This document shows positions 1-64,000 of a stretch of DNA of 64,000 nt, piece after piece. Origin of the DNA: Solimonas sp. K1W22B-7 (GTDB lineage: Bacteria > Pseudomonadota > Gammaproteobacteria > Nevskiales > Nevskiaceae); the NCBI RefSeq assembly GCF_003428335.1, contig NZ_CP031704.1:1302001-1366000 (forward strand), read 5' to 3'. A program made the translations under genes and the position numbers. Position 1 is the first letter of the stretch. Every line of letters begins with the position of its first letter. The notes under the pieces are model-generated. The model was not told the DNA's origin and did no database searches. It saw only the letters and a list, made by a program, of their open reading frames with translations.

Positions 1-207
1 ATCGACGCCGACATCGGCTCGATCCTCGGCATCGGCTATCCGGCCTGGACCGGCGGCACGCTGTCCTACATCGACACGCAGGGCCCCAGGGCCTTCGCCG
101 ACGAGTGCTCGCGCCTGGCCGCCTCCTGGGGCCCGCGCTTCGAGCCTTCCGAGTGGCTGAAGGCGCGCGGCGCGTCCGGCGAGCTGTTCTACGCCAGCAA
201 GGGCTGA
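1..207 (+). CDS. 3-hydroxyacyl-CoA dehydrogenase, C-terminal end (partial)
   Basis: The window opens inside this gene; only the last 68 codons are present, ending in TGA at 205-207. The visible part carries GIGYPAWTGG near its start and then YIDTQG, which is typical of the C-terminal domain of FadB/FadJ-type multifunctional enzymes and 3-hydroxyacyl-CoA dehydrogenases. The domain oxidises 3-hydroxyacyl-CoA to 3-ketoacyl-CoA in cytoplasmic beta-oxidation. Whether an enoyl-CoA hydratase domain lies upstream cannot be seen. The following aldehyde dehydrogenase starts 34 bases later on the same strand, so the two are probably one operon. Confidence 0.8.
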   Translation: MDADIGSILGIGYPAWTGGTLSYIDTQGPRAFADECSRLAASWGPRFEPSEWLKARGASGELFYASKG

Positions 208-241
208 AAGGGCCTGCGCCACAACGAGGAGGAATCGTCCC

Positions 242-1720
242 ATGTCCGCTGCTGCTGAAACCCTTGCAAGGCTGGTCGCCGCTCCGGCGAACGACAACGC
301 GCTGCTGAGCCTGCTGGCGCGCCAGCGTGCGGCATTCGGCGCACGGGGTGAACCCTCCTCGCTGGCCGAGCGCCGCGAGATGCTGCACAAGCTGGAGCAG
401 GCGCTGATGGACCGGCGCCTGGCCCTGGCCGATGCCATGGCCGCGGACTTCGGCGGCCGTGCGCGCCAGGAGTCGATGCTGGAACTGTTCGTGGTGATCG
501 ACGACCTGCGCTACGCGCAGGCCAGGCTGAAACGCTGGATGCGTACGCGCCGCGTCTCCGCCAACTGGCAGTTCCAGCCGAGTCGCGCGGCGCTGATGCC
601 GCAGCCGCTGGGCGTGATCGGCGTGATCGGTGCCTACAACTACCCGGTGATGACGACGCTGTCGCCGGTGGTGGGCGCGATCGCGGCCGGCAACCACGTG
701 ATGATGAAGCCTTCGAGCCTGACGCCGCACAGTACCGAACTGATGCGGCAGATCGTCTCGGAGCTGTATCCGGAGGAACAGGTGGCGGTGGTCACCGGCG
801 ACAGCAGCGTGGCCAAGCAGTTCTCCAAGCTGCCCTTCGACCACCTGGTGTTCACCGGCTCCACGCGCGTCGGCAAGCTGATCATGCGCGACGCCGCCGA
901 GAACCTGGTGCCGGTGACGCTGGAGCTGGGCGGCAAGTGCCCGGCCATCGTCGGCGAAGGCTACGACCTCAAGGTCGCCGCCGAGACCATCGTGCAGACC
1001 AAGTTCCTCAACGCCGGCCAGACCTGCGTCACCGGCGACTACGCCCTGGTGCCAGAGGCTGCGGTGCCGGAGTTCCTGGAGCATGCGCGCGCGGCGATCC
1101 GCCGGTTCTATCCGAAGCTGGTGGACAACCAGGACTACGGCCGCGTGCTGATCCGCAGCGACTGGACGCGCCTGTCGGACTGGGTGGAGGAGGCCAAGGG
1201 TCGCGGCGCGACCGTGGAGACCTTCAACCCGGCCAACGAAAGCTTCAGCCCCGACAACCGCGTATTCCCGCCGACCCTGGTGTCGGATTGCCCCACCGAT
1301 ACCACGCTGTGCCGCGAGGAGATCTTCGGGCCGGTGCTGCCGGTACTGGGCTACAAGTCGCTGGACGGCGCGATCGCGCACGTCAACGCCGGTGACCGTC
1401 CGCTGGCGCTGTACTTCTTCAGCAACCGCGGCGCCGAGGTGGAGCGCGTGCTCAGGCGCACCCTTTCCGGCGGCGTCAGCATCAACGGCTGCGGCTACCA
1501 CGCCATCCAGCACAACCTGCCTTTCGGCGGTGTCGGCGCCAGCGGCATCGGCGCCTACCACGGCCAGGCCGGGTTCGACCGCTTCTCCCATCTCAAGCCC
1601 GTGCTGTTCATGAGCAAGCTGACCAAGGCCAGCGTGTTCCTGCGCCCGCCCTTCGGCGTGCTCGCCGCCTGGGTGCTGGGCTTCATGCTGCACAACCGTC
1701 CGCGTCGCGAGGAACTCTGA
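242..1720 (+). CDS. NAD(P)-dependent aldehyde dehydrogenase, coniferyl-aldehyde type
   Basis: A 492-residue aldehyde dehydrogenase that would oxidise an aldehyde to its acid in the cytoplasm. The catalytic cysteine is C262 in NAGQTCV and the general base is E228 in LELGGK; the segment EEIFGPVLPV near 360 is also characteristic. The C-terminus ends in a hydrophobic stretch and a basic tail (HNRPRREEL), a layout seen in coniferyl-aldehyde and fatty-aldehyde dehydrogenases that associate with membranes. The start has a strong GAGGAGG ribosome site. The stop codon abuts the next gene. The substrate is unknown; the beta-oxidation neighbours suggest a fatty or aromatic aldehyde. Confidence 0.88.
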   Translation: MSAAAETLARLVAAPANDNALLSLLARQRAAFGARGEPSSLAERREMLHKLEQALMDRRLALADAMAADFGGRARQESMLELFVVIDDLRYAQARLKRWMRTRRVSANWQFQPSRAALMPQPLGVIGVIGAYNYPVMTTLSPVVGAIAAGNHVMMKPSSLTPHSTELMRQIVSELYPEEQVAVVTGDSSVAKQFSKLPFDHLVFTGSTRVGKLIMRDAAENLVPVTLELGGKCPAIVGEGYDLKVAAETIVQTKFLNAGQTCVTGDYALVPEAAVPEFLEHARAAIRRFYPKLVDNQDYGRVLIRSDWTRLSDWVEEAKGRGATVETFNPANESFSPDNRVFPPTLVSDCPTDTTLCREEIFGPVLPVLGYKSLDGAIAHVNAGDRPLALYFFSNRGAEVERVLRRTLSGGVSINGCGYHAIQHNLPFGGVGASGIGAYHGQAGFDRFSHLKPVLFMSKLTKASVFLRPPFGVLAAWVLGFMLHNRPRREEL

Positions 1721-1758
1721 TGACACAGTCCGCCGTTATCCAGGAACCGGGGAGTTCC

Positions 1759-2559
1759 ATGAATTTCCAGAACATCCTGTACGCCGTCGACCAGGGCGTC
1801 GCCGTGATCCGCTTCAACCGTCCCAAGGCGCTCAACGCCATGACGATGGACCTGATGGGGGAACTGGGGCAGGCCTTCGACGCCGCTGCCGCCGACAAGG
1901 CGGTGCGCGTCATCGTGCTGACCGGTGAAGGCCGTGCCTTCTCCACCGGCGCCGATCTCGCCGCCACCGGCGACAAGCCGCCGCTGGACCTGCAGGGCCG
2001 CCTGGACCTGGGCTACGTGCTGGATCGCTACTACAACCCGCTGATCCTGAAGATGCGCGAGCTGCCCAAGCCGATCATCTCCGCGGTCAACGGCATCGCC
2101 GCCGGCGCCGGCGCCAACCTGGCGCTGATGGCCGACCTGACGGTGGCGGCACGCTCCACGTATTTCCTGCAGGCCTTCGTCAACGTCGGCCTGATCCCCG
2201 ATGCCGGCGGCACCTGGATCCTGCCGCGCGCCATCGGCCCGCAGCGCGCCATGGGCCTGGCCCTGAACGGCGACAAGCTCCCGGCGCAGACCGCCAAGGA
2301 GTGGGGCCTGATCTGGGACGTGGTCGACGACGCAGAGCTGATGCCTGCCGTGATGGCGATGGCGCAGCGTTTCGCGGCAGGTCCGGGCGTGGCGATCGAG
2401 CGCATCAAGCAGGCGATCCACGCCGCCGCGCAGAACGACCTGGGCAAGCAGCTGGACCTGGAGAGCGACCTGCAGCGCGACTGCGGACGCTCGCAGGATT
2501 TCATGGAAGGCGCGATGGCTTTCGTGCAGAAGCGCAAGCCGAACTTCAAGGGGCGTTGA
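1759..2559 (+). CDS. Enoyl-CoA hydratase/isomerase, PaaG-like
   Basis: A crotonase-fold protein of 266 residues. I chose ATG 1759, which has a GGGGAG site just upstream and gives the usual family N-terminus; an in-frame ATG at 1720 would add 13 residues. The oxyanion-hole segment SAVNGIAAGAG is present. The loop reads GLIPDAGGTW: it keeps the aspartate typical of PaaG-like isomerases (1,2-epoxyphenylacetyl-CoA isomerase type) and lacks the first catalytic glutamate of classical hydratases. Isomerase activity is therefore at least as likely as hydration. It is co-transcribed with the aldehyde dehydrogenase and overlaps the next start (TGATG). Confidence 0.83.
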   Translation: MNFQNILYAVDQGVAVIRFNRPKALNAMTMDLMGELGQAFDAAAADKAVRVIVLTGEGRAFSTGADLAATGDKPPLDLQGRLDLGYVLDRYYNPLILKMRELPKPIISAVNGIAAGAGANLALMADLTVAARSTYFLQAFVNVGLIPDAGGTWILPRAIGPQRAMGLALNGDKLPAQTAKEWGLIWDVVDDAELMPAVMAMAQRFAAGPGVAIERIKQAIHAAAQNDLGKQLDLESDLQRDCGRSQDFMEGAMAFVQKRKPNFKGR

Positions 2560-2825
2560 TGATGGACATGAACATTTCTTCCCAGGGCCAGCGCGCGGAA
2601 GCTCCGCGCATGGGCGGCGCGGCGATGCCGATAATGGAGCCGTTGACGCCGCGCGAGCGCGAGGTGCTGCACTGCCTGTCGCAGCGCATGATGGACCGCG
2701 AGATCGCGGCTTCGCTGCAGGTGTCGATCAACACGGTGAAGCACCACCTGCGCAACATCTACTCCAAGTTCGGCGTCGGCAGCCGGCGGCGCGCGGTGGA
2801 GTTTTATCGCACGACGGCTGCCTGA
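2559..2825 (+). CDS. Solo LuxR-type helix-turn-helix protein
   Basis: An 88-residue protein consisting almost only of a LuxR/GerE DNA-binding domain: LTPREREVLHCLSQ, then REIAASLQVSINTVKHHL as the recognition helix region, then NIYSKFGVGSRRRAVEF. There is no receiver, PAS or ATPase domain. Its ATG overlaps the TGA of the hydratase gene (TGATG), so it is translationally coupled to the catabolic genes. It could be an autonomous regulator of the operon or a remnant of a larger LuxR protein. A second ATG three bases downstream is equally usable. Confidence 0.75.
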   Translation: MMDMNISSQGQRAEAPRMGGAAMPIMEPLTPREREVLHCLSQRMMDREIAASLQVSINTVKHHLRNIYSKFGVGSRRRAVEFYRTTAA

Positions 2826-2848
2826 GTTTCAGGGCGACCCTCTTCTCT

Positions 2849-2940
2849 CCCTCTCCCGCTGGCGGGAGAGGGTTGGCGAGGAGATGGATCCCCGAGGTAG
2901 GGCAACGCATGGAGCAGTTGCCGAGGTGAGGGTGGTGCTC
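2849..2940. repeat. Intergenic CCCTCTCCC palindrome with 41-bp dispersed repeat
   Basis: A 24-base palindrome (2849-2872) of the form CCCTCTCCCGC-NN-GCGGGAGAGGG is followed at 2883-2923 by a 41-base segment. That segment recurs inverted near 32713-32753 with two mismatches. The remaining gap between the LuxR and TetR genes (2826-3187) holds a further imperfect hairpin at about 2990-3022 and a CCCGGCCA/TGGCCGGG hairpin near 3145; I see no gene there. Confidence 0.75.
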
Positions 2941-3187
2941 TCTGGAACTCGCCGCGCTGAATCAGTAGTGCCGGACTCATGCTTAAAAAAACGGAGTTCC
3001 GTTAGGAACCTCCGCTTCCTCGCGCTAAAATGCTCGCCAGGAGGATTGCGTCCGAAGTTCAAGCCTTTCTCGCCATCTGGCGCGCAGAGACAAGAGGTGA
3101 CGCCATCCATGGCGGGACCTCAGCGACCTGAATGACCCCCAGCCCGGCCATCCATGGCCGGGCGTTCAGCAATGCAGGCAATGCCAT

Positions 3188-3817
3188 TTAGGCATTGCCA
3201 AAGCGCATTGCTTCACCCAGAAACCCCGCCATCGCCGCCACCGCCGCATCGCGGTAGGCCGGCGTGATCTCGCCGTGCTCGAAGAAGGAGCGGCGGAAGC
3301 AGGCGGTGCCGATGTCGGCGGACAGCGTGGTCAGGTCCGGTGGCCCCTCGGGCAGCAGGCCGCCCTGGTACCAGACCTTGCGGCCGAGATTGCCCAGCCG
3401 CTTGTTGGTCTGTTCCTGCGCGCGGTAGCTGTCGTCGGTTACCGCGCCGCCCAGGATCAGCAGCCGTGCCGCGGGGTGCGAGTTGTGGAAGCTCACCGCG
3501 TGATCCACCACCGCCGCGATGCCCTCGCGCCAGCCGATGCTGCGCAACTCCTCGGCGCGTGAATAGAACACCGCTTCCAGCTGCACCAGATAGCGGCCGA
3601 CCAGCTCGTTGAGGATCGCGTAGGGCGTGGGGAAGTAGGCGTAGACGCTGCCGCGCGTAAAGCCCAGGCGCTCGGCGAGGGCCGGGATCGAGAAGCCGGA
3701 CAGTCCCTGCTCGACCAGCAGGGTTTCGGCCTCCTGCAGGATGCGATCGAAGCGGTCCTTCGCGCGCTGCTGCGTGGGGTGCCGGGCCACGGCCAGCGGA
3801 TCGAGTGCGTCGTTCAT
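3188..3817 (-). CDS. TetR/AcrR-family transcriptional regulator
   Basis: A 209-residue regulator. The N-terminal helix-turn-helix is clear: FSIPALAERLGFTRGSVYAY followed by F and a downstream helix starting ILNELV. The C-terminal ligand domain is not assignable to a subfamily. I chose ATG 3817; the open frame continues upstream but would run into the operator. It is divergent from the cytochrome operon, and the 107-base intergenic region holds two TTGAC-N4-GTCAA palindromes overlapping both promoters, so autorepression and repression of the cytochromes are likely. The same operator pair occurs at two further promoters. The stop codon sits inside a GGCAATGCC/GGCATTGCC hairpin that may help end transcription. 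Confidence 0.9.
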   Translation of the reverse strand: MNDALDPLAVARHPTQQRAKDRFDRILQEAETLLVEQGLSGFSIPALAERLGFTRGSVYAYFPTPYAILNELVGRYLVQLEAVFYSRAEELRSIGWREGIAAVVDHAVSFHNSHPAARLLILGGAVTDDSYRAQEQTNKRLGNLGRKVWYQGGLLPEGPPDLTTLSADIGTACFRRSFFEHGEITPAYRDAAVAAMAGFLGEAMRFGNA

Positions 3818-3848
3818 GTTGCACCCAGCATAGCGGCCCTTGCAGAAG

Positions 3849-3888
3849 TTGACAAATGTCAATACATGGATATATTGACAGAAGTCAA
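3849..3888 (+). promoter_or_regulatory. Paired TetR operators over divergent promoters (site pair 1)
   Basis: Two palindromes, TTGACAAATGTCAA (3849-3862) and TTGACAGAAGTCAA (3875-3888), have centres 26 bp apart. On the plus strand TTGACA (3849) and TATATT (3871-3876) form a -35/-10 pair with a 16-base spacer toward the cytochrome genes. On the minus strand TTGACT and TGTATT, also 16 apart, could serve the TetR gene. Each palindrome covers a core promoter element, as expected for repression. That the neighbouring TetR protein binds here is inference from position and repetition. Confidence 0.8.
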
Positions 3889-3924
3889 ATAAAACCCAGG
3901 TCATGAACTGTTGGAGGAGACAGC

Positions 3925-6303
3925 ATGAACCACGGCAAGAACCGGCCGTTCCTGCTGGCCGGCGCCCTCAGCGCTGCGCTCCTGTCTGCTTGTGCGCCAG
4001 GCCGCAGTGACCCGGTAGCGGGCGGCGGTGGCGGCTCCGCGCGCAGCATGGAGGAACACTTCAGCGGCCGTGTCCAGCCCAACCTGGATTTCTGCCGGAC
4101 CTGCCATGTCCCCGGCGGTGTCGCCGACGTGGAGAACGGGCATGACTTCATGCTTTCCAGCAGCCGCTCGCAAGACCTCGCCAATCTGCGCGCCAGCTGG
4201 GAGCGCCTGGGCCGGAACAACCCGACCTCGCGCATCCTGCTGATGTCCTCCGGCCAGGAGATGCCGCATACCGGCGGCGCGCCCTGGCCGGTGGGCAGCG
4301 CGCAGTACAGGAACATGGAGATCCTGCTCAAGTGCTTCGAGAATCCGGGCGCCTGCGGCGGGCTGCTCGGCGGCGGTCTCGACACCGGAGAGTTGCTGCC
4401 CCTGCTGGGCAGTTCGCGCGGGGGCCATCGCTGGTTCGACTACTGCGAGGGCAAGGACGATTCCGCCGTGTTGCCGGAAGACCCGCGCGCCCTGGTGCAG
4501 CCCGGCGTCAACGACGGCAAGGCGGTGTACTACAACGCCTGGTGGAAGGACTGCCACGCCGATCCTGAAGCGGTCAACGAACGCGCGCATCCGAAGAACT
4601 GCGGCGAGCTGCGCGCCAGCCATGACCGCGGCGCGGTGCTGATGAAGGGCCTGGGCAAGGTCGGCGCCGGCAGCTTCTTCGCCGCCACCGCTGAAGGCGG
4701 CCTGTTCTCGACCACGGCCGAGGGCTACAACACGCTCTGGCGCATCTGGGGGTTGTCCGAGCGTCCCGACAATTTCGACGAACTGGTGCGTGAGCGCTTC
4801 GGCCTGCCGCGCACGACCGAGCGCAGCCCCTACCCGCTGCCCGGCGAAGACCCGAACCTGAGCGATGGCGGCAGCGGCCAGTTGCCTGCCAGCCTCACCC
4901 AGACGCGTAGCGCCGATGGCAAGTGGAGCGGCCGTATCGGCCTGAACTGCCATGGCTGCCACAGCGGCCAGATCGGTACGCCGCAGGACGGTCCGGGGCT
5001 GGGCCTGGCCTATGGTTCCGGCAACCCCAACGGCGATGTCTCGGTAATCGCGCGCGACCTGGGCCTGACCGGCGCGCCGGCGATCTCCGCCTTCGCGCTG
5101 TTCAGCACCCAGCGCGGCACCAACAACGCCGCCTTCTTCAACATCGCCGCGCTGGGCGGCGTGCGGCCCGACCTGTCGCTGCTCGACACGCTGCGCTCCG
5201 GCTCCAATGCCTCGGGCGACAACCCGGCCTGGTGGAACATGGGCCACCGTCCGCTGAAGTTCTGGAATGGTTCTTTCCCTTCCGACGCGGTGCGCGTGGA
5301 CCTGGCCTTCTTCACGCCGCTGGGCGGCGGCGATTCCGCCGGCTTCGTCAGCGAGCACGCGCAGGATGCCGATCACTGGGTGCTGGCGCAGAAGGCGCCG
5401 ATGTACCCGAAGACGATCGACATCCCGCTGGCGGAGCAGGGCGCCATCCTGTTCCACAGCAAGGACCTCTGGGGCGAAGGCCTGGACAACCCGGCGCAGC
5501 GCCCGGCGGGAGGCAACGGTTCCTGCGCCAGCTGCCACGGCGCCTACTCGCCGCGCTTCGTGCATGACCCGGCCTACCTTGCCGATCCCGCACTGGAGGG
5601 CGTGGCCAGCTTCGTCGTGCCCAGGGCCGTGATCCGCACCGACTTCGCGCGCGCCAACACCGACAACGAGGGCGTGTCGCAGGCGCTGTCGCGCACGTCC
5701 ATCGGCTACCCGGAAACTGCCGATGCCGGCCCCGGCCACGACTGCGGTGCGCAGACCCGTGCCGCAACGCGCGGCGCGGATCGCGAACTGGGCTACCTGG
5801 CACCGCCGCTATACGGCGCCTGGGCCACCGCGCCCTACCTGCACAACGGTTCGGTGCCGGATGCCTGGACCCTGCTCAAGCCCTCCGAGCGCCCGCGCCT
5901 CTGGCGCCGCGTCTCCACGCCGGCCCGCGCCGACCAGGCAGGCAAGGTGGTGATGGGTTTCGATACCGACATCGCCCGTGCCTACGACCCGCAGAAGCTG
6001 GGCTGGAATTACGAGGTCCTGTCCTGCGGCATGGGCACGATCCCCTTCCTGGATTGCGACCTGCTGAACCCCGAGGAGGATCCGCTGCTGCGCGCGCTGA
6101 TCAACGCGCTCTACGGCAACCTTCTCGCCGCCTGGAACATCGGCAACGCCACCTCCCTGCTGCAGTTCACGCCGCAGCAGATCGAGGACCGCAAGATCTA
6201 TAACAGTAATTATTTCAGCCAGGGCAACGAGGGACACGACTTCACCGCCGTGCTCACCGACCAGGAACGCCATGCGCTGATCGAGTACCTCAAGACGCTG
6301 TAA
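3925..6303 (+). CDS. Tri-haem RoxA/MauG-like cytochrome c lipoprotein (paralogue 1)
   Basis: A 792-residue exported protein with a lipoprotein signal ending LLSAC (C23). It has three c-type haem motifs: CRTCH at 57, CHGCH at 342 and CASCH at 534. The last two, 192 residues apart, lie in a di-haem core with APYLHNGSVP, as in cytochrome c peroxidase/MauG and rubber oxygenase RoxA/RoxB proteins. The first lies in an extra N-terminal module (about 40-150) absent from paralogue 2. Known relatives oxidise substrates in the periplasm or outside the cell using peroxide or O2. It is the first gene behind a TetR-type operator, and the next cytochrome follows after 10 bases. The substrate is unknown; RoxA-like is a fold-level call. 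Confidence 0.82.
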   Translation: MNHGKNRPFLLAGALSAALLSACAPGRSDPVAGGGGGSARSMEEHFSGRVQPNLDFCRTCHVPGGVADVENGHDFMLSSSRSQDLANLRASWERLGRNNPTSRILLMSSGQEMPHTGGAPWPVGSAQYRNMEILLKCFENPGACGGLLGGGLDTGELLPLLGSSRGGHRWFDYCEGKDDSAVLPEDPRALVQPGVNDGKAVYYNAWWKDCHADPEAVNERAHPKNCGELRASHDRGAVLMKGLGKVGAGSFFAATAEGGLFSTTAEGYNTLWRIWGLSERPDNFDELVRERFGLPRTTERSPYPLPGEDPNLSDGGSGQLPASLTQTRSADGKWSGRIGLNCHGCHSGQIGTPQDGPGLGLAYGSGNPNGDVSVIARDLGLTGAPAISAFALFSTQRGTNNAAFFNIAALGGVRPDLSLLDTLRSGSNASGDNPAWWNMGHRPLKFWNGSFPSDAVRVDLAFFTPLGGGDSAGFVSEHAQDADHWVLAQKAPMYPKTIDIPLAEQGAILFHSKDLWGEGLDNPAQRPAGGNGSCASCHGAYSPRFVHDPAYLADPALEGVASFVVPRAVIRTDFARANTDNEGVSQALSRTSIGYPETADAGPGHDCGAQTRAATRGADRELGYLAPPLYGAWATAPYLHNGSVPDAWTLLKPSERPRLWRRVSTPARADQAGKVVMGFDTDIARAYDPQKLGWNYEVLSCGMGTIPFLDCDLLNPEEDPLLRALINALYGNLLAAWNIGNATSLLQFTPQQIEDRKIYNSNYFSQGNEGHDFTAVLTDQERHALIEYLKTL

Positions 6304-6313
6304 GCCCCGGAAC

Positions 6314-8365
6314 ATGACGATGACCAGGAATCCTGCTGTCACTGCGACGCTGCTCTCCGCCCTGCTGCTGGCGGGTTGCAGCAGGAGCGATGCTCCTGCC
6401 GCCGCGGCTCCACCGCCACCGCCGGGCAGCGGCGGCGAGCCGACGCTCGAGCAGCGGCCGCTGCTGGGCGGCCCGCGCGGCGGCAACGCCTGGGCGAACT
6501 TCTGCGCGGGCAAGGACGACGAGGCCGTGCTGCCGCGCGATCCGCGCGAGCGGCTGGTGCCTGGCGTCAACAAGGGCCGCGCGGTGGCCTTCAATGCGTA
6601 CTGGCGGGATTGCGGCAACGCCGTCGCACGACCGAAGACCTGCGGTGAGTTGCGCGAGCAGGCGGAGCTGGGCCGCTTCGTGGCCCATGGACAGGGCGAG
6701 GCCGGCACGCCGCTGAGCTTTGCCGGCGGACAGGAGAATCCCGCCGGCCTCGACTCGGAGGCGTACAACCGCCTCTGGGAGGTCTGGGGTCTTCCCGGGC
6801 GTCCGGACAATTTCGATGAGCTGGTCGCGCAGCGCCACGGTTCGCCCATCGCGCCCTACCGCAATCCGTACCCGCTGCCCGGTGAAGATCCCAACCGGAC
6901 CGACGGTGGCTCAGGGCAACTGCCGCTGGCCTACACGCAGATCCGCAAGGCCGACGGCAGCTGGACCGGCCAGATCGGCACCAAGGTCTGCGTGGCCTGC
7001 CATAACGGCCAGATCGACAGCGCGACGGGGGCGGCCGATCTCGGCCCGCAGCTTGCCGGCGCCGGCAGCATCGGCGATTTCGCCGTGGGCGGTTACGACT
7101 TCAGCCAGGCCAGCAGCGGGCTCTCGCTCAACAGCGCCATCAGCCTCATCACCATCTCGACCAATCGCGGCTCCGGCGCGATCGACTTCTTCCAGCTCGC
7201 CTTCGTGCTGTTCAGCAAGGGCGATCCGCAGCTGCTGCTGAACCCGAAGATCCTGTTCAGCCAGGCGATCGGCAACATCAAGAGCCCGCCCTGGTGGAAC
7301 CTGGCCTATCGCTCGCAGAAGTTCCACGGCGCGATCCTGCCCACCGACTCCTCGCGCATCGACCTGGCGGCCTACTACGACGTTGCCGCCAGCCTGACCG
7401 GCCGCGACGACCAGGCCCTGGCCTGGAACGACGCGCATTCCGGGCCCTTCCAGGTCTGGGCGGAGATGCAGGCGCCGCCGCGCTATCCCGGCGCGATCGA
7501 TACCCCGCTGGCCGAGGCCGGTGCGATCCTGTTCCATTCCAAGAACCTCTGGGGCGCGGGCCTGGAGAATCCGGCACCGCGTCCGGCCGAGGGCAACGGC
7601 TCCTGCGCAGGCTGCCACGGCGCGTACTCGCCGCGTTTCATCAACGACCCGGCCTACCTCGAAACGCCCGAACTGGGCGGCCTCGCCGCCTATGCGGTGC
7701 CGATGTCGGTGGTGCGTACCGATCCGGTCTACTCCGACGCGATGCAGAGCCTGCGCGGCATCGACGGTGATTTCCCCGCGGCCACCAACAAGCAGAACTT
7801 CCTGTACTGCGGCAGCGGCAACTACGGCGAGACCGAGGGCAAGACGCCGATCCTGCTGGCGCCGCCGCTGTGGGGCACCTGGGCGGCCGCGCCCTATCTG
7901 CACAACGGCTCCGTTCCCAACCTCTGGGGCGTGCTCGATCCGTCCAGCGAGCGGCCGAAGATCTGGCGGCGCGTCTCCACCCCGGCGCGGCCCGACCAGC
8001 AGGGCCTGGTGGTGATGGGCTACGACACCAACTTCGAGCGTGCCTATGACACCGGCAAGCTCGGCTGGAAGTACGAGGCGCTGGCCTGCGGAGACGCCGG
8101 CACCAGCCCCTACCTGGTCTGCACGCCGGGCGAGAACGAAGGGCCGTCGACGGCGCAGCACGCCATCAACCTGCTCTACGGGCAGATCGGCCTGCTCTGG
8201 AACCTGCCTCGCTTCGAGGGCTTGCGCATGAACCGGCAGGACATCGAGAACCGCAAGATCTTCAACACCCACCTGTACAGCCAGGGCAACCAGGGGCATG
8301 ACTTCACGGCCGTGCTCACCGATACCGAGCGGCGTGCGCTGATCGAATACCTGAAGACGCTCTGA
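6314..8365 (+). CDS. Di-haem RoxA/MauG-like cytochrome c lipoprotein (paralogue 2)
   Basis: A 683-residue lipoprotein with signal ending LLAGC (C22). It has only two haem motifs, CVACH at 226 and CAGCH at 431. The 205-residue spacing and overall length resemble RoxA-type rubber oxygenases, but RoxA is secreted whereas this would be lipid-anchored. Shared segments with its neighbours include RPDNFDEL, GSCAGCHGAYSPRF, APYLHNGSVP, the stretch from WRRVSTPAR, and the C-terminus HDFTAVLTD to ALIEYLKTL. It lacks the N-terminal haem module of paralogues 1 and 3. It is co-transcribed with paralogue 1 and followed by a terminator. ATG 6320 is an alternative start. Confidence 0.82.
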   Translation: MTMTRNPAVTATLLSALLLAGCSRSDAPAAAAPPPPPGSGGEPTLEQRPLLGGPRGGNAWANFCAGKDDEAVLPRDPRERLVPGVNKGRAVAFNAYWRDCGNAVARPKTCGELREQAELGRFVAHGQGEAGTPLSFAGGQENPAGLDSEAYNRLWEVWGLPGRPDNFDELVAQRHGSPIAPYRNPYPLPGEDPNRTDGGSGQLPLAYTQIRKADGSWTGQIGTKVCVACHNGQIDSATGAADLGPQLAGAGSIGDFAVGGYDFSQASSGLSLNSAISLITISTNRGSGAIDFFQLAFVLFSKGDPQLLLNPKILFSQAIGNIKSPPWWNLAYRSQKFHGAILPTDSSRIDLAAYYDVAASLTGRDDQALAWNDAHSGPFQVWAEMQAPPRYPGAIDTPLAEAGAILFHSKNLWGAGLENPAPRPAEGNGSCAGCHGAYSPRFINDPAYLETPELGGLAAYAVPMSVVRTDPVYSDAMQSLRGIDGDFPAATNKQNFLYCGSGNYGETEGKTPILLAPPLWGTWAAAPYLHNGSVPNLWGVLDPSSERPKIWRRVSTPARPDQQGLVVMGYDTNFERAYDTGKLGWKYEALACGDAGTSPYLVCTPGENEGPSTAQHAINLLYGQIGLLWNLPRFEGLRMNRQDIENRKIFNTHLYSQGNQGHDFTAVLTDTERRALIEYLKTL

Positions 8366-8389
8366 GGCAGGGCGGGGTGGCGGCGCAAG

Positions 8390-8421
8390 GGCCCGCGGGC
8401 TGTCTTTCCCGCAGGCCTTTT
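8390..8421 (+). terminator. Rho-independent terminator after cytochrome paralogue 2
   Basis: The arms GGCCCGCGGG and CCCGCAGGCC (one mismatch) enclose an 8-base loop and are followed by TTTT. It separates the two-gene cytochrome operon from the next promoter. Confidence 0.72.
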
Positions 8422-8438
8422 CTGGCGACGAACGGTAT

Positions 8439-8478
8439 TTGACAGAAGTCAAAATTGTTTTATATTGACATTTGTCAA
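8439..8478 (+). promoter_or_regulatory. Paired TetR operators with sigma70 promoter (site pair 2)
   Basis: The palindromes TTGACAGAAGTCAA (8439-8452) and TTGACATTTGTCAA (8465-8478) again have centres 26 bp apart. TTGACA at 8439 and TATATT at 8461-8466 form a promoter with a 16-base spacer, the same layout as at 3849. Transcription would begin near 8473. That position argues against translation starting at the earliest ATG (8486). Confidence 0.82.
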
Positions 8479-8497
8479 ATAAACGATGGTCAGAGCG

Positions 8498-10948
8498 ATG
8501 AGAAAGCGAGCCATGAACCTCGGCGGCAGCGGTGCAGCGGTCCGGGTGTTCGGCGTGGCGGCGATGTGCGCGGTGCTGGCGGCCTGCTCCGGCGACTACA
8601 GCGGCGGCACCGTCGGCACCGGTTCCGGCACGGGCGGCAACGGCGGCGGCAACGGCGGCGGGCAGGCCCGCAGCATGGAGGAGCTGTTCACCGGACAGGT
8701 GCAGCCGCGCATGGACTTCTGCCGCAGCTGCCACATCCCCGGCGGCGTGGCGGACGTGGAAGACGGCCATGACTTCATGCTCTCCGCGGCGAAGAGCCAG
8801 GATCTGGCCAACCTCAAGGCCAGCTGGGAACGCCTGGGCCGCAACAACCCGACCTCGCGCATCCTGCTGATGTCCTCCGGGCAGGAAACACCGCACACCG
8901 GCGGCGTGCCCTGGCCGCAGGGCAGCGACGCGTACAAGGCGATGGACGTGCTGCTCAAGTGCTTCGCCGATCCTGCCGGCTGTGCCCCGCTGCTGGTCGG
9001 TATCGGCGGCGGCACCGTCACCGAGCTGCCGCTGCTGGGCAGCCAGCACGGCGGCCATGCCTGGTTCGACTACTGCGCGGGCAAGGACGATGCCGCGGTG
9101 CTGCCGGCCGATCCGCGCTCACGGGTGCAGCCCGGCGCCAACACCGGCAAGGCGGTGCATTTCAACGTGTACTGGAAGGACTGCCACGTCGATCCCGAGC
9201 GGGTCGGCGAGAAGGCGCAGCCCAGGACCTGCGGCGAACTGCGCGAGAGCTATGCGCGCGGCGAGAAGCTGATGCGCGGCAACGGCGGCATCGGCTCCGG
9301 CACCTTCTTCGCCGGCGACGATCCCAGCGGCGGCGTGCTGGGCCTGCCCTCGTCCTCGATTACGCGCCTGTGGCGCATGTGGGGCCTGAGCGAGCGGCCC
9401 GACAACTTCGACGAGCTGCTGTCGCAGCGTTACGGCCAGCCGATGGGCGCGGCGCGCAATCCCTATCCGCTGGACGGTGAGGATCCGCAGGCCACCGACG
9501 GCGGCAGCGGCCAGCTGCCGGCCTTCATGACGCAGCTGCGCGGCGCCAACGGCGAGTGGACCGGCAAGGTCGGCTTCACCTGCCATGCCTGCCATACCGG
9601 CGCCGCCGGCCTGCCCGGCGAGGGCGAGGGCCTGGGCCTGCAGTACGGCAGCGGCAACAGCCTGCAGGACATCGCGCTGATGGCGCGCGAGATCGGCATC
9701 AGCGGCATTTCGCCGGGCATCGTCTTCAGCCTGTTCGGCACCAGCCGCGGTACCAACAACGCCAGCGACGTCAACATCTTCTACCTGGCCAACCAGGCCA
9801 ACGGCCTGCGCCTGGACCCGTACGCGCTGGGCGTGCTGACTTCGGGCTCCACCGCCTCGGGCGACACGCCGGCCTGGTGGAACATGGGCCATCGCCCGCT
9901 GAAGTTCCAGGACGGCTTCTATGCCGGCGATGCCAGCCGCGTCGACCTGATCTTCTACATGCCGATCGACGGCGTGCTCGGCGGCGCCGCCGGCGAGAAC
10001 TGGGTGCGCGCGCATGCGCAGGACGCCGACAAGTGGGCGATCTCGCTGAAGTCGCCGTCCTATCCGCTGCCGGTGGACAGGCCGCTGGCGGAGCAGGGCG
10101 CGATCCTGTTCCACAGCAAGGACCTTTGGGCCGAGGGCCTGGACAACCCCGCGCCGAAGCCGGCCGGCGGCAACGGCTCCTGCGCCAGCTGCCACGGCGC
10201 CTACTCGCCGCGCTTCGTGCACAACAGTGCCTACCTCGACGACCCGGCGCTGGAAGGCATTGCCTCCTACGTGGTGGCCAAGGAGGTGATCCGCACCGAT
10301 CCGGCGCGCGTGGACACCAACAACGAGGCGGTGAACCAGTACGGCACCAGCAGCTTTCTCGGCTTCCCGGAGACGGTGGGCACGGAGCAGGACTGCAGCT
10401 CGCAGAACCGCAAGGAGATCCGCGGCGATCGTCCGCCGGGTTACCTGGCGCCGCCGCTCTACGGTGTCTGGGCCACCGCGCCCTACCTGCACAACGGCTC
10501 GGTGCCGGATGCCTGGTCGCTGCTCAAGCCCGCCGAGCGGCCGAAGATCTGGCGCCGTGTCTCCACGCCGGCGCGCGAAGACCAGGAGGGCAAGGTGGTG
10601 ATGGGCTTCGACACCAGCATCCAGCGCGCCTACGCGCCGGACAAGCTCGGCTGGAAGTACGACGCGCTGCCCTGCGGCAGCGGCACGATCCCGTTCCTGG
10701 ATTGCACGCCGGGCAGCGATGCCGATCCCGCACTGCAGCTGATCCTGGCGCAGCTCTACGGCAACGTCATCCTGAGCTGGAACCTCGGCAACCTGCCGGT
10801 GTTCCTGCAGGCGACGCGCCAGCAGGTGGAGGACCGCAAGATCTACAACACCCACCTGTACAGCCAGGGCAACGAAGGCCATGACTTCACCGCGGTGCTC
10901 ACCGACCAGGAGCGTCGTGCGCTGATCGAGTACATGAAGACGCTTTGA
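8498..10948 (+). CDS. Tri-haem RoxA/MauG-like cytochrome c lipoprotein (paralogue 3)
   Basis: About 816 residues. ATG 8498 gives a lysine/arginine-rich n-region and a lipoprotein signal ending VLAAC (C30); ATG 8513 is equally possible, and ATG 8486 lies too close to the predicted transcription start. A glycine/serine/threonine linker follows the lipid cysteine. Haem motifs are CRSCH at 75, CHACH at 362 and CASCH at 562. It is closest to paralogue 1, sharing the N-terminal haem module (RSMEE then FCR.CH.PGGVADVE). It has its own promoter and operator pair, so it is a separate transcription unit of the same regulon. A periplasmic or outer-membrane-anchored oxidative role is inferred; the substrate is unknown. 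Confidence 0.82.
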   Translation: MRKRAMNLGGSGAAVRVFGVAAMCAVLAACSGDYSGGTVGTGSGTGGNGGGNGGGQARSMEELFTGQVQPRMDFCRSCHIPGGVADVEDGHDFMLSAAKSQDLANLKASWERLGRNNPTSRILLMSSGQETPHTGGVPWPQGSDAYKAMDVLLKCFADPAGCAPLLVGIGGGTVTELPLLGSQHGGHAWFDYCAGKDDAAVLPADPRSRVQPGANTGKAVHFNVYWKDCHVDPERVGEKAQPRTCGELRESYARGEKLMRGNGGIGSGTFFAGDDPSGGVLGLPSSSITRLWRMWGLSERPDNFDELLSQRYGQPMGAARNPYPLDGEDPQATDGGSGQLPAFMTQLRGANGEWTGKVGFTCHACHTGAAGLPGEGEGLGLQYGSGNSLQDIALMAREIGISGISPGIVFSLFGTSRGTNNASDVNIFYLANQANGLRLDPYALGVLTSGSTASGDTPAWWNMGHRPLKFQDGFYAGDASRVDLIFYMPIDGVLGGAAGENWVRAHAQDADKWAISLKSPSYPLPVDRPLAEQGAILFHSKDLWAEGLDNPAPKPAGGNGSCASCHGAYSPRFVHNSAYLDDPALEGIASYVVAKEVIRTDPARVDTNNEAVNQYGTSSFLGFPETVGTEQDCSSQNRKEIRGDRPPGYLAPPLYGVWATAPYLHNGSVPDAWSLLKPAERPKIWRRVSTPAREDQEGKVVMGFDTSIQRAYAPDKLGWKYDALPCGSGTIPFLDCTPGSDADPALQLILAQLYGNVILSWNLGNLPVFLQATRQQVEDRKIYNTHLYSQGNEGHDFTAVLTDQERRALIEYMKTL

Positions 10949-10954
10949 ACAGAA

Positions 10955-11069
10955 CCCCTCTCCCGCTTGCGGGAGAGGGGCAGGGGAGAGGGTTTCTGTA
11001 ACGCCATCAAGTTCTACAGAACCCCTCTCCCGGCCTTCCGGGCCACCCTCTCCCGCAGGCGGGAGAGGG
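10955..11069. repeat. Double CCCTCTCCC palindrome (BIME-like)
   Basis: Two copies of the window's commonest repeat lie at 10955-10980 (perfect 26-base palindrome) and 11046-11069, joined by a spacer with a third partial copy. The first begins 7 bases after the cytochrome stop codon and probably acts as a 3' hairpin for that transcript. Confidence 0.8.
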
Positions 11070-11114
11070 GACAGCAGGGATCGCGGTCACCGATTCTTTG
11101 GTTCCTCGTCGCAT

Positions 11115-11142
11115 GGCGCCGTCGGTAAGAGGCGCCTTTTTT
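11115..11142 (+). terminator. GGCGCC hairpin with T-tract
   Basis: Two GGCGCC arms (11115-11120 and 11131-11136) enclose a 10-base loop and are followed by six T. It lies just before the AraC-type gene and would stop read-through from the cytochrome side, or attenuate the AraC-type gene if transcription starts upstream. Confidence 0.65.
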
Positions 11143-11157
11143 AGAAGGATGAGCCGC

Positions 11158-11586
11158 ATGACGTTCCTGACCCGCCGCCCGCGCACGAAAGACGACCTGC
11201 CTGCCCTGGTGAACACGCTGCTCGCCGAGTCCGGCGACGGCTACCCGACCCTGGCCCGCATGGCTTCGCGGATGTGCATGTCGCCGCGCACGCTCAAGCG
11301 CCGCCTGCGCGCGCACGGCGTGCGCTTTCGCCAGCTGCTGGACGGCGCGCGCTTCCGCGAATCCGCGCGCCTGCTGGAAGACTCCGAGCTGACGGTGGAG
11401 CAGATCGCGCTGCGCCTCGGTTACAGCAGCCCGGCCAACTTCTCCCGTGCCTTCCGGCGCTGGGCGGGGCATCCGCCCGGGGCCTATCGCCTCGGCATGA
11501 TGGGCGAGCCGGCATCCGGAGAGCCGCAGCGCTGGGCGCGCGCGGCCGGCATGCCGCTTGCTCCGATGCAGCGGGACACCGCGTGA
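11158..11586 (+). CDS. AraC-type DNA-binding protein lacking a sensor domain
   Basis: A 142-residue protein that is essentially the two-helix-turn-helix AraC domain: LARMASRMCMSPRTLKRRL for the first motif and QIALRLGYSSPANFSRAFRR for the second, followed by G.PPGAYR. There is no cupin or other effector domain, so it is much shorter than classical AraC proteins (about 280-330). ATG 11158 has AGAAGG at a good distance; ATG 11149 is an alternative. It sits between two TetR-controlled units on the same strand, but no TetR palindrome precedes it. It may be a local activator or a truncated regulator. Confidence 0.82.
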   Translation: MTFLTRRPRTKDDLPALVNTLLAESGDGYPTLARMASRMCMSPRTLKRRLRAHGVRFRQLLDGARFRESARLLEDSELTVEQIALRLGYSSPANFSRAFRRWAGHPPGAYRLGMMGEPASGEPQRWARAAGMPLAPMQRDTA

Positions 11587-11629
11587 AAGCAGTCGTCCTG
11601 TCCCTTTCGGATAACGCCAGGGGCCTCAA

Positions 11630-11669
11630 TTGACAAAAGTCAATGATGATGTATCTTGACAAATGTCAC
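11630..11669 (+). promoter_or_regulatory. Paired TetR operators with sigma70 promoter (site pair 3)
   Basis: The palindromes TTGACAAAAGTCAA (11630-11643) and TTGACAAATGTCAC (11656-11669, one end base off) have centres 26 bp apart, as at the other two promoters. TTGACA plus TATCTT (11652-11657) gives a 16-base spacer. The leader to the DUF1302 start is about 175 bases and contains a GC-rich hairpin at about 11790-11817. Confidence 0.8.
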
Positions 11670-11840
11670 ATAGAGGCAGGACGGCCCGGCAGCAGGGGCT
11701 GAACCCGCTCAGGACGCGCGCGGGAATCCCGGCTACGAACGATTCGACATCGTCGGGACGTCGGTAAAAAACATCGATACATCATTAACCGGCCTCCGCC
11801 TTCTTCGGCGGGCCGGATCGCGACGGAGGGGAGACTCCTT

Positions 11841-14462
11841 ATGCAGGCAAGGCGCAATCGCTGGACGCGCATCGCGTTCGCACTGGCACTCGGCGGCACG
11901 GCCTCGGCCGCGCAGGCCATCAGCTTCGAGCTGCCGGGCTTCGGTGACAACAGCATCGAAGGCGTGCTCAACACCACCATCACCGCCGGTGCCGCCATGC
12001 GCACGCAGCACCGCGCGTCCTCCCTGCTGGGCAAGAGCAACGTCGATCCGCAGGCCTGCGGCCGTCTCCCCGACGGGCGCACTTACTACCAGGGCTGCCA
12101 GGGCCTGTTCCGCACGCAGAGCTTCCCGGCCGAGCGCCTGGGCGAGGTGGCGGGCCAGTACACGATGAACGCCGACGACGGCAACTGGAACTACGACCGC
12201 GGCGACCTGACGCAGGCGCCGCTGAAGGTGACCCAGGACCTGACGCTGTCGATGGGCGACTTCGGCCTGTTCATCAAGGGCCTGTACTTCTACGACTTCG
12301 TCAACAACGACTTCACCGAGTACCACCCCAACCGCATCACACCGGAGAACGTCGAGCAGGTCGGCAACATCTCCACTCTCGGCACCGAGCTGATCCAGAT
12401 CGTGCCGCTGCCCACCCTGGGCGTGCGCAGCGACTCGCGCCCCTGCGGCGCACGCGACCCCGACAACAACCCGCTGACGCCCTGCGGCATCGTCTACGGC
12501 CCGGGCGGCGTGGTGCGCAACAAGCGTTCCGACACCGAGACGCTGCGCCAGATCGGTACCGACCTGCAGCTGCTCGACGCCTACATCTACGGCAGGCTGC
12601 CGCTGTGGGGCGAGAAGGAAGTCACCTTCAAGCTCGGCCGCCAGGCGGTGAACTGGGGCGAGTCCACCGCCCTGGTGTTCGACTCGATCAATACCGTCAA
12701 CCCGGTCAACGCCAACAACTTCTTCCGCGTCGGCGCCCAGATCGAGGAAGTGTTCCAGCCCGTGGGCATGCTGTTCCTGTCGATGGAAGCCTTCGACAAC
12801 GTCACGCTGGAGGGCTTCTACCAGTTCGAGTGGCTGCCCACCGAGGCGCCGGCGCCGGGCTCCTTCTATTCCTTCCTCGACGTCGGCACCAACAACGCCA
12901 TCGACAACATCAACCTGAGCTTCGGCTACTCCGCCGAGGATCCGGACGCCGTGGGCTTCCTGCTCGACAACCCGCTGTCCGGCGTGACCAACACCGCCTC
13001 CACCGGCTCGCGCCTGAAGGACAAGGAGCCGGACGGCGGCGGCCAGTACGGTTTCGCGCTGAAGTACTACGCCGAGTGGCTCAACGACGGTACCGAGCTG
13101 GGCGTCTATTTCACCAACACCCATGCCCGCAACCCCTACCTCAGCGTCTACTCGGTGGAGCAGGGCTGCGGCAAGAACACCACCAGCACCGTGGCCTACC
13201 TGCTGGCCTGCTTCGATCAGCCGCTGGGCCATGCGCTGCTCAACCCCAACGACCCGCAGGGCGCGACGAAGGACGCCACCAACTTCGACACCCTGAAGGT
13301 GCAGCTGGAGTACCCGGAAGACATCAAGATGTTCGGGGTCTCCTTCAACACCACCGCCGGCGATTTCTCGCTGCAGGGCGAGATCGCCTATCGCCCCGAT
13401 GCGCCGATGCAGGTGGACGTGGAAGACCTGGCCTTCGCCGGCTTCGGTCCCACGCTCAGCAACTGCCACCTGCGGACCGCCGGCTGCAACGGCAGCGGCA
13501 ACTTCAGCGGCCTGCTCACCGGCCTGCTGCCGGAGCAGGTGGCGGGCCTGGTCAACGGCCTGGTCGGAGCCCTGCAGCAGGCCGGCCTGCCGCTGGACAT
13601 CCTCGGCGGCATCGGCACCTACCGCGATCCGGCGTCCTGCTCGCAGACCCCGCTGGGCATCGTCGTCCTGCCGGGGACCAATACCTGCATCTACCCGGGC
13701 AGCGACTTCGTGGTCGACGCCAATGGCACGCCGGGCGACTTCACCGATTCCTACGACCTGATCATCGGCCACATGGTCGGTTCCGGCCGCTCCTTCCCGT
13801 CCTTCATCATTCCCTACCGCGGCGGCGTGGTCGGCACCAACCCCGGCAGCAGCTACATCCGCGGCTGGGAGAATTTCGACAGCTACCAGTTCAATCTCGG
13901 CGGCACCTACGTCGCCGGCGCCACGCAGAACCCGATCGGCGCCGACCAGGTCATCATGCTGTTCGAAACCGGCGCCACCTGGGTGCCGGGCATGCCGGAC
14001 TACGACCAGCTGCAGCTGGAAGCGCCGGGTACCTACCTGCACGCCAGTGCCGGTGCCGACGGCTCCGGTGCCGACCGCTCGCGCCAGGCCTGCTCCACCA
14101 ACGAGGCCTGCTCTTACGGCCCGGACGGCCTGCGCTTCAACCCGCACCAGCAGGACCGCGACGGCTTTGCCGACAAGTTCTCCTGGGGCTATGTCGTGAT
14201 CACGCAGATCAGCTACGAGTCGGTGCTGCCGGGCATCAGCGTGCGTCCCTTCATCATCTGGAAGCACGACGTGAAGGGCACGGCGCCCGGCCTGGTCGGC
14301 AACTTCGTCGAGGGCCGCAAGACCACCAACCTGATGATCGAGACGCGCTACAAGTCGGCATTCTCGGTGAGCCTGGGCTACACCTGGTTCACCGGCGGCG
14401 GCGTCTACAACCTGAATCGCGACCGCGACAACCTGCAGGCCTATTTCAAGCTGCAGTTCTAA
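11841..14462 (+). CDS. DUF1302 outer-membrane protein
   Basis: An 873-residue exported protein with an N-terminal signal peptide ending near AQAIS and a family start SFELPGFG. It has many alternating aromatic strands and ends in FKLQF, the terminal phenylalanine typical of outer-membrane beta-barrels. DUF1302 proteins usually have about 550-700 residues; this one is long, with cysteine-containing inserts around 70, 195, 440, 545 and 745. Members commonly sit beside DUF1329 genes, as here, and are thought to take part in envelope handling of hydrophobic compounds. It is first in an operon running to 18456 behind operator pair 3. No RND partner is present in the window. Confidence 0.85.
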   Translation: MQARRNRWTRIAFALALGGTASAAQAISFELPGFGDNSIEGVLNTTITAGAAMRTQHRASSLLGKSNVDPQACGRLPDGRTYYQGCQGLFRTQSFPAERLGEVAGQYTMNADDGNWNYDRGDLTQAPLKVTQDLTLSMGDFGLFIKGLYFYDFVNNDFTEYHPNRITPENVEQVGNISTLGTELIQIVPLPTLGVRSDSRPCGARDPDNNPLTPCGIVYGPGGVVRNKRSDTETLRQIGTDLQLLDAYIYGRLPLWGEKEVTFKLGRQAVNWGESTALVFDSINTVNPVNANNFFRVGAQIEEVFQPVGMLFLSMEAFDNVTLEGFYQFEWLPTEAPAPGSFYSFLDVGTNNAIDNINLSFGYSAEDPDAVGFLLDNPLSGVTNTASTGSRLKDKEPDGGGQYGFALKYYAEWLNDGTELGVYFTNTHARNPYLSVYSVEQGCGKNTTSTVAYLLACFDQPLGHALLNPNDPQGATKDATNFDTLKVQLEYPEDIKMFGVSFNTTAGDFSLQGEIAYRPDAPMQVDVEDLAFAGFGPTLSNCHLRTAGCNGSGNFSGLLTGLLPEQVAGLVNGLVGALQQAGLPLDILGGIGTYRDPASCSQTPLGIVVLPGTNTCIYPGSDFVVDANGTPGDFTDSYDLIIGHMVGSGRSFPSFIIPYRGGVVGTNPGSSYIRGWENFDSYQFNLGGTYVAGATQNPIGADQVIMLFETGATWVPGMPDYDQLQLEAPGTYLHASAGADGSGADRSRQACSTNEACSYGPDGLRFNPHQQDRDGFADKFSWGYVVITQISYESVLPGISVRPFIIWKHDVKGTAPGLVGNFVEGRKTTNLMIETRYKSAFSVSLGYTWFTGGGVYNLNRDRDNLQAYFKLQF

Positions 14463-14481
14463 GCGTCAACAGGGGAATCGG

Positions 14482-15837
14482 ATGAACCTCAGGCTCACGG
14501 TGGTGGGCGCCGGCCTCGTGCTGGCGCTGGTCCAGGCGCCGGCCTTTGCCAAGGTGTCGGCGGAGGAGGCGGCGCAGCTGGGCAAGACACTGACCCCGGT
14601 CGGTGCCGAGAAGGCCGGCAACAAGGACAACACGATCCCAGAATGGACTCCCGCGCCGCGCAGCGGCTCGCTCAAGGGCGAGTACCCGGCCGATCCGGCA
14701 ATCGACGGCGAAAAACCGCTGTACACGATCAGCAAGGCCAACCTGGCGCAGTACTCCGACAAGCTCAGCGAGGGCCACAAGCGCCTGCTGTCGACCTACG
14801 ACAGCTACAGGATGAACGTCTACCCGAGCCACCGGAAGGTGTCGTTCCCGGACTTCATCTACAAGGCGACGATCGCCAACGCCGGTACCTGCGTGCTGAC
14901 CGGTATCGACAACCCGGAGAACTGCAAGCAGGGCTTCACCTTCCCGATTCCCAAGAGCGGTGCCGAGATCATGTGGAATCACCGCGTGCGCTGGCGCGGC
15001 GACGGCGCGCGGCGCTACAACAACCAGATGATCGTGCAGCAGAACGGCGAGTTCCAGCTGACCAAGATCGTCGAGGAAGTGAACTTCTACTACGCCACCA
15101 CCATCAACCCGGTGCCGCTGACCCGTGGCAACGGCCTGTTCCTGAAATACTTCTCGCGCACCGTGGAACCGCCGCGCCTGGCCGGCACCATGATCCTGGT
15201 GCACGAGAAGGCCGGCTCCGGCAGCGAAGGCCGCGCCGCCTGGCTGTATTCCCCGGGCCTCAAGCGCATCCGCCGCGCGCCGACGGTGTGCTGCGACAAT
15301 CCCTACGAAGGCACCGACGGCCACCAGTTCTACGACCAGGTGGACATGTTCAACGGCATCCTGGAGCGCTACGACTGGAAGCTGGTGGGCAAGAAGGAAA
15401 TGATCATTCCCTACAACTCCAACCGCATCGGCAGCCCGGCGGTGAAGTTCAAGGTCCTGGCGCGGCCCAAGCACCTCAACCAGGACCTGCCGCGCTACGA
15501 ACTGCACCGCGTCTGGGTGGTGGAGGCCAACATCCGCCCCGGCACCAACCACACCTTCACCAAGCGCCGCCTGTACCTGGACGAGGACAGCTGGTATCCC
15601 GCGATGATCGACAACTACGACAACCGCGGCGGCCTCTACCAGTTCCAGGAAGGGCACACCGTGTTCTCGCCCAGCGTGCAGTCGGTCGGCGGCATCCCGG
15701 AAGTGATCTACCACTTCAGTTCGGGCCGCTACTTCCTGACCGCCATGGCCAACGAAGACAAGCCCAACGACTTCACCGCACGCTTCTCCGACGACTACTT
15801 CGAAGCCGCCTCGGTGCAGAAGCGCTCGCTCAAGTAA
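14482..15837 (+). CDS. DUF1329 periplasmic protein (LolA/LolB-like fold), copy 1
   Basis: A 451-residue protein with a signal peptide ending AFAKVS and the DUF1329 hallmarks: LTPVGAEKAG near the N-terminus, YDSYRMNVYPSHR near 110 and RIRRAPTVCCDNPYEGTDG near 265. The family is related to outer-membrane lipoprotein-sorting proteins, and the likely role is carriage of a lipid or other hydrophobic ligand through the periplasm. It starts 19 bases after DUF1302, confirming the usual pairing. A close paralogue lies at 41200-42567 under a different regulator. The ligand is unknown. Confidence 0.87.
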   Translation: MNLRLTVVGAGLVLALVQAPAFAKVSAEEAAQLGKTLTPVGAEKAGNKDNTIPEWTPAPRSGSLKGEYPADPAIDGEKPLYTISKANLAQYSDKLSEGHKRLLSTYDSYRMNVYPSHRKVSFPDFIYKATIANAGTCVLTGIDNPENCKQGFTFPIPKSGAEIMWNHRVRWRGDGARRYNNQMIVQQNGEFQLTKIVEEVNFYYATTINPVPLTRGNGLFLKYFSRTVEPPRLAGTMILVHEKAGSGSEGRAAWLYSPGLKRIRRAPTVCCDNPYEGTDGHQFYDQVDMFNGILERYDWKLVGKKEMIIPYNSNRIGSPAVKFKVLARPKHLNQDLPRYELHRVWVVEANIRPGTNHTFTKRRLYLDEDSWYPAMIDNYDNRGGLYQFQEGHTVFSPSVQSVGGIPEVIYHFSSGRYFLTAMANEDKPNDFTARFSDDYFEAASVQKRSLK

Positions 15838-15858
15838 TTCTTCAACCTTCGGACCTTC

Positions 15859-16800
15859 ATGCCTTACTTCCAGGCCCGCGACGGCGCCCGGCTGCACTAC
15901 CTCGACATCGGCCGCGGGCCGGCCTGCGTCATGCTGCACGCCTTCGGCATGCGTGCGGCGATGTGGCTGCCTTTCGTGCTGCCCTTTGCCGCCCGCCGCC
16001 GCTTCGTGATGCTCGACTTCCGCGGCTTCGGCGGCTCGCGCGGCCTGCGCCATTCCGGCAACGACGCGCTCAGGCAGAACGCCGACGACCTGCATGACCT
16101 GCTGCAGCAGCTCAAGCTGGACCGGCCACGGATGGTCGGCTTCTCCATCGGCGCCGCCTGCGGCCTGGAATACCAGCGCCGCTACGGCTTCGACCAGCTC
16201 TCCGCCTACCTGCACATCGACCAGACGCCCTGCATCGCCAACGGCGGCGACTGGAGCTGGGGCCTGATGGGTGTCCAGAACGAGCAGGCCTTCGCCAATG
16301 CCCGCGAACTGCTGGCCGCCTTCGATCCGATCGACCGCGATACCCTGTTCCACGAGCTGCCGCCGGCCCTGCAGCAGCAGTTCTGGGACTGGTTCGGCGA
16401 GTTCTTCGGCAGCTGCATCGGCCACCCGGTACTGAAGCGGGTGTTCCGCCTCGCGGGTGGCCGCCGCCCCGGCAGCCATCTGCTGCGTGCCGACGACTGG
16501 CCGATCTACCTGGACTGCGTGCGCTCCTTTACCGTGCAGGACTACGACTTCCGCGAATCGCTGCGCCGGGTGCGTATCCCGTTCTGGGTGCTGCTGGGCC
16601 GCAACTCCGCCGTATTTCCGCCGGAAGGCCAGCGCCGCATCGCCGACTACGTGTCCGACACCCGCGTGATCGAGTTCCGCCATTGCGGACACATCGTGCC
16701 GGTGGAAGCGCCGGCGCGCTTCCTGTACACCTTGGGCAGGTTCCTGGCGGCGCCGGTGGCGCGGCCGGGATGTGCCAGCCAACCGGAGCCCGCCCTGTGA
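15859..16800 (+). CDS. Alpha/beta-fold hydrolase
   Basis: A 313-residue alpha/beta hydrolase. The nucleophile is S96 in GFSIGA, an oxyanion strand LHAFG lies near 33, and a likely catalytic histidine is in FRHCGHIVP near 277. No signal peptide is visible, so it is cytoplasmic. It could be an esterase, lipase or C-C bond hydrolase. It starts 21 bases after DUF1329 and its stop overlaps the next GTG start, so it belongs to the TetR-controlled operon. Confidence 0.8.
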   Translation: MPYFQARDGARLHYLDIGRGPACVMLHAFGMRAAMWLPFVLPFAARRRFVMLDFRGFGGSRGLRHSGNDALRQNADDLHDLLQQLKLDRPRMVGFSIGAACGLEYQRRYGFDQLSAYLHIDQTPCIANGGDWSWGLMGVQNEQAFANARELLAAFDPIDRDTLFHELPPALQQQFWDWFGEFFGSCIGHPVLKRVFRLAGGRRPGSHLLRADDWPIYLDCVRSFTVQDYDFRESLRRVRIPFWVLLGRNSAVFPPEGQRRIADYVSDTRVIEFRHCGHIVPVEAPARFLYTLGRFLAAPVARPGCASQPEPAL

Positions 16801-17240
16801 GCCTGCAAGCCCGTTTCGAAACCCTCGCCGCCCGCAAGGAAAAGACCCCGCTGTCGGAACTCGACGCCCTGTTCGACGCCCTGCCACCGGTCGAAGAGGC
16901 CTTCATGATCGGCGAGTGGGACGGGGGTGTGTTCAATACCGGCCATCCCGGTGAAGGCCAGCTCGAGGCCATGCGCTGGATCGGCAAGACCTTCCGTTCG
17001 CGCAACGACGTCGATCCCATCGTATCCCGCGACGCCGGCGGCAGCCGCGTCGCCAATCCCATCATGGGAACGGCCTCCCTGCGTCGCGTCGAGTACCGCG
17101 GCGTCGTCACCGCCACCATGTGCTACGACAAGCACCCGGTGTTCGACCACTTCCGCCAGGTCGACGAGCACAGCGTGCTCGGCGTGATGGACCGCAAGGG
17201 CGACACCATGCCGCTGTACTTCTACTTGCGCCGGGCCTGA
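16797..17240 (+). CDS. GXWXG/DUF4334 domain protein
   Basis: A 147-residue cytoplasmic protein. The start is GTG 16797, overlapping the preceding stop by four bases (GTGA), which implies translational coupling. The N-terminal motif GEWDGG followed by FNTGHP matches the GXWXG domain; the second half (RRVEYRGVVTATMCYDKHPV) matches DUF4334. The function of this family is not established. Its position between a hydrolase and an acyl-CoA dehydrogenase suggests an accessory catabolic role. Confidence 0.78.
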   Translation: MSLQARFETLAARKEKTPLSELDALFDALPPVEEAFMIGEWDGGVFNTGHPGEGQLEAMRWIGKTFRSRNDVDPIVSRDAGGSRVANPIMGTASLRRVEYRGVVTATMCYDKHPVFDHFRQVDEHSVLGVMDRKGDTMPLYFYLRRA

Positions 17241-17265
17241 GGCGCTTTCCACCAAGAGATTCACG

Positions 17266-18456
17266 ATGACCGCTGCACAGAACATGTTCCAGCAGAATGT
17301 CGCGCCGCTGGTGCCGCGCACCCTGTTTTCCGCCGAGCACGAGGAGTTCCGCCGCAGCGTGCGGCGCTTCATCGCCGAGGAGATCACGCCCTTTCACGAA
17401 GCCTGGGAGGAGCAGCAGCACGTCGACCGCAAGCTGTGGAACCGGGCCGGCGAGATGGGCATGCTGTGCCTGACCGTGCCGGAGGAATACGGCGGCCTGG
17501 GCGCCGACCGCCTCTACAGCGTGGTCTACCTGGAAGAGCTGCTGTACTCCGGCGCCTCCGGCATCGGCTGGCCGGTGCATTCCGACATCGTCGCGCCCTA
17601 CCTGATGAACCACGGCACCGAGGAGCAGAAGCAGCACTGGCTGCCGAAGCTGGTCTCGGGCGAAGCCGTGGGCGCCATCGCCATGACCGAGCCCGGCACC
17701 GGCTCCGACCTGCAGGGCATGAAGATGCGCGCCGTCGAGGACGGCGACGAACTGGTGCTCAACGGCAGCAAGACCTTCATCACCAACGGCTACCTCTGCG
17801 ACATGGTGATCGCCGCCGTGAAGACGGGCGAGGGCGACGAGGGCGGCAAGAGCGTCAGCCTGGTGATCGTCGAGGCCGACCGCCCTGGCTTCAGCAAGGC
17901 CAGGCCGCTGAAGAAGGTCGGCATGAAGGCACAGGACACCTGCGAGCTGTTCTTCAACAACGTGCGCATTCCCAAGTCCAACATCCTCGGCGGCGAGAAG
18001 TCCGTGGGGCAGGGCTTCATCATGCTGATGAAGGAACTGGCCTGGGAGCGCATGGTGATCGCCGTGATGTCCGTGGCCGGCGCCCGCGCCGCCTTCGAGC
18101 ACACCGTGGAATACACCAAGGGCCGCAAGGCCTTCGGCAAGCCGGTGGCCAGCTTCCAGAACACCCGATTCAAGCTCGCCGAAATGCGCACCGAGATCGA
18201 GATCGCCCAGGTCTACGTCGACCGCTGCCTGGATCTGGTGCTGCAGCGCAAGCTCACGCCCGAAGCCGCCGCCGCCGCCAAGTACTGGTGCTCCGACATG
18301 ATGAACAAGGTCATCGACGAATGCGTGCAGCTGCACGGCGGCTATGGCTACATGATGGAGTACCCGGTGGCCCGCGCCTGGGTCGATGCGCGCGTGATGC
18401 GCATCTTCGGCGGCACCAACGAGATCATGAAGGAACTGATTTCGCGGTCGCTCTGA
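17266..18456 (+). CDS. Acyl-CoA dehydrogenase, isovaleryl/long-chain type
   Basis: A 396-residue FAD enzyme that would introduce an alpha-beta double bond into an acyl-CoA. Signatures are AMTEPGTGSDLQGM, WERMVIA and the C-terminal GGTNEIMKELISRSL. The usual C-terminal catalytic glutamate is replaced by glycine (FGGTNE). A glutamate at about 261 (LAWER) fits the base position used by isovaleryl- and long-chain acyl-CoA dehydrogenases, so branched or long acyl-CoAs are plausible substrates. It is the last gene of the DUF1302 operon, 25 bases after the GXWXG gene and followed by a terminator. Confidence 0.88.
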   Translation: MTAAQNMFQQNVAPLVPRTLFSAEHEEFRRSVRRFIAEEITPFHEAWEEQQHVDRKLWNRAGEMGMLCLTVPEEYGGLGADRLYSVVYLEELLYSGASGIGWPVHSDIVAPYLMNHGTEEQKQHWLPKLVSGEAVGAIAMTEPGTGSDLQGMKMRAVEDGDELVLNGSKTFITNGYLCDMVIAAVKTGEGDEGGKSVSLVIVEADRPGFSKARPLKKVGMKAQDTCELFFNNVRIPKSNILGGEKSVGQGFIMLMKELAWERMVIAVMSVAGARAAFEHTVEYTKGRKAFGKPVASFQNTRFKLAEMRTEIEIAQVYVDRCLDLVLQRKLTPEAAAAAKYWCSDMMNKVIDECVQLHGGYGYMMEYPVARAWVDARVMRIFGGTNEIMKELISRSL

Positions 18457-18482
18457 GGCGGCTGCAATGACTGTCCTCGTTT

Positions 18483-18520
18483 CCGAGTGGCTTGCCGGGG
18501 GGTAGGCACTCGGATTTTTT
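18483..18520 (+). terminator. Rho-independent terminator ending the DUF1302 operon
   Basis: The arms CCGAGTG (18483-18489) and CACTCGG (18507-18513), with partial inner pairing, are followed by A and six T. Confidence 0.78.
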
Positions 18521-18547
18521 ATTCTTGTCTCCCTCTCCCGCCGGCGG

Positions 18548-18651
18548 GTGATCCGCCGCGCTTTGGCGATGCCTAAATGGCATCGCCTGCGGTGGATCAC
18601 GGGCGGCCATGGACGGCCGCCCAGGGGTTCAATGGGCGAGCGGAGGTCTCG
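18548..18651. repeat. Cluster of three stem-loops
   Basis: A long near-palindrome spans 18548-18600: outer arms GTGATCCGCCGC and GCGGTGGATCAC around an inner GGCGATGCC-TAAAT-GGCATCGCC stem. GGGCGGCC-N6-GGCCGCCC (18601-18622) and GGCGAG-N7-CTCGCC (about 18633-18651) follow. The inner stem resembles GGCAATGCC-ATTTA-GGCATTGCC at the TetR gene end (about 3177-3199), so this is probably a dispersed REP-type family. No gene is seen between 18457 and 18746. Confidence 0.7.
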
Positions 18652-18746
18652 CCATGGATGGCAACACGTTTTCCTTCCTCTGGCAGTGAAGGGAACTGTT
18701 AGCTAAGTTCTCCGAACTGCCCGATCAAAACGCGAAAGGCTCCACC

Positions 18747-19909
<1,163 letters not shown>

Positions 19910-19913
<4 letters not shown>

Positions 19914-20680
19914 GCGCGGACGCTTTCTCCCTGCGCGGCCGCAAGGCCCTGGTCACCGGCGCCTCCAGCGGCTTCGGCCAGCACTTCGCCCGCGTGCTGG
20001 CGCGTGCCGGTGCCGAAGTGGCGGTGGCTGCCCGCCGCGCCGATCGCCTCAGCGGCCTGGTGGCGGAGATCACCGCTGCTGGCGGCTCCGCACTGGCCCT
20101 GGCGATGGACGTCAGCTCGCGCGCCAGCGTGCGCAGCGGCTTCGACGAACTGGCCGCGCGCTGGGGCGCGGCCGACATCGTCGTCAACAACGCCGGCGTC
20201 GGCGCCAACGCACGCGCCCTGGACTGCGACGATGCCGCCTGGGATGCGGTGCTCGACACCAACCTGCGTGGCGCCTGGATGGTCGCGCAGGAGGCCGCTC
20301 AGCGCCTGGTGGCGGCGCAGCGTGGCGGCAGCATCATCAATATCACCTCGATCCTCGCCAGCCGCGTGTCCGCCGGCATCAGTCCGTATTGCGCCTCCAA
20401 GGCGGGCCTGGCGCACCTGACCCGCGCGCTGGCGCTGGAATGGGCGCGCCACGGCATCCGCGTCAACAGCCTGGCACCCGGCTACTTCTCCACCGAGATC
20501 AACCAGGACTACCTGGCCAGCGAGGCCGGCGAGAAGCTGCGCGCCCGCGTGCCCTTCCGCCGCTTCGGCCAGTACGAGGACCTCGACGGCCCGCTGCTGC
20601 TGCTGGCCTCCGACGCCGGCCGCTACATGAGCGGCGCCGAGATCGTGGTGGACGGCGGGCATTCCTGCGCCTCGGTCTAA
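19910..20680 (+). CDS. SDR-family oxidoreductase
   Basis: A 256-residue short-chain dehydrogenase. The cofactor motif GASSGFG lies near the N-terminus, NNAG near 95, and the catalytic YCASK near 160, with a serine in NITSIL before it. The ATG overlaps the preceding TGA (ATGA), so it is coupled to the acyl-CoA dehydrogenase and could oxidise a 3-hydroxyacyl-CoA or a related alcohol in the same route. Cofactor preference is unresolved. Confidence 0.86.
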
Positions 20681-20701
20681 GCAGCGATCCCTGCAATCCC
20701 C

Positions 20702-20807
20702 GTAGCCCGGTTTCGCGCAGCGAAGCCGGGAACGCCGGTGGGCGTGGCCAGCCCAGGTGGGGCCATGCAAGGGGCCCCCCCGGCTTGCCTGCGGCAAACC
20801 GGGCTAC
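20702..20807. repeat. GTAGCCCGG inverted repeat element
   Basis: A perfect 12-base inverted repeat, GTAGCCCGGTTT and AAACCGGGCTAC, bounds a GC-rich segment with internal CCGGCTT/AAGCCGG arms. The form is typical of dispersed intergenic repeats in gammaproteobacteria. It fills most of the gap between the SDR gene and the small gene at 20841. Confidence 0.68.
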
Positions 20808-20840
20808 AGTAAACCCACCGACAAGGGAGGCCCCGACCCG

Positions 20841-21134
20841 ATGATCTGCGAACACCTGGCCGAACTGGAGCGAGTCCTGCAGGCCGCGCGCATCGAGGAA
20901 ACCTATCGCGGCCAGCCCTGGTCGAAGAACTGCCGCGAGTGGGTCTACTACCGCTGCGTGCTCGACCTGGCGGCCATCCGTACCCGCCACGCCCTGGCGG
21001 ATTGCGTCAAGGATCACGTCCACCGGGGCACCCACGACGGCTCCGAGCAGGGCCTGGTCTGCGAGGTCCACCACGACGCCCTGGTCGGCGCGCACCCGGA
21101 CTCCGCCGGCGGCGCCCCGAGGTTTGCCGGCTGA
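20841..21134 (+). CDS. Hypothetical protein, 97 residues
   Basis: A small soluble protein starting MICEHLAELE, preceded by AAGGGAGG. It contains four cysteines and several histidines (VKDHVHRGTHDG, CEVHHD), which could bind metal, but I recognise no domain. Codon use is like the surrounding genes and the ribosome site is good, so it is probably real. A lipoprotein gene follows 61 bases downstream. Confidence 0.6.
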   Translation: MICEHLAELERVLQAARIEETYRGQPWSKNCREWVYYRCVLDLAAIRTRHALADCVKDHVHRGTHDGSEQGLVCEVHHDALVGAHPDSAGGAPRFAG

Positions 21135-21195
21135 GCGGAACCTGTACCCTCCGGGCCAGTCCAAGCGGCATCCCCCACCGCTGGAGGGCCGGACC

Positions 21196-21789
21196 TTGAA
21201 ACCTGCGTCACCTTTGCTGGCCTGCGCCCTGGCGCTGCTCCTGGCCGCCTGCCAGCGCGGCAGCGGCGAGAACTCGCCGCCGGTCGACAATGCCCCGGAA
21301 TCGAAGGCGGAGGCCCCCGTTGCGCCTCCAAAGCAGGAAGAAACGGTGGGTTTCGGGGGCTTCGGCCCTGCCCACTTCGGCGACGGCGAAGCGGCGGTAC
21401 GGCTGGCCTGGGGCCGGCCCCTGCAGGCCTCGGGCAGCGAGCCCATGAGTTGCCTGCAACTGTTCCCCGATCCGCGCCCTGTCAAGGGCTTCGGCACGTC
21501 CTTCATGCTGGTGAACGCACGCTTCGTGCGCTTCGACGTCGATGAGGACCTGTACCCGGCGCCCGGCGGCGGCCGCGTCGGCAGCACGGCCGAGGAGTTG
21601 CTGCAACGCTACGCCGGCCACGTCGAGCAGGTGCCGCACAAGTACGTGGAGGGTGCCAGGTACTTCATCGTGCGCCCGCCGGGCGGCGGGGAGGCCAAGC
21701 TGATCTTCGAGATCTCGCCGCAGGGCAAGGCACAGCGCTGGCGCGTCGGCCTGCCGCCGGCGGTGGACTACGTGGAAGGTTGTTCCTGA
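21196..21789 (+). CDS. Hypothetical lipoprotein
   Basis: A 197-residue protein from a TTG start at 21196 with GGAGGGCC upstream. The start gives a short lipoprotein signal, LKPASPLLACALALLLAAC; an in-frame ATG at 21124 would give an implausibly long leader. After the lipid cysteine there is a proline-rich linker, then a compact domain (FGGFGPAHFGDGEAAVRLAW onward) that I do not recognise. It probably faces the periplasm. Four bases of overlap or an obvious partner are lacking, and the IS30 element begins 34 bases after its stop. Confidence 0.68.
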   Translation: MKPASPLLACALALLLAACQRGSGENSPPVDNAPESKAEAPVAPPKQEETVGFGGFGPAHFGDGEAAVRLAWGRPLQASGSEPMSCLQLFPDPRPVKGFGTSFMLVNARFVRFDVDEDLYPAPGGGRVGSTAEELLQRYAGHVEQVPHKYVEGARYFIVRPPGGGEAKLIFEISPQGKAQRWRVGLPPAVDYVEGCS

Positions 21790-21822
21790 GAAACACCGTC
21801 ATGCCGGCGCAAGCCGGCACGT

Positions 21823-22847
21823 GAGTTCACAAACCAAATGCAACACCCTATTACGAGGGTGCTGCAATGGGACGCAAGAGCTTTGAGCAGTTTGGAATCG
21901 AGGAACGGTGTGAGATTTCCCGTCGGCGCCAAGCCGGGGAGTCGATCCGGCAAATTGCGGCAGCTCTGGATCGCGCGCCATCGAGCATTTCTCGGGAACT
22001 GAAGCGCAACACTGGCGCGACGGGCTACCAGAGCGTCTATGCCGGCGAGCAAGCTCGGGCGCGCCGCTGGCAAGGTAGCCGGCTTCTGCGTGATGCCGAG
22101 CTGCAAGCCAGGGTTCTGGAGGGATTGCGCCGAGGCTGGTCTCCCGAGCAGGTATCGCGGCGGCTGGCTCAGCAGGATCTGCAGATCAGCTACGAGAGCA
22201 TCTATCGCTTCATTGCCGCCCAGATCGCCCGGACCAACGACTTTTCCTGGCGTCTCTATCTGCCCCGTGCCAAGAGCAAGCGCGGCTTCCGTGGCCGCAA
22301 GGGCGGCAGCCCGGCAGAGCACATCCAGCAGCGGGTTTCGATCGAAAAGCGCCCCAAGGCTGCGGCTGACCGGCGCCAGGCGGGACACTGGGAAGCCGAC
22401 CTGATGCTCTTTGCGCGCTATGGCCAAGCCATCCTGACCCTGCATGAGCGAACGTCCCGGCTGACCGCCATCGTCCGCCAGCCCAGCAAGGCCGCTGCGC
22501 CGGTGGCGCAAACCCTCCAGGCCTTGCTGGCCCCACTGCCCCCAGCCCTGCGCCGCAGCATCACCTTCGACAACGGCACCGAATTCGCCTTGCACTACAC
22601 CCTGCATCAGCCCCTGGGCTTGCAGACCTATTTCTGCGATCCGCATTCCCCCTGGCAGAAGGGTGGCGTCGAGAATGCCAACGGGCGTTTGCGCCGCTGG
22701 CTACCCCGGGGAACCAACGTCGAAGACCTCTCACCAGACCAACTCTTGCAGATCGCTCAGATCTACAATCACACGCCACGCAAGTGCCTCGGCTTCAAAA
22801 CCCCTGCCGAGGTCTTCGCCAAAGTGTTGCATTTCAAATGTGAATCC
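21823..22847 (+). mobile_element. IS30-family insertion sequence
   Basis: The element is about 1.02 kb. Imperfect terminal inverted repeats of 24 bases (21823-21846 and 22824-22847; 18 matches, both ending inward in ATGCAACAC) flank a single transposase gene. I cannot identify a target duplication by eye. The right flank is a periodic repeat (22874-22953). Confidence 0.8.
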
Positions 22848-22889
22848 ACCGCATCCAGTCCTCGGCAAAGACATTCAGTCCGCAAATAA
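21867..22889 (+). CDS. IS30-family transposase
   Basis: A 340-residue DDE transposase. The N-terminal helix-turn-helix is RQIAALDR-like (SIRQIAAALDRAPSSISREL), and the catalytic acids are in HWEADLM, TFDNGTEF and GGVENANGRLRRW. It appears intact. Its last 14 or so codons read through the right inverted repeat into flanking DNA, so the C-terminus (after VLHFKCES) is supplied partly by the insertion site; the parental element may end differently. Confidence 0.92.
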   Translation: MGRKSFEQFGIEERCEISRRRQAGESIRQIAAALDRAPSSISRELKRNTGATGYQSVYAGEQARARRWQGSRLLRDAELQARVLEGLRRGWSPEQVSRRLAQQDLQISYESIYRFIAAQIARTNDFSWRLYLPRAKSKRGFRGRKGGSPAEHIQQRVSIEKRPKAAADRRQAGHWEADLMLFARYGQAILTLHERTSRLTAIVRQPSKAAAPVAQTLQALLAPLPPALRRSITFDNGTEFALHYTLHQPLGLQTYFCDPHSPWQKGGVENANGRLRRWLPRGTNVEDLSPDQLLQIAQIYNHTPRKCLGFKTPAEVFAKVLHFKCESTASSPRQRHSVRK

Positions 22890-22953
22890 ACGCAAATAAA
22901 CGCCAATGGAAGCGCGGACATTTGCGTCCATTCGCGTTTATTTGCGGACTGAA
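22874..22953. repeat. 10-bp periodic repeat inside a 20-bp perfect inverted repeat
   Basis: The perfect arms 22874-22893 and 22934-22953 (TTCAGTCCGCAAATAAACGC and its complement) enclose 40 bases. Within and beside the arms the unit CGCAAATAAA repeats with 10-base period. An alternative inner pairing (22894-22910 with 22926-22942) has 16 of 17 matches, so two mutually exclusive hairpins are possible. It lies between the IS30 element and the convergent SDR gene. Confidence 0.8.
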
Positions 22954-22980
22954 GTTCTAGCCGGTTCCAGCCCGACAGTG

Positions 22981-23958
22981 CTATTGGCTTGGAGCTTTGA
23001 TGCTACCCAGCCAGCTCTCCGTTTCCCGCCACAGCTTCCGTCCCACCGCCGCATCGCGGCTGTCGGCGCTGGCCTCCGCCACGCGGCAGTTGCGGTAGTA
23101 GGCGCCGCCGCGGGCTTCCGGCGCCGTCGCGCAGGCCAGCGTGGTTTGCGCGCCTTCCTCCGGCGTCAGCAGGAAAGCCGCTTCCATCGGCGCGAAGAAC
23201 CGGCGGATCGCCTCCAGCACGGGATTGCCGCTGAGGCCCTTGTCGGCGATGTTGGTGAACACCGCGCCCGGGTGCAGGCAGTAGGCCTGCAGGCCCTGCG
23301 CGGCGTACAGGCGCTGCAGTTCCAGCGTGGCGTGCACCAGGCCCAGCTTGGAATTGCCGTAGGCCACCCAGGAGTTGTAGGGCAGGCTGGCGCCGAACAG
23401 GCCGGCATTGCGGCCGCGCGCATGCAGCATCGACACCACGTTGACCACGCGTGCCCCGCCATGGGCGGCGGCGCTGCGCAGCAGCAGCGGCAGCAGGCGC
23501 AGCGTCAGCTGCATGGTGCCCAGGTAATTGGTGCGCCAGTGGATCTCGTGGCCGTCGAGCAGCTTCGGCTCCCGCCACTGCGACAGCAGGTCCAGGTGGA
23601 TGCCGGCGTTGTTGACCAGCCCGTCGAGTCGGCCGTGGCGTTGCGTCACCGCAGTGGCCAGTCTCTCCACCGAGGCAGCGTCCGCCAGGTCCAGGCTTTC
23701 AGGTTCCAGCGGTCCCGCGCCGGCCGGCAGCACTGCGCGCAGGGCCTGCGCCGCGTCCTGCGACCGGCTGCGCGTGGTGACGATCACGGTCGCGCCCCAG
23801 GCCGCCAACGCCCGCGCGGTCTCGAAGCCGATGGAGCCCGGCGCGATGCCGGTGACCAGATACACGCGGCCCTTGAGGTCGCGCGGCTGCGCGCTCGCCG
23901 CCCCGAACAGGCGGCGGCAGCGGCGGCCCAGCGCCGCCATCAGACGGCGCAGAGCCAT
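22981..23958 (-). CDS. SDR-family oxidoreductase, retinol dehydrogenase/LPOR-like
   Basis: A 325-residue short-chain dehydrogenase with an N-terminal basic extension (MALRRLMAALGRRCRRLF) that may contact the membrane. The cofactor motif is TGIAPGSIGFE, which differs from the usual TGxxxGxG spacing; NNAG lies near 105 and the catalytic YGNSK near 185. It is last in the minus-strand meta-cleavage operon, starting one base after the aldolase stop. Its role there is unknown; it may act on an alcohol or ketone of the same substrate. Confidence 0.82.
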   Translation of the reverse strand: MALRRLMAALGRRCRRLFGAASAQPRDLKGRVYLVTGIAPGSIGFETARALAAWGATVIVTTRSRSQDAAQALRAVLPAGAGPLEPESLDLADAASVERLATAVTQRHGRLDGLVNNAGIHLDLLSQWREPKLLDGHEIHWRTNYLGTMQLTLRLLPLLLRSAAAHGGARVVNVVSMLHARGRNAGLFGASLPYNSWVAYGNSKLGLVHATLELQRLYAAQGLQAYCLHPGAVFTNIADKGLSGNPVLEAIRRFFAPMEAAFLLTPEEGAQTTLACATAPEARGGAYYRNCRVAEASADSRDAAVGRKLWRETESWLGSIKAPSQ

Positions 23959-23959
23959 A

Positions 23960-25006
23960 TCAGGCAGTCGCTTTCAGTAGGCCGCGTTCACGGGCCAGCG
24001 TCAGTGCCAGGTCCTCGATCATGTCTTCCTGGCCGCCGACCATCTTCTGGCGGCCCAGCTCCAGCAGCAGTTCGCGGGCCGGAATGCCGTACTTGGCCTC
24101 GGCGCGGCGCGCGAACAGCAGGAACGAGGAGTAGACGCCGGCATAGCCCAGCGTCAGCGAGTTGCGGTCGATGCGCACCGGGAAGTCCATGATCGGCGTC
24201 ACCAGGTCCTCGGCGACGTCGGAAATCTTGAACACGTCCACGCCGGTCTCGATGCCCATGCGGTTGCACACTGCCACGAACACTTCCATCGGCGTGTTGC
24301 CGGCACCGGCGCCCATGCCGCCGCAGGCGCAGTCGATGCGCCGTGCACCGGCGGCGACCGCCGCGATGGAGTTGGCAATGCCCATCGAGAGATTGTGGTG
24401 GCCGTGGAAGCCGATCTCGGTTTCCGGCTTGAGCTTCTCGCGCGCCAGCGCGATGCGCGCGGTGACGTCGTCCGGCAGCATGTAGCCGGCCGAGTCGGTC
24501 AGGTAGATGCAGTTGGCGCCGTAGCTTTCCATCAGCAGGGCCTGCTCGATCAGCAGTTCCGGCTCGATCATGTGCGCCATCATCAGGAAGCCCACCGTGT
24601 CGAGGCCCATCTTGCGGCCCAGGTTGATGTGCTGCTCGGAGACGTCGGCCTCGGTGCAGTGGGTGGCGACGCGGATCGTGGTCACGCCGCAGTCCGCCGC
24701 CATGCGCAGGTGGTCCACGGTGCCGATGCCCGGCAGCAGCAGCGCCGAGACCTTGGCCTGCTTCATCAGCGGGATCACCGCGCGCAGGTATTCCTCGTCG
24801 GTGGCGGCGGGGAAGCCGTAGTTCACCGAGGCACCGCCCAGGCCATCGCCATGGGTGACCTCGATCAGCGGGCAGCCCGCCTCGTCGAGACCCTTGGCGA
24901 TCGACTTCATCTGGTCGATGGTGATCTGGTGACGCTTGGGGTGCATGCCGTCGCGCAGCGACATGTCATGCACCTTGATCTTGATGCCCTTGAGGTTGAG
25001 GCTCAT
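23960..25006 (-). CDS. 4-hydroxy-2-oxovalerate aldolase
   Basis: A 348-residue DRE-TIM aldolase of the DmpG/BphI/MhpE/HsaF family. It cleaves 4-hydroxy-2-oxovalerate (or a longer homologue) to pyruvate and an aldehyde. Visible signatures are DMSLRDGMH at the N-terminus and the metal-binding GFHGHHNLS near 200. These enzymes form a channelling complex with acylating acetaldehyde dehydrogenase, which is encoded immediately upstream in the transcript, across a 145-base repeat-bearing gap. In steroid degraders the equivalent enzyme is TesG/HsaF, but the sequence alone does not fix the pathway. Confidence 0.93.
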
Positions 25007-25036
25007 TTCAATACTCCTTGCCGCTTGTTCTTTGCT

Positions 25037-25142
25037 CCCCTCTCCCGCTTGCGGGAGAGGGGTTGGGGGAGAGGGTTCCTGTGACTCCTGAGAGCTCTAC
25101 AGAACCCCTCTCCCTAGCCCTCTCCCGCAAGCGGGAGAGGGG
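25037..25142. repeat. Double CCCTCTCCC palindrome within the meta-cleavage operon
   Basis: The palindromes at 25037-25062 and 25118-25141 have arms CCCTCTCCCGC and GCGGGAGAGGG. They lie between acetaldehyde dehydrogenase and aldolase on the minus strand, so the hairpins would be transcribed inside an operon and may shape mRNA stability. Confidence 0.8.
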
Positions 25143-25151
25143 ACAGGTTTG

Positions 25152-26057
25152 TTACGCCGCTTCCAGCGTCAGCCTTCCCGCCAGGATCTCCTCCGCGAAC
25201 ATCTCCGCCGTCCGCGTCGCCGACGCCGTCATGATGTCGAGGTTGCCGGCGTACTTGGGCAGGAAATCGCCCAGGCCTTCCACCTGCATGAAGCTGGTGA
25301 CGCGGTTGCCGTCGAACACCGGGCCGTTGACCAGGCGATAGCCCGGCACGTACTTCTGCACCTCGGCCACCATGTCGCGCACCGATTCCTCGATCTCCTT
25401 CTGCTTCGGCGCATCCACCGTCAGGCAGTGGATGGTGTCGCGCATGATCATCGGCGGCTCAGCCGGGTTGATCACGATGATGGCCTTGCCCTCGTCGGCG
25501 CCGCCGATCCTGGCGACCGCGCCGGAGGTGGTGCGGGTGAATTCGTCGATGTTCTTGCGCGTCCCCGGGCCCACCGACTTGCTGGCCACGGTGGCAATGA
25601 TCTCGGCGTAGCGCACGCGCTGCACGCGCGACACCGCGTACACCATCGGGATCGTCGCCTGACCGCCGCAGGTGACCATGTTGACGTTCATCTCGCGCTT
25701 GCCGGCGTGCTCCTTGAGGTTGATCGGCGGCACGCAATAGGGGCCGATGGCCGCCGGCGTCAGGTCGATCATCATCACGCCAAGCTTGTTCAGCTTGTCG
25801 GAGTTTTCCTTGTGCACGTAGGCGCTGGTGGCGTCGAAGGCGATCTGCACGCCGTCGGCCTTCACATGGGCCAGCATGCCGTCCACGCCCTGGTCGGTGG
25901 TCTTCAGGCCGTGCTGGCGCGCGCGCGCCAGGCCCTCGGAGGTCGGGTCCACGCCGACCATCCATACCGGTTCCAGCAGCTCCGAACGCTGCAGCTTGTA
26001 GAGCAGGTCGGTGCCGATGTTGCCGGGACCGATGATGGCGCACTTGATCTTTTTCAT
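25152..26057 (-). CDS. Acetaldehyde dehydrogenase (acetylating)
   Basis: A 301-residue enzyme of the DmpF/BphJ/MhpF/HsaG family that converts acetaldehyde or propanal, CoA and NAD+ to the acyl-CoA. The Rossmann motif is IIGPGNIG at 8-15 and the catalytic cysteine is C130 in NMVTCGG. The length matches the family. It pairs with the aldolase encoded next in the transcript and follows the hydratase after 53 bases. Confidence 0.93.
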
Positions 26058-26110
26058 TGGGAATCTCTGTTTGCCTAACCGTAGGATGCGCTGAGCGCAG
26101 CGATGCGCAT

Positions 26111-26908
26111 CTATGCCTCGAATGCAATCGAGGCGGTACCGATACCGGCGAGTGTCATCTCGAAACGGTCGCCCGGCGACGCCGGCAGCAGCGGCGCGAG
26201 CGAACCGGAAAGGATGACTTCACCGGCGAGAAAGGGGATGCCGTAGCGGCCCAGCGTGTTCGCCAGCCAGGCCACGGCGGTGGCCGGGTGGCCCTGCACG
26301 GCGGAGCCGATACCGGACGCCACGTGCTGGCCGTTCTTGTGGATTTCCATGGTCACCGCCGCCAGGTCCAGCGCGCGCGGATCGATGCGGGCGTCGCCCA
26401 TCACGAAGATGCCGCAGGAGGCGTTGTCGGCCACGGTGTCCTGGATCTTGATCTTCCAGTCGCGGATACGCGAATCGACGATCTCGAAGCAGGGCGACAC
26501 GTACTCGGTGGCGTCCAGCACCTGCTCCTCGGTGATGCCGGGACCGCGCAGGTCCTTCTTCAGCACGAAGGCGATCTCGCCCTCGGCGCGCGGCTGGATC
26601 ATGCCGGAGCCGGCGATGCTCGCCGTGCTGCCGTTGGCCAACCACATGCGATCGGTGAGGAAGCCGAAGTCCGGCTGGTGCACGCCGAGCATGTCCTGCA
26701 CCGGCTTGCTGGTGACACCGATCTTCTTGCCGATGACGCGCTCGCCGTCGGCCTCGCGGCGCGAAAGAAAATGCAGCGAGATGCGGTAAGCGTCCTCGAT
26801 GTCGATGCCGGCCTCGCGGCTGGTCAGCGGCTCCAGCACGGAGCGCGAGCGCAGCGCGGCGAACAGCTCGTCGCCCAGCGCGGTGATGCGGGAGTCTGAG
26901 AGTGCCAT
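26111..26908 (-). CDS. 2-keto-4-pentenoate hydratase
   Basis: A 265-residue hydratase of the DmpE/BphH/MhpD/TesE family. It adds water to a 2-hydroxy-2,4-dienoate to give a 4-hydroxy-2-oxo acid for the aldolase. Conserved segments include IGKKIGVTS near 70, [10 protein letters not shown] near 110 and [12 protein letters not shown] near 215. I chose ATG 26908, which overlaps the hydrolase stop (ATGA) and gives the normal length. Codon use and spacing show translational coupling to the hydrolase. Confidence 0.91.
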
Positions 26909-27738
26909 CAGCCGTTCTTCAGGAAGTCCAGGACCGTGCGGTTGAACAGCCCGCGGTGTTCGATCATGACCCAGTGCCCACATTGCGGCACCAGCACCAT
27001 GCGTCCGTGCTTCAGGCCCTTGGCCAGTCGCATGATGCCGCTGTCCGGCATCATGTTCTCGTTGAGGCCCCAGAGCGTCAGCACCGGGCACTCGATCTCG
27101 CCCAGGCGCTCGGTCATCACCGGCACCTTCAGCGTCTTGATCACCTGCGGGTTCTGCAGCTTGGCCATCTCGGCCCGCTCGTGCACCAGGTCATCGGTCA
27201 CGACGCTGGCGTCCACCACGAAGGCCTTGATGAAGAAGTCCTTCATCGCCTCCTCGGTCACCGGCTTGCCGGACCCGTAGAGCGCGAACATCGCCTGCAT
27301 GCCCGGCATCGCCAGGTAGTCCGGCAGTTCGTTGAGCCCGCCCGGCGCCATCAGCACCAGGCGCTCGGTGCTGGCCGGGTGCGCCAGGGCAAAGCCCAGG
27401 GCCACCGCGCCGCCCAGCGAATTGCCCACCACGGTGACCTTGGCCACGCCGATCGCATCCAGCGTCTGCTTGAGGCAGTCCACGAAGAAGGACAGCGGGT
27501 ATTCCACGTCGGAGGGCTTGTCGGAGTAACCGAAGCCGATCAGGTCGGGCACGATGCAGCGGTAGCCGGCCTGGGCCAGCTCCGGATAGTTGCCTTTGAA
27601 ATTGCTGTAGCCGCTGGCGCCGTTGCCGGAGCCGTGCAGGAACACCACGACCGGGCCCTGGCCCTGGTCCTGGTAATGAATGCGGTAACCGTTCTGGAGG
27701 GTGACGTACTGCCCCTCGGGCACGGGTTTGCTGGTCAT
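26908..27738 (-). CDS. Meta-cleavage product hydrolase (alpha/beta fold)
   Basis: A 276-residue alpha/beta hydrolase of the C-C bond hydrolase group (TesD/HsaD/MhpC/DmpD). S107 in VGNSLGG is the nucleophile, HGSGNGASGY near 35 forms the oxyanion region, LTLWGLNE carries a likely acid and CGHWVMIEH the histidine. It would split a vinylogous 1,5-diketone ring-cleavage product into an acid and a 2-hydroxydienoate. ATG 27762 is an alternative start adding eight residues. It is first gene of the minus-strand operon; no extradiol dioxygenase is present in the window. Confidence 0.86.
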   Translation of the reverse strand: MTSKPVPEGQYVTLQNGYRIHYQDQGQGPVVVFLHGSGNGASGYSNFKGNYPELAQAGYRCIVPDLIGFGYSDKPSDVEYPLSFFVDCLKQTLDAIGVAKVTVVGNSLGGAVALGFALAHPASTERLVLMAPGGLNELPDYLAMPGMQAMFALYGSGKPVTEEAMKDFFIKAFVVDASVVTDDLVHERAEMAKLQNPQVIKTLKVPVMTERLGEIECPVLTLWGLNENMMPDSGIMRLAKGLKHGRMVLVPQCGHWVMIEHRGLFNRTVLDFLKNG

Positions 27739-27883
27739 GGGAGCGGAGTTTCCGGCGGGCATGGTTTTCTGCACGCGAATGGTCCTCCTCCGGGGCCGCC
27801 CCTGCTTCATCCTTTTGGAGTAAAGCTCAGACCCCCGCAATCGCCTAGGATGATGGCCGGAAAGGACTTTTTCGGGAGCAGGC

Positions 27884-28663
27884 GTGGAGCAGTTTCGGGA
27901 GCAGGGCAGGGTGGTACTCGTCACCGGCGGCGCCAAGGGCGTCGGCCGCGGCATCAGCGAGCGTTTCCTGGCCACCGGGGCCCGGGTGGTGGTCTGCGGG
28001 CGCGAAACCGTGGCCGACCTGCCGTCGGTGAACGGCAATACCGCCGAATTCGTCGCCTGCGACGTGCGCAACCGCGAGGCCGTTGACGCGCTGTTCGCCG
28101 GCATTGCCGAGCGTTACGGCCGCCTGGACGTGCTGGTCAACAATGCGGGCGGCGCTCCCTTCGCCATGGCCGACAAGGCCTCGCCGCGCTTCCACGAGTC
28201 GATCCTCGCCCTCAACCTGCTGGCGCCGCTGCACTTCGCGCAGAAGGCCAATGCCCTGATGCAGGCCCAGGACGGCGGGGGTGTCATCGTCTTCATCGCC
28301 AGCGTCTCGGCGCTGCGCCCCTCACCGGGCACCGCCGCTTACGGCGCCGCCAAGGCCGCCACCCTGAGCCTCACCACCTCGCTGGCCGTGGAATGGGCCC
28401 CCAAGGTGCGCGTGGTCGCGGTCAGCCCCGGCATGGTCCGCACCGAGCAGTCCGACCTGCACTATGGCGACGAGGCCGGCATCGCCGCCGTCGCCCAGAC
28501 CGTGCCGATGGCACGCCTGGCCGATCCGGCCGACATCGGCAACGCCTGCGTCTGGCTGTCCTCGCCCGAAGCCTCCTATGCCTCCGGCACCAATCTCGTG
28601 CTGCATGGCGGCGGCGAGCGTCCCGCGTTCCTGTCGGCAGCGGCAGTGAATAAGGACAGGTGA
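27884..28663 (+). CDS. SDR-family oxidoreductase
   Basis: A 259-residue short-chain dehydrogenase starting at GTG 27884 behind GGGAGCAGG. It has the cofactor motif TGGAKGVG, NNAG near 85 and the catalytic YGAAK near 150. It is divergent from the meta-cleavage operon with 145 bases between starts, so the two may share control. It could act on a hydroxy intermediate of the same catabolic route, including a hydroxysteroid or 3-hydroxyacyl-CoA; neither is shown by sequence. Confidence 0.85.
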   Translation: MEQFREQGRVVLVTGGAKGVGRGISERFLATGARVVVCGRETVADLPSVNGNTAEFVACDVRNREAVDALFAGIAERYGRLDVLVNNAGGAPFAMADKASPRFHESILALNLLAPLHFAQKANALMQAQDGGGVIVFIASVSALRPSPGTAAYGAAKAATLSLTTSLAVEWAPKVRVVAVSPGMVRTEQSDLHYGDEAGIAAVAQTVPMARLADPADIGNACVWLSSPEASYASGTNLVLHGGGERPAFLSAAAVNKDR

Positions 28664-28747
28664 ATAAAAACTAGCGTCTCCCCTCGCGCGGGCCGTTAAG
28701 ATTTCCGTTCGTATCGGGCTTGAACCAGATTGTCAGAGGGGATGGGA

Positions 28748-30700
28748 ATGCGTCGTTTGCTATGCCTGGGCTTGCTGCTGGCCGTGTCCGCCTGTGGCCG
28801 CAGCGACGAAACCGCCGACTCCGGCAGCAACCCGCCGCCCGCGAGCAGCAAGTGCCGCCACTACGCCGAGCAGCGCCAGCCCTTCTACGGCGACCTGCAC
28901 GTCCACACCAAGTACTCGCTGGACGCCAACACCCAGGGCACCATCATCGGCCCGCACGAGGCCTACCGCTTCGCCCAGGGTGAAGAGCTGGGCATCCAGC
29001 CCTACACCCCCGAAGGCCAGCCGCTGCGCACGACGCAGCTGTCGCGTCCGCTGGACTTCGCTGCCGTCACCGACCACGCCGAGCTGTTCGGCGAAACCGA
29101 GATCTGCACCAACCCCGAGCTGGAGGGCTACAACTCGCTGGAATGCCGCTTCTACCGCGCGGCCCCGGCGCAGGCCTTCATCGTCTTCAACTTCCTCGGC
29201 CCCGGCCTGATCGGCCTGCCCACGCCCACCGGCGGCGAGACCATCCCGCGCCTGCCGTTCTGCGGGCTCGGCGGCACGCGCTGCGTCGAAGCCGCCAAGA
29301 CCCCCTGGCGCGACATCCAGCAGGCCGCCGAGGCCTACTACGACCGCAGCGCCGAGTGCCGTTTCACCACCTTCGTCGGCTACGAATGGACCGGCGCGCC
29401 GCTGTCCAACAATCTGCACCGCAACGTCATCTTCAGCAGCGAGGTGGTGCCGGAGATTCCCGCCAGTTACATCGAGACGCCCGAGCCCGAGCTGCTGTGG
29501 GAATCGCTGGCGCAGACCTGCCTCAGCGAACAGGGCTGCGGCGTGCTCACCATCCCGCACAACTCCAACCTCAGCGGCGGCCTGATGTTCCGCACCAGGG
29601 ACCGCCACGGTGCCGACTTCAGCGAGGAATACGCCCAGGCGCGGCAGCTCAACGAGCCGCTGGCCGAGATCTACCAGCACAAGGGCCAGTCGGAGTGCCT
29701 CGGCACCACCGGCGCCGGCCTCGCCGACGAGCAGTGCGGTTTCGAACTGCTGCCCTACCGCAATTTCATCGGCAGCCAGGTCAGTCCCGCCGCCAGCGGC
29801 GTGCCGCTGGAAGGCGACTTCCTGCGCGCCGCGCTGAAGGAAGGCCTGCGCCAGGAACAGCTGCTCGGCACCAACCCCTTCAAGTACGGCTTCATCGGCA
29901 GCTCCGACACCCACCTCGGCACCCCCGGCCGCGTCAACGAGGCCGGCTACCCGGGCCACGGCGGCGCCGGCGGCAGCGCGCGCAACGAGCTGCCCGCGGG
30001 CCTCACCGACCGCATCGAGAACAGCCCCGGCGGCCTGGCCGTGTTGTGGGCCGAGGAAAACACGCGCGACTCCCTGTTCGCCGCCATGCGCCGCCGCGAG
30101 GCCTACGCCACCAGCGGCACGCGGCCGGTGGTGCGCTTCTTCGGCGGCTGGAACCTGCCCGCCGGCCTCTGCAGCAGCCGCAACTTCGCTGCCGACGGCT
30201 ACCGCGGCGGTGTGCCCATGGGCGGCGACCTGCCGGCCCCGCCCGGCAGCGGCGTCAAGCCGCGCTTCGCCGTCTCCGCCCTGCGCGATCCCGGCGTGGC
30301 CGGCGAAAAGGCCGAGCCGCTGCAGCACATCCAGATCGTCAAGGGCTGGATCGCCAACGGCGAGAAGCACGAAGCCGTCTACGAGATCGCCGGCAACAAG
30401 GACAACGGCGCCTCCGTGAACACCGACACCTGCGAGACCTCCGGCGCTGGCTACGCCAGCCTCTGCAGCGTCTGGGAAGACCCGGACTTCGACCCCGCGC
30501 AAAGCGCCTTCTACTACGCCCGCGTGCTGGAAAACCCCAGCTGCCGCTGGTCCACGCGCCAGTGCGTCGCAGCGGGTGTGAGCTGCGCCGATCCGGACGC
30601 CGTGCCGGAAGAGTTCGCGGACTGCTGCAACGCGGATTATCCGAAGACGGTGCAGGAGCGGGCCTGGACCTCGCCGATCTGGTATCGGGCAGCGCAGTAG
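28748..30700 (+). CDS. DUF3604 (PHP-like) lipoprotein
   Basis: A 650-residue protein. ATG 28748 has AGAGGGG six bases upstream and gives a lipoprotein signal ending AVSAC. The motif YGDLHVHTKYSLDA lies near 52 and AAVTDHAE near 105, giving the metal-binding histidines and aspartate of PHP-type metallohydrolases; the family is DUF3604. Enzymatic activity is not established. It is followed after 14 bases by a membrane-anchored PpiC-like protein and then HupE, a trio I recall from other proteobacteria. Confidence 0.85.
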   Translation: MRRLLCLGLLLAVSACGRSDETADSGSNPPPASSKCRHYAEQRQPFYGDLHVHTKYSLDANTQGTIIGPHEAYRFAQGEELGIQPYTPEGQPLRTTQLSRPLDFAAVTDHAELFGETEICTNPELEGYNSLECRFYRAAPAQAFIVFNFLGPGLIGLPTPTGGETIPRLPFCGLGGTRCVEAAKTPWRDIQQAAEAYYDRSAECRFTTFVGYEWTGAPLSNNLHRNVIFSSEVVPEIPASYIETPEPELLWESLAQTCLSEQGCGVLTIPHNSNLSGGLMFRTRDRHGADFSEEYAQARQLNEPLAEIYQHKGQSECLGTTGAGLADEQCGFELLPYRNFIGSQVSPAASGVPLEGDFLRAALKEGLRQEQLLGTNPFKYGFIGSSDTHLGTPGRVNEAGYPGHGGAGGSARNELPAGLTDRIENSPGGLAVLWAEENTRDSLFAAMRRREAYATSGTRPVVRFFGGWNLPAGLCSSRNFAADGYRGGVPMGGDLPAPPGSGVKPRFAVSALRDPGVAGEKAEPLQHIQIVKGWIANGEKHEAVYEIAGNKDNGASVNTDTCETSGAGYASLCSVWEDPDFDPAQSAFYYARVLENPSCRWSTRQCVAAGVSCADPDAVPEEFADCCNADYPKTVQERAWTSPIWYRAAQ

Positions 30701-30714
30701 GACAGGCCTTGCAG

Positions 30715-31635
30715 TTGCCGCGCCTCTTTCGTCGACCCCTAGTCCACTTCCTCCTCCTCGGCGGCCTGCTGTTCCTCGCCCAGGGCTGGCTGCCGCGTGC
30801 CGCCGACACCATCCGCGTCAGCGCCGCCGACGTCGAGCGCCTGCGCCAGGACTGGCGGCGCGACACCGGCCATGCCCCCAGCGACGTGCAACTGCAGGCC
30901 AGCTATCGTCGCTGGCTGGAAGACGAAGCCCTGCTGCGCGAGGCCCTGCGCCTGGGCCTGGACCAGCGCGACGCCGTCGCACGGCGCCGCCTGCTGATGA
31001 ACCTGCGCTTCGCCTTCCCCGAGACCGCGCTCGACGACGCCTCGCTGCTGCGTGAAGCGGAAGCGCTGGAGATGCAGCAGAGTGACCTGGTGGCGCGCCG
31101 CCGCCTGATCCAGGCCATGGAGCAGCGCCTGCTCGGCGAGCTGCAGTGGTCCGAGCAGGAACTGCGCGACTACGTCGCCGCCCACCCCGAGCGCTATGCC
31201 GGCGCGGTGCGCTACCGCTTCCGCCAGGTCTTCCTCGCCCCCGAACGCATGCCGCAGGAAGCGCAAAGCCTGCTGGCCGCCCTGCGCGCCGGACAAGCCG
31301 ACGCGACCGGCGACGCCTTCCTGCTTGGCGAACGCTTCAACGCGCTGGCCCCCGACGAGATCACGCGCCAGTTCGGCCCCGCGCTGGCGCAGGCACTTGT
31401 CGCCGCCAAACCCGGCGAATGGAGCGGCCCGGTCGCCTCGCCCTACGGCAATCACCTGCTGCTGCTGGAACGCCGCGAAGCCGCCGCCACCATCGACTAC
31501 GCCAGTGTGCGCCGCCAGGCCGCCTACGCCCTGCTGGCCGAGCGCGAAGCCCAGCGCCTGGCGCAGGCCCGCGCGCGGCTGCTGCGGCAGTACCGCGTCG
31601 AGCCCGGCCCCGGCGTGCCGGAGACCGTCTCGTGA
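30715..31635 (+). CDS. Membrane-anchored peptidyl-prolyl isomerase, PpiC/parvulin type
   Basis: A 306-residue protein. No ATG lies at a sensible position; TTG 30715 has AGGACAGG at a good distance and gives PRLFRRPLVHFLLLGGLLFLAQ, a single N-terminal membrane helix. A helical SurA-N-like region follows, then a degenerate parvulin domain (RYRFRQVFLAPER, ALAPDEITRQFGPALAQAL, GEWSGPVASPYGNHLLLL). The PPIase core lacks some usual conserved residues and may work mainly as a periplasmic chaperone. Its stop overlaps the HupE start by four bases. Confidence 0.78.
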   Translation: MPRLFRRPLVHFLLLGGLLFLAQGWLPRAADTIRVSAADVERLRQDWRRDTGHAPSDVQLQASYRRWLEDEALLREALRLGLDQRDAVARRRLLMNLRFAFPETALDDASLLREAEALEMQQSDLVARRRLIQAMEQRLLGELQWSEQELRDYVAAHPERYAGAVRYRFRQVFLAPERMPQEAQSLLAALRAGQADATGDAFLLGERFNALAPDEITRQFGPALAQALVAAKPGEWSGPVASPYGNHLLLLERREAAATIDYASVRRQAAYALLAEREAQRLAQARARLLRQYRVEPGPGVPETVS

Positions 31636-32615
31636 AGCGCCTGCTCCTGCTGCTGGCCCTGTTGTGGAGCGGCACGCTGGCCGCGCATCCGCTGGCACCT
31701 GCGCTGCTGCAGCTCAAGGAAGGCGAGGGCGGCAAGGTGGAGCTGCTGTGGCGTGCCTCCATCCTGCAGGCGGTGGGCGTGGAGCCGCGCCTGCCGGCCG
31801 ACTGCCGCCGGCTGGATGAACCCGCCGTGATCCGCGACGAGCGCGGTGCGCTGACCGCGCGCTGGACGCTGGACTGCGGCACCGGCCTCTCTGGCAAGAC
31901 CCTCTTGGTGCCGCAGCTGGACCGTGCCGGCATCAACGTCATCCTGCGCATCGAGCGCCCGGACGGCTCGGTGCTCAAGACCCTGCTCGACGCGTCACGG
32001 CCCGATTACAGCGTGCCCGCGCTGCAGGCCGCGCCCGCCGTTTTCCCGTCCTACCTGCAACTGGGCGTGGAGCACCTGCTGCTGGGCTTCGACCACCTGC
32101 TGTTCGTCACCGGCCTGGTGCTGCTGGTGCGGCGCCTGCGCGCGCTGCTGATCACCGTCACCGCCTTCACCCTCGGCCACAGCATCACCCTGAGCCTGGC
32201 CGCCCTGGGTTTCGTGCACGTCGATTCCGGCTATACCGAGCTGGGCATCGCCCTGAGCATCCTGCTGCTGGCCTGCGAACTGGCGCGGCCTGCCGGCAGC
32301 CCGCCAACCCTGCTGGCGCGCCGCCCGGCGCTGATGGCGGTCGCCTTCGGCCTGCTCCACGGCCTCGGCTTCGCCGGCGCCCTCGCCGAAATCGGCCTGC
32401 CCCAGGCCGAGATCCCCCTGGCCCTGTTCGGCTTCAACGTCGGGATCGAACTGGGACAGCTGCTGCTGGTCACGGCCCTGCTGGGCCTGGGCTGGCTGTG
32501 GCGGCGCCTGCCGCTGGCGGCGGAAAGGCCGGCGGCGCTGGCGCGCTTGCTGCCGGTCTATCTGATCGGCTCGCTGGCGGCTTACTGGTGCCTGGAAAGG
32601 GCGGCAGCGCTATAG
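31632..32615 (+). CDS. HupE/UreJ-family membrane protein
   Basis: A 327-residue protein from GTG 31632, overlapping the previous stop (GTGA). A signal peptide ends TLAAHP, a periplasmic beta-rich domain covers about 20-130, and several membrane helices follow with the family motif EHLLLGFDHLLFV near 145 and FTLGHSITLSLA near 180. HupE/UreJ proteins are proposed metal permeases, but this long subgroup found with DUF3604 is uncharacterised. It is the last gene of the trio. Confidence 0.82.
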   Translation: MKRLLLLLALLWSGTLAAHPLAPALLQLKEGEGGKVELLWRASILQAVGVEPRLPADCRRLDEPAVIRDERGALTARWTLDCGTGLSGKTLLVPQLDRAGINVILRIERPDGSVLKTLLDASRPDYSVPALQAAPAVFPSYLQLGVEHLLLGFDHLLFVTGLVLLVRRLRALLITVTAFTLGHSITLSLAALGFVHVDSGYTELGIALSILLLACELARPAGSPPTLLARRPALMAVAFGLLHGLGFAGALAEIGLPQAEIPLALFGFNVGIELGQLLLVTALLGLGWLWRRLPLAAERPAALARLLPVYLIGSLAAYWCLERAAAL

Positions 32616-32623
32616 ATCTTCGT

Positions 32624-32800
32624 CCCCTCTCCCGCTTGCGGGAGAGGGGTAGGGGAGAGGGTTTCTGTAAATGGTGAGTTGGCTAGCCTTGCGAGAGTTA
32701 CAGCCCCTTTCCCGGCAACCGCTCCATGCGTTGCCCTACCTCGGTGATCCATCCTCTCGCAGGCCCTGAGGACCACCCTCTCCCGCGTGCGGGAGAGGGG
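32624..32800. repeat. Composite CCCTCTCCC element with inverted 41-bp segment
   Basis: Terminal palindromes at 32624-32649 and 32776-32799 bracket a core that includes 32713-32753. The core segment is the reverse complement of 2883-2923 with two mismatches. This is the most complete copy of the repeat in the window. No gene is seen between 32616 and 32885. Confidence 0.78.
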
Positions 32801-32885
32801 ACAGGAAGACTGTGCAGCACGCGGCTTCGGCCCCCTGGCGCGATCCTTGCTCCTTCCCGAACTCCACGCCCCGGTCCTTTCCGCA

Positions 32886-33329
32886 ATGCTTCGCCACCTG
32901 TCTGCGCTTCTCCTGCTATTGCCGTGGCCAGCGATAGCCGCGGACGGGGCTGCCCTGTACGCGCAGCGCTGCGCCGTCTGCCATCAAACGCAGGGTCAAG
33001 GCATTGCCGGCCACGCCCCGCCGCTGACGGGAATGGAGCAGTGGCTGGCCACCGAAGAGGGGCGCACCTACATCGCGCGCGTCGTCATACATGGATTGGC
33101 CGGACCGATCACGGTCCGCGGACAACCCTATTCCGATTTGATGCTGACCTTTCGCTGGCGCTTGCAGGATGACGATCTGGTCGCGGTGCTTCGCTACGTC
33201 GCGGAGACATTGAATGAGCCGGCGGCAGGCTACAAGCCGATCAGCCTGGAAACGCTCAGCGCCGCGCGCGCGGCATCTGGCCGCGATGTGGACAGCCTCG
33301 CGCTGCGAGCACGACTGCCCGAACGCTGA
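32886..33329 (+). CDS. Small periplasmic cytochrome c
   Basis: A 147-residue protein. ATG 32886 gives a clean signal peptide ending AIAADG; the open frame upstream lies in the repeat. One haem site, CAVCH, follows in LYAQRCAVCHQTQGQG. A candidate sixth haem ligand is a methionine in SDLMLTFRW. It resembles single-haem class I cytochromes found with alcohol and aldehyde dehydrogenases, but its partner is not evident here. Transcription direction matches the upstream HupE trio. Confidence 0.85.
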   Translation: MLRHLSALLLLLPWPAIAADGAALYAQRCAVCHQTQGQGIAGHAPPLTGMEQWLATEEGRTYIARVVIHGLAGPITVRGQPYSDLMLTFRWRLQDDDLVAVLRYVAETLNEPAAGYKPISLETLSAARAASGRDVDSLALRARLPER

Positions 33330-33479
33330 GGTCGCTTGCGTCGCCATTCGGGGACGTCGCGAACAGCGCCTCCTGGCGCCTGGCAGAGCCCGGGCGGGTC
33401 AAGACCCGCTCTTGAGTTGACGTGCCCGGCAAGCCGGGTTACCCAGCTCATGTAAAACCTCAGACGCCAAGGAGACATC

Positions 33480-33935
33480 ATGACAGTCAAGCGTATGGAC
33501 AACGTTGGCATTGTGGTGCAAGACCTCGATGCCGCCATTGAGTTCTTCACCGAACTTGGCCTTGCCCTCGAAGGTCGCATGCCCGTCGAAGGCGAGTGGG
33601 CTGGCCGCGTCACCGGAGTGCGCGGCCAGCGCGTCGAGATCGCCATGATGCGCACCCCCGACGGCCACGGCCGCGTCGAGCTCTCGCGTTTCGACGCCCC
33701 CGCCATCGCGTCCGATCACCGCACAGCGCCCGTGAACTCCTTGGGATACCTCCGCGTCATGTTCGCCGTCGAGGACATCGACGACACCCTCGCCCGGCTC
33801 AGCGGGCTCGGTGCGACGGTGGTCGATGAAGTCGTCAACTACGAAGACATCTACCGGCTCTGCTACATCCGGGGTCCCGAAGGAATTCTCATCGGGCTCG
33901 CCCAGCAACTCGAGCAGGGCCCGGGCGGGTCTTGA
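33480..33935 (+). CDS. VOC-family (glyoxalase-like) protein
   Basis: A 151-residue protein with two beta-alpha-beta-beta-beta modules: DNVGIVVQDLDAAIEFFTELG at the start and LRVMFAVEDIDDTLARL near 84. Such proteins bind a metal and act as lyases, dioxygenases or resistance proteins. The start has AAGGAG. A GGGCGG/CCGCCC hairpin spans the stop. The GNAT gene is convergent, 15 bases away. The pair looks like an inserted small-gene island with slightly lower GC. Confidence 0.84.
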   Translation: MTVKRMDNVGIVVQDLDAAIEFFTELGLALEGRMPVEGEWAGRVTGVRGQRVEIAMMRTPDGHGRVELSRFDAPAIASDHRTAPVNSLGYLRVMFAVEDIDDTLARLSGLGATVVDEVVNYEDIYRLCYIRGPEGILIGLAQQLEQGPGGS

Positions 33936-33950
33936 TCCGCCCCATTTGAA

Positions 33951-34451
33951 CTAAGCAGCCCTTGGCGATTGCCCGCTTTCGGGTGGTGTAACGGCTTTTG
34001 TCATGGGAACGCACGCCAACTCGATCCCTCGGGGAGATTTATAGATCTCGACGGAATCCCCGATCCAGCCACAATGGCGATAGAACGGCGCAGCATTCAG
34101 CGTAGCGCTCAGATTCATGGAAACAATCCCATGCGAATGGGCAAGACGCTCCAGGAAATCCATCATCTGCCGACCGATTCCAAGGCCCATGTGCGACGGC
34201 CTGACGAACATTGCGTCCACTTGCCCGGTCGCAATGTTCAACATCCCGGTTACCGCAACGAGACCTCCCTCATCCCCAACGTGGAAACTCTGCTCTACGG
34301 CGTCCGCCCACACGTCGTTGGGTGCGCCAGATGTCCATATGGTCAAGAGGTCAGCGGGGTAGTATTGGGTGCAAGCCTTCAATATGGCTTCCTTTCGGAT
34401 GTCCCAAGCCGCCTGAGCGTCAGCCCTCGTCGCTTTTCGGATTTTCATCAT
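33951..34451 (-). CDS. GNAT-family N-acetyltransferase
   Basis: A 166-residue acetyltransferase starting MMKIRKATRADAQAAWDIR. The acetyl-CoA-binding segment VRPSHMGLGIGRQMMDFLE lies near 100 and the typical C-terminal YRHCGW near 129. The substrate (small molecule or protein N-terminus) cannot be inferred. Base composition is noticeably less GC-rich than the neighbouring genes, which hints at horizontal acquisition. It is convergent with the VOC gene. Confidence 0.85.
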   Translation of the reverse strand: MMKIRKATRADAQAAWDIRKEAILKACTQYYPADLLTIWTSGAPNDVWADAVEQSFHVGDEGGLVAVTGMLNIATGQVDAMFVRPSHMGLGIGRQMMDFLERLAHSHGIVSMNLSATLNAAPFYRHCGWIGDSVEIYKSPRGIELACVPMTKAVTPPESGQSPRAA

Positions 34452-34644
34452 CCTGGAATGCTACCCACTAACAAGATTTAGTGTCGTGGTCGACCGCTCC
34501 TGGCACCAGCCGGCCTGCGGCGACCGGCGGTGACCGTCGCAGCCGGGGTCACCCGGGTGACGTCAAAGCGCAGGCAAAAGCAGCCGATGCGGGTCTTCCA
34601 GCGCAGGTAGAATGCGGCCTGCCCCAATGCTGCCCAGGTCAACA

Positions 34645-36975
34645 ATGTCGTTATTCTCGCGCTTGTTTCGCAAAGTGCCGTCGCTTTCGCCCGTTCCGGC
34701 CTCAGTGCCTCGATCGGTGTCGTCCGAGAAGGTCGGGAAGGCTCTTCCCAAGCCGGGCGCAGCGGACCGCGCGCTGGCCGCTGCTGCCGAGGAGGCCGCT
34801 TTGCAGGCGGCCATCGATGCCCGGGACGTCCAGGCGGTGGCCCGGCTGGTCATTGACGGGGCATCGACCAAGGTTCGCCAGGCGGCGGCGGCCGCAATCG
34901 AAGATCCGGACGTGCTGCGGCAACTCATCCGCGATGCCCGCGGTGGCAATGACAAGAGTGTCTACAGGATCCTGACGTCCAAGCGCGACGTCCTGCTCGA
35001 GCAGGCCCGCAAGCTGGAGCAACTGCAGGCCGAGATCATTGCGGCCTCGGCAGCCCTCGAACGTCACAGCCAGCGCTCGTACGACGCCTCGTACGGCCCG
35101 AGACTGGAACAGTTCGAGAGTCACTGGAAAACGGTGGCCGCGCAGGCTGATCCGGAACTGCGCGATCAAGTCCAGCAATGGATCGACCGCTCACGGGAGA
35201 CCATTGCCGAACACCTGCGCGAGGTGGCGGCTCAGGCATCGCGTGAGCAGGCAGCCGCCGACGCAGCGGCGGAGGCACGGCGCCTGCGCGAAGAGCAGGC
35301 ACAGGCAGCCGCCGCGGCTGCAGCCGAGCAAGCGCGGGTTCTCGACGAGCAGAAGCGTGCGCTGTCTGAAGAACGGCAGGCCGAGCAGCAGGCTGTTCGC
35401 CAGATCGACGAATTGATCCGCAAGGCACGTGCTGCGCTGAAAGACGGCAGCAGCTCCCGCGCCGCCGGGGTGCGGAAAGCCATAGAGGAGAAGCTGGCGG
35501 GGGCTCCACCCCTGCCCGCCAACCTGACCAGCCAGATACAGCAGCTCGACAAGCAGCTCGACGAGTTGAAGGACTGGAAGAGCTTCTCGGTGGCGCCGAA
35601 GCGCGCCGAACTGATGGAGGAAATGGAGTCGCTCATCGGCGTGGCGCTCGATCCGGTGGCACTCGCCGACCGGATCAAGAGCCTGAAGGATGAGTGGCGC
35701 AGCCTGGGCAAGGGCGCTGGCGAGAATGCCGAAGCCGATGAGCAGCGTTTCCAGGAAGCAGCCCAGAAGGCGTATCAGCCATGCAAGGAGTACTTTGCTG
35801 CCCAGGCCCTCGTCCACAAGGAGAATCTGCAGCGTCGCGATGCCCTGCTCGCCGGGTTGACTGCGTTTGAGGCGGCCCACCACTGGGAGCAGCCTGACTG
35901 GCAGGCCGTCATCAGGGCCCTGCGCGAGACGAAGCAGGAGTGGCGCAACTGCTCGCCCGTGGATCACCGCGCCGGCAAGAAGCAGCAGGAGGGGTTCACG
36001 GCCCTCACCGCGAGCCTGCAGGGCCGGCTGGATGCCGAGTACGCCCGCAACGTGACGCAGAAGGAGTCGCTGATCGAGCGTGCCCAGGCTTTGCTCGCGA
36101 GCGACGATGGCCGCAAGGCAATCGAGGCGGCCAAGGAGCTTCAGCAGAAGTGGCGGACCGTGGGCCCTGTGCCGCGCGAGGTGGATCAACGCCTCTGGGG
36201 GCAATTCCGCCAGCACTGCGACGCCGTGTTCCAGAAGCGCGAGCAGGAGTCAGCCGCCTATACGGCCGGGCTCGAGAGCAACAAGAGGCAGGCCCTTGCC
36301 TTGTGCGAGCAGATCGAGAAGATCGCCGCTCTCGAGGGGGCGGAGTTGCTGGCGAGCGCCGCAGCGCTGGTCGAATTGCGAAGTGCCTTCGAAGCGCTCG
36401 GCGAATTCCCGCGTGCGGAGTCACGTGAGCTCCGCAACAGGCTTGATCAGGGTCTGGATCGCTACAGGAAGTCAGTTGCGCGCCAGCATGTGCGTGACGC
36501 CGAACGTGGTTGGGACGATCTGTTCGAAGCCGCCAACCACGTGCGTGCCTACAGGCTCGCCGCGGCACGCAGTCTGGACACGGAGCAGCTCGACACTTTG
36601 AAGGCGGCTGCCGAAACCTGCATCGCCTCCGTCCAGCGATGGCCCAGGAGCGGGCTCGACGCCCTCAGGCAGGGGCTCGCCCGTGAGCGCTCCGCAGATC
36701 TCGCGGCGAATGAGACCGCTCTGAAGATGCTCTGCATCCGGGCGGAAATGCTGACGGACATGCCGACGCCACCGGAAGATCAACCCTTGCGTCGCGAATA
36801 TCAGCTGCAACGCCTGGTGCAGAGCATGGGCCAGGGTCTCAGGGCTGATGAGATGCAACTGGATCCCCTGGCGATCGAGTGGGTCGGTGTCGGCCCCGTA
36901 GAGGACGCGGCATACGAGCCACTGCTGCAGAGATTCCGGCGCTGTCGCGACCGGGGCCACTCCAGCGGTCGATAG
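34645..36975 (+). CDS. DUF349 domain protein with coiled coils
   Basis: A 776-residue cytoplasmic protein from ATG 34645 (MSLFSRLFRK). Helical repeats rich in glutamate, glutamine and arginine dominate; alanine-rich coiled coil lies around 200-260. Several DUF349-like modules with a spaced W..V...P or W...G pattern are visible (for example LQQKWRTVGPVPREVDQRLW near 500). The function of the family is unknown. It is a single gene ending at a bidirectional terminator. Confidence 0.82.
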   Translation: MSLFSRLFRKVPSLSPVPASVPRSVSSEKVGKALPKPGAADRALAAAAEEAALQAAIDARDVQAVARLVIDGASTKVRQAAAAAIEDPDVLRQLIRDARGGNDKSVYRILTSKRDVLLEQARKLEQLQAEIIAASAALERHSQRSYDASYGPRLEQFESHWKTVAAQADPELRDQVQQWIDRSRETIAEHLREVAAQASREQAAADAAAEARRLREEQAQAAAAAAAEQARVLDEQKRALSEERQAEQQAVRQIDELIRKARAALKDGSSSRAAGVRKAIEEKLAGAPPLPANLTSQIQQLDKQLDELKDWKSFSVAPKRAELMEEMESLIGVALDPVALADRIKSLKDEWRSLGKGAGENAEADEQRFQEAAQKAYQPCKEYFAAQALVHKENLQRRDALLAGLTAFEAAHHWEQPDWQAVIRALRETKQEWRNCSPVDHRAGKKQQEGFTALTASLQGRLDAEYARNVTQKESLIERAQALLASDDGRKAIEAAKELQQKWRTVGPVPREVDQRLWGQFRQHCDAVFQKREQESAAYTAGLESNKRQALALCEQIEKIAALEGAELLASAAALVELRSAFEALGEFPRAESRELRNRLDQGLDRYRKSVARQHVRDAERGWDDLFEAANHVRAYRLAAARSLDTEQLDTLKAAAETCIASVQRWPRSGLDALRQGLARERSADLAANETALKMLCIRAEMLTDMPTPPEDQPLRREYQLQRLVQSMGQGLRADEMQLDPLAIEWVGVGPVEDAAYEPLLQRFRRCRDRGHSSGR

Positions 36976-36997
36976 CCCAGGTGGTCGATATCCGGCA

Positions 36998-37027
36998 AAG
37001 CCCTCCCCGGATCGCGGGGGAGGGCTT
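36998..37027. terminator. Bidirectional terminator between convergent genes
   Basis: The arms AAGCCCTCCCC and GGGGAGGGCTT form an 11-bp stem around a short GC-rich loop. It lies between the DUF349 gene and the small membrane gene and overlaps the latter's TAA. The T-tract is weak on both strands. Confidence 0.68.
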
Positions 37028-37235
37028 ACGGCAGGCCCGTAACACCCTTCACAATCATCACGATAGCGCACCACCAGCCGGTCACGAACATGCTGGCCAG
37101 CAGCATGTCGCCGCGGCGGCTGCGGGTCTTGAGGTCGCCAGCGGCCAGCGGGGCGGCCCGGTCCAGCAGGCGGAGGGCGAAGTTTGCCGGCATCAGGATG
37201 ATGATCTGGGCCAGCGTGGACATGATCGGGTTCAT
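37026..37235 (-). CDS. Small membrane protein, 69 residues
   Basis: ATG 37235 (MNPIMSTLAQIIILMPANFA) is preceded by GGCAAAGGAACC. There are two hydrophobic segments, about 5-20 and 45-62 (MLLASMFVTGWWCAIVMIVK), separated by a basic loop with KTRSRRG, predicting a hairpin in the inner membrane. I do not recognise a family. The gap to the TonB receptor (37236-37384) contains no other evident gene. Confidence 0.6.
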   Translation of the reverse strand: MNPIMSTLAQIIILMPANFALRLLDRAAPLAAGDLKTRSRRGDMLLASMFVTGWWCAIVMIVKGVTGLP

Positions 37236-37384
37236 GGCGGTTCCTTTGCCGGGAGGGTGTGTGGTTCTCCCTTGCAAGCTATTCAACGGCAAAGGGGCGC
37301 CAGAATTCAGTCGGCAAAACCTACTGGTTCATGCCGTCATCGTTCTGGCGCTACCGTCTGTCCGCAATGCCCTCCAGACCGGGT

Positions 37385-39454
37385 TTACCAGTACGCCGTC
37401 AGGCCCAGCCTGACCGCCCGGGGCTCCGCCGGGTGGAAATGGCGGTCGTCCCGGCCATCCGGGAACAAGGGATCGTCCGCGGGGATTTTCGAGGTGTAGT
37501 AGTACTCGATGTCATTGACCTCGCGGTCGAAGACGTTGAACACGTCCAGCGCCAGCCGCAGGCGGGGCGAGAAGGCGTAGCCGCCGCGCAGGTTGACCAG
37601 GGTGGAGGAACTGGACCGCTCCGAGTCGTCCTCCAGCAGCGGCCGGCTGCCCAGGTAGCGCAGGCGCGCCCCGCCGAACCAGCCGCGCCAGTCGTTGAGC
37701 ACCACGCCGAGCGAGGCGGTGCGCTCGATCGCCCCGGGGATACGGTCGTCGGGGTTGCCGTCGTCGAAGCGCGGACGCGACCAGGCGATGTCGGCATCCA
37801 CGATCAGGCCCCTGCGCGGCGTCCAGTAGTTGGAGAACTCGATGCCCTGGCGCCGGCTCGGCCGGGTCGCCTCGGTGTTGCCGGCGTCGCCGATGAACAG
37901 CAGTTCCGAGTCCAGGTCCAGCTGCCACAGCGTCAGCGCAGTCTGCAGCGCCGGCAGCGGCCGCGTCTGCAGGCCCAGTTCGTAGGACTTCGCGCGCACC
38001 AGCAGGTCCACCTTGTCGGCCGGTTCCGGCGGGTTGCTGCCCGGCACCACGGTGATCGTCGCGCCGCGCGCATCGTTGCTGTGGAAGCCGTAGCCGCCGT
38101 TGAGGAAGATGCTGGTCTTTGCCAGCGGTGACCAGATCAGCGACAGCTTGGGCGAGACGATGGCGTCGTCGTCCTTGCCGGAGTTGGCGGCGTTGTCCGA
38201 ATCCACGTCCACGCGGTAGTGATCCGCACGCAGGCCCAGCACGCTGCGGAAGGCCGGGTTCCACTCGATGCCGTTGCTGTACCAGGCGCCGGCACTGAGT
38301 TGCTCCACGCCGTCCTCGCGCACCGTGGACAGCCGCTGCCGCTGCGCCGTGCGGTGCAGGCCCACCTCGCCGATATCGTCGTAGCGCAGGTCCAGCCCCA
38401 CGCGCTGGTGCATGTGCCTGCCCAGCCACTCGCCGTGGCGCTCGTGCACCAGGCCCAGTCCGCCGTAGCGGCGCTGGTCCACCTGCTCGAACTGGTCGCC
38501 ATCCACCGGGTTGTCGAGGAAATAGGTGAAGTTGGAGAACAGGTCCAGGTCGTAGTCGACGAAGTAGGCGGTGGCGCGCGTCTCCGACTGCTCGCCGCCC
38601 CGTGCCCAGTCCAGCGACAGGCTGGTGCGATGGCTGTCGCCGCCGGTGGAATCGTCCAGCGAGTCGTAGCGGCCAATCTGGCCGCTGTCGACCACGCGCT
38701 GCGGAATCTGGTCGGTGGCGGTCCAGCGGTTGCTGTAGGCCATGCCGGTGACCGACCAGCTGCCGGCGTCGTTGCTGAAGCCGTAGCGCAGCAGCGCGTT
38801 GTATTTCTCGGTGTCTTCCGGCACGGTCCAGGGGCCGTCCTGGGTGCTGGCCTCCAGGGCCGCCAGCAGCCTGCCTTCACCGAGCTTGCCCGAGCCTGCG
38901 CCCAGCAGGCGCCGATAGCCGTCTTCGCCCAGTTCCAGCGTCGCCAGCGGCCGCGGCAGCTGGTTCATCAGCTCGAGGTGCGCCGCGCCTGCGGCGGAGA
39001 AGTCGCCCTCCTCGGCGTAGTACGCGCCCTTGCGATACTCGATGGACGACACCAGCTCCGGGATCACGAAGGACAGGTCGGTATAGCCCTGGCCGTGGCC
39101 ATGCGTCGGCATGTTCACCGGCATGCCCGCCACGGTGGTGCGGAAGTCGGTGCCGTGATCCAGGTTGAAGCCGCGCAGGAAGTACTGGTTGGCCTTGCCG
39201 TCGCCGCTGTGCTGCGTGACGATCAGGCCCGGCACGATCTCCAGCAGTTCGCCCGGCCGCAGGCGCGGGCGGTTCGCCAGCTGCTCGGCGGTGGCGGTGC
39301 CCTCGCTGGCGCTGCTGCGCTGCGTGTCCTCGGCGCTGGCGCTCACTTCCACCGGCGCCAGTTCCACCGGGTCAGCCGTCTGCAGGCCACCGGCGGCGGC
39401 GCCGCCGCTGGCCAGGACAAGAATGGCGGCCGCACTCCTCCGGGGATGACTCAT
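37385..39454 (-). CDS. TonB-dependent outer-membrane receptor
   Basis: A 689-residue receptor. A signal peptide is followed by a plug domain (RPRLRPGELLEIVPGLIVTQHSGDG near 60, then NQYFLRGFNLDHGTDF) and a long aromatic-rich beta-barrel ending GLTAYW. A weak TonB box is plausible around PVEVSA. Such receptors import siderophores, cobalamin, sugars or hydrophobic compounds by the Ton system. The substrate is unknown. A short AT-rich stretch (39460-39490) upstream of the ATG is a candidate promoter; no Fur box is evident. Confidence 0.88.
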   Translation of the reverse strand: MSHPRRSAAAILVLASGGAAAGGLQTADPVELAPVEVSASAEDTQRSSASEGTATAEQLANRPRLRPGELLEIVPGLIVTQHSGDGKANQYFLRGFNLDHGTDFRTTVAGMPVNMPTHGHGQGYTDLSFVIPELVSSIEYRKGAYYAEEGDFSAAGAAHLELMNQLPRPLATLELGEDGYRRLLGAGSGKLGEGRLLAALEASTQDGPWTVPEDTEKYNALLRYGFSNDAGSWSVTGMAYSNRWTATDQIPQRVVDSGQIGRYDSLDDSTGGDSHRTSLSLDWARGGEQSETRATAYFVDYDLDLFSNFTYFLDNPVDGDQFEQVDQRRYGGLGLVHERHGEWLGRHMHQRVGLDLRYDDIGEVGLHRTAQRQRLSTVREDGVEQLSAGAWYSNGIEWNPAFRSVLGLRADHYRVDVDSDNAANSGKDDDAIVSPKLSLIWSPLAKTSIFLNGGYGFHSNDARGATITVVPGSNPPEPADKVDLLVRAKSYELGLQTRPLPALQTALTLWQLDLDSELLFIGDAGNTEATRPSRRQGIEFSNYWTPRRGLIVDADIAWSRPRFDDGNPDDRIPGAIERTASLGVVLNDWRGWFGGARLRYLGSRPLLEDDSERSSSSTLVNLRGGYAFSPRLRLALDVFNVFDREVNDIEYYYTSKIPADDPLFPDGRDDRHFHPAEPRAVRLGLTAYW

Positions 39455-39491
39455 GCGCGTCTCCTCGATTCTTATGATGTTTACAGTCTAT

Positions 39492-40418
39492 CTAATTCTG
39501 TAGCGACTTCCGCAAGCCCTCGGCGCAACGGCCCAGCGCCTCGTCTGCGGCGCCGATCGCACCGAGCATGTTGATGAAGCCGTGGATCTGGCCGGGATAG
39601 TCCAGCACCTCCACCGCCACGCCGGCCTCGCGCAGGCGCGCCGCATAGGCCAGGCCCTCGTCGTACAGCGGGTCGTAGCCGGCCACCAGCACCGTCGCCG
39701 GCGGCAGGCCGCGGAAGTCCGTGGCACGCAGCGGCGACACGCGCGGGTCGTTGCGCACCGAGGTATCGGGCGTGTACTGGTCGCCGAACCAGCGCATCAG
39801 GCCGGCGGTGAGGAAGTAGCCCTCGGAGCGGCTGCGGCGCGACTCCGTCTCGGCCGCGAAGTCGGTCGCCGGGTAGATCAGCAGCTGGTGGCTGATCTTC
39901 GGCCCGCTGTCACGGACCCATTGCGACACCACCGCGGAAAGATTGCCGCCCGCGCTGTCGCCGGCCACCGCGAGGCGCGTGGCGTCGCCGCCGATGTCGG
40001 CGGCATGCTCATGCACCCAGCGCAGCGCCGCCAAGGCGTCTTCCACGGCAGCGGGGAAGGGCGCTTCCGGCGCGCGGCGGTAGTCCACCGACACCACCAC
40101 CGTCTCCGCGCGCTTGGCCAGGCAGCGGCAGACGTTGTCATGCGTGTCCAGCGTGCAGCCCACGAAACCGCCGCCGTGATAGAAAACGGTCACCGGCAGT
40201 TTCTTCGCCTCGCTGGGCCGGTAGATGCGCAGGCGCAGCCTGCCGCCCGGCCCCGGAATGTCGCGTTCCTTCACCTCGGCCACCTCGTCGCCGGGCGCGA
40301 ACAGGCCCGAGCGGTCCATCACCGCGCGGTAGCCTTCACCGGTCAGGGTCGCGAAGTCGAAGGGACGCAGCCGTGACAGCGCCTGCAGCATGGCCTGCGC
40401 CTGGGGATCGAGGGTCAT
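39492..40418 (-). CDS. Alpha/beta hydrolase, hormone-sensitive-lipase family (esterase)
   Basis: A 308-residue cytoplasmic esterase. The HGGG oxyanion motif is at 81-84 and the nucleophile is S155 in GDSAGG; the acid and histidine are in YDPLYDEG and QIHGFINM. It is a close paralogue of the product at 57023-57958, with both motifs at identical positions. It would hydrolyse short acyl esters. Upstream of the TonB receptor it is probably its own unit, with the divergent cyanase gene 107 bases away. Confidence 0.88.
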   Translation of the reverse strand: MTLDPQAQAMLQALSRLRPFDFATLTGEGYRAVMDRSGLFAPGDEVAEVKERDIPGPGGRLRLRIYRPSEAKKLPVTVFYHGGGFVGCTLDTHDNVCRCLAKRAETVVVSVDYRRAPEAPFPAAVEDALAALRWVHEHAADIGGDATRLAVAGDSAGGNLSAVVSQWVRDSGPKISHQLLIYPATDFAAETESRRSRSEGYFLTAGLMRWFGDQYTPDTSVRNDPRVSPLRATDFRGLPPATVLVAGYDPLYDEGLAYAARLREAGVAVEVLDYPGQIHGFINMLGAIGAADEALGRCAEGLRKSLQN

Positions 40419-40525
40419 GGGGAGTCCGGGTCCTGGAAGGCCCGCAGCTTACGCGGCCCGCTGGCATCGTGCTTGCGTGTGATGGGCTGCCCTTGCACCC
40501 CATGTCACCACAGGAAAAACCGAAC

Positions 40526-40969
40526 ATGACCCGCGACGAAGTCACCGCCGCCATCCTCGAAGCCAAGCTCGCCAAGGGCCTCAAATGGGCCGACCTGGCC
40601 ACCGCCGTCGGCCACAGCAAGGAGTGGGTCACCGCCGGCCTGCTCGGCCAGATGACCTTCACCCAGGCCGACGCCGAAAAGCTCGGTGCCCTGCTGGAGC
40701 TGCCGGCCGCCGCCGTCGCGCAGCTGCAGGTCGTGCCCTACAAGGGCTCGCTGCCCTCGGCCGTGCCCACCGATCCGCTGGTCTACCGCTTCTACGAACT
40801 GATCAGCATCTACGGCACCACGTTCAAGGCCCTGATCCACGAGGAATTCGGCGACGGCATCATGAGCGCCATCGACTTCTCCATGGACCTGCAGCGCGAG
40901 CCCGATCCCAAGGGCGACCGCGTCCGCATCGTCATGAGCGGCAAGTTCCTGCCGTACAAGACTTACTAG
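40526..40969 (+). CDS. cynS: Cyanate hydratase (cyanase)
   Basis: A 147-residue enzyme that converts cyanate and bicarbonate to ammonia and CO2. The N-terminal helical domain starts TRDEVTAAILEAK. The C-terminal catalytic domain holds R88, E91 and S114 in VYRFYE and GIMSAID, matching E. coli R96, E99 and S122 with a constant offset. ATG 40526 has CAGGAA upstream; ATG 40502 would add eight residues. No cynT or cynX neighbour is visible, so it is a stand-alone detoxification or nitrogen-acquisition gene. Confidence 0.94.
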   Translation: MTRDEVTAAILEAKLAKGLKWADLATAVGHSKEWVTAGLLGQMTFTQADAEKLGALLELPAAAVAQLQVVPYKGSLPSAVPTDPLVYRFYELISIYGTTFKALIHEEFGDGIMSAIDFSMDLQREPDPKGDRVRIVMSGKFLPYKTY

Positions 40970-40978
40970 CTTCTGTAT

Positions 40979-41003
40979 CCCCTCTCCCGCTCGCGGGAGA
41001 GGG
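40979..41003. repeat. CCCTCTCCC palindrome after cynS
   Basis: A single copy of the dispersed palindrome, with arms CCCTCTCCCGC and GCGGGAGAGGG, begins 9 bases after the cyanase stop. The rest of 41004-41127 contains nothing I recognise. Confidence 0.75.
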
Positions 41004-41127
41004 AACTGAAACGCCAGAACCTCAGCGTACCCGCCTGGGAAAGAGGGCGCAGAGTACCGGAGGTCCTGCGGAGTTGTCCCGGGGAAAGGGACGCCTCCGG
41101 GTATGCCTGGACAAGCCCTGCAAAAGA

Positions 41128-41153
41128 GATTGCCGCCCTCGCGGGCGGCAATC
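41128..41153 (-). terminator. Terminator of the second DUF1329 gene
   Basis: A perfect 11-bp stem GATTGCCGCCC/GGGCGGCAATC encloses a 4-base loop. On the minus strand it is followed by TCTTTTG, and it lies 46 bases after the DUF1329 stop. Confidence 0.75.
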
Positions 41154-41199
41154 AATGAGTCGGCCGATCGCAGCGGAGGTCTGGCCGACGCAGAAGCTC

Positions 41200-42567
41200 T
41201 TACTTGGTCGTCATCTTCTGCACCGAGCTGGCGCTGAAGTAGTCGTCCTTGAACGAGACGCTGACGTCGTTGGGCTTGTCCTCGTTGAAAGCGGCGGTCA
41301 CGAAGTAGCGACCCGAGGTGAAGTGGTAGATCACTTCCGGCACCGTGGTCGCCGCCAGGATGTTGTAGGCGAAGATCAGGTGGCCTTCCTGGAACTGGTA
41401 GAGCTCGTCGCGCTTGTCGTAGTCGTCCACGGCCACGATGTTCCAGCTGTCCTCGTCGATGTAGAAGCGGCGCTTCTTGAAGGTGTGGCTGGTACCCTGC
41501 TTCAGGTCGGCCTCGACCACCCAGACACGGTGCAGCTCGTAGCGCGGCAGATCGGGATTGAGGTGCTTGGGCTTGGCCAGGTCCTTGTACTTGAGCTTGT
41601 TGCCGGAAATCTTGTTGGAGTTGTACGGGATGAACATCTCCTTCTTGCCGACCAGCTTCCAGTTGTAGCGCTCCAGCACGCCGTTGAACATGTCCACCTG
41701 GTCGTAGAACTGGTGGCCGTCGGTGCCCTCGTAGGGATTGTCGCAGCAGACCGTCGGGGCGCGGCGGATGCGCTTGAGGCCCGGCGAGTACAGCCAGGCG
41801 GCGCGGCCTTCCGCACCCGTGCCGGCCTTCTCGTGCACCAGGATGAAGGTGCCGGCCATGCGCGGCGGCTCCACCGTCTTGGACAGGTACTTGAGGAACT
41901 CGCCCGAGTTCTTCGTGACCGGCACCGGGCTCTTGATCGACGCGTAGCCGAAGGTCACGTCCTCGATGATCTTGGTCAGCTGGAACTGTCCGTTGGGCTG
42001 CACGATCATCTGGTTGTTGAAGCGCGTCTGCGCCTCGCCGCGCCACTTCATCTTGTGGTTCCAGATCGGCTCGGCGCCGGTCTTGGGAATCGGGAAGGGG
42101 AAGCCCAGCTTGCAGTTGTCCGGCGTGTCGGTGCCGACCATCTCGCAGTTGACCGCATTCTCCGCCGTCGCCTTCAGGATCGCCTCCGGGAAGTTCACCA
42201 CGCGGTGCGACGGATACACGTTCATCTTGTAGCTGTCGTAGGTCTTGAGCAGTTTCTTGTGCCCTTCCGTCAGCTTGGCCGCGTACTGCTCCATGTTGGC
42301 CTTGGTGATCGTGAACAGCGCCTTCTCGGCGTCGATCTTCGCGTCATTGGGGAACTCGCCCTTGAGCGCACCTCGCTGTGCCGCCGGCGTCCAGGCCGGG
42401 ATGCTGCCGTCCTTGTTGGGGCCTTTCTCGGCGCCGACCGGGGTCAGTTCCTGGCCGAGCTTCGCCGCTTCGGCAGCGGGGACCTTGGCCAGGACCGACG
42501 GCGAAAGACTGAACGCCGCAGCGGCAAAGCCCGCCAGCGCCAGCGCCTTGAACTGGGTGTACTGCAT
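41200..42567 (-). CDS. DUF1329 periplasmic protein (LolA/LolB-like fold), copy 2
   Basis: A 455-residue paralogue of the product at 14482, with a signal peptide ending VLAKVP and the same hallmark stretches (LTPVGAEKG, YDSYKMNVYPSHR, the RIRRAPTVCCDNP segment). A hydrophobic-ligand carriage role is inferred as for copy 1. Unlike copy 1 it has no adjacent DUF1302 gene and is monocistronic. Its start (GGAGAGATGTA before ATG 42567) lies 69 bases downstream of a CCTAAC-N4-GTTAGG site, which links it to the MalT-like regulator encoded behind it. Confidence 0.87.
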   Translation of the reverse strand: MQYTQFKALALAGFAAAAFSLSPSVLAKVPAAEAAKLGQELTPVGAEKGPNKDGSIPAWTPAAQRGALKGEFPNDAKIDAEKALFTITKANMEQYAAKLTEGHKKLLKTYDSYKMNVYPSHRVVNFPEAILKATAENAVNCEMVGTDTPDNCKLGFPFPIPKTGAEPIWNHKMKWRGEAQTRFNNQMIVQPNGQFQLTKIIEDVTFGYASIKSPVPVTKNSGEFLKYLSKTVEPPRMAGTFILVHEKAGTGAEGRAAWLYSPGLKRIRRAPTVCCDNPYEGTDGHQFYDQVDMFNGVLERYNWKLVGKKEMFIPYNSNKISGNKLKYKDLAKPKHLNPDLPRYELHRVWVVEADLKQGTSHTFKKRRFYIDEDSWNIVAVDDYDKRDELYQFQEGHLIFAYNILAATTVPEVIYHFTSGRYFVTAAFNEDKPNDVSVSFKDDYFSASSVQKMTTK

Positions 42568-42636
42568 TACATCTCTCCTGTCGTGACCCGCTGCTTGTGG
42601 GCGAGGCAAGAGTGGCGCAGGACAGGGGCGGGCGCC

Positions 42637-42652
42637 CCTAACTAGGGTTAGG
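42637..42652 (-). promoter_or_regulatory. CCTAAC-N4-GTTAGG site upstream of DUF1329 copy 2
   Basis: A perfect 16-base palindrome with arms CCTAAC and GTTAGG. On the gene's strand it is preceded by AAAA. Its near edge is 69 bases from the ATG, almost the same distance as at two other local genes. It probably binds the LuxR regulator at 42712-45438. I see no convincing -10 box, which would fit activator dependence. Confidence 0.75.
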
Positions 42653-42711
42653 TTTTCATCGCTCTTCGATCCTGCCGGGTACGGTTGCCGCGGATGCAGG
42701 GCCGCGGCGGT

Positions 42712-45438
42712 TCACTTCTTTACGCCCTCGGCGCCGAGCAGGCCCAGGCTACGTGCCTTTGCCAGAGCGCCCGAGCGATTCTTGCTGCCGAGCTTGCCGT
42801 AGATGTTGTGCAGGTGCCACTTCAGCGTGCCCTCGCTGATGAAGATCGACTCCGCGATTTCCCGATTGCTGAGGCCGGAGTCGAGCTGGCGCAGGATCTT
42901 CAGCTCGCGCTTGGTCAGCTCCTCGACCAGCCCGGAGACCGGGCGCGCCGCGGCCCCGCCGGCGGGTTCCAGCAGGCTGCGCAGCAGGCCGGCGACTGCC
43001 GGATCGCGCGACAGCGCAGTGCCGCCGCGCTGCGCGATCGCGGCGACTTCCGCGGCGTCGTCCAGGAACAGGCGCCGGTACCCATGTGCCGTGCCCAGTT
43101 GCAGGGCCTCGCCCAGCGCCGCCGCCGCCGGTTCCGGGGCACCGGCATGGCGCTGCGCCGCCGCGAGCAGCAACAGCAGCTCCGCCTGGCGGCGCAGCAG
43201 CCCCTTCTCGCGGGCGTGGCGTAGAGCCGACTCCAGCGGCCGGACTGCGCTGGCAGGGTTGCTGTGCAGCAGCAGCCGCGTCGCGGAGCGCGAGGCCTTC
43301 TCCGCCGCCATGTCCCAGCCCGTGGCCGCTTCGACCGGCCGGTCGATGCCGTAGCGCCCGGCCAGCGCCAGCGCCGCATCGAATTCGCGTGAGCGGCAGC
43401 GCCAGCCGCATTCCTCGGTGGCCAGGGTGATCTCCACCCGCGGCAGGCCGCGCCGCGCCGCCGCCTCGCGTCCCGCTTGCAGGCTGGCGTAGCCGGCCTC
43501 GGCATTGCCCTGCAGGAACTGCAGGCGCGCCTGCGTCAGCCAGGCCATGATCAGCACGTCGGCGGTGCCGTACTCCTCCAGGTTGACCAGGCCGACCTCC
43601 AGGTGGCGCAGCGCCTGCTCGGTCTCGTCGAATTCGTAAGCCACCGCTGCCAGGATCACCTCGAAGACGCTGGCATGGCTGCGATGGCCGTCGAGCTTGT
43701 CGCGCAGCAGCTCCAGCCCGGCCTGGCAGCAGCGCCGTGCATCACCGTAGGCGCCGCGCTTCATCAGCAGGAACGCTTCGACCGTGTAGCTCCAGGCCAG
43801 GCCGTAGTAACCCTGGTGCGCCTGCAGCACGCGCCGGCCCTGCTGCATCGCCTGCAGGCCCGCATCGATGTCGCCGCAGCTCTTGTGGCCGAAGGCCAGC
43901 GAGTTCCATGCCGAGCCGAGCTGCACCGGCGCCGCCTGCGGCCAGCGCTCCAGCCAATGCTGCGCCGTCTCGCGCACCTTGCGGCCCTCGTCGCCGAGGG
44001 CCTGGGCGAGGACCTGTTGCAGCTCCAGCGCACAACGGATCGTGTCGATGCCGTCGCGCTGTGCCGCGGCGTCGGCGGTTTCCAGGCGCGTCAGCAGGCG
44101 CTCCAGATGACGCACCTGCGCCTGGGCCTGGTCCAGCCGCGTCGCGAACAGCAGCGAGAGGGCATAGTTGATGCGGATCGTCGGGTAGCGGTCCATCCAC
44201 TCGTGCGGGATCGCGTGCATCCAGCGCAGCACCATCTGGTGATACCCGAGCCGGTGAGAGGTGTCCTCGACGGTTTCGGCCAGCCATTGCGTGGCCGGCT
44301 CCCAGGCCTCGGCGCGGATCGCGGCATTGATCGCATCCTCGGTGTGGCCGCGCTGCTGCAGCCACTGCGCGCCGCGCAGCAGTACCGCCGCGCAGTCCTG
44401 TGGCTGCGCCATCCGGTAGCGCCGGCGGAAATACTCGCCGACCAGCTGGTGGAAGCGGAACCACTCGCCGCGACGGTCAAGCGCGATCAGGAACAGGTTG
44501 CGCGCCTGCAACTCGGCCAGCAGTGTCTCGGCCCGGTCGTTGCCGGTGGCGGCGCGCGCCAGTGCGCCGCCGATGCGATCGAACTGCGCGGCCTGGAACA
44601 GGAAACACCGCGTGGTCTCGTCGAGCCGGCTCAGCACCACGTCGCCGAGGTAGTCGATGAGACTCTGGTCGGAGCCGGCAAAGGCTTCGATCAGCTGTTC
44701 GCGATCCGGCGCGCCCTGCAGCGCCAGCGCCGCCAGTTCCAGCCCGGCCGGCCAGCCCTCGGTCTTGCGCACCAGCTGCATCAGGTCCTGCGCCGACAGC
44801 TCGCCATCCAGGCGCGCCTGGCAGAAACGCCTGGCCTCGTCGTAGTCGAACGTCAGGTCGTGCTGCGAAAGTTCGAACAGGCTGCCGCGCACGCGCAGGC
44901 CGCCGAGACGGACCTTGGCGTCCTCGCGCGAGCCGATCAGGAACTGGATGCGTTTCGGTGCGTAGTTGAGCAGCCATTCCACTACCTGCAGGGCCTCGGC
45001 GTTGTGCAGGCAGTGCAGGTCGTCGAGGAACAGGGCGATGCGCCGTTCCACCCGCCCCAGGTCGGCCGCCAGGGACTCGAGCACCAGCTTGGGGGCGCTC
45101 GCCGGCCCGTCCAGCTGCGCCGTCGCATCGGCTCCGATCTCCGGCGCCACCGTCTGCAGCGCCCCGACCAGGTAGCGCAGCAGACGCGCCGGATCGTTGT
45201 CGTCCTCGTCCAGCGACAGCCAGGCGCAGAGGGTGTCGCGCTCGCCGAGCAACTGGAACCAATGGGCCAGCAGCGTGGATTTTCCGTAGCCGGCCGGCGC
45301 GACGACGCTGGCCACGGTGGCCTGCCCGGCCAGCAGCGCCGCCGGCGGGTCCAGGCGCGGCCGCGGCAGTGGCCGCTGCGTGCCCCCTCCGGGGAACAGC
45401 TTGGCCTCGACGAGCGTGATCTGCGCACTGGCGGTCAT
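42712..45438 (-). CDS. MalT-like LuxR-family regulator (LAL type)
   Basis: A 908-residue STAND/LAL regulator. Walker A lies at about 47-55 (APAGYGKST) and Walker B at RIALFLDDLHCL near 135. A long tetratricopeptide-like helical region covers the middle, and a C-terminal LuxR HTH reads LTKRELKILRQL, then NREIAESIFISEGTLKWHL. MalT-type proteins activate catabolic operons when bound to ATP and an inducer. The start is ATG 45438 with GGAGCGG. It lies between two units that carry the CCTAAC-N4-GTTAGG palindrome, and one site lies 34 bases upstream of its own ATG, suggesting autoregulation. Confidence 0.9.
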   Translation of the reverse strand: MTASAQITLVEAKLFPGGGTQRPLPRPRLDPPAALLAGQATVASVVAPAGYGKSTLLAHWFQLLGERDTLCAWLSLDEDDNDPARLLRYLVGALQTVAPEIGADATAQLDGPASAPKLVLESLAADLGRVERRIALFLDDLHCLHNAEALQVVEWLLNYAPKRIQFLIGSREDAKVRLGGLRVRGSLFELSQHDLTFDYDEARRFCQARLDGELSAQDLMQLVRKTEGWPAGLELAALALQGAPDREQLIEAFAGSDQSLIDYLGDVVLSRLDETTRCFLFQAAQFDRIGGALARAATGNDRAETLLAELQARNLFLIALDRRGEWFRFHQLVGEYFRRRYRMAQPQDCAAVLLRGAQWLQQRGHTEDAINAAIRAEAWEPATQWLAETVEDTSHRLGYHQMVLRWMHAIPHEWMDRYPTIRINYALSLLFATRLDQAQAQVRHLERLLTRLETADAAAQRDGIDTIRCALELQQVLAQALGDEGRKVRETAQHWLERWPQAAPVQLGSAWNSLAFGHKSCGDIDAGLQAMQQGRRVLQAHQGYYGLAWSYTVEAFLLMKRGAYGDARRCCQAGLELLRDKLDGHRSHASVFEVILAAVAYEFDETEQALRHLEVGLVNLEEYGTADVLIMAWLTQARLQFLQGNAEAGYASLQAGREAAARRGLPRVEITLATEECGWRCRSREFDAALALAGRYGIDRPVEAATGWDMAAEKASRSATRLLLHSNPASAVRPLESALRHAREKGLLRRQAELLLLLAAAQRHAGAPEPAAAALGEALQLGTAHGYRRLFLDDAAEVAAIAQRGGTALSRDPAVAGLLRSLLEPAGGAAARPVSGLVEELTKRELKILRQLDSGLSNREIAESIFISEGTLKWHLHNIYGKLGSKNRSGALAKARSLGLLGAEGVKK

Positions 45439-45471
45439 GGCCGCTCCTGGTCGGTGTCTCCTCCCCCAAAT

Positions 45472-45487
45472 CCTAACTTCAGTTAGG
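45472..45487 (+). promoter_or_regulatory. CCTAAC-N4-GTTAGG site in the luxR/acyl-CoA operon divergent region
   Basis: A perfect palindrome CCTAACTTCAGTTAGG preceded by CCCCCAAAT. It lies 71 bases before the acyl-CoA dehydrogenase ATG and 33 bases before the regulator ATG on the other strand. Confidence 0.78.
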
Positions 45488-45558
45488 TCTTTTGGCAGCG
45501 GTTGGTTCCCAAAGTACCACCCATCGCCGCCACACGGCAGCAACCGAGGAGAACACAC

Positions 45559-46806
45559 ATGGCATACGACGGCATCCGGGTCCAGCTGGGCCCCACGGGG
45601 CTGGAACCCCAGCAGAGCGAAACGGAGGAGGCCATCCTGACCGGTGTCCGCCGCTTCGCCGAAAAGGTCATGCGGCCGATCGGCCGCGAACTCGACGAGC
45701 TGCACGACCCCAACCAGGTGATCGCGCCGGGCTCGTCCCTGTGGACCCTGCTGGGCGAGTACCAGAAGCTGGGCCTGACCGTCGGCTCGATCTTCGAGCT
45801 GCCGGCCGAGGAGCGCGGCCGCATCATGTCCACCGCCTTCGAGGAACTGGGCTGGGGCGACGGCGGCCTGGCGATCTGCCTGGCGGCCTCCACGGTGCCG
45901 TGGATCGTGATGCACGCGATGCAGAACCAGACCCTGCTGGAGCGCTACCCGGAGGATCGCGTCGGCTGCTGGGGCATCACCGAGCCCGACCACGGCTCCG
46001 ACATCCTCGATTTCGGCCGCCAGACCGCGCAGCCGGGCTCGTCCTACGGCAAGCCCAACTGCGTCGTCCGCATCGACGGCGACGAACTGGTCGTCAGCGG
46101 CCAGAAATCCGCCTGGGTGTCCAACGGCCCGATCGCCGGCCTGTGCTGCCTGTTCGCCTCGCTGGACGACGGCAGCGGCGAGTTCAAGCAGTGCTGCGTG
46201 ATCCTGCCGCTGGACCGTCCCGGCGTGTCGCGCGGCAAGGTGCTGGACAAGCTTGGCCAGCGCGCCCTGACCCAGGGCGAGTTGTACTTCGACGACGTGC
46301 GCGTGTCGCGGGACCACATGGTCGCCGCGCCGGGCGAGCCGTACCACGCCGCGATCTACGCGCTGCTGGCCGAGGCCAACTGCATCATGGCCTCGATCTG
46401 GACCGGTGCCGCCCGCGCCGCCTACGAGCACGCCCTGGAGTACGCCCACACGCGCAAGCAGGGCGGGGTGCCGATCATCCGCCACCAGAACGTGCGCTAC
46501 CGCCTGTTCCACATGTTCCGCAAGGTCGAGGCCTCGCGCGCCCTGGCGCGGCGCGTCATGTACTTCAACCACACCAGCCCGGTGCCGGCGATCCAGGGCT
46601 CCATCGCCGCCAAGATCACCGCCACGCAGACCGCGTTCGAGGTTGCCTCCGAGGCCATCCAGATGTTCGGCGGCAACGGCGTCACCCGCGAGTACCCGGT
46701 GGAGAAGCTGCTGCGCGACGCCCGCTCCTCGATGATCGAGGACGGCTGCAACGAGTTCCTCGCCATCAAGGGCGGCACCTACCTCGCCGACCCGGTGCGC
46801 TACTGA
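45559..46806 (+). CDS. Acyl-CoA dehydrogenase
   Basis: A 415-residue acyl-CoA dehydrogenase starting at ATG 45559 behind GAGGAG. Domains run in the usual order: N-terminal helices, beta-domain with WGITEPDHGSDILD, C-terminal helices with FGGNGVTREYPVEKLLRDAR. The C-terminal catalytic glutamate is retained in SMIEDGCNE, though the usual GT is replaced by GC. The substrate is probably a medium or long acyl-CoA. It is first in an operon of four genes and is likely activated by the MalT-like regulator. Confidence 0.86.
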   Translation: MAYDGIRVQLGPTGLEPQQSETEEAILTGVRRFAEKVMRPIGRELDELHDPNQVIAPGSSLWTLLGEYQKLGLTVGSIFELPAEERGRIMSTAFEELGWGDGGLAICLAASTVPWIVMHAMQNQTLLERYPEDRVGCWGITEPDHGSDILDFGRQTAQPGSSYGKPNCVVRIDGDELVVSGQKSAWVSNGPIAGLCCLFASLDDGSGEFKQCCVILPLDRPGVSRGKVLDKLGQRALTQGELYFDDVRVSRDHMVAAPGEPYHAAIYALLAEANCIMASIWTGAARAAYEHALEYAHTRKQGGVPIIRHQNVRYRLFHMFRKVEASRALARRVMYFNHTSPVPAIQGSIAAKITATQTAFEVASEAIQMFGGNGVTREYPVEKLLRDARSSMIEDGCNEFLAIKGGTYLADPVRY

Positions 46807-46818
46807 AGCGATGCCGCC

Positions 46819-48054
46819 ATGAAAACCAATGCATACGTCGCCGGCGTCGCCATGACGCGCTTCGGCAAGTTCCTCGACCGCGGCCTCAAGTCGCTCGCCG
46901 CCGAGGCCATCGGCGGAGCCCTGCAGGACGCCGGCCTCGAAGCCGCCGATCTCCAGGCCGCCTACATGGGCAACGGCGCCGCCGGCGTCACCACCGGCCA
47001 GGTGCTGATTCCCGGCGAGGCGGTGCTGCGCGGCATGGGCATCGGCCGCATTCCGGTGATCAACGTCGAGAACGCCTGCGCCACCTCCGCCACCGCCTTC
47101 CAGCAAGCCGCTCAGATGATCACGCTCGGCGTCTACGACGTGGTCCTGGTCTGCGGTTTCGAGAAGCTCTACAACGAAGACAAGCGCAAGACCTTTTCGG
47201 TGTTCCAGGGCGCGGTCGACCTGGAAGCCATCGACGAGGTACTGGCCGGCCTGGCGCAGAACATGAAGGACACCGGCGCCACCGGCGACCTCGAGGGCGC
47301 CGGCACCAGGCGCTCGCTGTTCATGGACCTGTACGCCAGCATGGCGCGCAGCTACATGCAGCGTACCGGAGCCACCGCGAAGCATTTCGCCATGGTCTCG
47401 GCCAAGAACTCGCTGCACGGCAGCCTCAACCCCAAGGCGCAGTACCAGGACCGCCTGACGGTGGAGGAAGTGCTGGCCGCGCCGATGATCGCCGACCCGA
47501 TGACCCTGCTGATGTGCTCGCCGATCGGCGACGGCGCCGCCGCGGTGGTGCTGGTGTCCGAGCGCAAGGCCCGCGCCATGGGGCTCAGGGACAGGGTCCG
47601 CGTGCTGTCCTCGGTGCTGGCCTCCGGCTTCGACTATGCCGCAGGGCAGGAGACCGTGCCGGAGTACGCCGCGCGCCTGGCCTACGAGGCCGCCGGTGTC
47701 GGCCCGCGCGATCTCGACGTGGTCGAGCTGCACGACGCCTCCTCGCCGGCCGAAGTCATCTACTACGAATACCTCGGCCTGGCGCCGAAGAACGAGGGCG
47801 CCGCCCTGGTCGAGAGCGGCGCCACCACCCTGGGCGGCCGCATCCCGGTCAACACCTCCGGCGGCCTGCTGCGCAAGGGCCATCCCATCGGCGCTTCCGG
47901 CGCCGGACAGATCGTCGAGCTGGTCGAGCAGCTGCGCGGCCGCGCCGGCGGCCGCCAAGTGGAGGGCGCGCGCACCGCGATGGCGGAGAACGGCGGCGGC
48001 TTCATCGGCAACGACGTCGCCGCCATCGTCATCAGCGTGCTGCAGCGGGAGTGA
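46819..48054 (+). CDS. Thiolase, SCP2/lipid-transfer type
   Basis: A 411-residue thiolase-fold protein. The nucleophile is C87 in VENACATS, with HDASSP near 305 and KGHPIGASG near 355. The second active-site cysteine region of classical thiolases reads ENGGG here, as in SCP2-type thiolases and the lipid-transfer-protein family that cleave 3-ketoacyl-CoA of branched or sterol side chains. It follows the dehydrogenase by 12 bases and precedes the acyl-CoA ligase by five. Direction of catalysis (cleavage or condensation) cannot be settled by sequence. Confidence 0.87.
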   Translation: MKTNAYVAGVAMTRFGKFLDRGLKSLAAEAIGGALQDAGLEAADLQAAYMGNGAAGVTTGQVLIPGEAVLRGMGIGRIPVINVENACATSATAFQQAAQMITLGVYDVVLVCGFEKLYNEDKRKTFSVFQGAVDLEAIDEVLAGLAQNMKDTGATGDLEGAGTRRSLFMDLYASMARSYMQRTGATAKHFAMVSAKNSLHGSLNPKAQYQDRLTVEEVLAAPMIADPMTLLMCSPIGDGAAAVVLVSERKARAMGLRDRVRVLSSVLASGFDYAAGQETVPEYAARLAYEAAGVGPRDLDVVELHDASSPAEVIYYEYLGLAPKNEGAALVESGATTLGGRIPVNTSGGLLRKGHPIGASGAGQIVELVEQLRGRAGGRQVEGARTAMAENGGGFIGNDVAAIVISVLQRE

Positions 48055-48059
48055 AGAAC

Positions 48060-49667
48060 ATGAGCAGGCATTCCGAACTGACCCTGGCGGGCATCCTCGC
48101 CAACCGCGCCGCCGAGCGCCCCGACCTCGACGTGCTGACGATCGAGGGCGGCGGCAAGCGTCCGGACGAAGTCCGCAGCTATCGCCAGCTGTGGAACCAC
48201 GGCCGCTCGCTGGCCGCCGGGCTGACCGCGCTGGGGCTGCAGCAGGGCGAGCGCTTCGCGCTGCTGATGGCCAACCACGCCGAGTTCGTCGAGGCGATGG
48301 TCGCCGCGGCGGTGTCCGGTACGGTGTTCGTGCCGATTGACCCGCGCACCCGCGGCGACAAGCTGGCCTACATGCTGCGCTTCGCCAACTGCCGCGGCGT
48401 CATCGCCGCCGACTACGCGCTGCCGAACCTCGCGGAGGTCCACCGCGATCTTCCCGAGCTGAAATGGATCGTGGGCCTGCCGACGGACGAGGGCAAGGCC
48501 TTCGACGACACGCTGCGCCAGCACGGCGTCGTGCCCTGGTCGCAGCTGCTCTTGGCCGACCCCGAGAGCGTCACTCCCGTCGAGTTGCCACCGGAAGCGG
48601 CGATGCAGCTGATCTACACCTCGGGCACCACCGGCGATCCCAAGGGCATCGTCATGACCCACCGGCGCTATTGCGAGAACGCCGCGGTCGCGCCCCGCCT
48701 GTTCGGCTACCGCCCGGACGACCGCCCGTATTCCGGACTGTCGATGACCCATGCCAACGCCCAGGTCCTGACGCTGGGTTCGGCGCTCGCCGCCGGCCTG
48801 CGCTGCGTGCTGTCGCGCCGCTTCACCAAGTCGCGGCTGTGGGACATCACCCGCCAGTACGGCTGCACCAGCTTCAACCTGCTCGGCGGCATGACCACCG
48901 CGGTCTATGCCGACCCGCCGAAGCCCGACGACGCCGACAACCCGGTGCGCTTCATCGTCTCGGCCGGCATGCCGGCGGCGATCTGGGCGGACTTCGAGCA
49001 GCGCTTCGGCGTGCAGATCCTGGAGTTCTACGGCGCCGCCGAGGGCGGCCTGACGGTCAAGCCCCTCGGTGCCGGCCCGGTCGGCTCCATCGGCAAGCCG
49101 ATCCCGACGCTGCAGCACCGCATCGTCGACGACGAGGGCCGCGATGTACCGCGCGGGCAGCCGGGCGAGCTGCTGTTCCGGTACGCCGACGGCTCGGACT
49201 TCAAGGTCGAGTACCACCAGAACCCGGAAGCCAGCGCCAGGAAATGCAAGGACGGCTGGCTGCACATGGGCGACGTCGTCACCGAGGATGCGGACGGCTG
49301 GCTGTACTTCCAGTTCCGCAAGGGCGGCGGCATCCGCTGCAACGGCGACTTCATCAACCCGGCTTTCGTCGAGAAGGCGATCGCCGAGTCGTCCCAGGTG
49401 GACGACGTCTACGTCTATGGCGTGCCGGCGAAGTCCGGCGTGCCCGGCGAGAAGGATCCGGTCGCCGCCGTCGTACCGAAGAACCCCGTGGGCTTCGATC
49501 CGCAGGCCCTGTTCAGGGCCTGCCGCAAGAAGCTCGAGGCCAACTTCGTTCCGCGCTACATCCAGGTGCTGGAACAGATTCCCAAGACCGCCTCGGAAAA
49601 ACCCCAGGAGCGTTTCCTGATCGAGGCCTTCGAACGCAACCCCACCCAAGTCCATACCGAAACCTGA
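48060..49667 (+). CDS. AMP-binding acyl-CoA synthetase
   Basis: A 535-residue ANL-superfamily enzyme that activates a carboxylic acid with ATP and CoA. Motifs are LIYTSGTTGDPKG near 182, the adenylate site FYGAAEGG near 323 and GWLHMGDVV followed by YFQFRKGGGIRCNG near 400-425; the catalytic C-terminal lysine would be in KTASEKPQERF near 510. It resembles carnitine/crotonobetaine and medium-chain acid ligases. It is in the operon with the acyl-CoA dehydrogenase and thiolase. Confidence 0.86.
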   Translation: MSRHSELTLAGILANRAAERPDLDVLTIEGGGKRPDEVRSYRQLWNHGRSLAAGLTALGLQQGERFALLMANHAEFVEAMVAAAVSGTVFVPIDPRTRGDKLAYMLRFANCRGVIAADYALPNLAEVHRDLPELKWIVGLPTDEGKAFDDTLRQHGVVPWSQLLLADPESVTPVELPPEAAMQLIYTSGTTGDPKGIVMTHRRYCENAAVAPRLFGYRPDDRPYSGLSMTHANAQVLTLGSALAAGLRCVLSRRFTKSRLWDITRQYGCTSFNLLGGMTTAVYADPPKPDDADNPVRFIVSAGMPAAIWADFEQRFGVQILEFYGAAEGGLTVKPLGAGPVGSIGKPIPTLQHRIVDDEGRDVPRGQPGELLFRYADGSDFKVEYHQNPEASARKCKDGWLHMGDVVTEDADGWLYFQFRKGGGIRCNGDFINPAFVEKAIAESSQVDDVYVYGVPAKSGVPGEKDPVAAVVPKNPVGFDPQALFRACRKKLEANFVPRYIQVLEQIPKTASEKPQERFLIEAFERNPTQVHTET

Positions 49668-49678
49668 GGAGAATCACC

Positions 49679-50803
49679 ATGTCCAACTCACGCAACATCG
49701 TCGTCTACGGCGGCAGCGGCTACACCGGCAAGCTGATCGGCGAAGCCCTGGCCCACCGCCGCATCCCCTTCTACTTCGCCGGCCGCAATGCCGACAAGCT
49801 GAAGAAGAACCTGGACATCATCCGCGAGCGCATGGGCGCCGACGCCTGGAAGCTCGACGCCGAAGTCGTCGCCGTCGAGCACGACAAGGCCGCGGTGCTG
49901 CCGCTGTTCAGGAAGGCCAAGGTCGTCATCAACGTCGTCGGTCCGTTCATGCAGCTGGCCTGGCCGATCGTGGAAGCGTCGCTGGAAGCCGGCTGCCACT
50001 ACATCGACACCACCGGCGAGCAGGACTGGACCAAGGCCATCGGCGAGAAGTACGGCGCCCCGTTCGCGGCCAGGCAGCTGCTGCTGGCCCCGGCCACCTC
50101 GTTCATGTGGTCTGCCGGCGCCATCGCCGCCGAAGTCGTGCTCGAGGACCCGGAAATCGACACGCTCGACATCCTCTACCAGGTCGATAACGGCCTGCCC
50201 TCGGAGGCCTCGACCAAGTCCTTCCTGCGCATGGTCTGCAGCGAGACCGCGCAGTACTACGTCGAGCAGAACGAGTTCAAGGCCTGGCCGAACGACAAGG
50301 CCTACCTGGTGACGCTGCCGTACCGCAACCAGCTGGTGCACGCCCATCCCTGGGGCGGCGCCTGCGAGCCGATCTGGTTCAAGGACCGCCTGCGCAACAT
50401 CAAGGTGCTGACCGCGATCGGCGAGCACCTGATCGACGGCGTCATCACCGCGATCAAGGCCTTCAACGAAAAGGCTCCGGGCCTCGACCAGGCCGGCAAG
50501 GAAGCGCTGACCAACGCCATCGGCGACCAGATCAACACCGGCGAACCGCCGAAGGACGATCCGGACGTGCAGCGCGGCGTGATCGTGGTGCATGGACAGA
50601 GCCGCACCAAAACCAGGACCTACGTGATGAACCTGTCGGCGGCCTACACCTGGACCGGCGAGATCTGCGCCGAGAGTGCCGAGCGCATCCTCAATGGCCA
50701 GCTCAAGGCCGTCGGCTTCCAGCCGGTCAGCCGCGCCTTCGGTCACCGCGAGCTGATCCGCAAGTTCAACGCGATGGGCTACACCAGCGCGCTGCCCGAC
50801 TGA
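49679..50803 (+). CDS. Saccharopine dehydrogenase-like (trans-acting enoyl reductase type) protein
   Basis: A 374-residue protein with an N-terminal Rossmann motif VVYGGSGYTGKLIGEAL, then VINVVGPFMQLAWPIVEA near 82 and CHYIDTTGEQ near 105. These match the saccharopine dehydrogenase NADP-binding family that includes mycobacterial trans-acting enoyl reductases. Lysine metabolism is unlikely in this setting; reduction of an acyl or ketone intermediate is more plausible. It starts 11 bases after the ligase and is followed by a strong hairpin. Confidence 0.82.
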   Translation: MSNSRNIVVYGGSGYTGKLIGEALAHRRIPFYFAGRNADKLKKNLDIIRERMGADAWKLDAEVVAVEHDKAAVLPLFRKAKVVINVVGPFMQLAWPIVEASLEAGCHYIDTTGEQDWTKAIGEKYGAPFAARQLLLAPATSFMWSAGAIAAEVVLEDPEIDTLDILYQVDNGLPSEASTKSFLRMVCSETAQYYVEQNEFKAWPNDKAYLVTLPYRNQLVHAHPWGGACEPIWFKDRLRNIKVLTAIGEHLIDGVITAIKAFNEKAPGLDQAGKEALTNAIGDQINTGEPPKDDPDVQRGVIVVHGQSRTKTRTYVMNLSAAYTWTGEICAESAERILNGQLKAVGFQPVSRAFGHRELIRKFNAMGYTSALPD

Positions 50804-50808
50804 GTCCT

Positions 50809-50844
50809 GGCGGCTACCGGGCGCCCCCGGCGCCCGTAGCCGCC
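50809..50844 (+). terminator. Strong 16-bp hairpin between operon end and thioesterase gene
   Basis: The arms GGCGGCTAC/GTAGCCGCC and GGGCGCC/GGCGCCC stack with one bulged C around a 3-base loop. There is no T-tract, so it may act as an mRNA 3' stabiliser or attenuator. It ends 14 bases before the thioesterase ATG, next to its GGAG site. Confidence 0.6.
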
Positions 50845-50858
50845 GCCGGAGCCCCGAC

Positions 50859-51359
50859 ATGGATCACCCCAGCCACGAATTGAGCATGACCCTGCTGATG
50901 ACGCCCGACACGGCCAACTTCACCGGCAACGTCCACGGCGGCAACCTGCTGCATCTGCTGGACCAGGTCGCCTACGCCTGCGCCAGCCGCTACTGCAGGC
51001 GCTATGTGGTCACCCTGTCGGTCGACCAGGTGGTGTTCAAGCAGCCGATCCACGTCGGCGAACTGGTGACCTGCCTGGCCGCGGTCAACTACACCGGCAA
51101 CACCTCGATGGAAATCGGCATCCGGGTGGTCACGGAGAACATCCAGACCCAGGTGCGGCGCCACGCCAACAGCTGCTACTTCACCATGGTCGCGATCGAC
51201 ACGCAGGGCAAGCCGGTCGCGGTCCCCCGGCGGCTGCCGTCGACCGCGGACGAACACCGCCGCCACCAGGCCGCCCGCCTGCGGCTGCAGTTGCGCCGCG
51301 AGATGCAGCAGCGGCAGGAGGCCATCCAGCAGGCCGGCGAGGCCACGGCGGCGGCCTGA
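50859..51359 (+). CDS. Acyl-CoA thioesterase, hotdog fold (YciA/BACH-like)
   Basis: A 166-residue hotdog thioesterase. MTPDTANFTGNVHGGNLLHL followed by LDQVA carries the family's active-site asparagine, histidine and aspartate, and the second half VVTLSVDQVVFKQPIHVGE is typical. It hydrolyses acyl-CoA to acid and CoA. The C-terminal 35 residues are a charged glutamine/arginine helix. It sits between the acyl-CoA operon and the PHA block and may balance CoA pools. Confidence 0.86.
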   Translation: MDHPSHELSMTLLMTPDTANFTGNVHGGNLLHLLDQVAYACASRYCRRYVVTLSVDQVVFKQPIHVGELVTCLAAVNYTGNTSMEIGIRVVTENIQTQVRRHANSCYFTMVAIDTQGKPVAVPRRLPSTADEHRRHQAARLRLQLRREMQQRQEAIQQAGEATAAA

Positions 51360-51395
51360 ACGGCAGGGGCCACGGCGACCGGATTCCCCCAAAAA

Positions 51396-51411
51396 CCTAT
51401 CTAAGGTTCGG
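51396..51411 (+). promoter_or_regulatory. Degenerate CCTAAC-N4-GTTAGG site upstream of the PHA block
   Basis: CCTATCTAAGGTTCGG matches the two perfect sites at five of six bases in each half. It is preceded by CCCCCAAAAA, very like the flank of the 45472 site, and ends 71 bases before ATG 51483, exactly as at 45559. Confidence 0.65.
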
Positions 51412-51482
51412 TGCGCAACCCACCCCCGGTCACCCATCATTTCATCGTCCGACATGGACTTGCACACCCAGGAGCTAGAGTC

Positions 51483-51680
51483 ATGATTCCCCATTTCGCC
51501 TTCTCGGATTATCCGCAGCGCGTGCGCCGGCTGCCGCGGCTGCCCTCGGCGGCCCGCAACGGCGCGCCCCTCGGCCGCAGCCCCGCCCGGGTCCGCCCGC
51601 AGGTCGTCGAGACCGCGGATGCCGGCGAGTACCTGCCGGCTTACCTGAGCCTCATCGGCCGTCATTTCGGCCGGCCCTGA
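51483..51680 (+). CDS. Small basic protein, 66 residues
   Basis: ATG 51483 has GGAGCTAGAG upstream. The product starts MIPHFAFSDYPQRVRRLPRL and is rich in arginine and proline, with a C-terminal EYLPAYLSLIGRHFGRP. I recognise no family. It is first gene behind a CCTAAC-type site and 19 bases before the MaoC gene, so it may be a PHA-granule-associated or regulatory peptide; that is speculation from position. Confidence 0.55.
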   Translation: MIPHFAFSDYPQRVRRLPRLPSAARNGAPLGRSPARVRPQVVETADAGEYLPAYLSLIGRHFGRP

Positions 51681-51699
51681 ACGGAAGACGGAGAACGCC

Positions 51700-52173
51700 A
51701 TGCTGACGGACTACCGCTTCGATACCCTGCCCGGGCAGGTCGGCCAGGAACTGGGCGTCACGCCCTGGATGACCGTCGACCAGACGCAGATCGACCAGTT
51801 CGCCGAGTGCACCGGCGACCGCCAGTGGATCCACGTCGACGTCGAGCGCTGCAAGACCGACAGCCCCTACGGCCGTCCCATCGCGCACGGCTTCCTGACG
51901 CTGTCGCTGCTGGCCAGGCTGCTGATGGACCTCGGCCTGGTGCCGCCGGACGTCAGCCAGGCGATCAATGCCGGCGTCAACAACGTGCGCTTCAAGACTC
52001 CGGTACGCGCCGGCGCCCGGGTACGCGCCCGCGCCCGCATCGCCAGCGCCGAGCGCAAGGGCGAGGGCCGCATCCTGGCCACCGCCAGCGCGGTACTGGA
52101 AGTGGAAGGCGAGAAGGACCCGGCGCTGGGCGCCGACGTCACCGTCATGTTGTTCCGCGGAGCCCAGCCATGA
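51700..52173 (+). CDS. MaoC-family (R)-specific enoyl-CoA hydratase, PhaJ-like
   Basis: A 157-residue single-hotdog hydratase. The catalytic dyad aspartate and histidine fall in ECTGDRQWIHVD near 40, followed by PIAHGFLTLSLL near 62. Members hydrate trans-2-enoyl-CoA to (R)-3-hydroxyacyl-CoA. Its stop overlaps the PHA synthase start (ATGAGC), which supports a PhaJ role feeding beta-oxidation intermediates into polymer synthesis. NodN-like paralogues share the sequence, so the assignment rests on context. Confidence 0.84.
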   Translation: MLTDYRFDTLPGQVGQELGVTPWMTVDQTQIDQFAECTGDRQWIHVDVERCKTDSPYGRPIAHGFLTLSLLARLLMDLGLVPPDVSQAINAGVNNVRFKTPVRAGARVRARARIASAERKGEGRILATASAVLEVEGEKDPALGADVTVMLFRGAQP

Positions 52174-53852
52174 GCAAGACTCCACAGGAGCGCATCGCCG
52201 CCCACAGCGCCGAGGTGATTCTCGGCCCCAATCCCTTCGTCGGCTTCCGTGCCCGCGACGTCGCCCGCGAAGCCTTGCGCGTGCTCAAGCTGGCGGCCGC
52301 GCAGCCGCGGCTGACGGCCAGGACCGCCACCAGCCTCGGCCGCGAGCTGGCCCGCGTGCTGGGCGACCGTTCGCAGCTGGCGCCCGCGCCCAAGGACCGG
52401 CGCTTCGCCGACGCCGCCTGGAAGGACGATTCGCGCTACCGCCGCTGGCTGCAATCCTGGCTGGCGCTGGAGCAGGCCGTCGGCGAATGGCTGGAGGCGC
52501 AGCAGCTGCCGGCGCACAGCCGCGCCCGCCTGCAGTTCATGACCTCGCTGCTGACCGACGCCGTGGCACCCTCCAATTTTCCGTGGCAGCCGGAGGCGGT
52601 GAAGCGCTTCCGCGAATCCGGCGGCCACAGCGCCGTCGAGGGCCTGAAGAACCTGTGGCGCGACCTGCGCGAAAACCGTGGCCTGCCGGCCCAGGTCGAC
52701 AAGAGCCGCTTCAAGGTCGGAGACAACCTTGCCAATACCCCCGGCAGCGTGGTGTTGCGCACCGAACTGATGGAGCTGATCCAGTACCGGCCGACCACCG
52801 CCGAGGTGCATGAGCTGCCGGTGCTGATCGTGCCGCCGCAGATCAACAAGTACTACGTCTTCGACCTGACGCCGGAAAAGAGCGTGGTCCGCGGCCTGCT
52901 GGAGCAGGGCCTGCAGGTCTTCGTGATCAGCTGGCGCAATCCGGAGGCCGAGCACCACGACTGGGGCCTGGCCGAATACGCCGCCGCGATCGACACCGCG
53001 GTCTCGGCGATCTGCAACCTGGGCGCGGTGCAGCGCGTCAACCTGGTCGGCGCCTGCGCCGGCGGCATGACCCTGGCCAGCTATGTCGCCGCGCGCGCCG
53101 CCGCCGGTGACGCCCGCGTGCACTCGCTGACGCTGATGGTCAACGTGCTCGACGTGTCCGCCGTCGGCGACACGCCGATGGGCCTGTTCGCCACGCCGCG
53201 CGCCATCGCCGCGGCCAAGCGCTACTCGCAGGCCAAGGGCGTGCTCGACGGCAAGGACATGGCCGCCGCCTTCGCCTGGCTGCGCCCCAACGACCTGATC
53301 TGGAACTACTGGGTCAACAACGTGCTGCTGGGCAATGCGCCGCCGGCCTTCGACGTGCTGTACTGGAACAACGACAGCACACGCCTGCCGGCACGGCTGC
53401 ACGGCGAGTTCATGGACATCTACAACGGCAACGCGCTGACCCGGGCGGGCCTGCTGCGCCTGCACGGCGTACCGGTGGACCTGGGGCGGGTCAAGTGCGA
53501 CAGCTACCTGCTCGCCGGCACCACCGATCACATTACGCCCTGGAAGGCCTGTTACCGCAGCACCCAGCTGTTCGGCGGCCGCAACACCTTCGTGCTGTCC
53601 AGCAGCGGCCACATCCAGAGCATCCTCAACCCGCCGGGCAACAAGAAGGCGGAGTTCTGGACCGGCGGCGACACCGGGCCCGATGCCGAGGTCTGGCAGG
53701 CCGGCGCCGAGCGTCACAGCGGCAGCTGGTGGCCGCACTGGCATGCCTGGCTCAAGGCCCGCAGCGCTGCGATGCGCGCGGCGCCGGCAGAGGAGGGCAG
53801 CACCGATTACCCGGTGCTCGCGGCAGCACCCGGCCGGTACGTGCTGGGCTAA
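52170..53852 (+). CDS. phaC: Class II poly(3-hydroxyalkanoate) synthase
   Basis: A 560-residue polymerase that links (R)-3-hydroxyacyl-CoA monomers, typically medium chain, into PHA at the granule surface. The lipase-like box is GACAGG with C296, the same number as in Pseudomonas PhaC1, and the other catalytic residues are D453 (GTTDHITPW) and H481 (SSSGHIQS). Length and sequence are of the single-subunit class II type. It overlaps the upstream PhaJ-like gene by four bases and is followed nine bases later by a depolymerase-like gene. No phaD, phaF or phaI is seen. Confidence 0.93.
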   Translation: MSKTPQERIAAHSAEVILGPNPFVGFRARDVAREALRVLKLAAAQPRLTARTATSLGRELARVLGDRSQLAPAPKDRRFADAAWKDDSRYRRWLQSWLALEQAVGEWLEAQQLPAHSRARLQFMTSLLTDAVAPSNFPWQPEAVKRFRESGGHSAVEGLKNLWRDLRENRGLPAQVDKSRFKVGDNLANTPGSVVLRTELMELIQYRPTTAEVHELPVLIVPPQINKYYVFDLTPEKSVVRGLLEQGLQVFVISWRNPEAEHHDWGLAEYAAAIDTAVSAICNLGAVQRVNLVGACAGGMTLASYVAARAAAGDARVHSLTLMVNVLDVSAVGDTPMGLFATPRAIAAAKRYSQAKGVLDGKDMAAAFAWLRPNDLIWNYWVNNVLLGNAPPAFDVLYWNNDSTRLPARLHGEFMDIYNGNALTRAGLLRLHGVPVDLGRVKCDSYLLAGTTDHITPWKACYRSTQLFGGRNTFVLSSSGHIQSILNPPGNKKAEFWTGGDTGPDAEVWQAGAERHSGSWWPHWHAWLKARSAAMRAAPAEEGSTDYPVLAAAPGRYVLG

Positions 53853-53861
53853 GCTCCGGGC

Positions 53862-54752
53862 GTGGACCTGAGCAAAAGGCTGGACGAGGCACGTGCCTGG
53901 GGTTCCGGCCTGGAGCGCCAGCGCGCGGCCCTCGCGGCCAGCGGCGTCGAGATCGGCTTCGCCACTGTGCGCGGCCTGCGTCTGCGCTATGGCTGGCGCC
54001 CGGGGCAGGGGATGCCGCTGCTGTTCTGCAACGGCATCGGCGCCAACATCGAGTTGGCGCTGCCGCTGGTGCGCGAGCTGAAAGACGTTCCGGTGCTGCT
54101 GTTCGACATTCCCGGCACCGGCGGCTCGCCGCCGGCCTGGCTGTGGCCGACGCTGGCGCAGTACGCGCGCTACGCCGTCGGCCTGCTCGACGTGCTGGGC
54201 CATCGCGGCCCCTTCACCGTAGCGGGCGTGTCCTGGGGCGGGGGGCTGGCGCAGCGCATCGCCTACGACTACGGCGAGCGCGTGCGCGGCCTGGTACTGA
54301 TGTCCACCAGCCCCGGCGTGACCATGGTGCCGGGCCGGCTGTCCGCGCTGCTGCGCATGACCACGCCGCAGCGCTACCTGTCGCGCAGCTACATGGCGCG
54401 CAATGCCGCGACGATCTACGGCGGCGAGATGCGGGGCCGCCCCGACCACGCCATCGCCTTCGCCGGCATGACGCGAGCCCCGCATCGCCGCACCTATCTG
54501 CAGCAACTGGCCGCGATGCTGACGTTCTCGAGCCTGCCCTGGCTGCACCGCGTCCGCTGCCCGGCCCTGGTGATGACCGGCGACGACGATCCGCTGGTGC
54601 GCCCGGTCAACGCCCGGATTCTCGCTGCGCTGCTGCCGCAGGGCCGGCTGCACGTGGTGCGCGGCGGCGGCCACCTGTTCCTCGCATTGCAGCCGCAGGT
54701 GGCCGGTCCGGTGATTCTCGACTTCCTCGCCGGGGCCACGGCGCCGGCCTGA
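53862..54752 (+). CDS. phaZ: PHA depolymerase-like alpha/beta hydrolase
   Basis: A 296-residue hydrolase from GTG 53862. The nucleophile S124 is in GVSWGGG, with FDIPGTGGSPP near 85, the acid in MTGDDDPLV near 230 and histidine in RGGGHLFLAL near 265. These features match intracellular medium-chain PHA depolymerases (PhaZ), which mobilise stored polymer. The position directly after phaC is the usual place, although in Pseudomonas a second synthase often follows and is absent here. A generic esterase is the alternative. Confidence 0.82.
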   Translation: MDLSKRLDEARAWGSGLERQRAALAASGVEIGFATVRGLRLRYGWRPGQGMPLLFCNGIGANIELALPLVRELKDVPVLLFDIPGTGGSPPAWLWPTLAQYARYAVGLLDVLGHRGPFTVAGVSWGGGLAQRIAYDYGERVRGLVLMSTSPGVTMVPGRLSALLRMTTPQRYLSRSYMARNAATIYGGEMRGRPDHAIAFAGMTRAPHRRTYLQQLAAMLTFSSLPWLHRVRCPALVMTGDDDPLVRPVNARILAALLPQGRLHVVRGGGHLFLALQPQVAGPVILDFLAGATAPA

Positions 54753-54770
54753 GGGCCATCTCCGCGGGCA

Positions 54771-55520
54771 CTAACGTGCCAGAAACCCGCCGTCGGCCGC
54801 CATCAGCGCGCCGGTGACATAGGAGGCGCGCGGCGAGGCCAGCCACAGCGCCAGTTCCGCGATCTCGCGCGCCTCGCCGGCGCGCCCGGCGGGCACCGCC
54901 ATGGCCATCATCTGGCGGCCCTGCTCGGCACCGAGCACATCCTTGGTCATCGCCGTCTCGACGAAGCCGGGGGCGATGGCATTGCAGCGGATGCCCTGCG
55001 CCGCGTATTCCACCGCCACCGTCTTGGTCAGCCCCACCACGCCGTGCTTGGCCGCGACATAGCCCGGCACGCCGGCAAAGGCGATCTGTCCGGCGATGGA
55101 GGCGGTGTTGACGATGCTGCCGCCGCCGGTCTTGAGCATGGAACGCACCTGTGCGCGCATGCAATAGAACACGCTGGAGAGATTGATCGCGATGATGCGA
55201 TCCCACAGTTCCAGCGGGTAGTCCAGCGTGCCCGGCGGAATCGGCCCGTCGGAGATGCCGGCGTTGTTGAAGGCGATGTCGAGGCGGCCGTAGGTCTGCT
55301 CCGCCAGCTCCACCAGCGCCGAGCACTGCTCGTGCTTCGACACGTCGCAGCGCTGAAACACCGCCGCCGGCAGTTCGGCCGCCAGCGCCGCACCGGCCTT
55401 CTCGTCGATGTCGGCCAGCACCAGCTTCGCGCCCTCCTCGGCGAAACGCAGCGCGGCGGCACGGCCGATGCCGCTGGCAGCGCCGGTGATGAGGGCAACC
55501 TTGTCTTTGAGTTCGTTCAT
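54771..55520 (-). CDS. SDR-family oxidoreductase
   Basis: A 249-residue short-chain dehydrogenase starting at ATG 55520 (MNELKDKVALITGAASGIG). NNAG lies near 90 and the catalytic YVAAK near 157; the C-terminus ends VTGALMAADGGFLAR. It resembles 3-oxoacyl-ACP reductase and hydroxysteroid dehydrogenase types, and the substrate is undetermined. It is convergent with phaZ, 18 bases away, so it is not part of the PHA operon. A repeat region lies upstream. Confidence 0.86.
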   Translation of the reverse strand: MNELKDKVALITGAASGIGRAAALRFAEEGAKLVLADIDEKAGAALAAELPAAVFQRCDVSKHEQCSALVELAEQTYGRLDIAFNNAGISDGPIPPGTLDYPLELWDRIIAINLSSVFYCMRAQVRSMLKTGGGSIVNTASIAGQIAFAGVPGYVAAKHGVVGLTKTVAVEYAAQGIRCNAIAPGFVETAMTKDVLGAEQGRQMMAMAVPAGRAGEAREIAELALWLASPRASYVTGALMAADGGFLAR

Positions 55521-55573
55521 TCTGAAATCCGGGGCAATACAAAAAAACCGTTCATCGCGAGTAGCGCCGCGTC

Positions 55574-55694
55574 CCTCGATACAACCCGCCAAGGCGGGTC
55601 ACTCGGGATGATCGGACCGTCGCGTATCGAGGCACCGCGGGAGGCTGGTGCGGAACGCAAGCTCCCGGCGTTCACGACGTTGCTCGTCGTGAAC
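55574..55694. repeat. Nested inverted repeats between SDR and luxR
   Basis: CCTCGATAC (55574-55582) pairs with GTATCGAGG (55624-55632) around an inner CCCGCC-AA-GGCGGG stem (55585-55598). A separate perfect 10-bp hairpin GTTCACGACG/CGTCGTGAAC lies at 55670-55694. The latter is 26 bases after the LuxR stop on its strand and may end that transcript. Confidence 0.65.
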
Positions 55695-55720
55695 GGGAAG
55701 TTATCTGGAGGAAACGCGCT

Positions 55721-56917
55721 TCAGCTCAGCGAAACCACGCTGTTCAACAGCGTCCGCACCAGCTTGGTCTGCCGCGTCACACCCGTCTTGCAGAAGATGA
55801 AACGCAGGTAGGTGCGCGCCGTGGTGCGCTTGACGTTGAGCTTCTCGGCGGCTTCCTCCACCGTGAGACCGTCGGCCAGGCACTGCGCCAGCGCCGCTTC
55901 CATGCGCGTCAGCCCGAACAGCCGGCGGATCGCTTCCTCGGAGGCCTTGCCGCTGCATTCCGGGTCGCGCAGGAACATCACCGCCACCGGGCGCTGCGCG
56001 CTGTCGTGCGGCCAGCTGCTGACCGGCGCTGGTTTCACCACCACGCCCAGGTTCATGCGGCCGGAAGGCCGTGTCACCGACAGCGCCTCGATCAGGCCCG
56101 GGTCCACCGGCGCGCCGGAGCAGACCTTGCGCACGATGCGCTGCAGCTCGCGGCCCTCGTCGTTGCGGTCCAGGCACAGCGTGCGGCCCTGCAGGCGCAT
56201 GCCGTCCTTCTCGTTGAGGATGCGGCGCGCCTCGGGGTTCACCTCGATCACGTCACCGTTGTGGGCAAAGCTGACCGTGCCCAGCAGCATGCGGTTGACC
56301 GTGCCGGCATAGAGCTGGCGCTCGCATTCCAGCGTGTCGATCTGCGCGTGCAGGCGCACCGCGCGCTTCAGGTGCGGCAGCAGGGCCCGGCACAGCGCCT
56401 TGTCGCTGTCCGAGAACGGCGGCGCGTCGGACGAGCGCGAGATGCGGAAGCGGCACTCGATGCCCTCCTGTGTACGCAGGTCGGCGCCCACCAGGTGCTC
56501 CACGTTCATCGGGCGCAGATACTCGCGGTACAGCGCGCTCTCGGTCCAGCGGCTCGCGCCCACCAGTTCCTCCGGCGTGATCACCTGGCCTTCGGGCAGG
56601 CCCACGAAGGGGTCCAGCGCGAAGAAGTGGCTCTGGTAGGACTCCGTGGCATCGGCCGCGGCCGAGTCGGTGTTGAGCATGAAGCCGGCCGACTGCGAGG
56701 AGGGCGGGCGCAGGATCATCGTCACGTGCATCGCGCCGAAGGTCTGCTGCAGCAGGCGCAGCGCGGTCTGCCAGGGCGTGGTTTCCATCGGCCCTTCATA
56801 GATCGCGTCGAACAGCGCGTTGAGGCGCTCGAATTCCATCGACACGCCGCCACCGGCCACAAGGCCCTTCGGCATCCGGTTCGGGCGGGGTTCGCCCGGA
56901 GTGATCAAGCGCAGCAT
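55721..56917 (-). CDS. LuxR-family transcriptional regulator with N-terminal sensory region
   Basis: A 398-residue regulator starting at ATG 56917, which has GAGGAGG six bases upstream; a longer frame to 57019 lacks such a site. The C-terminus is a LuxR-type HTH: LTRMEAALAQCLADGLTVEE, then AEKLNVKRTTARTYLRFIF. The N-terminal 200 residues and the PAS-like central segment (SFAHNGDVIEVNPEARRIL) are probably sensory, but the ligand is unknown. It may control the neighbouring esterase (starting 1,041 bases upstream, same strand) or the divergent LLM operon. Confidence 0.85.
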   Translation of the reverse strand: MLRLITPGEPRPNRMPKGLVAGGGVSMEFERLNALFDAIYEGPMETTPWQTALRLLQQTFGAMHVTMILRPPSSQSAGFMLNTDSAAADATESYQSHFFALDPFVGLPEGQVITPEELVGASRWTESALYREYLRPMNVEHLVGADLRTQEGIECRFRISRSSDAPPFSDSDKALCRALLPHLKRAVRLHAQIDTLECERQLYAGTVNRMLLGTVSFAHNGDVIEVNPEARRILNEKDGMRLQGRTLCLDRNDEGRELQRIVRKVCSGAPVDPGLIEALSVTRPSGRMNLGVVVKPAPVSSWPHDSAQRPVAVMFLRDPECSGKASEEAIRRLFGLTRMEAALAQCLADGLTVEEAAEKLNVKRTTARTYLRFIFCKTGVTRQTKLVRTLLNSVVSLS

Positions 56918-57022
56918 TGCAGTTCCTCCTCGCACCGGTGAGGGGGCACCGGCAACGACAGGTTTAACCGAGGGGCCAGACCCCCGATTCGTCTGAATTG
57001 ATGAAGGCCTGGTGACCATGAC

Positions 57023-57958
57023 TCACCTGCCTTGCGCGGCGAACGCGCGCCGCAGTGCAGCAGCCGCCAGGTCGAGCGTATCCTCGGCCGCCGGGATCGC
57101 GCCCAACATGCTGATAAAGCCATGGATTTGACCTGACCAGCGGTGCAGCGCCGCCGGCACCCCGGCGAGCCGCAGCGACAGCGCATAGGCCTCGCCCTCG
57201 TCGCGCAGCGGGTCGTACTCCGCGGTGACGATGGTGGCCGGCGCCAGCCCGCCGAAGTCTTTCGCGCGCAGCGGCGAGGCCCGCGGGTCGGCCGCGTCGC
57301 CGCCGCCGGACAGGTACAGCGAGCGGAACCAGCGCATCATCTCCGCCGTCAGCAGGTAGCCCGTGCCGCAGGCCGCGTAGGAGGCGGATTCCTCCGCGCA
57401 ATCCGTCACCGGGTACAGCAGCAGCTGGTGGCGCAGCGGCCAGCCGCGTACCTTGGCCTGCTGCGCCAGCACCGCCGCCAGGTTGCCGCCGGCACTGTCG
57501 CCCGCCACCGCGATGCGCTGCGCGTCGCCGCCGATCTCGCCCGCATGCGCACGCAGCCACTCCAGCGCCGCCACCGCATCCTGCACGGCGGCGGGGAAGG
57601 GCGCTTCCGGCGCCAGGCGGTAGTCCACCGACACCACCAGGGTCTGCGCGCGCACCGCCAGGCAGCGGCAGATGTTGTCATGCGTGTCCAGTCCGCAGGC
57701 GACGAAGCCGCCGCCGTGGAGGAACAGCGTCAGCGGCAGCGGGCCGGGCGCGTCCGGGTAGTACAGGCGCAGGCGCAGGGGCCCGCCGGGGCCGGCGATC
57801 TCGCGATCTTCGCTGTGCGCCACCGCGTCGCCGGGTGCGAGCAGGCCGCCGCTGCCGGTCATCGCCCGGTAGTCGGCCGCCGCCAGCGTCGTGAAATCCG
57901 GCGCGGGCAGGGCGGCCATGGCTTGCAGCAGGGCCTGGGCGTGGGGGTCTAGGGTCAT
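57023..57958 (-). CDS. Alpha/beta hydrolase, hormone-sensitive-lipase family (esterase)
   Basis: A 311-residue paralogue of the 39492 esterase, sharing the start MTLDP.AQA, HGGG at 81-84, DTHDN.CRCL and the nucleophile S155 in GDSAGG. It should hydrolyse short-chain acyl esters in the cytoplasm. It is divergent from the LLM oxidoreductase gene with 172 bases between starts, a likely shared regulatory region in which I find no clear palindrome. Confidence 0.88.
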   Translation of the reverse strand: MTLDPHAQALLQAMAALPAPDFTTLAAADYRAMTGSGGLLAPGDAVAHSEDREIAGPGGPLRLRLYYPDAPGPLPLTLFLHGGGFVACGLDTHDNICRCLAVRAQTLVVSVDYRLAPEAPFPAAVQDAVAALEWLRAHAGEIGGDAQRIAVAGDSAGGNLAAVLAQQAKVRGWPLRHQLLLYPVTDCAEESASYAACGTGYLLTAEMMRWFRSLYLSGGGDAADPRASPLRAKDFGGLAPATIVTAEYDPLRDEGEAYALSLRLAGVPAALHRWSGQIHGFISMLGAIPAAEDTLDLAAAALRRAFAAQGR

Positions 57959-58130
57959 TCGCGGTCTCCGTCGGTGCTTGCGACCGGAGCACTCTGCGCC
58001 GGCATTTTGCCGGGCGGTATCTCAAAACGGACGACATAAAAGCGACGAAGCCGGCGACGGAAACGCTTTGGATACTGCATCCAGAACGCCGCCCGCCATG
58101 GACGCGCGAGATGTCTTGAGGAGAGCCGCC

Positions 58131-59270
58131 ATGAGATTTTCCCTGATCTACGAAGCCCAGACCACCGACGCCTCCCGCGCCGGCGACCGCCGCGTGTTCG
58201 ACGAGATCGTCGAGCAGGCCGTGCTGGCCGAGCAGATGGGCTTCGACGTGATCTGGTGCGTGGAGCACACCGCGCTGACCAACTACGCCCACATGAGCGC
58301 GCCGGAAACCGTGCTCGCCTTCCTCGCCGGCAAGACCAGCCGCATCGGCCTGGGCCACGGCGTGGTCTGCCTGCCGCCGGCGATGAACCACCCGGTGAAG
58401 GTCGCCGAACGCATCGCCACGCTGGACCTGCTGAGCCACGGCCGCGTGCACTTCGGCGTCGGCAAGGGCGGCACCCAGCAGGAGGCCGGCACCTTCGGCT
58501 ACGACCTCAGCACCCTGCACCCGCAGATCGACGAGGCCATGTACCTGATCCCCAAGATCATGGTGCAGGACGAGATCGAGCACGACGGCGAATACATCAA
58601 GATCCCGCGCCGCCCGATCCACCCCAAGCCCTACCAGGACCCGCATCCGCCGATGTACATGGCCTGCACCAACACCGACACCCTGACCCGCGCCGGCCAG
58701 CGCGGCATGGGCGCCCTGGTGCTGGGCTTCGGCGGTCCGGAAGACGTCGCCAAGAAGAACGAGGTCTACCGCACGGCCTGGGCTACGCGCAAGGCCGAGG
58801 ACCAGGTCGGCTTCCGCCCCAACCAGCACCTCGCCGCGCTGTGCCCCACCATCGTCCTCAAGGACGGCCAGCAGGCCCGCAAGATCGGCATCAAGGGCCA
58901 GCGCTACTTCATGGAATCGCTCGGCCACTGGTACGGCGCCGGCCCCAAGCCCGATCCCAGCCAGTGGAGCGATGACATCACCTCGCACGACGCCGCCGGC
59001 AAGGACGTCATCAAGACCCAGTTCGCCTCCGAGAAGGTGACCATGGACTTCAGCGATCCGCAGATGATGCTGCTCAACCCCAACCACGCCTACGGCACGG
59101 TGGAAGACTGCATCGGCTACGTGCAGCGCCTGATCGACTCCGGCGCCGACGAAATCCTCTTCATCTGCCAGATGGGCACCGTGCCGCAGTGGGCGCAGCT
59201 GGAGACGCTGCGCAACATCGGCGAACACGTGATCCCGCATTTCCGCAAGCTGGCGCAGCGCGCCGCCTGA
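58131..59270 (+). CDS. LLM-class flavin-dependent oxidoreductase (luciferase-like)
   Basis: A 379-residue protein of the bacterial luciferase-like monooxygenase family: MRFSLIYEAQ at the start, AEQMGFDVIWCVEHT near 33-45, GLGHGVVCLP near 83 and LDLLSHGRVHFGVGKG near 103-118. It would use FMNH2 or F420 with O2 to oxidise a hydrophobic substrate. The start has GAGGAGAG. It leads an operon with an SDR, an MDR-type reductase and two small barrel proteins. A scrap of a second copy's C-terminus lies at 62149-62220. Confidence 0.88.
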   Translation: MRFSLIYEAQTTDASRAGDRRVFDEIVEQAVLAEQMGFDVIWCVEHTALTNYAHMSAPETVLAFLAGKTSRIGLGHGVVCLPPAMNHPVKVAERIATLDLLSHGRVHFGVGKGGTQQEAGTFGYDLSTLHPQIDEAMYLIPKIMVQDEIEHDGEYIKIPRRPIHPKPYQDPHPPMYMACTNTDTLTRAGQRGMGALVLGFGGPEDVAKKNEVYRTAWATRKAEDQVGFRPNQHLAALCPTIVLKDGQQARKIGIKGQRYFMESLGHWYGAGPKPDPSQWSDDITSHDAAGKDVIKTQFASEKVTMDFSDPQMMLLNPNHAYGTVEDCIGYVQRLIDSGADEILFICQMGTVPQWAQLETLRNIGEHVIPHFRKLAQRAA

Positions 59271-59281
59271 GGAGGGCCGCC

Positions 59282-60157
59282 ATGCTCGAATCCCCGAAGC
59301 TGGACGGGCGCATCGCCCTGGTGACCGGCGCCAGCCGTGGTATCGGCCGTGCCATCGCCCAGCGCCTGGCGGCGGCCGGCGCCACGGTGGTCGTCACCGC
59401 GCGCAGCCTGGGCCAGAGCGCGCAGGAGACCGGCACGCTCGCCGAGACCGTGTCGCTGATCGAGGCGGCCGGCGGCCGTGCCTTGCCGCTGGCGGCCGAT
59501 CTCGAGGACGCCGTGCAGCGCGACGCCCTGGTCGGCCGCGCGGCGCAACGGGCGGGCGGGCTCGACATCCTGGTCAACAACGCCGGCTACGCCGAGTACG
59601 CGCGCGTGGAATCGATGCCGGCGGCGATGTTCGAGCGCACGCTCGACTGCTACCTGCGCGTGCCCTTCGCGCTGTCGCAGGCCGCGATCCCGCTGATGCG
59701 GGCGCGCGGCGCCGGCTGGATCGTCAACATCGGCTCGGTCACCGCGCAGCCGCCGCGCAAGCCCTACGACTGGTTCGCCGCCAACGGCGGTGCCACGGTG
59801 TATGCGGCCGTCAAGGCGGCGCTGAACCGCTACACACAGGGCTTGGCCGCGGAACTGCTCGCCGACAACATCGCGGTGAATCTGGTCGGCCCCTCGACCG
59901 CGATCCGCACGCTCGGAGCCGCGCGCTACATCCCGGAGGACTATCCGACCGAGGACGTCGCCTATCTCGCGGAGACGGTGCTGGCGATGTCGCATCTGCC
60001 GGCCGCCGGGCGCACCGGCCTGGTCACGCACAGCCTGCATTTCCCGGCCGCGCTGCAACTGCCGGTGTTCAGCCTCGACGGCCGCACGCGCCTGCCGCCG
60101 GCGCAGGTGCCCGCGCATGCCTACGCCGGGCTGCAGGGTGATGGAGAAACGCCGTGA
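59282..60157 (+). CDS. SDR-family oxidoreductase
   Basis: A 291-residue short-chain dehydrogenase from ATG 59282 behind GGAGGG. It has TGASRGIG at 18-25, NNAG near 100 and the catalytic YAAVK near 175, preceded by an insertion (KPYDWFAANGG) before the active-site tyrosine. It is larger than typical because of a C-terminal extension. It lies 11 bases after the LLM gene and its stop overlaps the next GTG. The substrate is unknown. Confidence 0.86.
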   Translation: MLESPKLDGRIALVTGASRGIGRAIAQRLAAAGATVVVTARSLGQSAQETGTLAETVSLIEAAGGRALPLAADLEDAVQRDALVGRAAQRAGGLDILVNNAGYAEYARVESMPAAMFERTLDCYLRVPFALSQAAIPLMRARGAGWIVNIGSVTAQPPRKPYDWFAANGGATVYAAVKAALNRYTQGLAAELLADNIAVNLVGPSTAIRTLGAARYIPEDYPTEDVAYLAETVLAMSHLPAAGRTGLVTHSLHFPAALQLPVFSLDGRTRLPPAQVPAHAYAGLQGDGETP

Positions 60158-61152
60158 GCGCGACGATGCGCGCGATGGTGATCGAGCGCTTCGGCGGGCC
60201 GGAGCAACTGCAACCCGCCACGCTGCCGCTGCCCGAGCCGGGCCCCGGCGAGCTGCTGGTGCGCGTCGCCTGCGCCGGCGTCAACCCGGCGGACTGGAAG
60301 ACCCGCGAAGGCTGGTTGTCGGCCTTCTTCCAGTACCGCTTTCCCTTCGTGCTCGGCTTCGATCTCGCCGGCACCGTGGTGAAGGCGGGCGAGGGCGCCG
60401 ATGCGTCTCTCGTCGGCCGCCGCGTCGTGGCGTACTCGCGGCAGGGTGCCGGCGAATGGGGTTCCTATGCCGAGTACGCCGTGATCTGGGCGTCGGCCGC
60501 GGTGCCGCTGCCGGAGCAAGTCCCTGTCGATGCGGCGGCGGCGCTGCCCACGGCGGGCATCACCGCCTGGGAAGGGCTGTTCGAGGTGGGTGGGCTGCGC
60601 GCCGGCCAGAAGCTGCTGGTGCACGGCGGCGCGGGTGGCGTCGGCCGCTACGCGATCCAGCTGGCGCGCCATGCCGGTGCCGCGGTCGCGGCGACCTGCA
60701 GTGCCGCAAATCGCGAGGACCTGCTCGCACTGGGCGCCGCACTGGCGCTCGACTATCGCGACCCGCGCTGGCCGGAGGCGCTGGCCGCCTGGGCACCGGA
60801 AGGCGTGGACCTGCTGCTCGACGCGGTCGGGCAGGGCAGCCTGCCGCAGGCGGTCGACCTCGTGCGCGGCGGCGGCGTGCTGGCACCGGTGGCGACCCTG
60901 GTCGCCGGCGAGCCGCAAGCCGATGCGCAGCGCGCCGCCGAACGCGGCGTGCGCATCGTGCCCACCATGAGCGACTTCGCCCGCTCCGGCGCGCAGCTGC
61001 GCCAGCTGGTGGCGCTGTCGGCGGACGGCGTGCTGCGCGCGCCGCCGCTGACCTTGCTGCCGCTGGGGCAGGCCGGCGAGGCACAGCGCCGCGTGCAGGC
61101 CGGCGAGCTGCGCGGCAAGATCGTCCTGCAGGTCGAAGGGGCACTGCCATGA
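60154..61152 (+). CDS. MDR-family NADPH:quinone reductase-like oxidoreductase
   Basis: A 332-residue medium-chain dehydrogenase from GTG 60154, overlapping the previous stop (GTGA). An N-terminal GroES-like domain (MVIERFGGPEQLQ, VNPADWKTREG) precedes a Rossmann domain with VHGGAGGVGRYAIQLA near 155. Zinc-binding cysteines are absent, as expected for quinone reductase or enoyl reductase members. It is coupled to the SDR gene, and its stop overlaps the next ATG. Confidence 0.86.
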   Translation: MSATMRAMVIERFGGPEQLQPATLPLPEPGPGELLVRVACAGVNPADWKTREGWLSAFFQYRFPFVLGFDLAGTVVKAGEGADASLVGRRVVAYSRQGAGEWGSYAEYAVIWASAAVPLPEQVPVDAAAALPTAGITAWEGLFEVGGLRAGQKLLVHGGAGGVGRYAIQLARHAGAAVAATCSAANREDLLALGAALALDYRDPRWPEALAAWAPEGVDLLLDAVGQGSLPQAVDLVRGGGVLAPVATLVAGEPQADAQRAAERGVRIVPTMSDFARSGAQLRQLVALSADGVLRAPPLTLLPLGQAGEAQRRVQAGELRGKIVLQVEGALP

Positions 61153-61478
61153 GCGTCTTCCTCGTCGACCGCCTCATCGCCCGGCCCGGCCGTGCGCGGG
61201 AACTGTTGCGAGCCTACCGCGAGCGCTACGTGCCCGGCGCGCAGGCACGCGGCCTCAGGCTTGAACGCACGCTGCTGTCGCCGCCGCTGTGGCTGGAGGA
61301 GCAGTCGAACACGCTCGAGTTCGTCTGGGCGATGGACGGTGCCGCCGGCTTCTGGGCGATGACGCTGCAGGCGCGGCCCGATCCGGCAATGCAGGGCTGG
61401 TGGCGCGAGGCGCAGGAGCTGATCGAGAGCCGCGAGCGCTACCTCTGCGCCGCGGTCGAGGAGTTGCCGTCATGCTGA
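61149..61478 (+). CDS. NIPSNAP-like ferredoxin-fold protein
   Basis: A 109-residue protein from ATG 61149, overlapping the MDR stop (ATGA). The pattern FLVDRLIARPGRARELLRAY resembles NIPSNAP and related dimeric alpha-beta barrels, which often assist or perform small ring-handling steps in polyketide and aromatic catabolism. I cannot assign an activity. It is coupled at both ends within the LLM operon. Confidence 0.68.
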   Translation: MSVFLVDRLIARPGRARELLRAYRERYVPGAQARGLRLERTLLSPPLWLEEQSNTLEFVWAMDGAAGFWAMTLQARPDPAMQGWWREAQELIESRERYLCAAVEELPSC

Positions 61479-62053
61479 GGCGCATCGAACTGATCCGCTG
61501 GCCGGTGCCCGCCGCCGAGGGCGCGCTGGAGCGGCTGCGCGATGCCGCCCCCGGCGGCCTGCTGCAGCCAACCCTGCCGGGCTCCTGGAACGGCGGCGAG
61601 TGGCTGCGCCGCTGGCAGGGCAGTGCCACCGGGCTTGCGGCGGCTTCCGCGCCGAGCCTGATCCGCGCCGGAGTCGCGGCGGATGCGGCGGTCTACGAGG
61701 AAGGCGAGGCCGGCGGCGACTGGGCCGGAGGCGGCATCTATCGCGTCCTGCTGCTGAGCCTGCGGCCGGGCATCCCGGCGGAACGGCAGGCGCGCTTCGA
61801 GCGCGAAGTACTGGCGATGCCGCGCTACATCCGCGCGATCCGCGCCTGGCGTCTGGCGCGCGTGGTGCAGTCCGAGGGCGCGCGGCCCTGGACCCATGTC
61901 TGGGAACAGCGCTACGACGCGCTGGAAGGCCTGGCCGGCGAGTACATGATGCACCCCTACCACTGGGCACACGTGGACCGCTGGTTCGATCCCGAGAGCC
62001 CGGACTGGATCGTCGATCCGCATCTCTGCCATAGCTTCTGCCGTTTCGAGTAA
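61472..62053 (+). CDS. Dabb-like alpha-beta barrel protein
   Basis: A 193-residue protein from ATG 61472, overlapping the previous stop by seven bases (ATGCTGA). The C-terminal half (YRVLLLSLRPGIPAERQARF, then a strand pattern ending YMMHPYHWAHVDRWF) resembles the stress-responsive Dabb domain; the N-terminal half appears to be a degenerate second barrel. It is last of five coupled genes. Function is unknown; a role beside the LLM monooxygenase is inferred from the operon. Confidence 0.68.
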   Translation: MLRRIELIRWPVPAAEGALERLRDAAPGGLLQPTLPGSWNGGEWLRRWQGSATGLAAASAPSLIRAGVAADAAVYEEGEAGGDWAGGGIYRVLLLSLRPGIPAERQARFEREVLAMPRYIRAIRAWRLARVVQSEGARPWTHVWEQRYDALEGLAGEYMMHPYHWAHVDRWFDPESPDWIVDPHLCHSFCRFE

Positions 62054-62148
62054 CACCGCTGCGTTCGGATGAGTTCCGATACCGCAGCTCAAGGGCGGGT
62101 CCTTGCCCCGCCTGTCGCGAACTCTCGCGAGGCTGGCATCGGGCACCG

Positions 62149-62220
62149 CTGGAAACCCTGCGCAACATCGGCGAACACGTGATTCCGCATTTCCTTGCGC
62201 AGAAGAAGCAGGCGGCGTAG
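62149..62220 (+). pseudogene. Remnant of a duplicated LLM oxidoreductase C-terminus
   Basis: An in-frame 23-codon stretch ends in TAG at 62218-62220 and reads LETLRNIGEHVIPHF then LAQKKQAA. It matches the last residues of the 58131 gene product (ETLRNIGEHVIPHF then RKLAQRAA), and the DNA is nearly identical over about 47 bases. No start codon or remainder of the gene precedes it. It is the surviving tail of a paralogue lost by deletion. The rest of 62054-62402 holds small GC-rich hairpins and the terminator listed next. Confidence 0.82.
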
Positions 62221-62250
62221 CACAGAGTCCTTCAGTGAACTGCGACAGAG

Positions 62251-62283
62251 GGCGGATTCGCAATATTGTAATCCGCCTTTTTT
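62251..62283 (+). terminator. Rho-independent terminator after the LLM remnant
   Basis: The arms GGCGGATT (62251-62258) and AATCCGCC (62270-62277) enclose an 11-base loop and are followed by six T. It probably served the lost LLM paralogue and now terminates the upstream operon. Confidence 0.82.
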
Positions 62284-62402
62284 CATTCGCGGGAAAGCTT
62301 GCGAAGTGCACGCCGAAGACCTGACTCGTTTGTCACATTGCGCAAGCTCCTTATCTTCGCTTTGAATAGGCGCGAACCCTCGTCGATCCTGGAAGATTCT
62401 TC

Positions 62403-64000
62403 ATGCGCAATGGACTGCAGCGGCTCCCGCGTTCCCTCCTTGATTTCCTCGCTCTGGCGCTGCTGGCCCTGGTCGGGCTGTGTTACACGCCCGCTTCTCA
62501 CGCGGCATGCACGACGACTACCGCCACTCCAACGGGTCTGCCTGCCACCTTTCAGCACACTCTCGGCGACTGCGGCGACAAGATCACCGCGCAGAACGCC
62601 TGCTTCGACTTCGTCACCGCGCTGGGTTATGCAACCAGCTACTGCGGACTTGGCGGATACCCTGGCTACACGGGACAGTATGGAGCCGGCTGGCTCAGCA
62701 GCGGCGGCGAGAGTCATCTCGGAAACTTTTTCTACTGCAACATCTACAGTCCCAGCCAGTCCTGGTCGGAAGACACGCTTTATGTGCGCCGATGGCAGAC
62801 CGGCGGCAGTGCCTGCACGGCACCCGAGCCGGAGCTGAAGGTTACGCAAACTCCGAAGACGCTTTGTGAAGCGGCGGCAGCCAACCCCCACAGGTCCAAT
62901 CCCGTCAACTGCACCACCGGCCGCAAGATCCAGAAAGAGACCGACTACGCCGATGCGGACTTCCGCATGGAGCGCAGCTTTGCCAGCAAGCTGTCCAGCG
63001 ACACGACAGCGCCCGAAGGCTGGAACTTCCCCAGGCCGCAGATCACCATCACCACGGTGCTGAGCTACGACGTGGCGGTGTTCTCCTACGGCAGTTGGCG
63101 CCGCGCCTTCATCCGCGACACCGGCACCACCGCCTGGACCTCCAACCGTTACGACGACGGCAAGCTTACCCAGGTCAGCGGCCTGCAGGTCTTCAAGGAG
63201 TCTTCGGGCACCAGTTACGAGTTCGACAGCCTGGGCCGCCTGTCCGCCCGCGTGGAAGCCGACGGCCGGCGCTTCAACATCAGCTACAGCAGCAACGGCT
63301 ACGGCGGCCAGACCGAAACCTACACCCACGCCGTCACCGGCCGGGTCTACCAGATCGCCTATGACGCCAGCCAGCACGCCCTGGAGTTCGTCGATCCGGC
63401 CGGCAACCACACCACCTACGCCTGGGACAGCCTGGGCCGGCTGGAGTCCGTCACCTATCCCGACGACACCCCGCTCGTTACCACCGACAACCCCGTCCGC
63501 CAGTATCTCTACGAGGACAGCAGCTTTCCCCAGGCCCTCACCGGCATCATCGACGAGAACGGCGACCGCTACGCCACCTATGCCTACGACAGCAGCGGCC
63601 GCACCGTGCTCAGCGAGCATGCCGGCGGCGCGCAGCGCTTCACCTTCGACTACCTGACCGGCACCACCACCCGGATCCGGGAGTATTTCGACGCCACCCG
63701 CTACACCGAAAGCCTGATGAGCTTCGCGGCGATCGCGGACAAGCCCCTGCGCGTCACCTCGCTGGCCTACAACAGCTGCCCCGACTGCGGCTTGTCCAGC
63801 AATACCGAGAGCTACACCTACGACAGCAACGGCTATCTAAAGACCAAGGTCGACAAGCGCGGCATCACCACCCAATACACTTTCGACGCCACCTACGGCG
63901 TGGAGACCAGCCGCATCGAGGCCCAGGGCACGGCTCAGGCCCGCTATGTGGAGACCAGCTGGACCACCTCAGGGCCTTTGCGCAGCTCCGCCGCTGCCGA
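62403..64000 (+). CDS. RHS/YD-repeat secreted protein (partial, runs off window)
   Basis: At least 532 codons from ATG 62403, open to the window edge. A signal peptide with hydrophobic core FLALALLALVGLC ends near ASHAA. A cysteine-rich N-terminal region (about 37-160) follows that I do not recognise, then a DUF6531-like entry (NPVNCTTGRKIQKETDYAD) and RHS/YD repeats (YEFDSLGRLSARVEADGR, YAWDSLGRLESVTYPD, YTYDSNGYLKTKVD). Such proteins form beta-sheet cocoons that often carry a C-terminal toxin. No VgrG, PAAR or T6SS gene is visible, so a Sec-exported wall- or surface-associated form is likely. Confidence 0.86.
   Translation, partial: MRNGLQRLPRSLLDFLALALLALVGLCYTPASHAACTTTTATPTGLPATFQHTLGDCGDKITAQNACFDFVTALGYATSYCGLGGYPGYTGQYGAGWLSSGGESHLGNFFYCNIYSPSQSWSEDTLYVRRWQTGGSACTAPEPELKVTQTPKTLCEAAAANPHRSNPVNCTTGRKIQKETDYADADFRMERSFASKLSSDTTAPEGWNFPRPQITITTVLSYDVAVFSYGSWRRAFIRDTGTTAWTSNRYDDGKLTQVSGLQVFKESSGTSYEFDSLGRLSARVEADGRRFNISYSSNGYGGQTETYTHAVTGRVYQIAYDASQHALEFVDPAGNHTTYAWDSLGRLESVTYPDDTPLVTTDNPVRQYLYEDSSFPQALTGIIDENGDRYATYAYDSSGRTVLSEHAGGAQRFTFDYLTGTTTRIREYFDATRYTESLMSFAAIADKPLRVTSLAYNSCPDCGLSSNTESYTYDSNGYLKTKVDKRGITTQYTFDATYGVETSRIEAQGTAQARYVETSWTTSGPLRSSAAA

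Follow-up and report, generated by a model that had tools for sequence, protein, structure and literature searches.

LAL regulators are often encoded next to genes for the use of oils, esters and lipids, and to our knowledge the operators of only a few of them are known. The locus analyzed here, a stretch of 64,000 nucleotides from Solimonas sp. K1W22B-7 (contig NZ_CP031704.1, positions 1,302,001 to 1,366,000; hereafter the window), contains such a regulator and raises the question of which DNA site it uses and which genes it controls. A preliminary description had pointed to two perfect CCTAAC-N4-GTTAGG palindromes and one degenerate copy located 69, 71 and 71 bp ahead of start codons. All three are real, the third with two mismatches, and re-measurement of the distances from palindrome edge to start codon gave the same values. 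The two perfect copies are 2.8 kb apart and flank the regulator gene, one on each side. From the evidence presented below it is highly likely that the LAL regulator uses the palindrome as its operator and that palindrome and -10 hexamer together make up a class II (lux-box) promoter that depends on this activator. The features are listed in Table 1.

Table 1. Candidate operators, -10-like hexamers and genes, in window coordinates.
Feature	Position	Strand	Details
Operator 1	42637..42652	-	CCTAACTAGGGTTAGG; perfect; reads CCTAACCCTAGTTAGG toward DUF1329; 69 bp to start codon
-10-like hexamer CACTCT	42609..42614	-	begins 23 nt past operator 1
Operator 2	45472..45487	+	CCTAACTTCAGTTAGG; perfect; 71 bp to acyl-CoA dehydrogenase start
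-10-like hexamer CAAAGT	45510..45515	+	begins 23 nt past operator 2
Operator 3	51396..51411	+	CCTATCTAAGGTTCGG; two mismatches; 5' flank AAAAA
-10-like hexamer CATCAT	51435..51440	+	begins 24 nt past operator 3
DUF1329 protein (PF07044)	41200..42567	-	Pfam 8.9e-130
LAL regulator, 908 aa	42712..45438	-	Walker A at 47, Walker B at 135, MalT-like TPR region, C-terminal GerE HTH
Acyl-CoA dehydrogenase	45559..46806	+	Pfam
Thiolase / lipid-transfer-protein-like	46819..48054	+	profile match
AMP-binding acyl-CoA ligase	48060..49667	+	profile match
DUF5938 / saccharopine-dehydrogenase-like protein	49679..50803	+	
4HBT thioesterase	50859..51359	+	Pfam
65-aa ORF	51483..51680	+	weak positive coding score
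MaoC-like hydratase	51700..52173	+	Pfam; first clear gene of PHA unit
PHA synthase (PhaC_N + alpha/beta hydrolase)	52170..53852	+	Pfam
Alpha/beta hydrolase after PhaC	53862..54752	+	
Solo LuxR-type protein	55721..57019		

The regulator has the features of the LAL class, namely a length of about 900 residues, a Walker A/B ATPase, a MalT-like TPR region and a LuxR/GerE HTH (PF17874, 1.4e-19; PF00196, 2.6e-15). The recognition helix of the latter reads SEGTLKWHLHNIY. ATPase, TPR region and GerE HTH are shared with MalT of E. coli. The protein scores 285.7 bits against the NCBIfam MalT equivalog, for which the cut-off is 537, and the operator in the window is an inverted repeat, whereas MalT sites are described in passages of PMC6099782 as decanucleotides in direct repeat.

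In the complete genome (5,373,342 bp) the palindrome occurs in exactly two perfect copies, both in the window; the reversed control pattern has none. By number alone, loose matches mean little: there are 17 palindromes with up to two mismatches in the genome vs 90 for the control, and five with up to three mismatches in the window vs 8.0 expected. We therefore scored sites with a matrix trained solely on sites from other genomes. Operators 1, 2 and 3 reach scores of 30.8, 34.2 and 22.8, respectively. A chance origin of the degenerate operator 3, which would place the PHA genes outside the regulon, is unlikely, though worth weighing. Operator 3 is one of 15 two-mismatch places in the genome, its hexamer begins at offset 24 instead of 23 and its presumed start codon is doubtful (see below). 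Whichever way they are read, however, the other 14 places stay at or below 15.8, and 1.18 Mb of other LAL loci yielded six matches scoring at least 13, the best of which (L034, 22.7) is located beside a close LAL. One of the 14 places, at genome position 2072699, combines an A/T flank with an A/T match at offset 23, yet it scores only 4.8 and was set aside. It is intergenic, 15 bp ahead of a LexA gene and 126 bp ahead of a 70-aa ORF that precedes a phospholipase-C-family gene. No intergenic box was found at a GMC oxidase relative (64%) in the same genome or in two further regions.

The conserved distance to the start codon had been taken as a sign of a fixed activator position. The position is indeed fixed, relative to the -10 hexamer and not to the start codon. 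Over 25 oriented sites the start-codon distance ranges from 58 to 139 bp (median 77 bp), which rules it out as the rule. An NANNNT hexamer, on the other hand, follows the palindrome at an offset of 23 or 24 nt in 24/25 oriented sites vs 1/23 in the opposite orientation; the A at hexamer position 2 and the T at position 6 are found at offset 23 in 17 sites and at offset 24 in seven. The single misfit is L127:7643. At offset 23 the -10 score averages 2.11; 500 shuffles reached 1.08 at most. These 25 sites represent 24 palindromes, as L008:7554 was counted in both orientations. Left out of the set were duplicate entries for sites already counted (L001, L002, L083, L084, L087, L089, L090, L113-L116 and L118-L120), near-copies (L009, L010 and L081) and 17 site-orientations that were tallied apart. 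Ten of these 17 show the A and the T at offset 23 or 24. Of the seven that fail, five (L006, L007, L009, L013 and L003) are second readings of palindromes that fit, or come close to it, when read the other way; the remaining two are L014 and L126. The A-rich flank is likewise conserved, on the upstream side, with A at positions -1 to -4 in 15, 18, 17 and 15 of the 25 oriented sites. Its CCCCCAAA form is not general, being present before operators 2 and 3 and absent before operator 1.

In lux boxes a dyad bound by a GerE-type HTH replaces the -35 element, with its centre near -42.5. The window sites show the corresponding arrangement of a dyad at a fixed distance to the -10 hexamer. Because the hexamer offset is fixed at 23 or 24 and the palindrome would extend from about -50 to about -35, with 22-23 bp to the hexamer, it appears to replace the -35 element as in class II promoters. 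LuxR itself differs from the window regulator, which is a LAL protein and in which Pfam finds no autoinducer domain. The same location could also mean that the LAL regulator binds the box and represses by covering the -35 region. We consider this very improbable, since a -10 hexamer with a regulator site in place of the -35 element typically indicates that a promoter depends on an activator. LAL proteins can act negatively: the abstract of PMC9628970 describes SCO6993 of Streptomyces, a LAL, as a negative regulator, and according to parts of PMC8784404 AlkS represses PalkS1. The same source, however, describes activation of PalkB and PalkS2 by AlkS from such a repeat.

The box recurs in loci of LAL relatives in several other bacterial families, among beta- and gammaproteobacteria. 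For the comparison, 80 loci were collected on the basis of regulator similarity, with the peptide KWHLHNIY among the search patterns. Thirteen of them contain the box with at most one mismatch, in 15 copies that are all intergenic, although intergenic DNA makes up 9.8% of the sequence. With the N4 spacer 13 loci are found, with any other spacer from 0 to 12 at most three. In the intergenic DNA the 59 other permutations of the half-site occur in 0.17 loci on average and in at most two; over all positions two of them, CATCAC (23 loci) and CACCAT (16), exceed CCTAAC (13). The counts are not independent, because some loci are near-copies (L007/L009/L010 and L079/L081) and the box is scattered over the LAL tree. 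No box with one mismatch or fewer is present in the Pseudomonas LAL loci of the set. Among 58 genomes of the family seven have a box, and six of these fall within the eight strongest LAL matches (p = 4.7e-6, with a cut-off set post hoc on the same data). Two box genomes (G433 and G054) lack a LAL match at 1e-30. In 85 genomes of the order we found 11 perfect boxes, eight of them no more than about 12 kb away from a LAL gene, vs 16 for the reversed control; box plus -10 hexamer occurs in 3/369 genomes vs nine for the control. The genome-wide count is thus not above the control, and the case therefore rests on location.

The box also follows the recognition helix. It is present at up to one mismatch in 13/22 loci whose regulator has the helix [ST][EK]GT[LV]KWHLHN and in 0/57 without it (p = 1.9e-9, uncorrected for kinship, for a helix class drawn post hoc on the same data; L064 was not read). 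Among the nine helix-type loci without a box within one mismatch, L012 and L072 are contigs starting at the regulator gene, L004, L014 and L026 have weaker boxes with two mismatches and L005 one with three, and L034 has a high-scoring match inside a stretch called coding. L016 and L049 have no box, weaker ones included. Nor is there an intergenic box at up to three mismatches for a LAL encoded beside alkB on a Methylibium plasmid (L131), with the near-identical helix TEGTLKWHLKN.

Taken with the intergenic recurrence and the strong-LAL genomes, this association supports the predicted link between sites and LAL regulator that had been suggested for the window. Half-site length and N4 spacing would equally suit other dimeric HTH proteins, so that the palindrome might belong to a different regulator of the same genes, for instance a TetR-type fatty-acid repressor or the solo LuxR-type protein of Table 1, the gene of which has a 94% identical counterpart in Solimonas fluminis. 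This is improbable: a relative of the solo LuxR protein is encoded in just two of 29 related loci compared (L003 and L017), the box tracks the LAL helix and, inside the family, strong LAL genes, and among the neighbouring genes, annotated in part, no second regulator was noticed that the box loci share. A CCTAAC-N4-GTTAGG operator was not found described among the matches listed in the literature searched, in which subscription journals are thinly covered.

The genes behind boxes elsewhere are in keeping with the use of hydrophobic carbon and include those for DUF1329 proteins, MaoC-PhaC, alkane-hydroxylase-like proteins, aldehyde dehydrogenase and acyl-CoA ligase. In Solimonas fluminis a perfect box is located 68 bp before a DUF1329 gene 89% identical to that of the window, and in three genomes the box-linked DUF1329 gene adjoins an MMPL gene. 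A protein of the same family, PP_0766 of Pseudomonas putida, is needed for growth on Tween 20, and PP_0765-PP_0766 (DUF1302-DUF1329) have been proposed as a transport system in the parts of PMC10866462 consulted, a paper whose main text does not contain the word LuxR. The window's DUF1329 protein is thus a possible partner in the uptake of hydrophobic substrates. The arrangement at operator 2 is also present in Nevskia (L013). For the PHA genes, position 51483 had been taken as the start codon, which is doubtful: it opens a 65-aa ORF without a Pfam match and without a homologue among 20 relatives, which is probably a leader or spurious. From the window alone the PHA link is weak. It is backed by two other loci: in Solimonas fluminis a one-mismatch box precedes the orthologous MaoC-PhaC genes by 58 bp, and in L005 a three-mismatch box precedes MaoC-PhaC by 75 bp. 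These boxes also speak against a chance match at operator 3.

A close known parallel is AlkS (PalkB-PalkS2 of Pseudomonas putida GPo1, Alcanivorax), which has the same LAL architecture (LuxR/MalT family) and, according to passages of PMC8784404 and PMC12740625, activates alkane-use genes from an inverted repeat. AlkS operators are likewise dyads of 6-base half-sites separated by N4 (TTTA or TTAA in two AlkS loci). The half-site differs: the operators of plasmid alkS-alkB loci (CTACACTTAAGTGTAG, CTACACTTTAGTGTAG and CTACCCCTTAGAGTAG) are of the CTACAC type, whereas those of the window are of the CCTAAC type. The helices differ as well, TED[AT][IV]KWHM or RED in AlkS and SEGT[LV]KWHLHN in window-type regulators. 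AlkS proteins are 21-22% identical to the window regulator, and in a quick tree of 63 LAL rows (L132 dropped out by BLAST score) the two AlkS rows lie far outside. Moreover, the GPo1 repeat is described in part of PMC12740625 as upstream of the -35 element, whereas the window box would replace it. There is no alkB beside the window regulator. A desaturase-family gene is located behind the box in three LAL loci, with a perfect box in L019 and L041 and two mismatches in L026; the L041 protein shares 54-56% identity with annotated alkane 1-monooxygenases, 55% with the L019 protein and 82% with the L026 protein. Judged from these comparisons, the window system seems to work like AlkS, with another half-site.

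Based on these results we propose the following mechanism. The LAL regulator would bind ATP and a hydrophobic-carbon signal, presumably an alkane, alkanol, fatty acid or ester, and oligomerise in the manner of MalT. Its GerE helices would dock on both half-sites of AAAA-CCTAAC-TTTN-GTTAGG, and the bound palindrome would recruit sigma-70 polymerase to the promoter. This would switch on genes for uptake (DUF1329), for catabolism (the acyl-CoA dehydrogenase-thiolase-ligase operon) and, via the weaker site, for storage (MaoC-PhaC). Toward the regulator gene, operator 2 may instead limit the regulator's own transcription, because it is located only 33 bp ahead of the regulator's start and has no A/T-matching hexamer at offset 23 or 24 on the regulator-facing side.

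A defined operator with rigid -10 spacing would make regulon members predictable from sequence and would tie DUF1329 and PHA storage genes to AlkS-type control. The box promoter could serve as a reporter promoter for finding the inducer. More tentatively, and with somewhat less than even confidence, we suggest an operator code for widespread, little-characterised beta- and gammaproteobacterial LAL activators of hydrophobic-carbon use. They would share one promoter grammar (A-run, CCnAnC-N4-GnTnGG, 22-23 bp, -10) in which the half-site follows the recognition helix: CCTAAC with SEGT[LV], CCTATC or CC[GC]ATC with SVGT, SVPT, SEST or SEAT, and CTACAC with the TED/RED helix of AlkS. If this code is true, regulons for the use of alkanes, esters and lipids would be predictable from sequence.

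The sequence contains two perfect copies of the palindrome CCTAAC-N4-GTTAGG (hereafter the box) and a degenerate third copy, as the preliminary description had claimed, and the distances of 69, 71 and 71 to the start codons were also confirmed. For operator 3, the distance is correct, but the start codon opens a 65-aa ORF without a Pfam match and with no homologue in 20 relatives. The two perfect copies are the only ones that a whole-genome pattern search found in 5.37 Mb; the reversed palindrome, our control, has none. In a matrix scan, the remaining 14 two-mismatch sites of the genome score well under the three window sites; to judge from sites of this kind, the regulon therefore seems confined to the window. 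Other genes around the regulator, a LAL (large ATP-binding LuxR/MalT-type regulator), encode an acyl-CoA dehydrogenase, a thiolase, an AMP-binding ligase, a DUF5938 protein, a 4HBT thioesterase, MaoC and PhaC.

Features of the window and, with locus prefix (L), of loci from other genomes
Feature	Position	Size	Remarks
Operator 1	42637		Perfect palindrome
Operator 2	45472		Perfect palindrome
Operator 3	51396		Degenerate copy
DUF1329 gene	41200-42567		Neighbour of the regulator
LAL regulator	42712-45438 (-)	908 aa	Between the perfect palindromes; Walker A and B motifs, MalT-like TPR region, GerE HTH
Short ORF	51483 (start)	65 aa	Start used for operator 3
Rejected open frame	42712-47958 (-)	1748 aa	LAL plus antisense of acyl-CoA operon; mechanical, no gene
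Solo LuxR-type regulator	55721-57019	432 aa	GerE C-terminal; 94% identical in Solimonas fluminis
DUF1302 match	11865-14459		One of 33 in one genome
Tandem gene copies	L129:4233-7692	420 aa each	First is a P450 by Pfam
Stand-alone GerE protein	L127:7729-8094	121 aa	48% to LAL HTH
Stand-alone GerE protein	L128:3145-3474	109 aa	43% to LAL HTH
Perfect box	L122:7141		Ahead of acyl-CoA ligase
Perfect box	L125:6901		Matches L122; ligases 82% identical

We collected 80 loci from public genomes by similarity to the window regulator. With at most one mismatch, the box occurs in 13 of them, five being near-copies of each other (L007/L009/L010 and L079/L081). All 15 copies are intergenic, and 9.8% of the DNA of the loci is intergenic. 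In this intergenic DNA, 59 other permutations of the half-site reach a mean of 0.17 and a maximum of 2 loci. When all positions are counted, two permutations exceed CCTAAC, namely CATCAC (23 loci) and CACCAT (16), with nearly all matches inside predicted genes. Perfect copies number 7, where the permutations average 0.05 and never exceed 2; of the spacer lengths 0 to 12, all but N4 give 3 loci or fewer.

Within the family, 7 of 58 genomes carry a perfect box, six of them among the eight strongest LAL matches (p = 4.7e-6, for a cut-off picked post hoc and with kinship among loci inflating p-values). The 85 genomes of the order contain 11 perfect boxes versus 16 of the reversed control, so the number by itself proves nothing, but eight of these boxes have a LAL gene no more than about 12 kb away. 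The others are one in genome G054, where no LAL reaches 1e-30, and the pair in L122 and L125, from two genomes of one genus. Both boxes of this pair are on contigs other than those of the detected LALs, and their acyl-CoA ligases are possible distant regulon members.

We oriented 25 sites to the nearest downstream gene start. A -10-like hexamer of the form NANNNT begins at an offset of 23 nt from the palindrome in 17 sites and of 24 nt in 7 (total 24/25), versus 1/23 in the opposite orientation. At offset 23, the -10 score averages 2.11, whereas 500 shuffles reach 1.08 at most. The consensus toward the gene reads AAAA-CCTAAC-TTTN-GTTAGG-N22-NANNNT. Given this fixed offset, the palindrome would lie from about -50 to -35, where a lux box sits. 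The fixed position proposed earlier thus holds relative to the -10-like hexamer, but not to the start codon: distances range from 58 to 139 across sites, so 69/71/71 is a local matter and no general rule. Distances in related loci hinge on predicted starts, since genes were called with a simple purpose-made caller. In a thin sample of 369 genomes from across the class, three have the box plus -10 (reversed control: nine): G000, G311, where the LAL is on another contig and the box precedes a desaturase-family gene, and G433, where no LAL was found.

The regulators of all 13 box loci share the recognition helix [ST][EK]GT[LV]KWHLHN. The box is present in 13/22 loci with this helix versus 0/57 with other helices, L064 with its unread helix standing outside the count. 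A matrix scan, trained each time without the scanned locus, added weaker boxes in L004 (two), in L005 (75 bp upstream of MaoC-PhaC) and in L128 (69 bp upstream of a stand-alone GerE protein); a high-scoring match in L034 (22.7) lies in a stretch called coding. No box was found in L016 and L049, which have the helix, nor at the alkB-side LAL of Methylibium (L131, TEGTLKWHLKN), which counts against the tie between helix and box. In L127 and L128, a CCTAAC-type box lies 69-70 bp upstream of each stand-alone GerE gene, which is followed by genes for an acyl-CoA ligase and for a GMC oxidase; the GerE products may be detached DNA-binding domains competing with the full LAL.

LALs with other helices have variants of the same grammar nearby. 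Both tandem copies in L129, close to an SVGT-helix LAL, are preceded by an identical CCTATCCTTGGATAGG box (CCTATC-N4-GATAGG) and AATAAT at offset 23. In L036 and L038, boxes of the CC[GC]ATC type lie upstream of the LAL, and CCAACC or CCCAAC types ahead of an SDR gene in the SEAT-helix loci L015 and L017. That the half-site changes with the helix while the promoter grammar is kept would be a bold reading, somewhat less likely than not, as the variant-helix cases are few.

In Solimonas fluminis (L003), a perfect box lies 68 bp upstream of the DUF1329 gene (89% identical), a one-mismatch box 58 bp upstream of MaoC-PhaC, and a two-mismatch box 74 bp upstream of an acyl-CoA ligase gene with a GMC oxidoreductase gene behind it. 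In Nevskia (L013), a perfect box separates the LAL from the same dehydrogenase-thiolase-ligase-DUF5938 operon that the window has. Further boxes precede a DUF1329-MMPL pair (G066, L168; perfect, 60 bp), MMPL-DUF1329 pairs (G042, L121; G044, L123), alkane-hydroxylase-like proteins (L019, L026, L041), aldehyde dehydrogenases (L011, L079, L121, L124), a PQQ alcohol dehydrogenase and an SDR (L008), acyl-CoA ligases (L004, L122, L125) and a GMC oxidoreductase (L006). These products share a theme, taking up and oxidising hydrophobic carbon; HlyD-type proteins behind boxes beside Aquabacterium LALs (L007, L018) fit it less clearly. The 33 DUF1302 matches in one genome suggest that outer-membrane proteins for hydrophobic substrates are numerous there.

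The operators that we read in plasmid alkS-alkB loci (CTACACTTAAGTGTAG, CTACACTTTAGTGTAG, CTACCCCTTAGAGTAG) share the 6-N4-6 layout of the window box, but their half-site differs from CCTAAC. In a quick tree, AlkS proteins fall far outside the group of the window regulator (15 rows, support 100), in which 11 rows have the box. Since it also occurs in three other groups, the box either is old or has arisen repeatedly. Oleiphilus is described as having an AlkS homologue (PMC5847120); the Oleiphilaceae locus L019 has a CCTAAC-type box ahead of its alkane-hydroxylase-like gene. MalT operators, according to PMC6099782, are direct repeats, in contrast to the palindrome at the window regulator. Because of the shared layout, the different half-site, the place in the tree and the direct repeats of MalT, the window regulator, with binding and activation predicted, would work like AlkS, yet is neither AlkS nor MalT proper.
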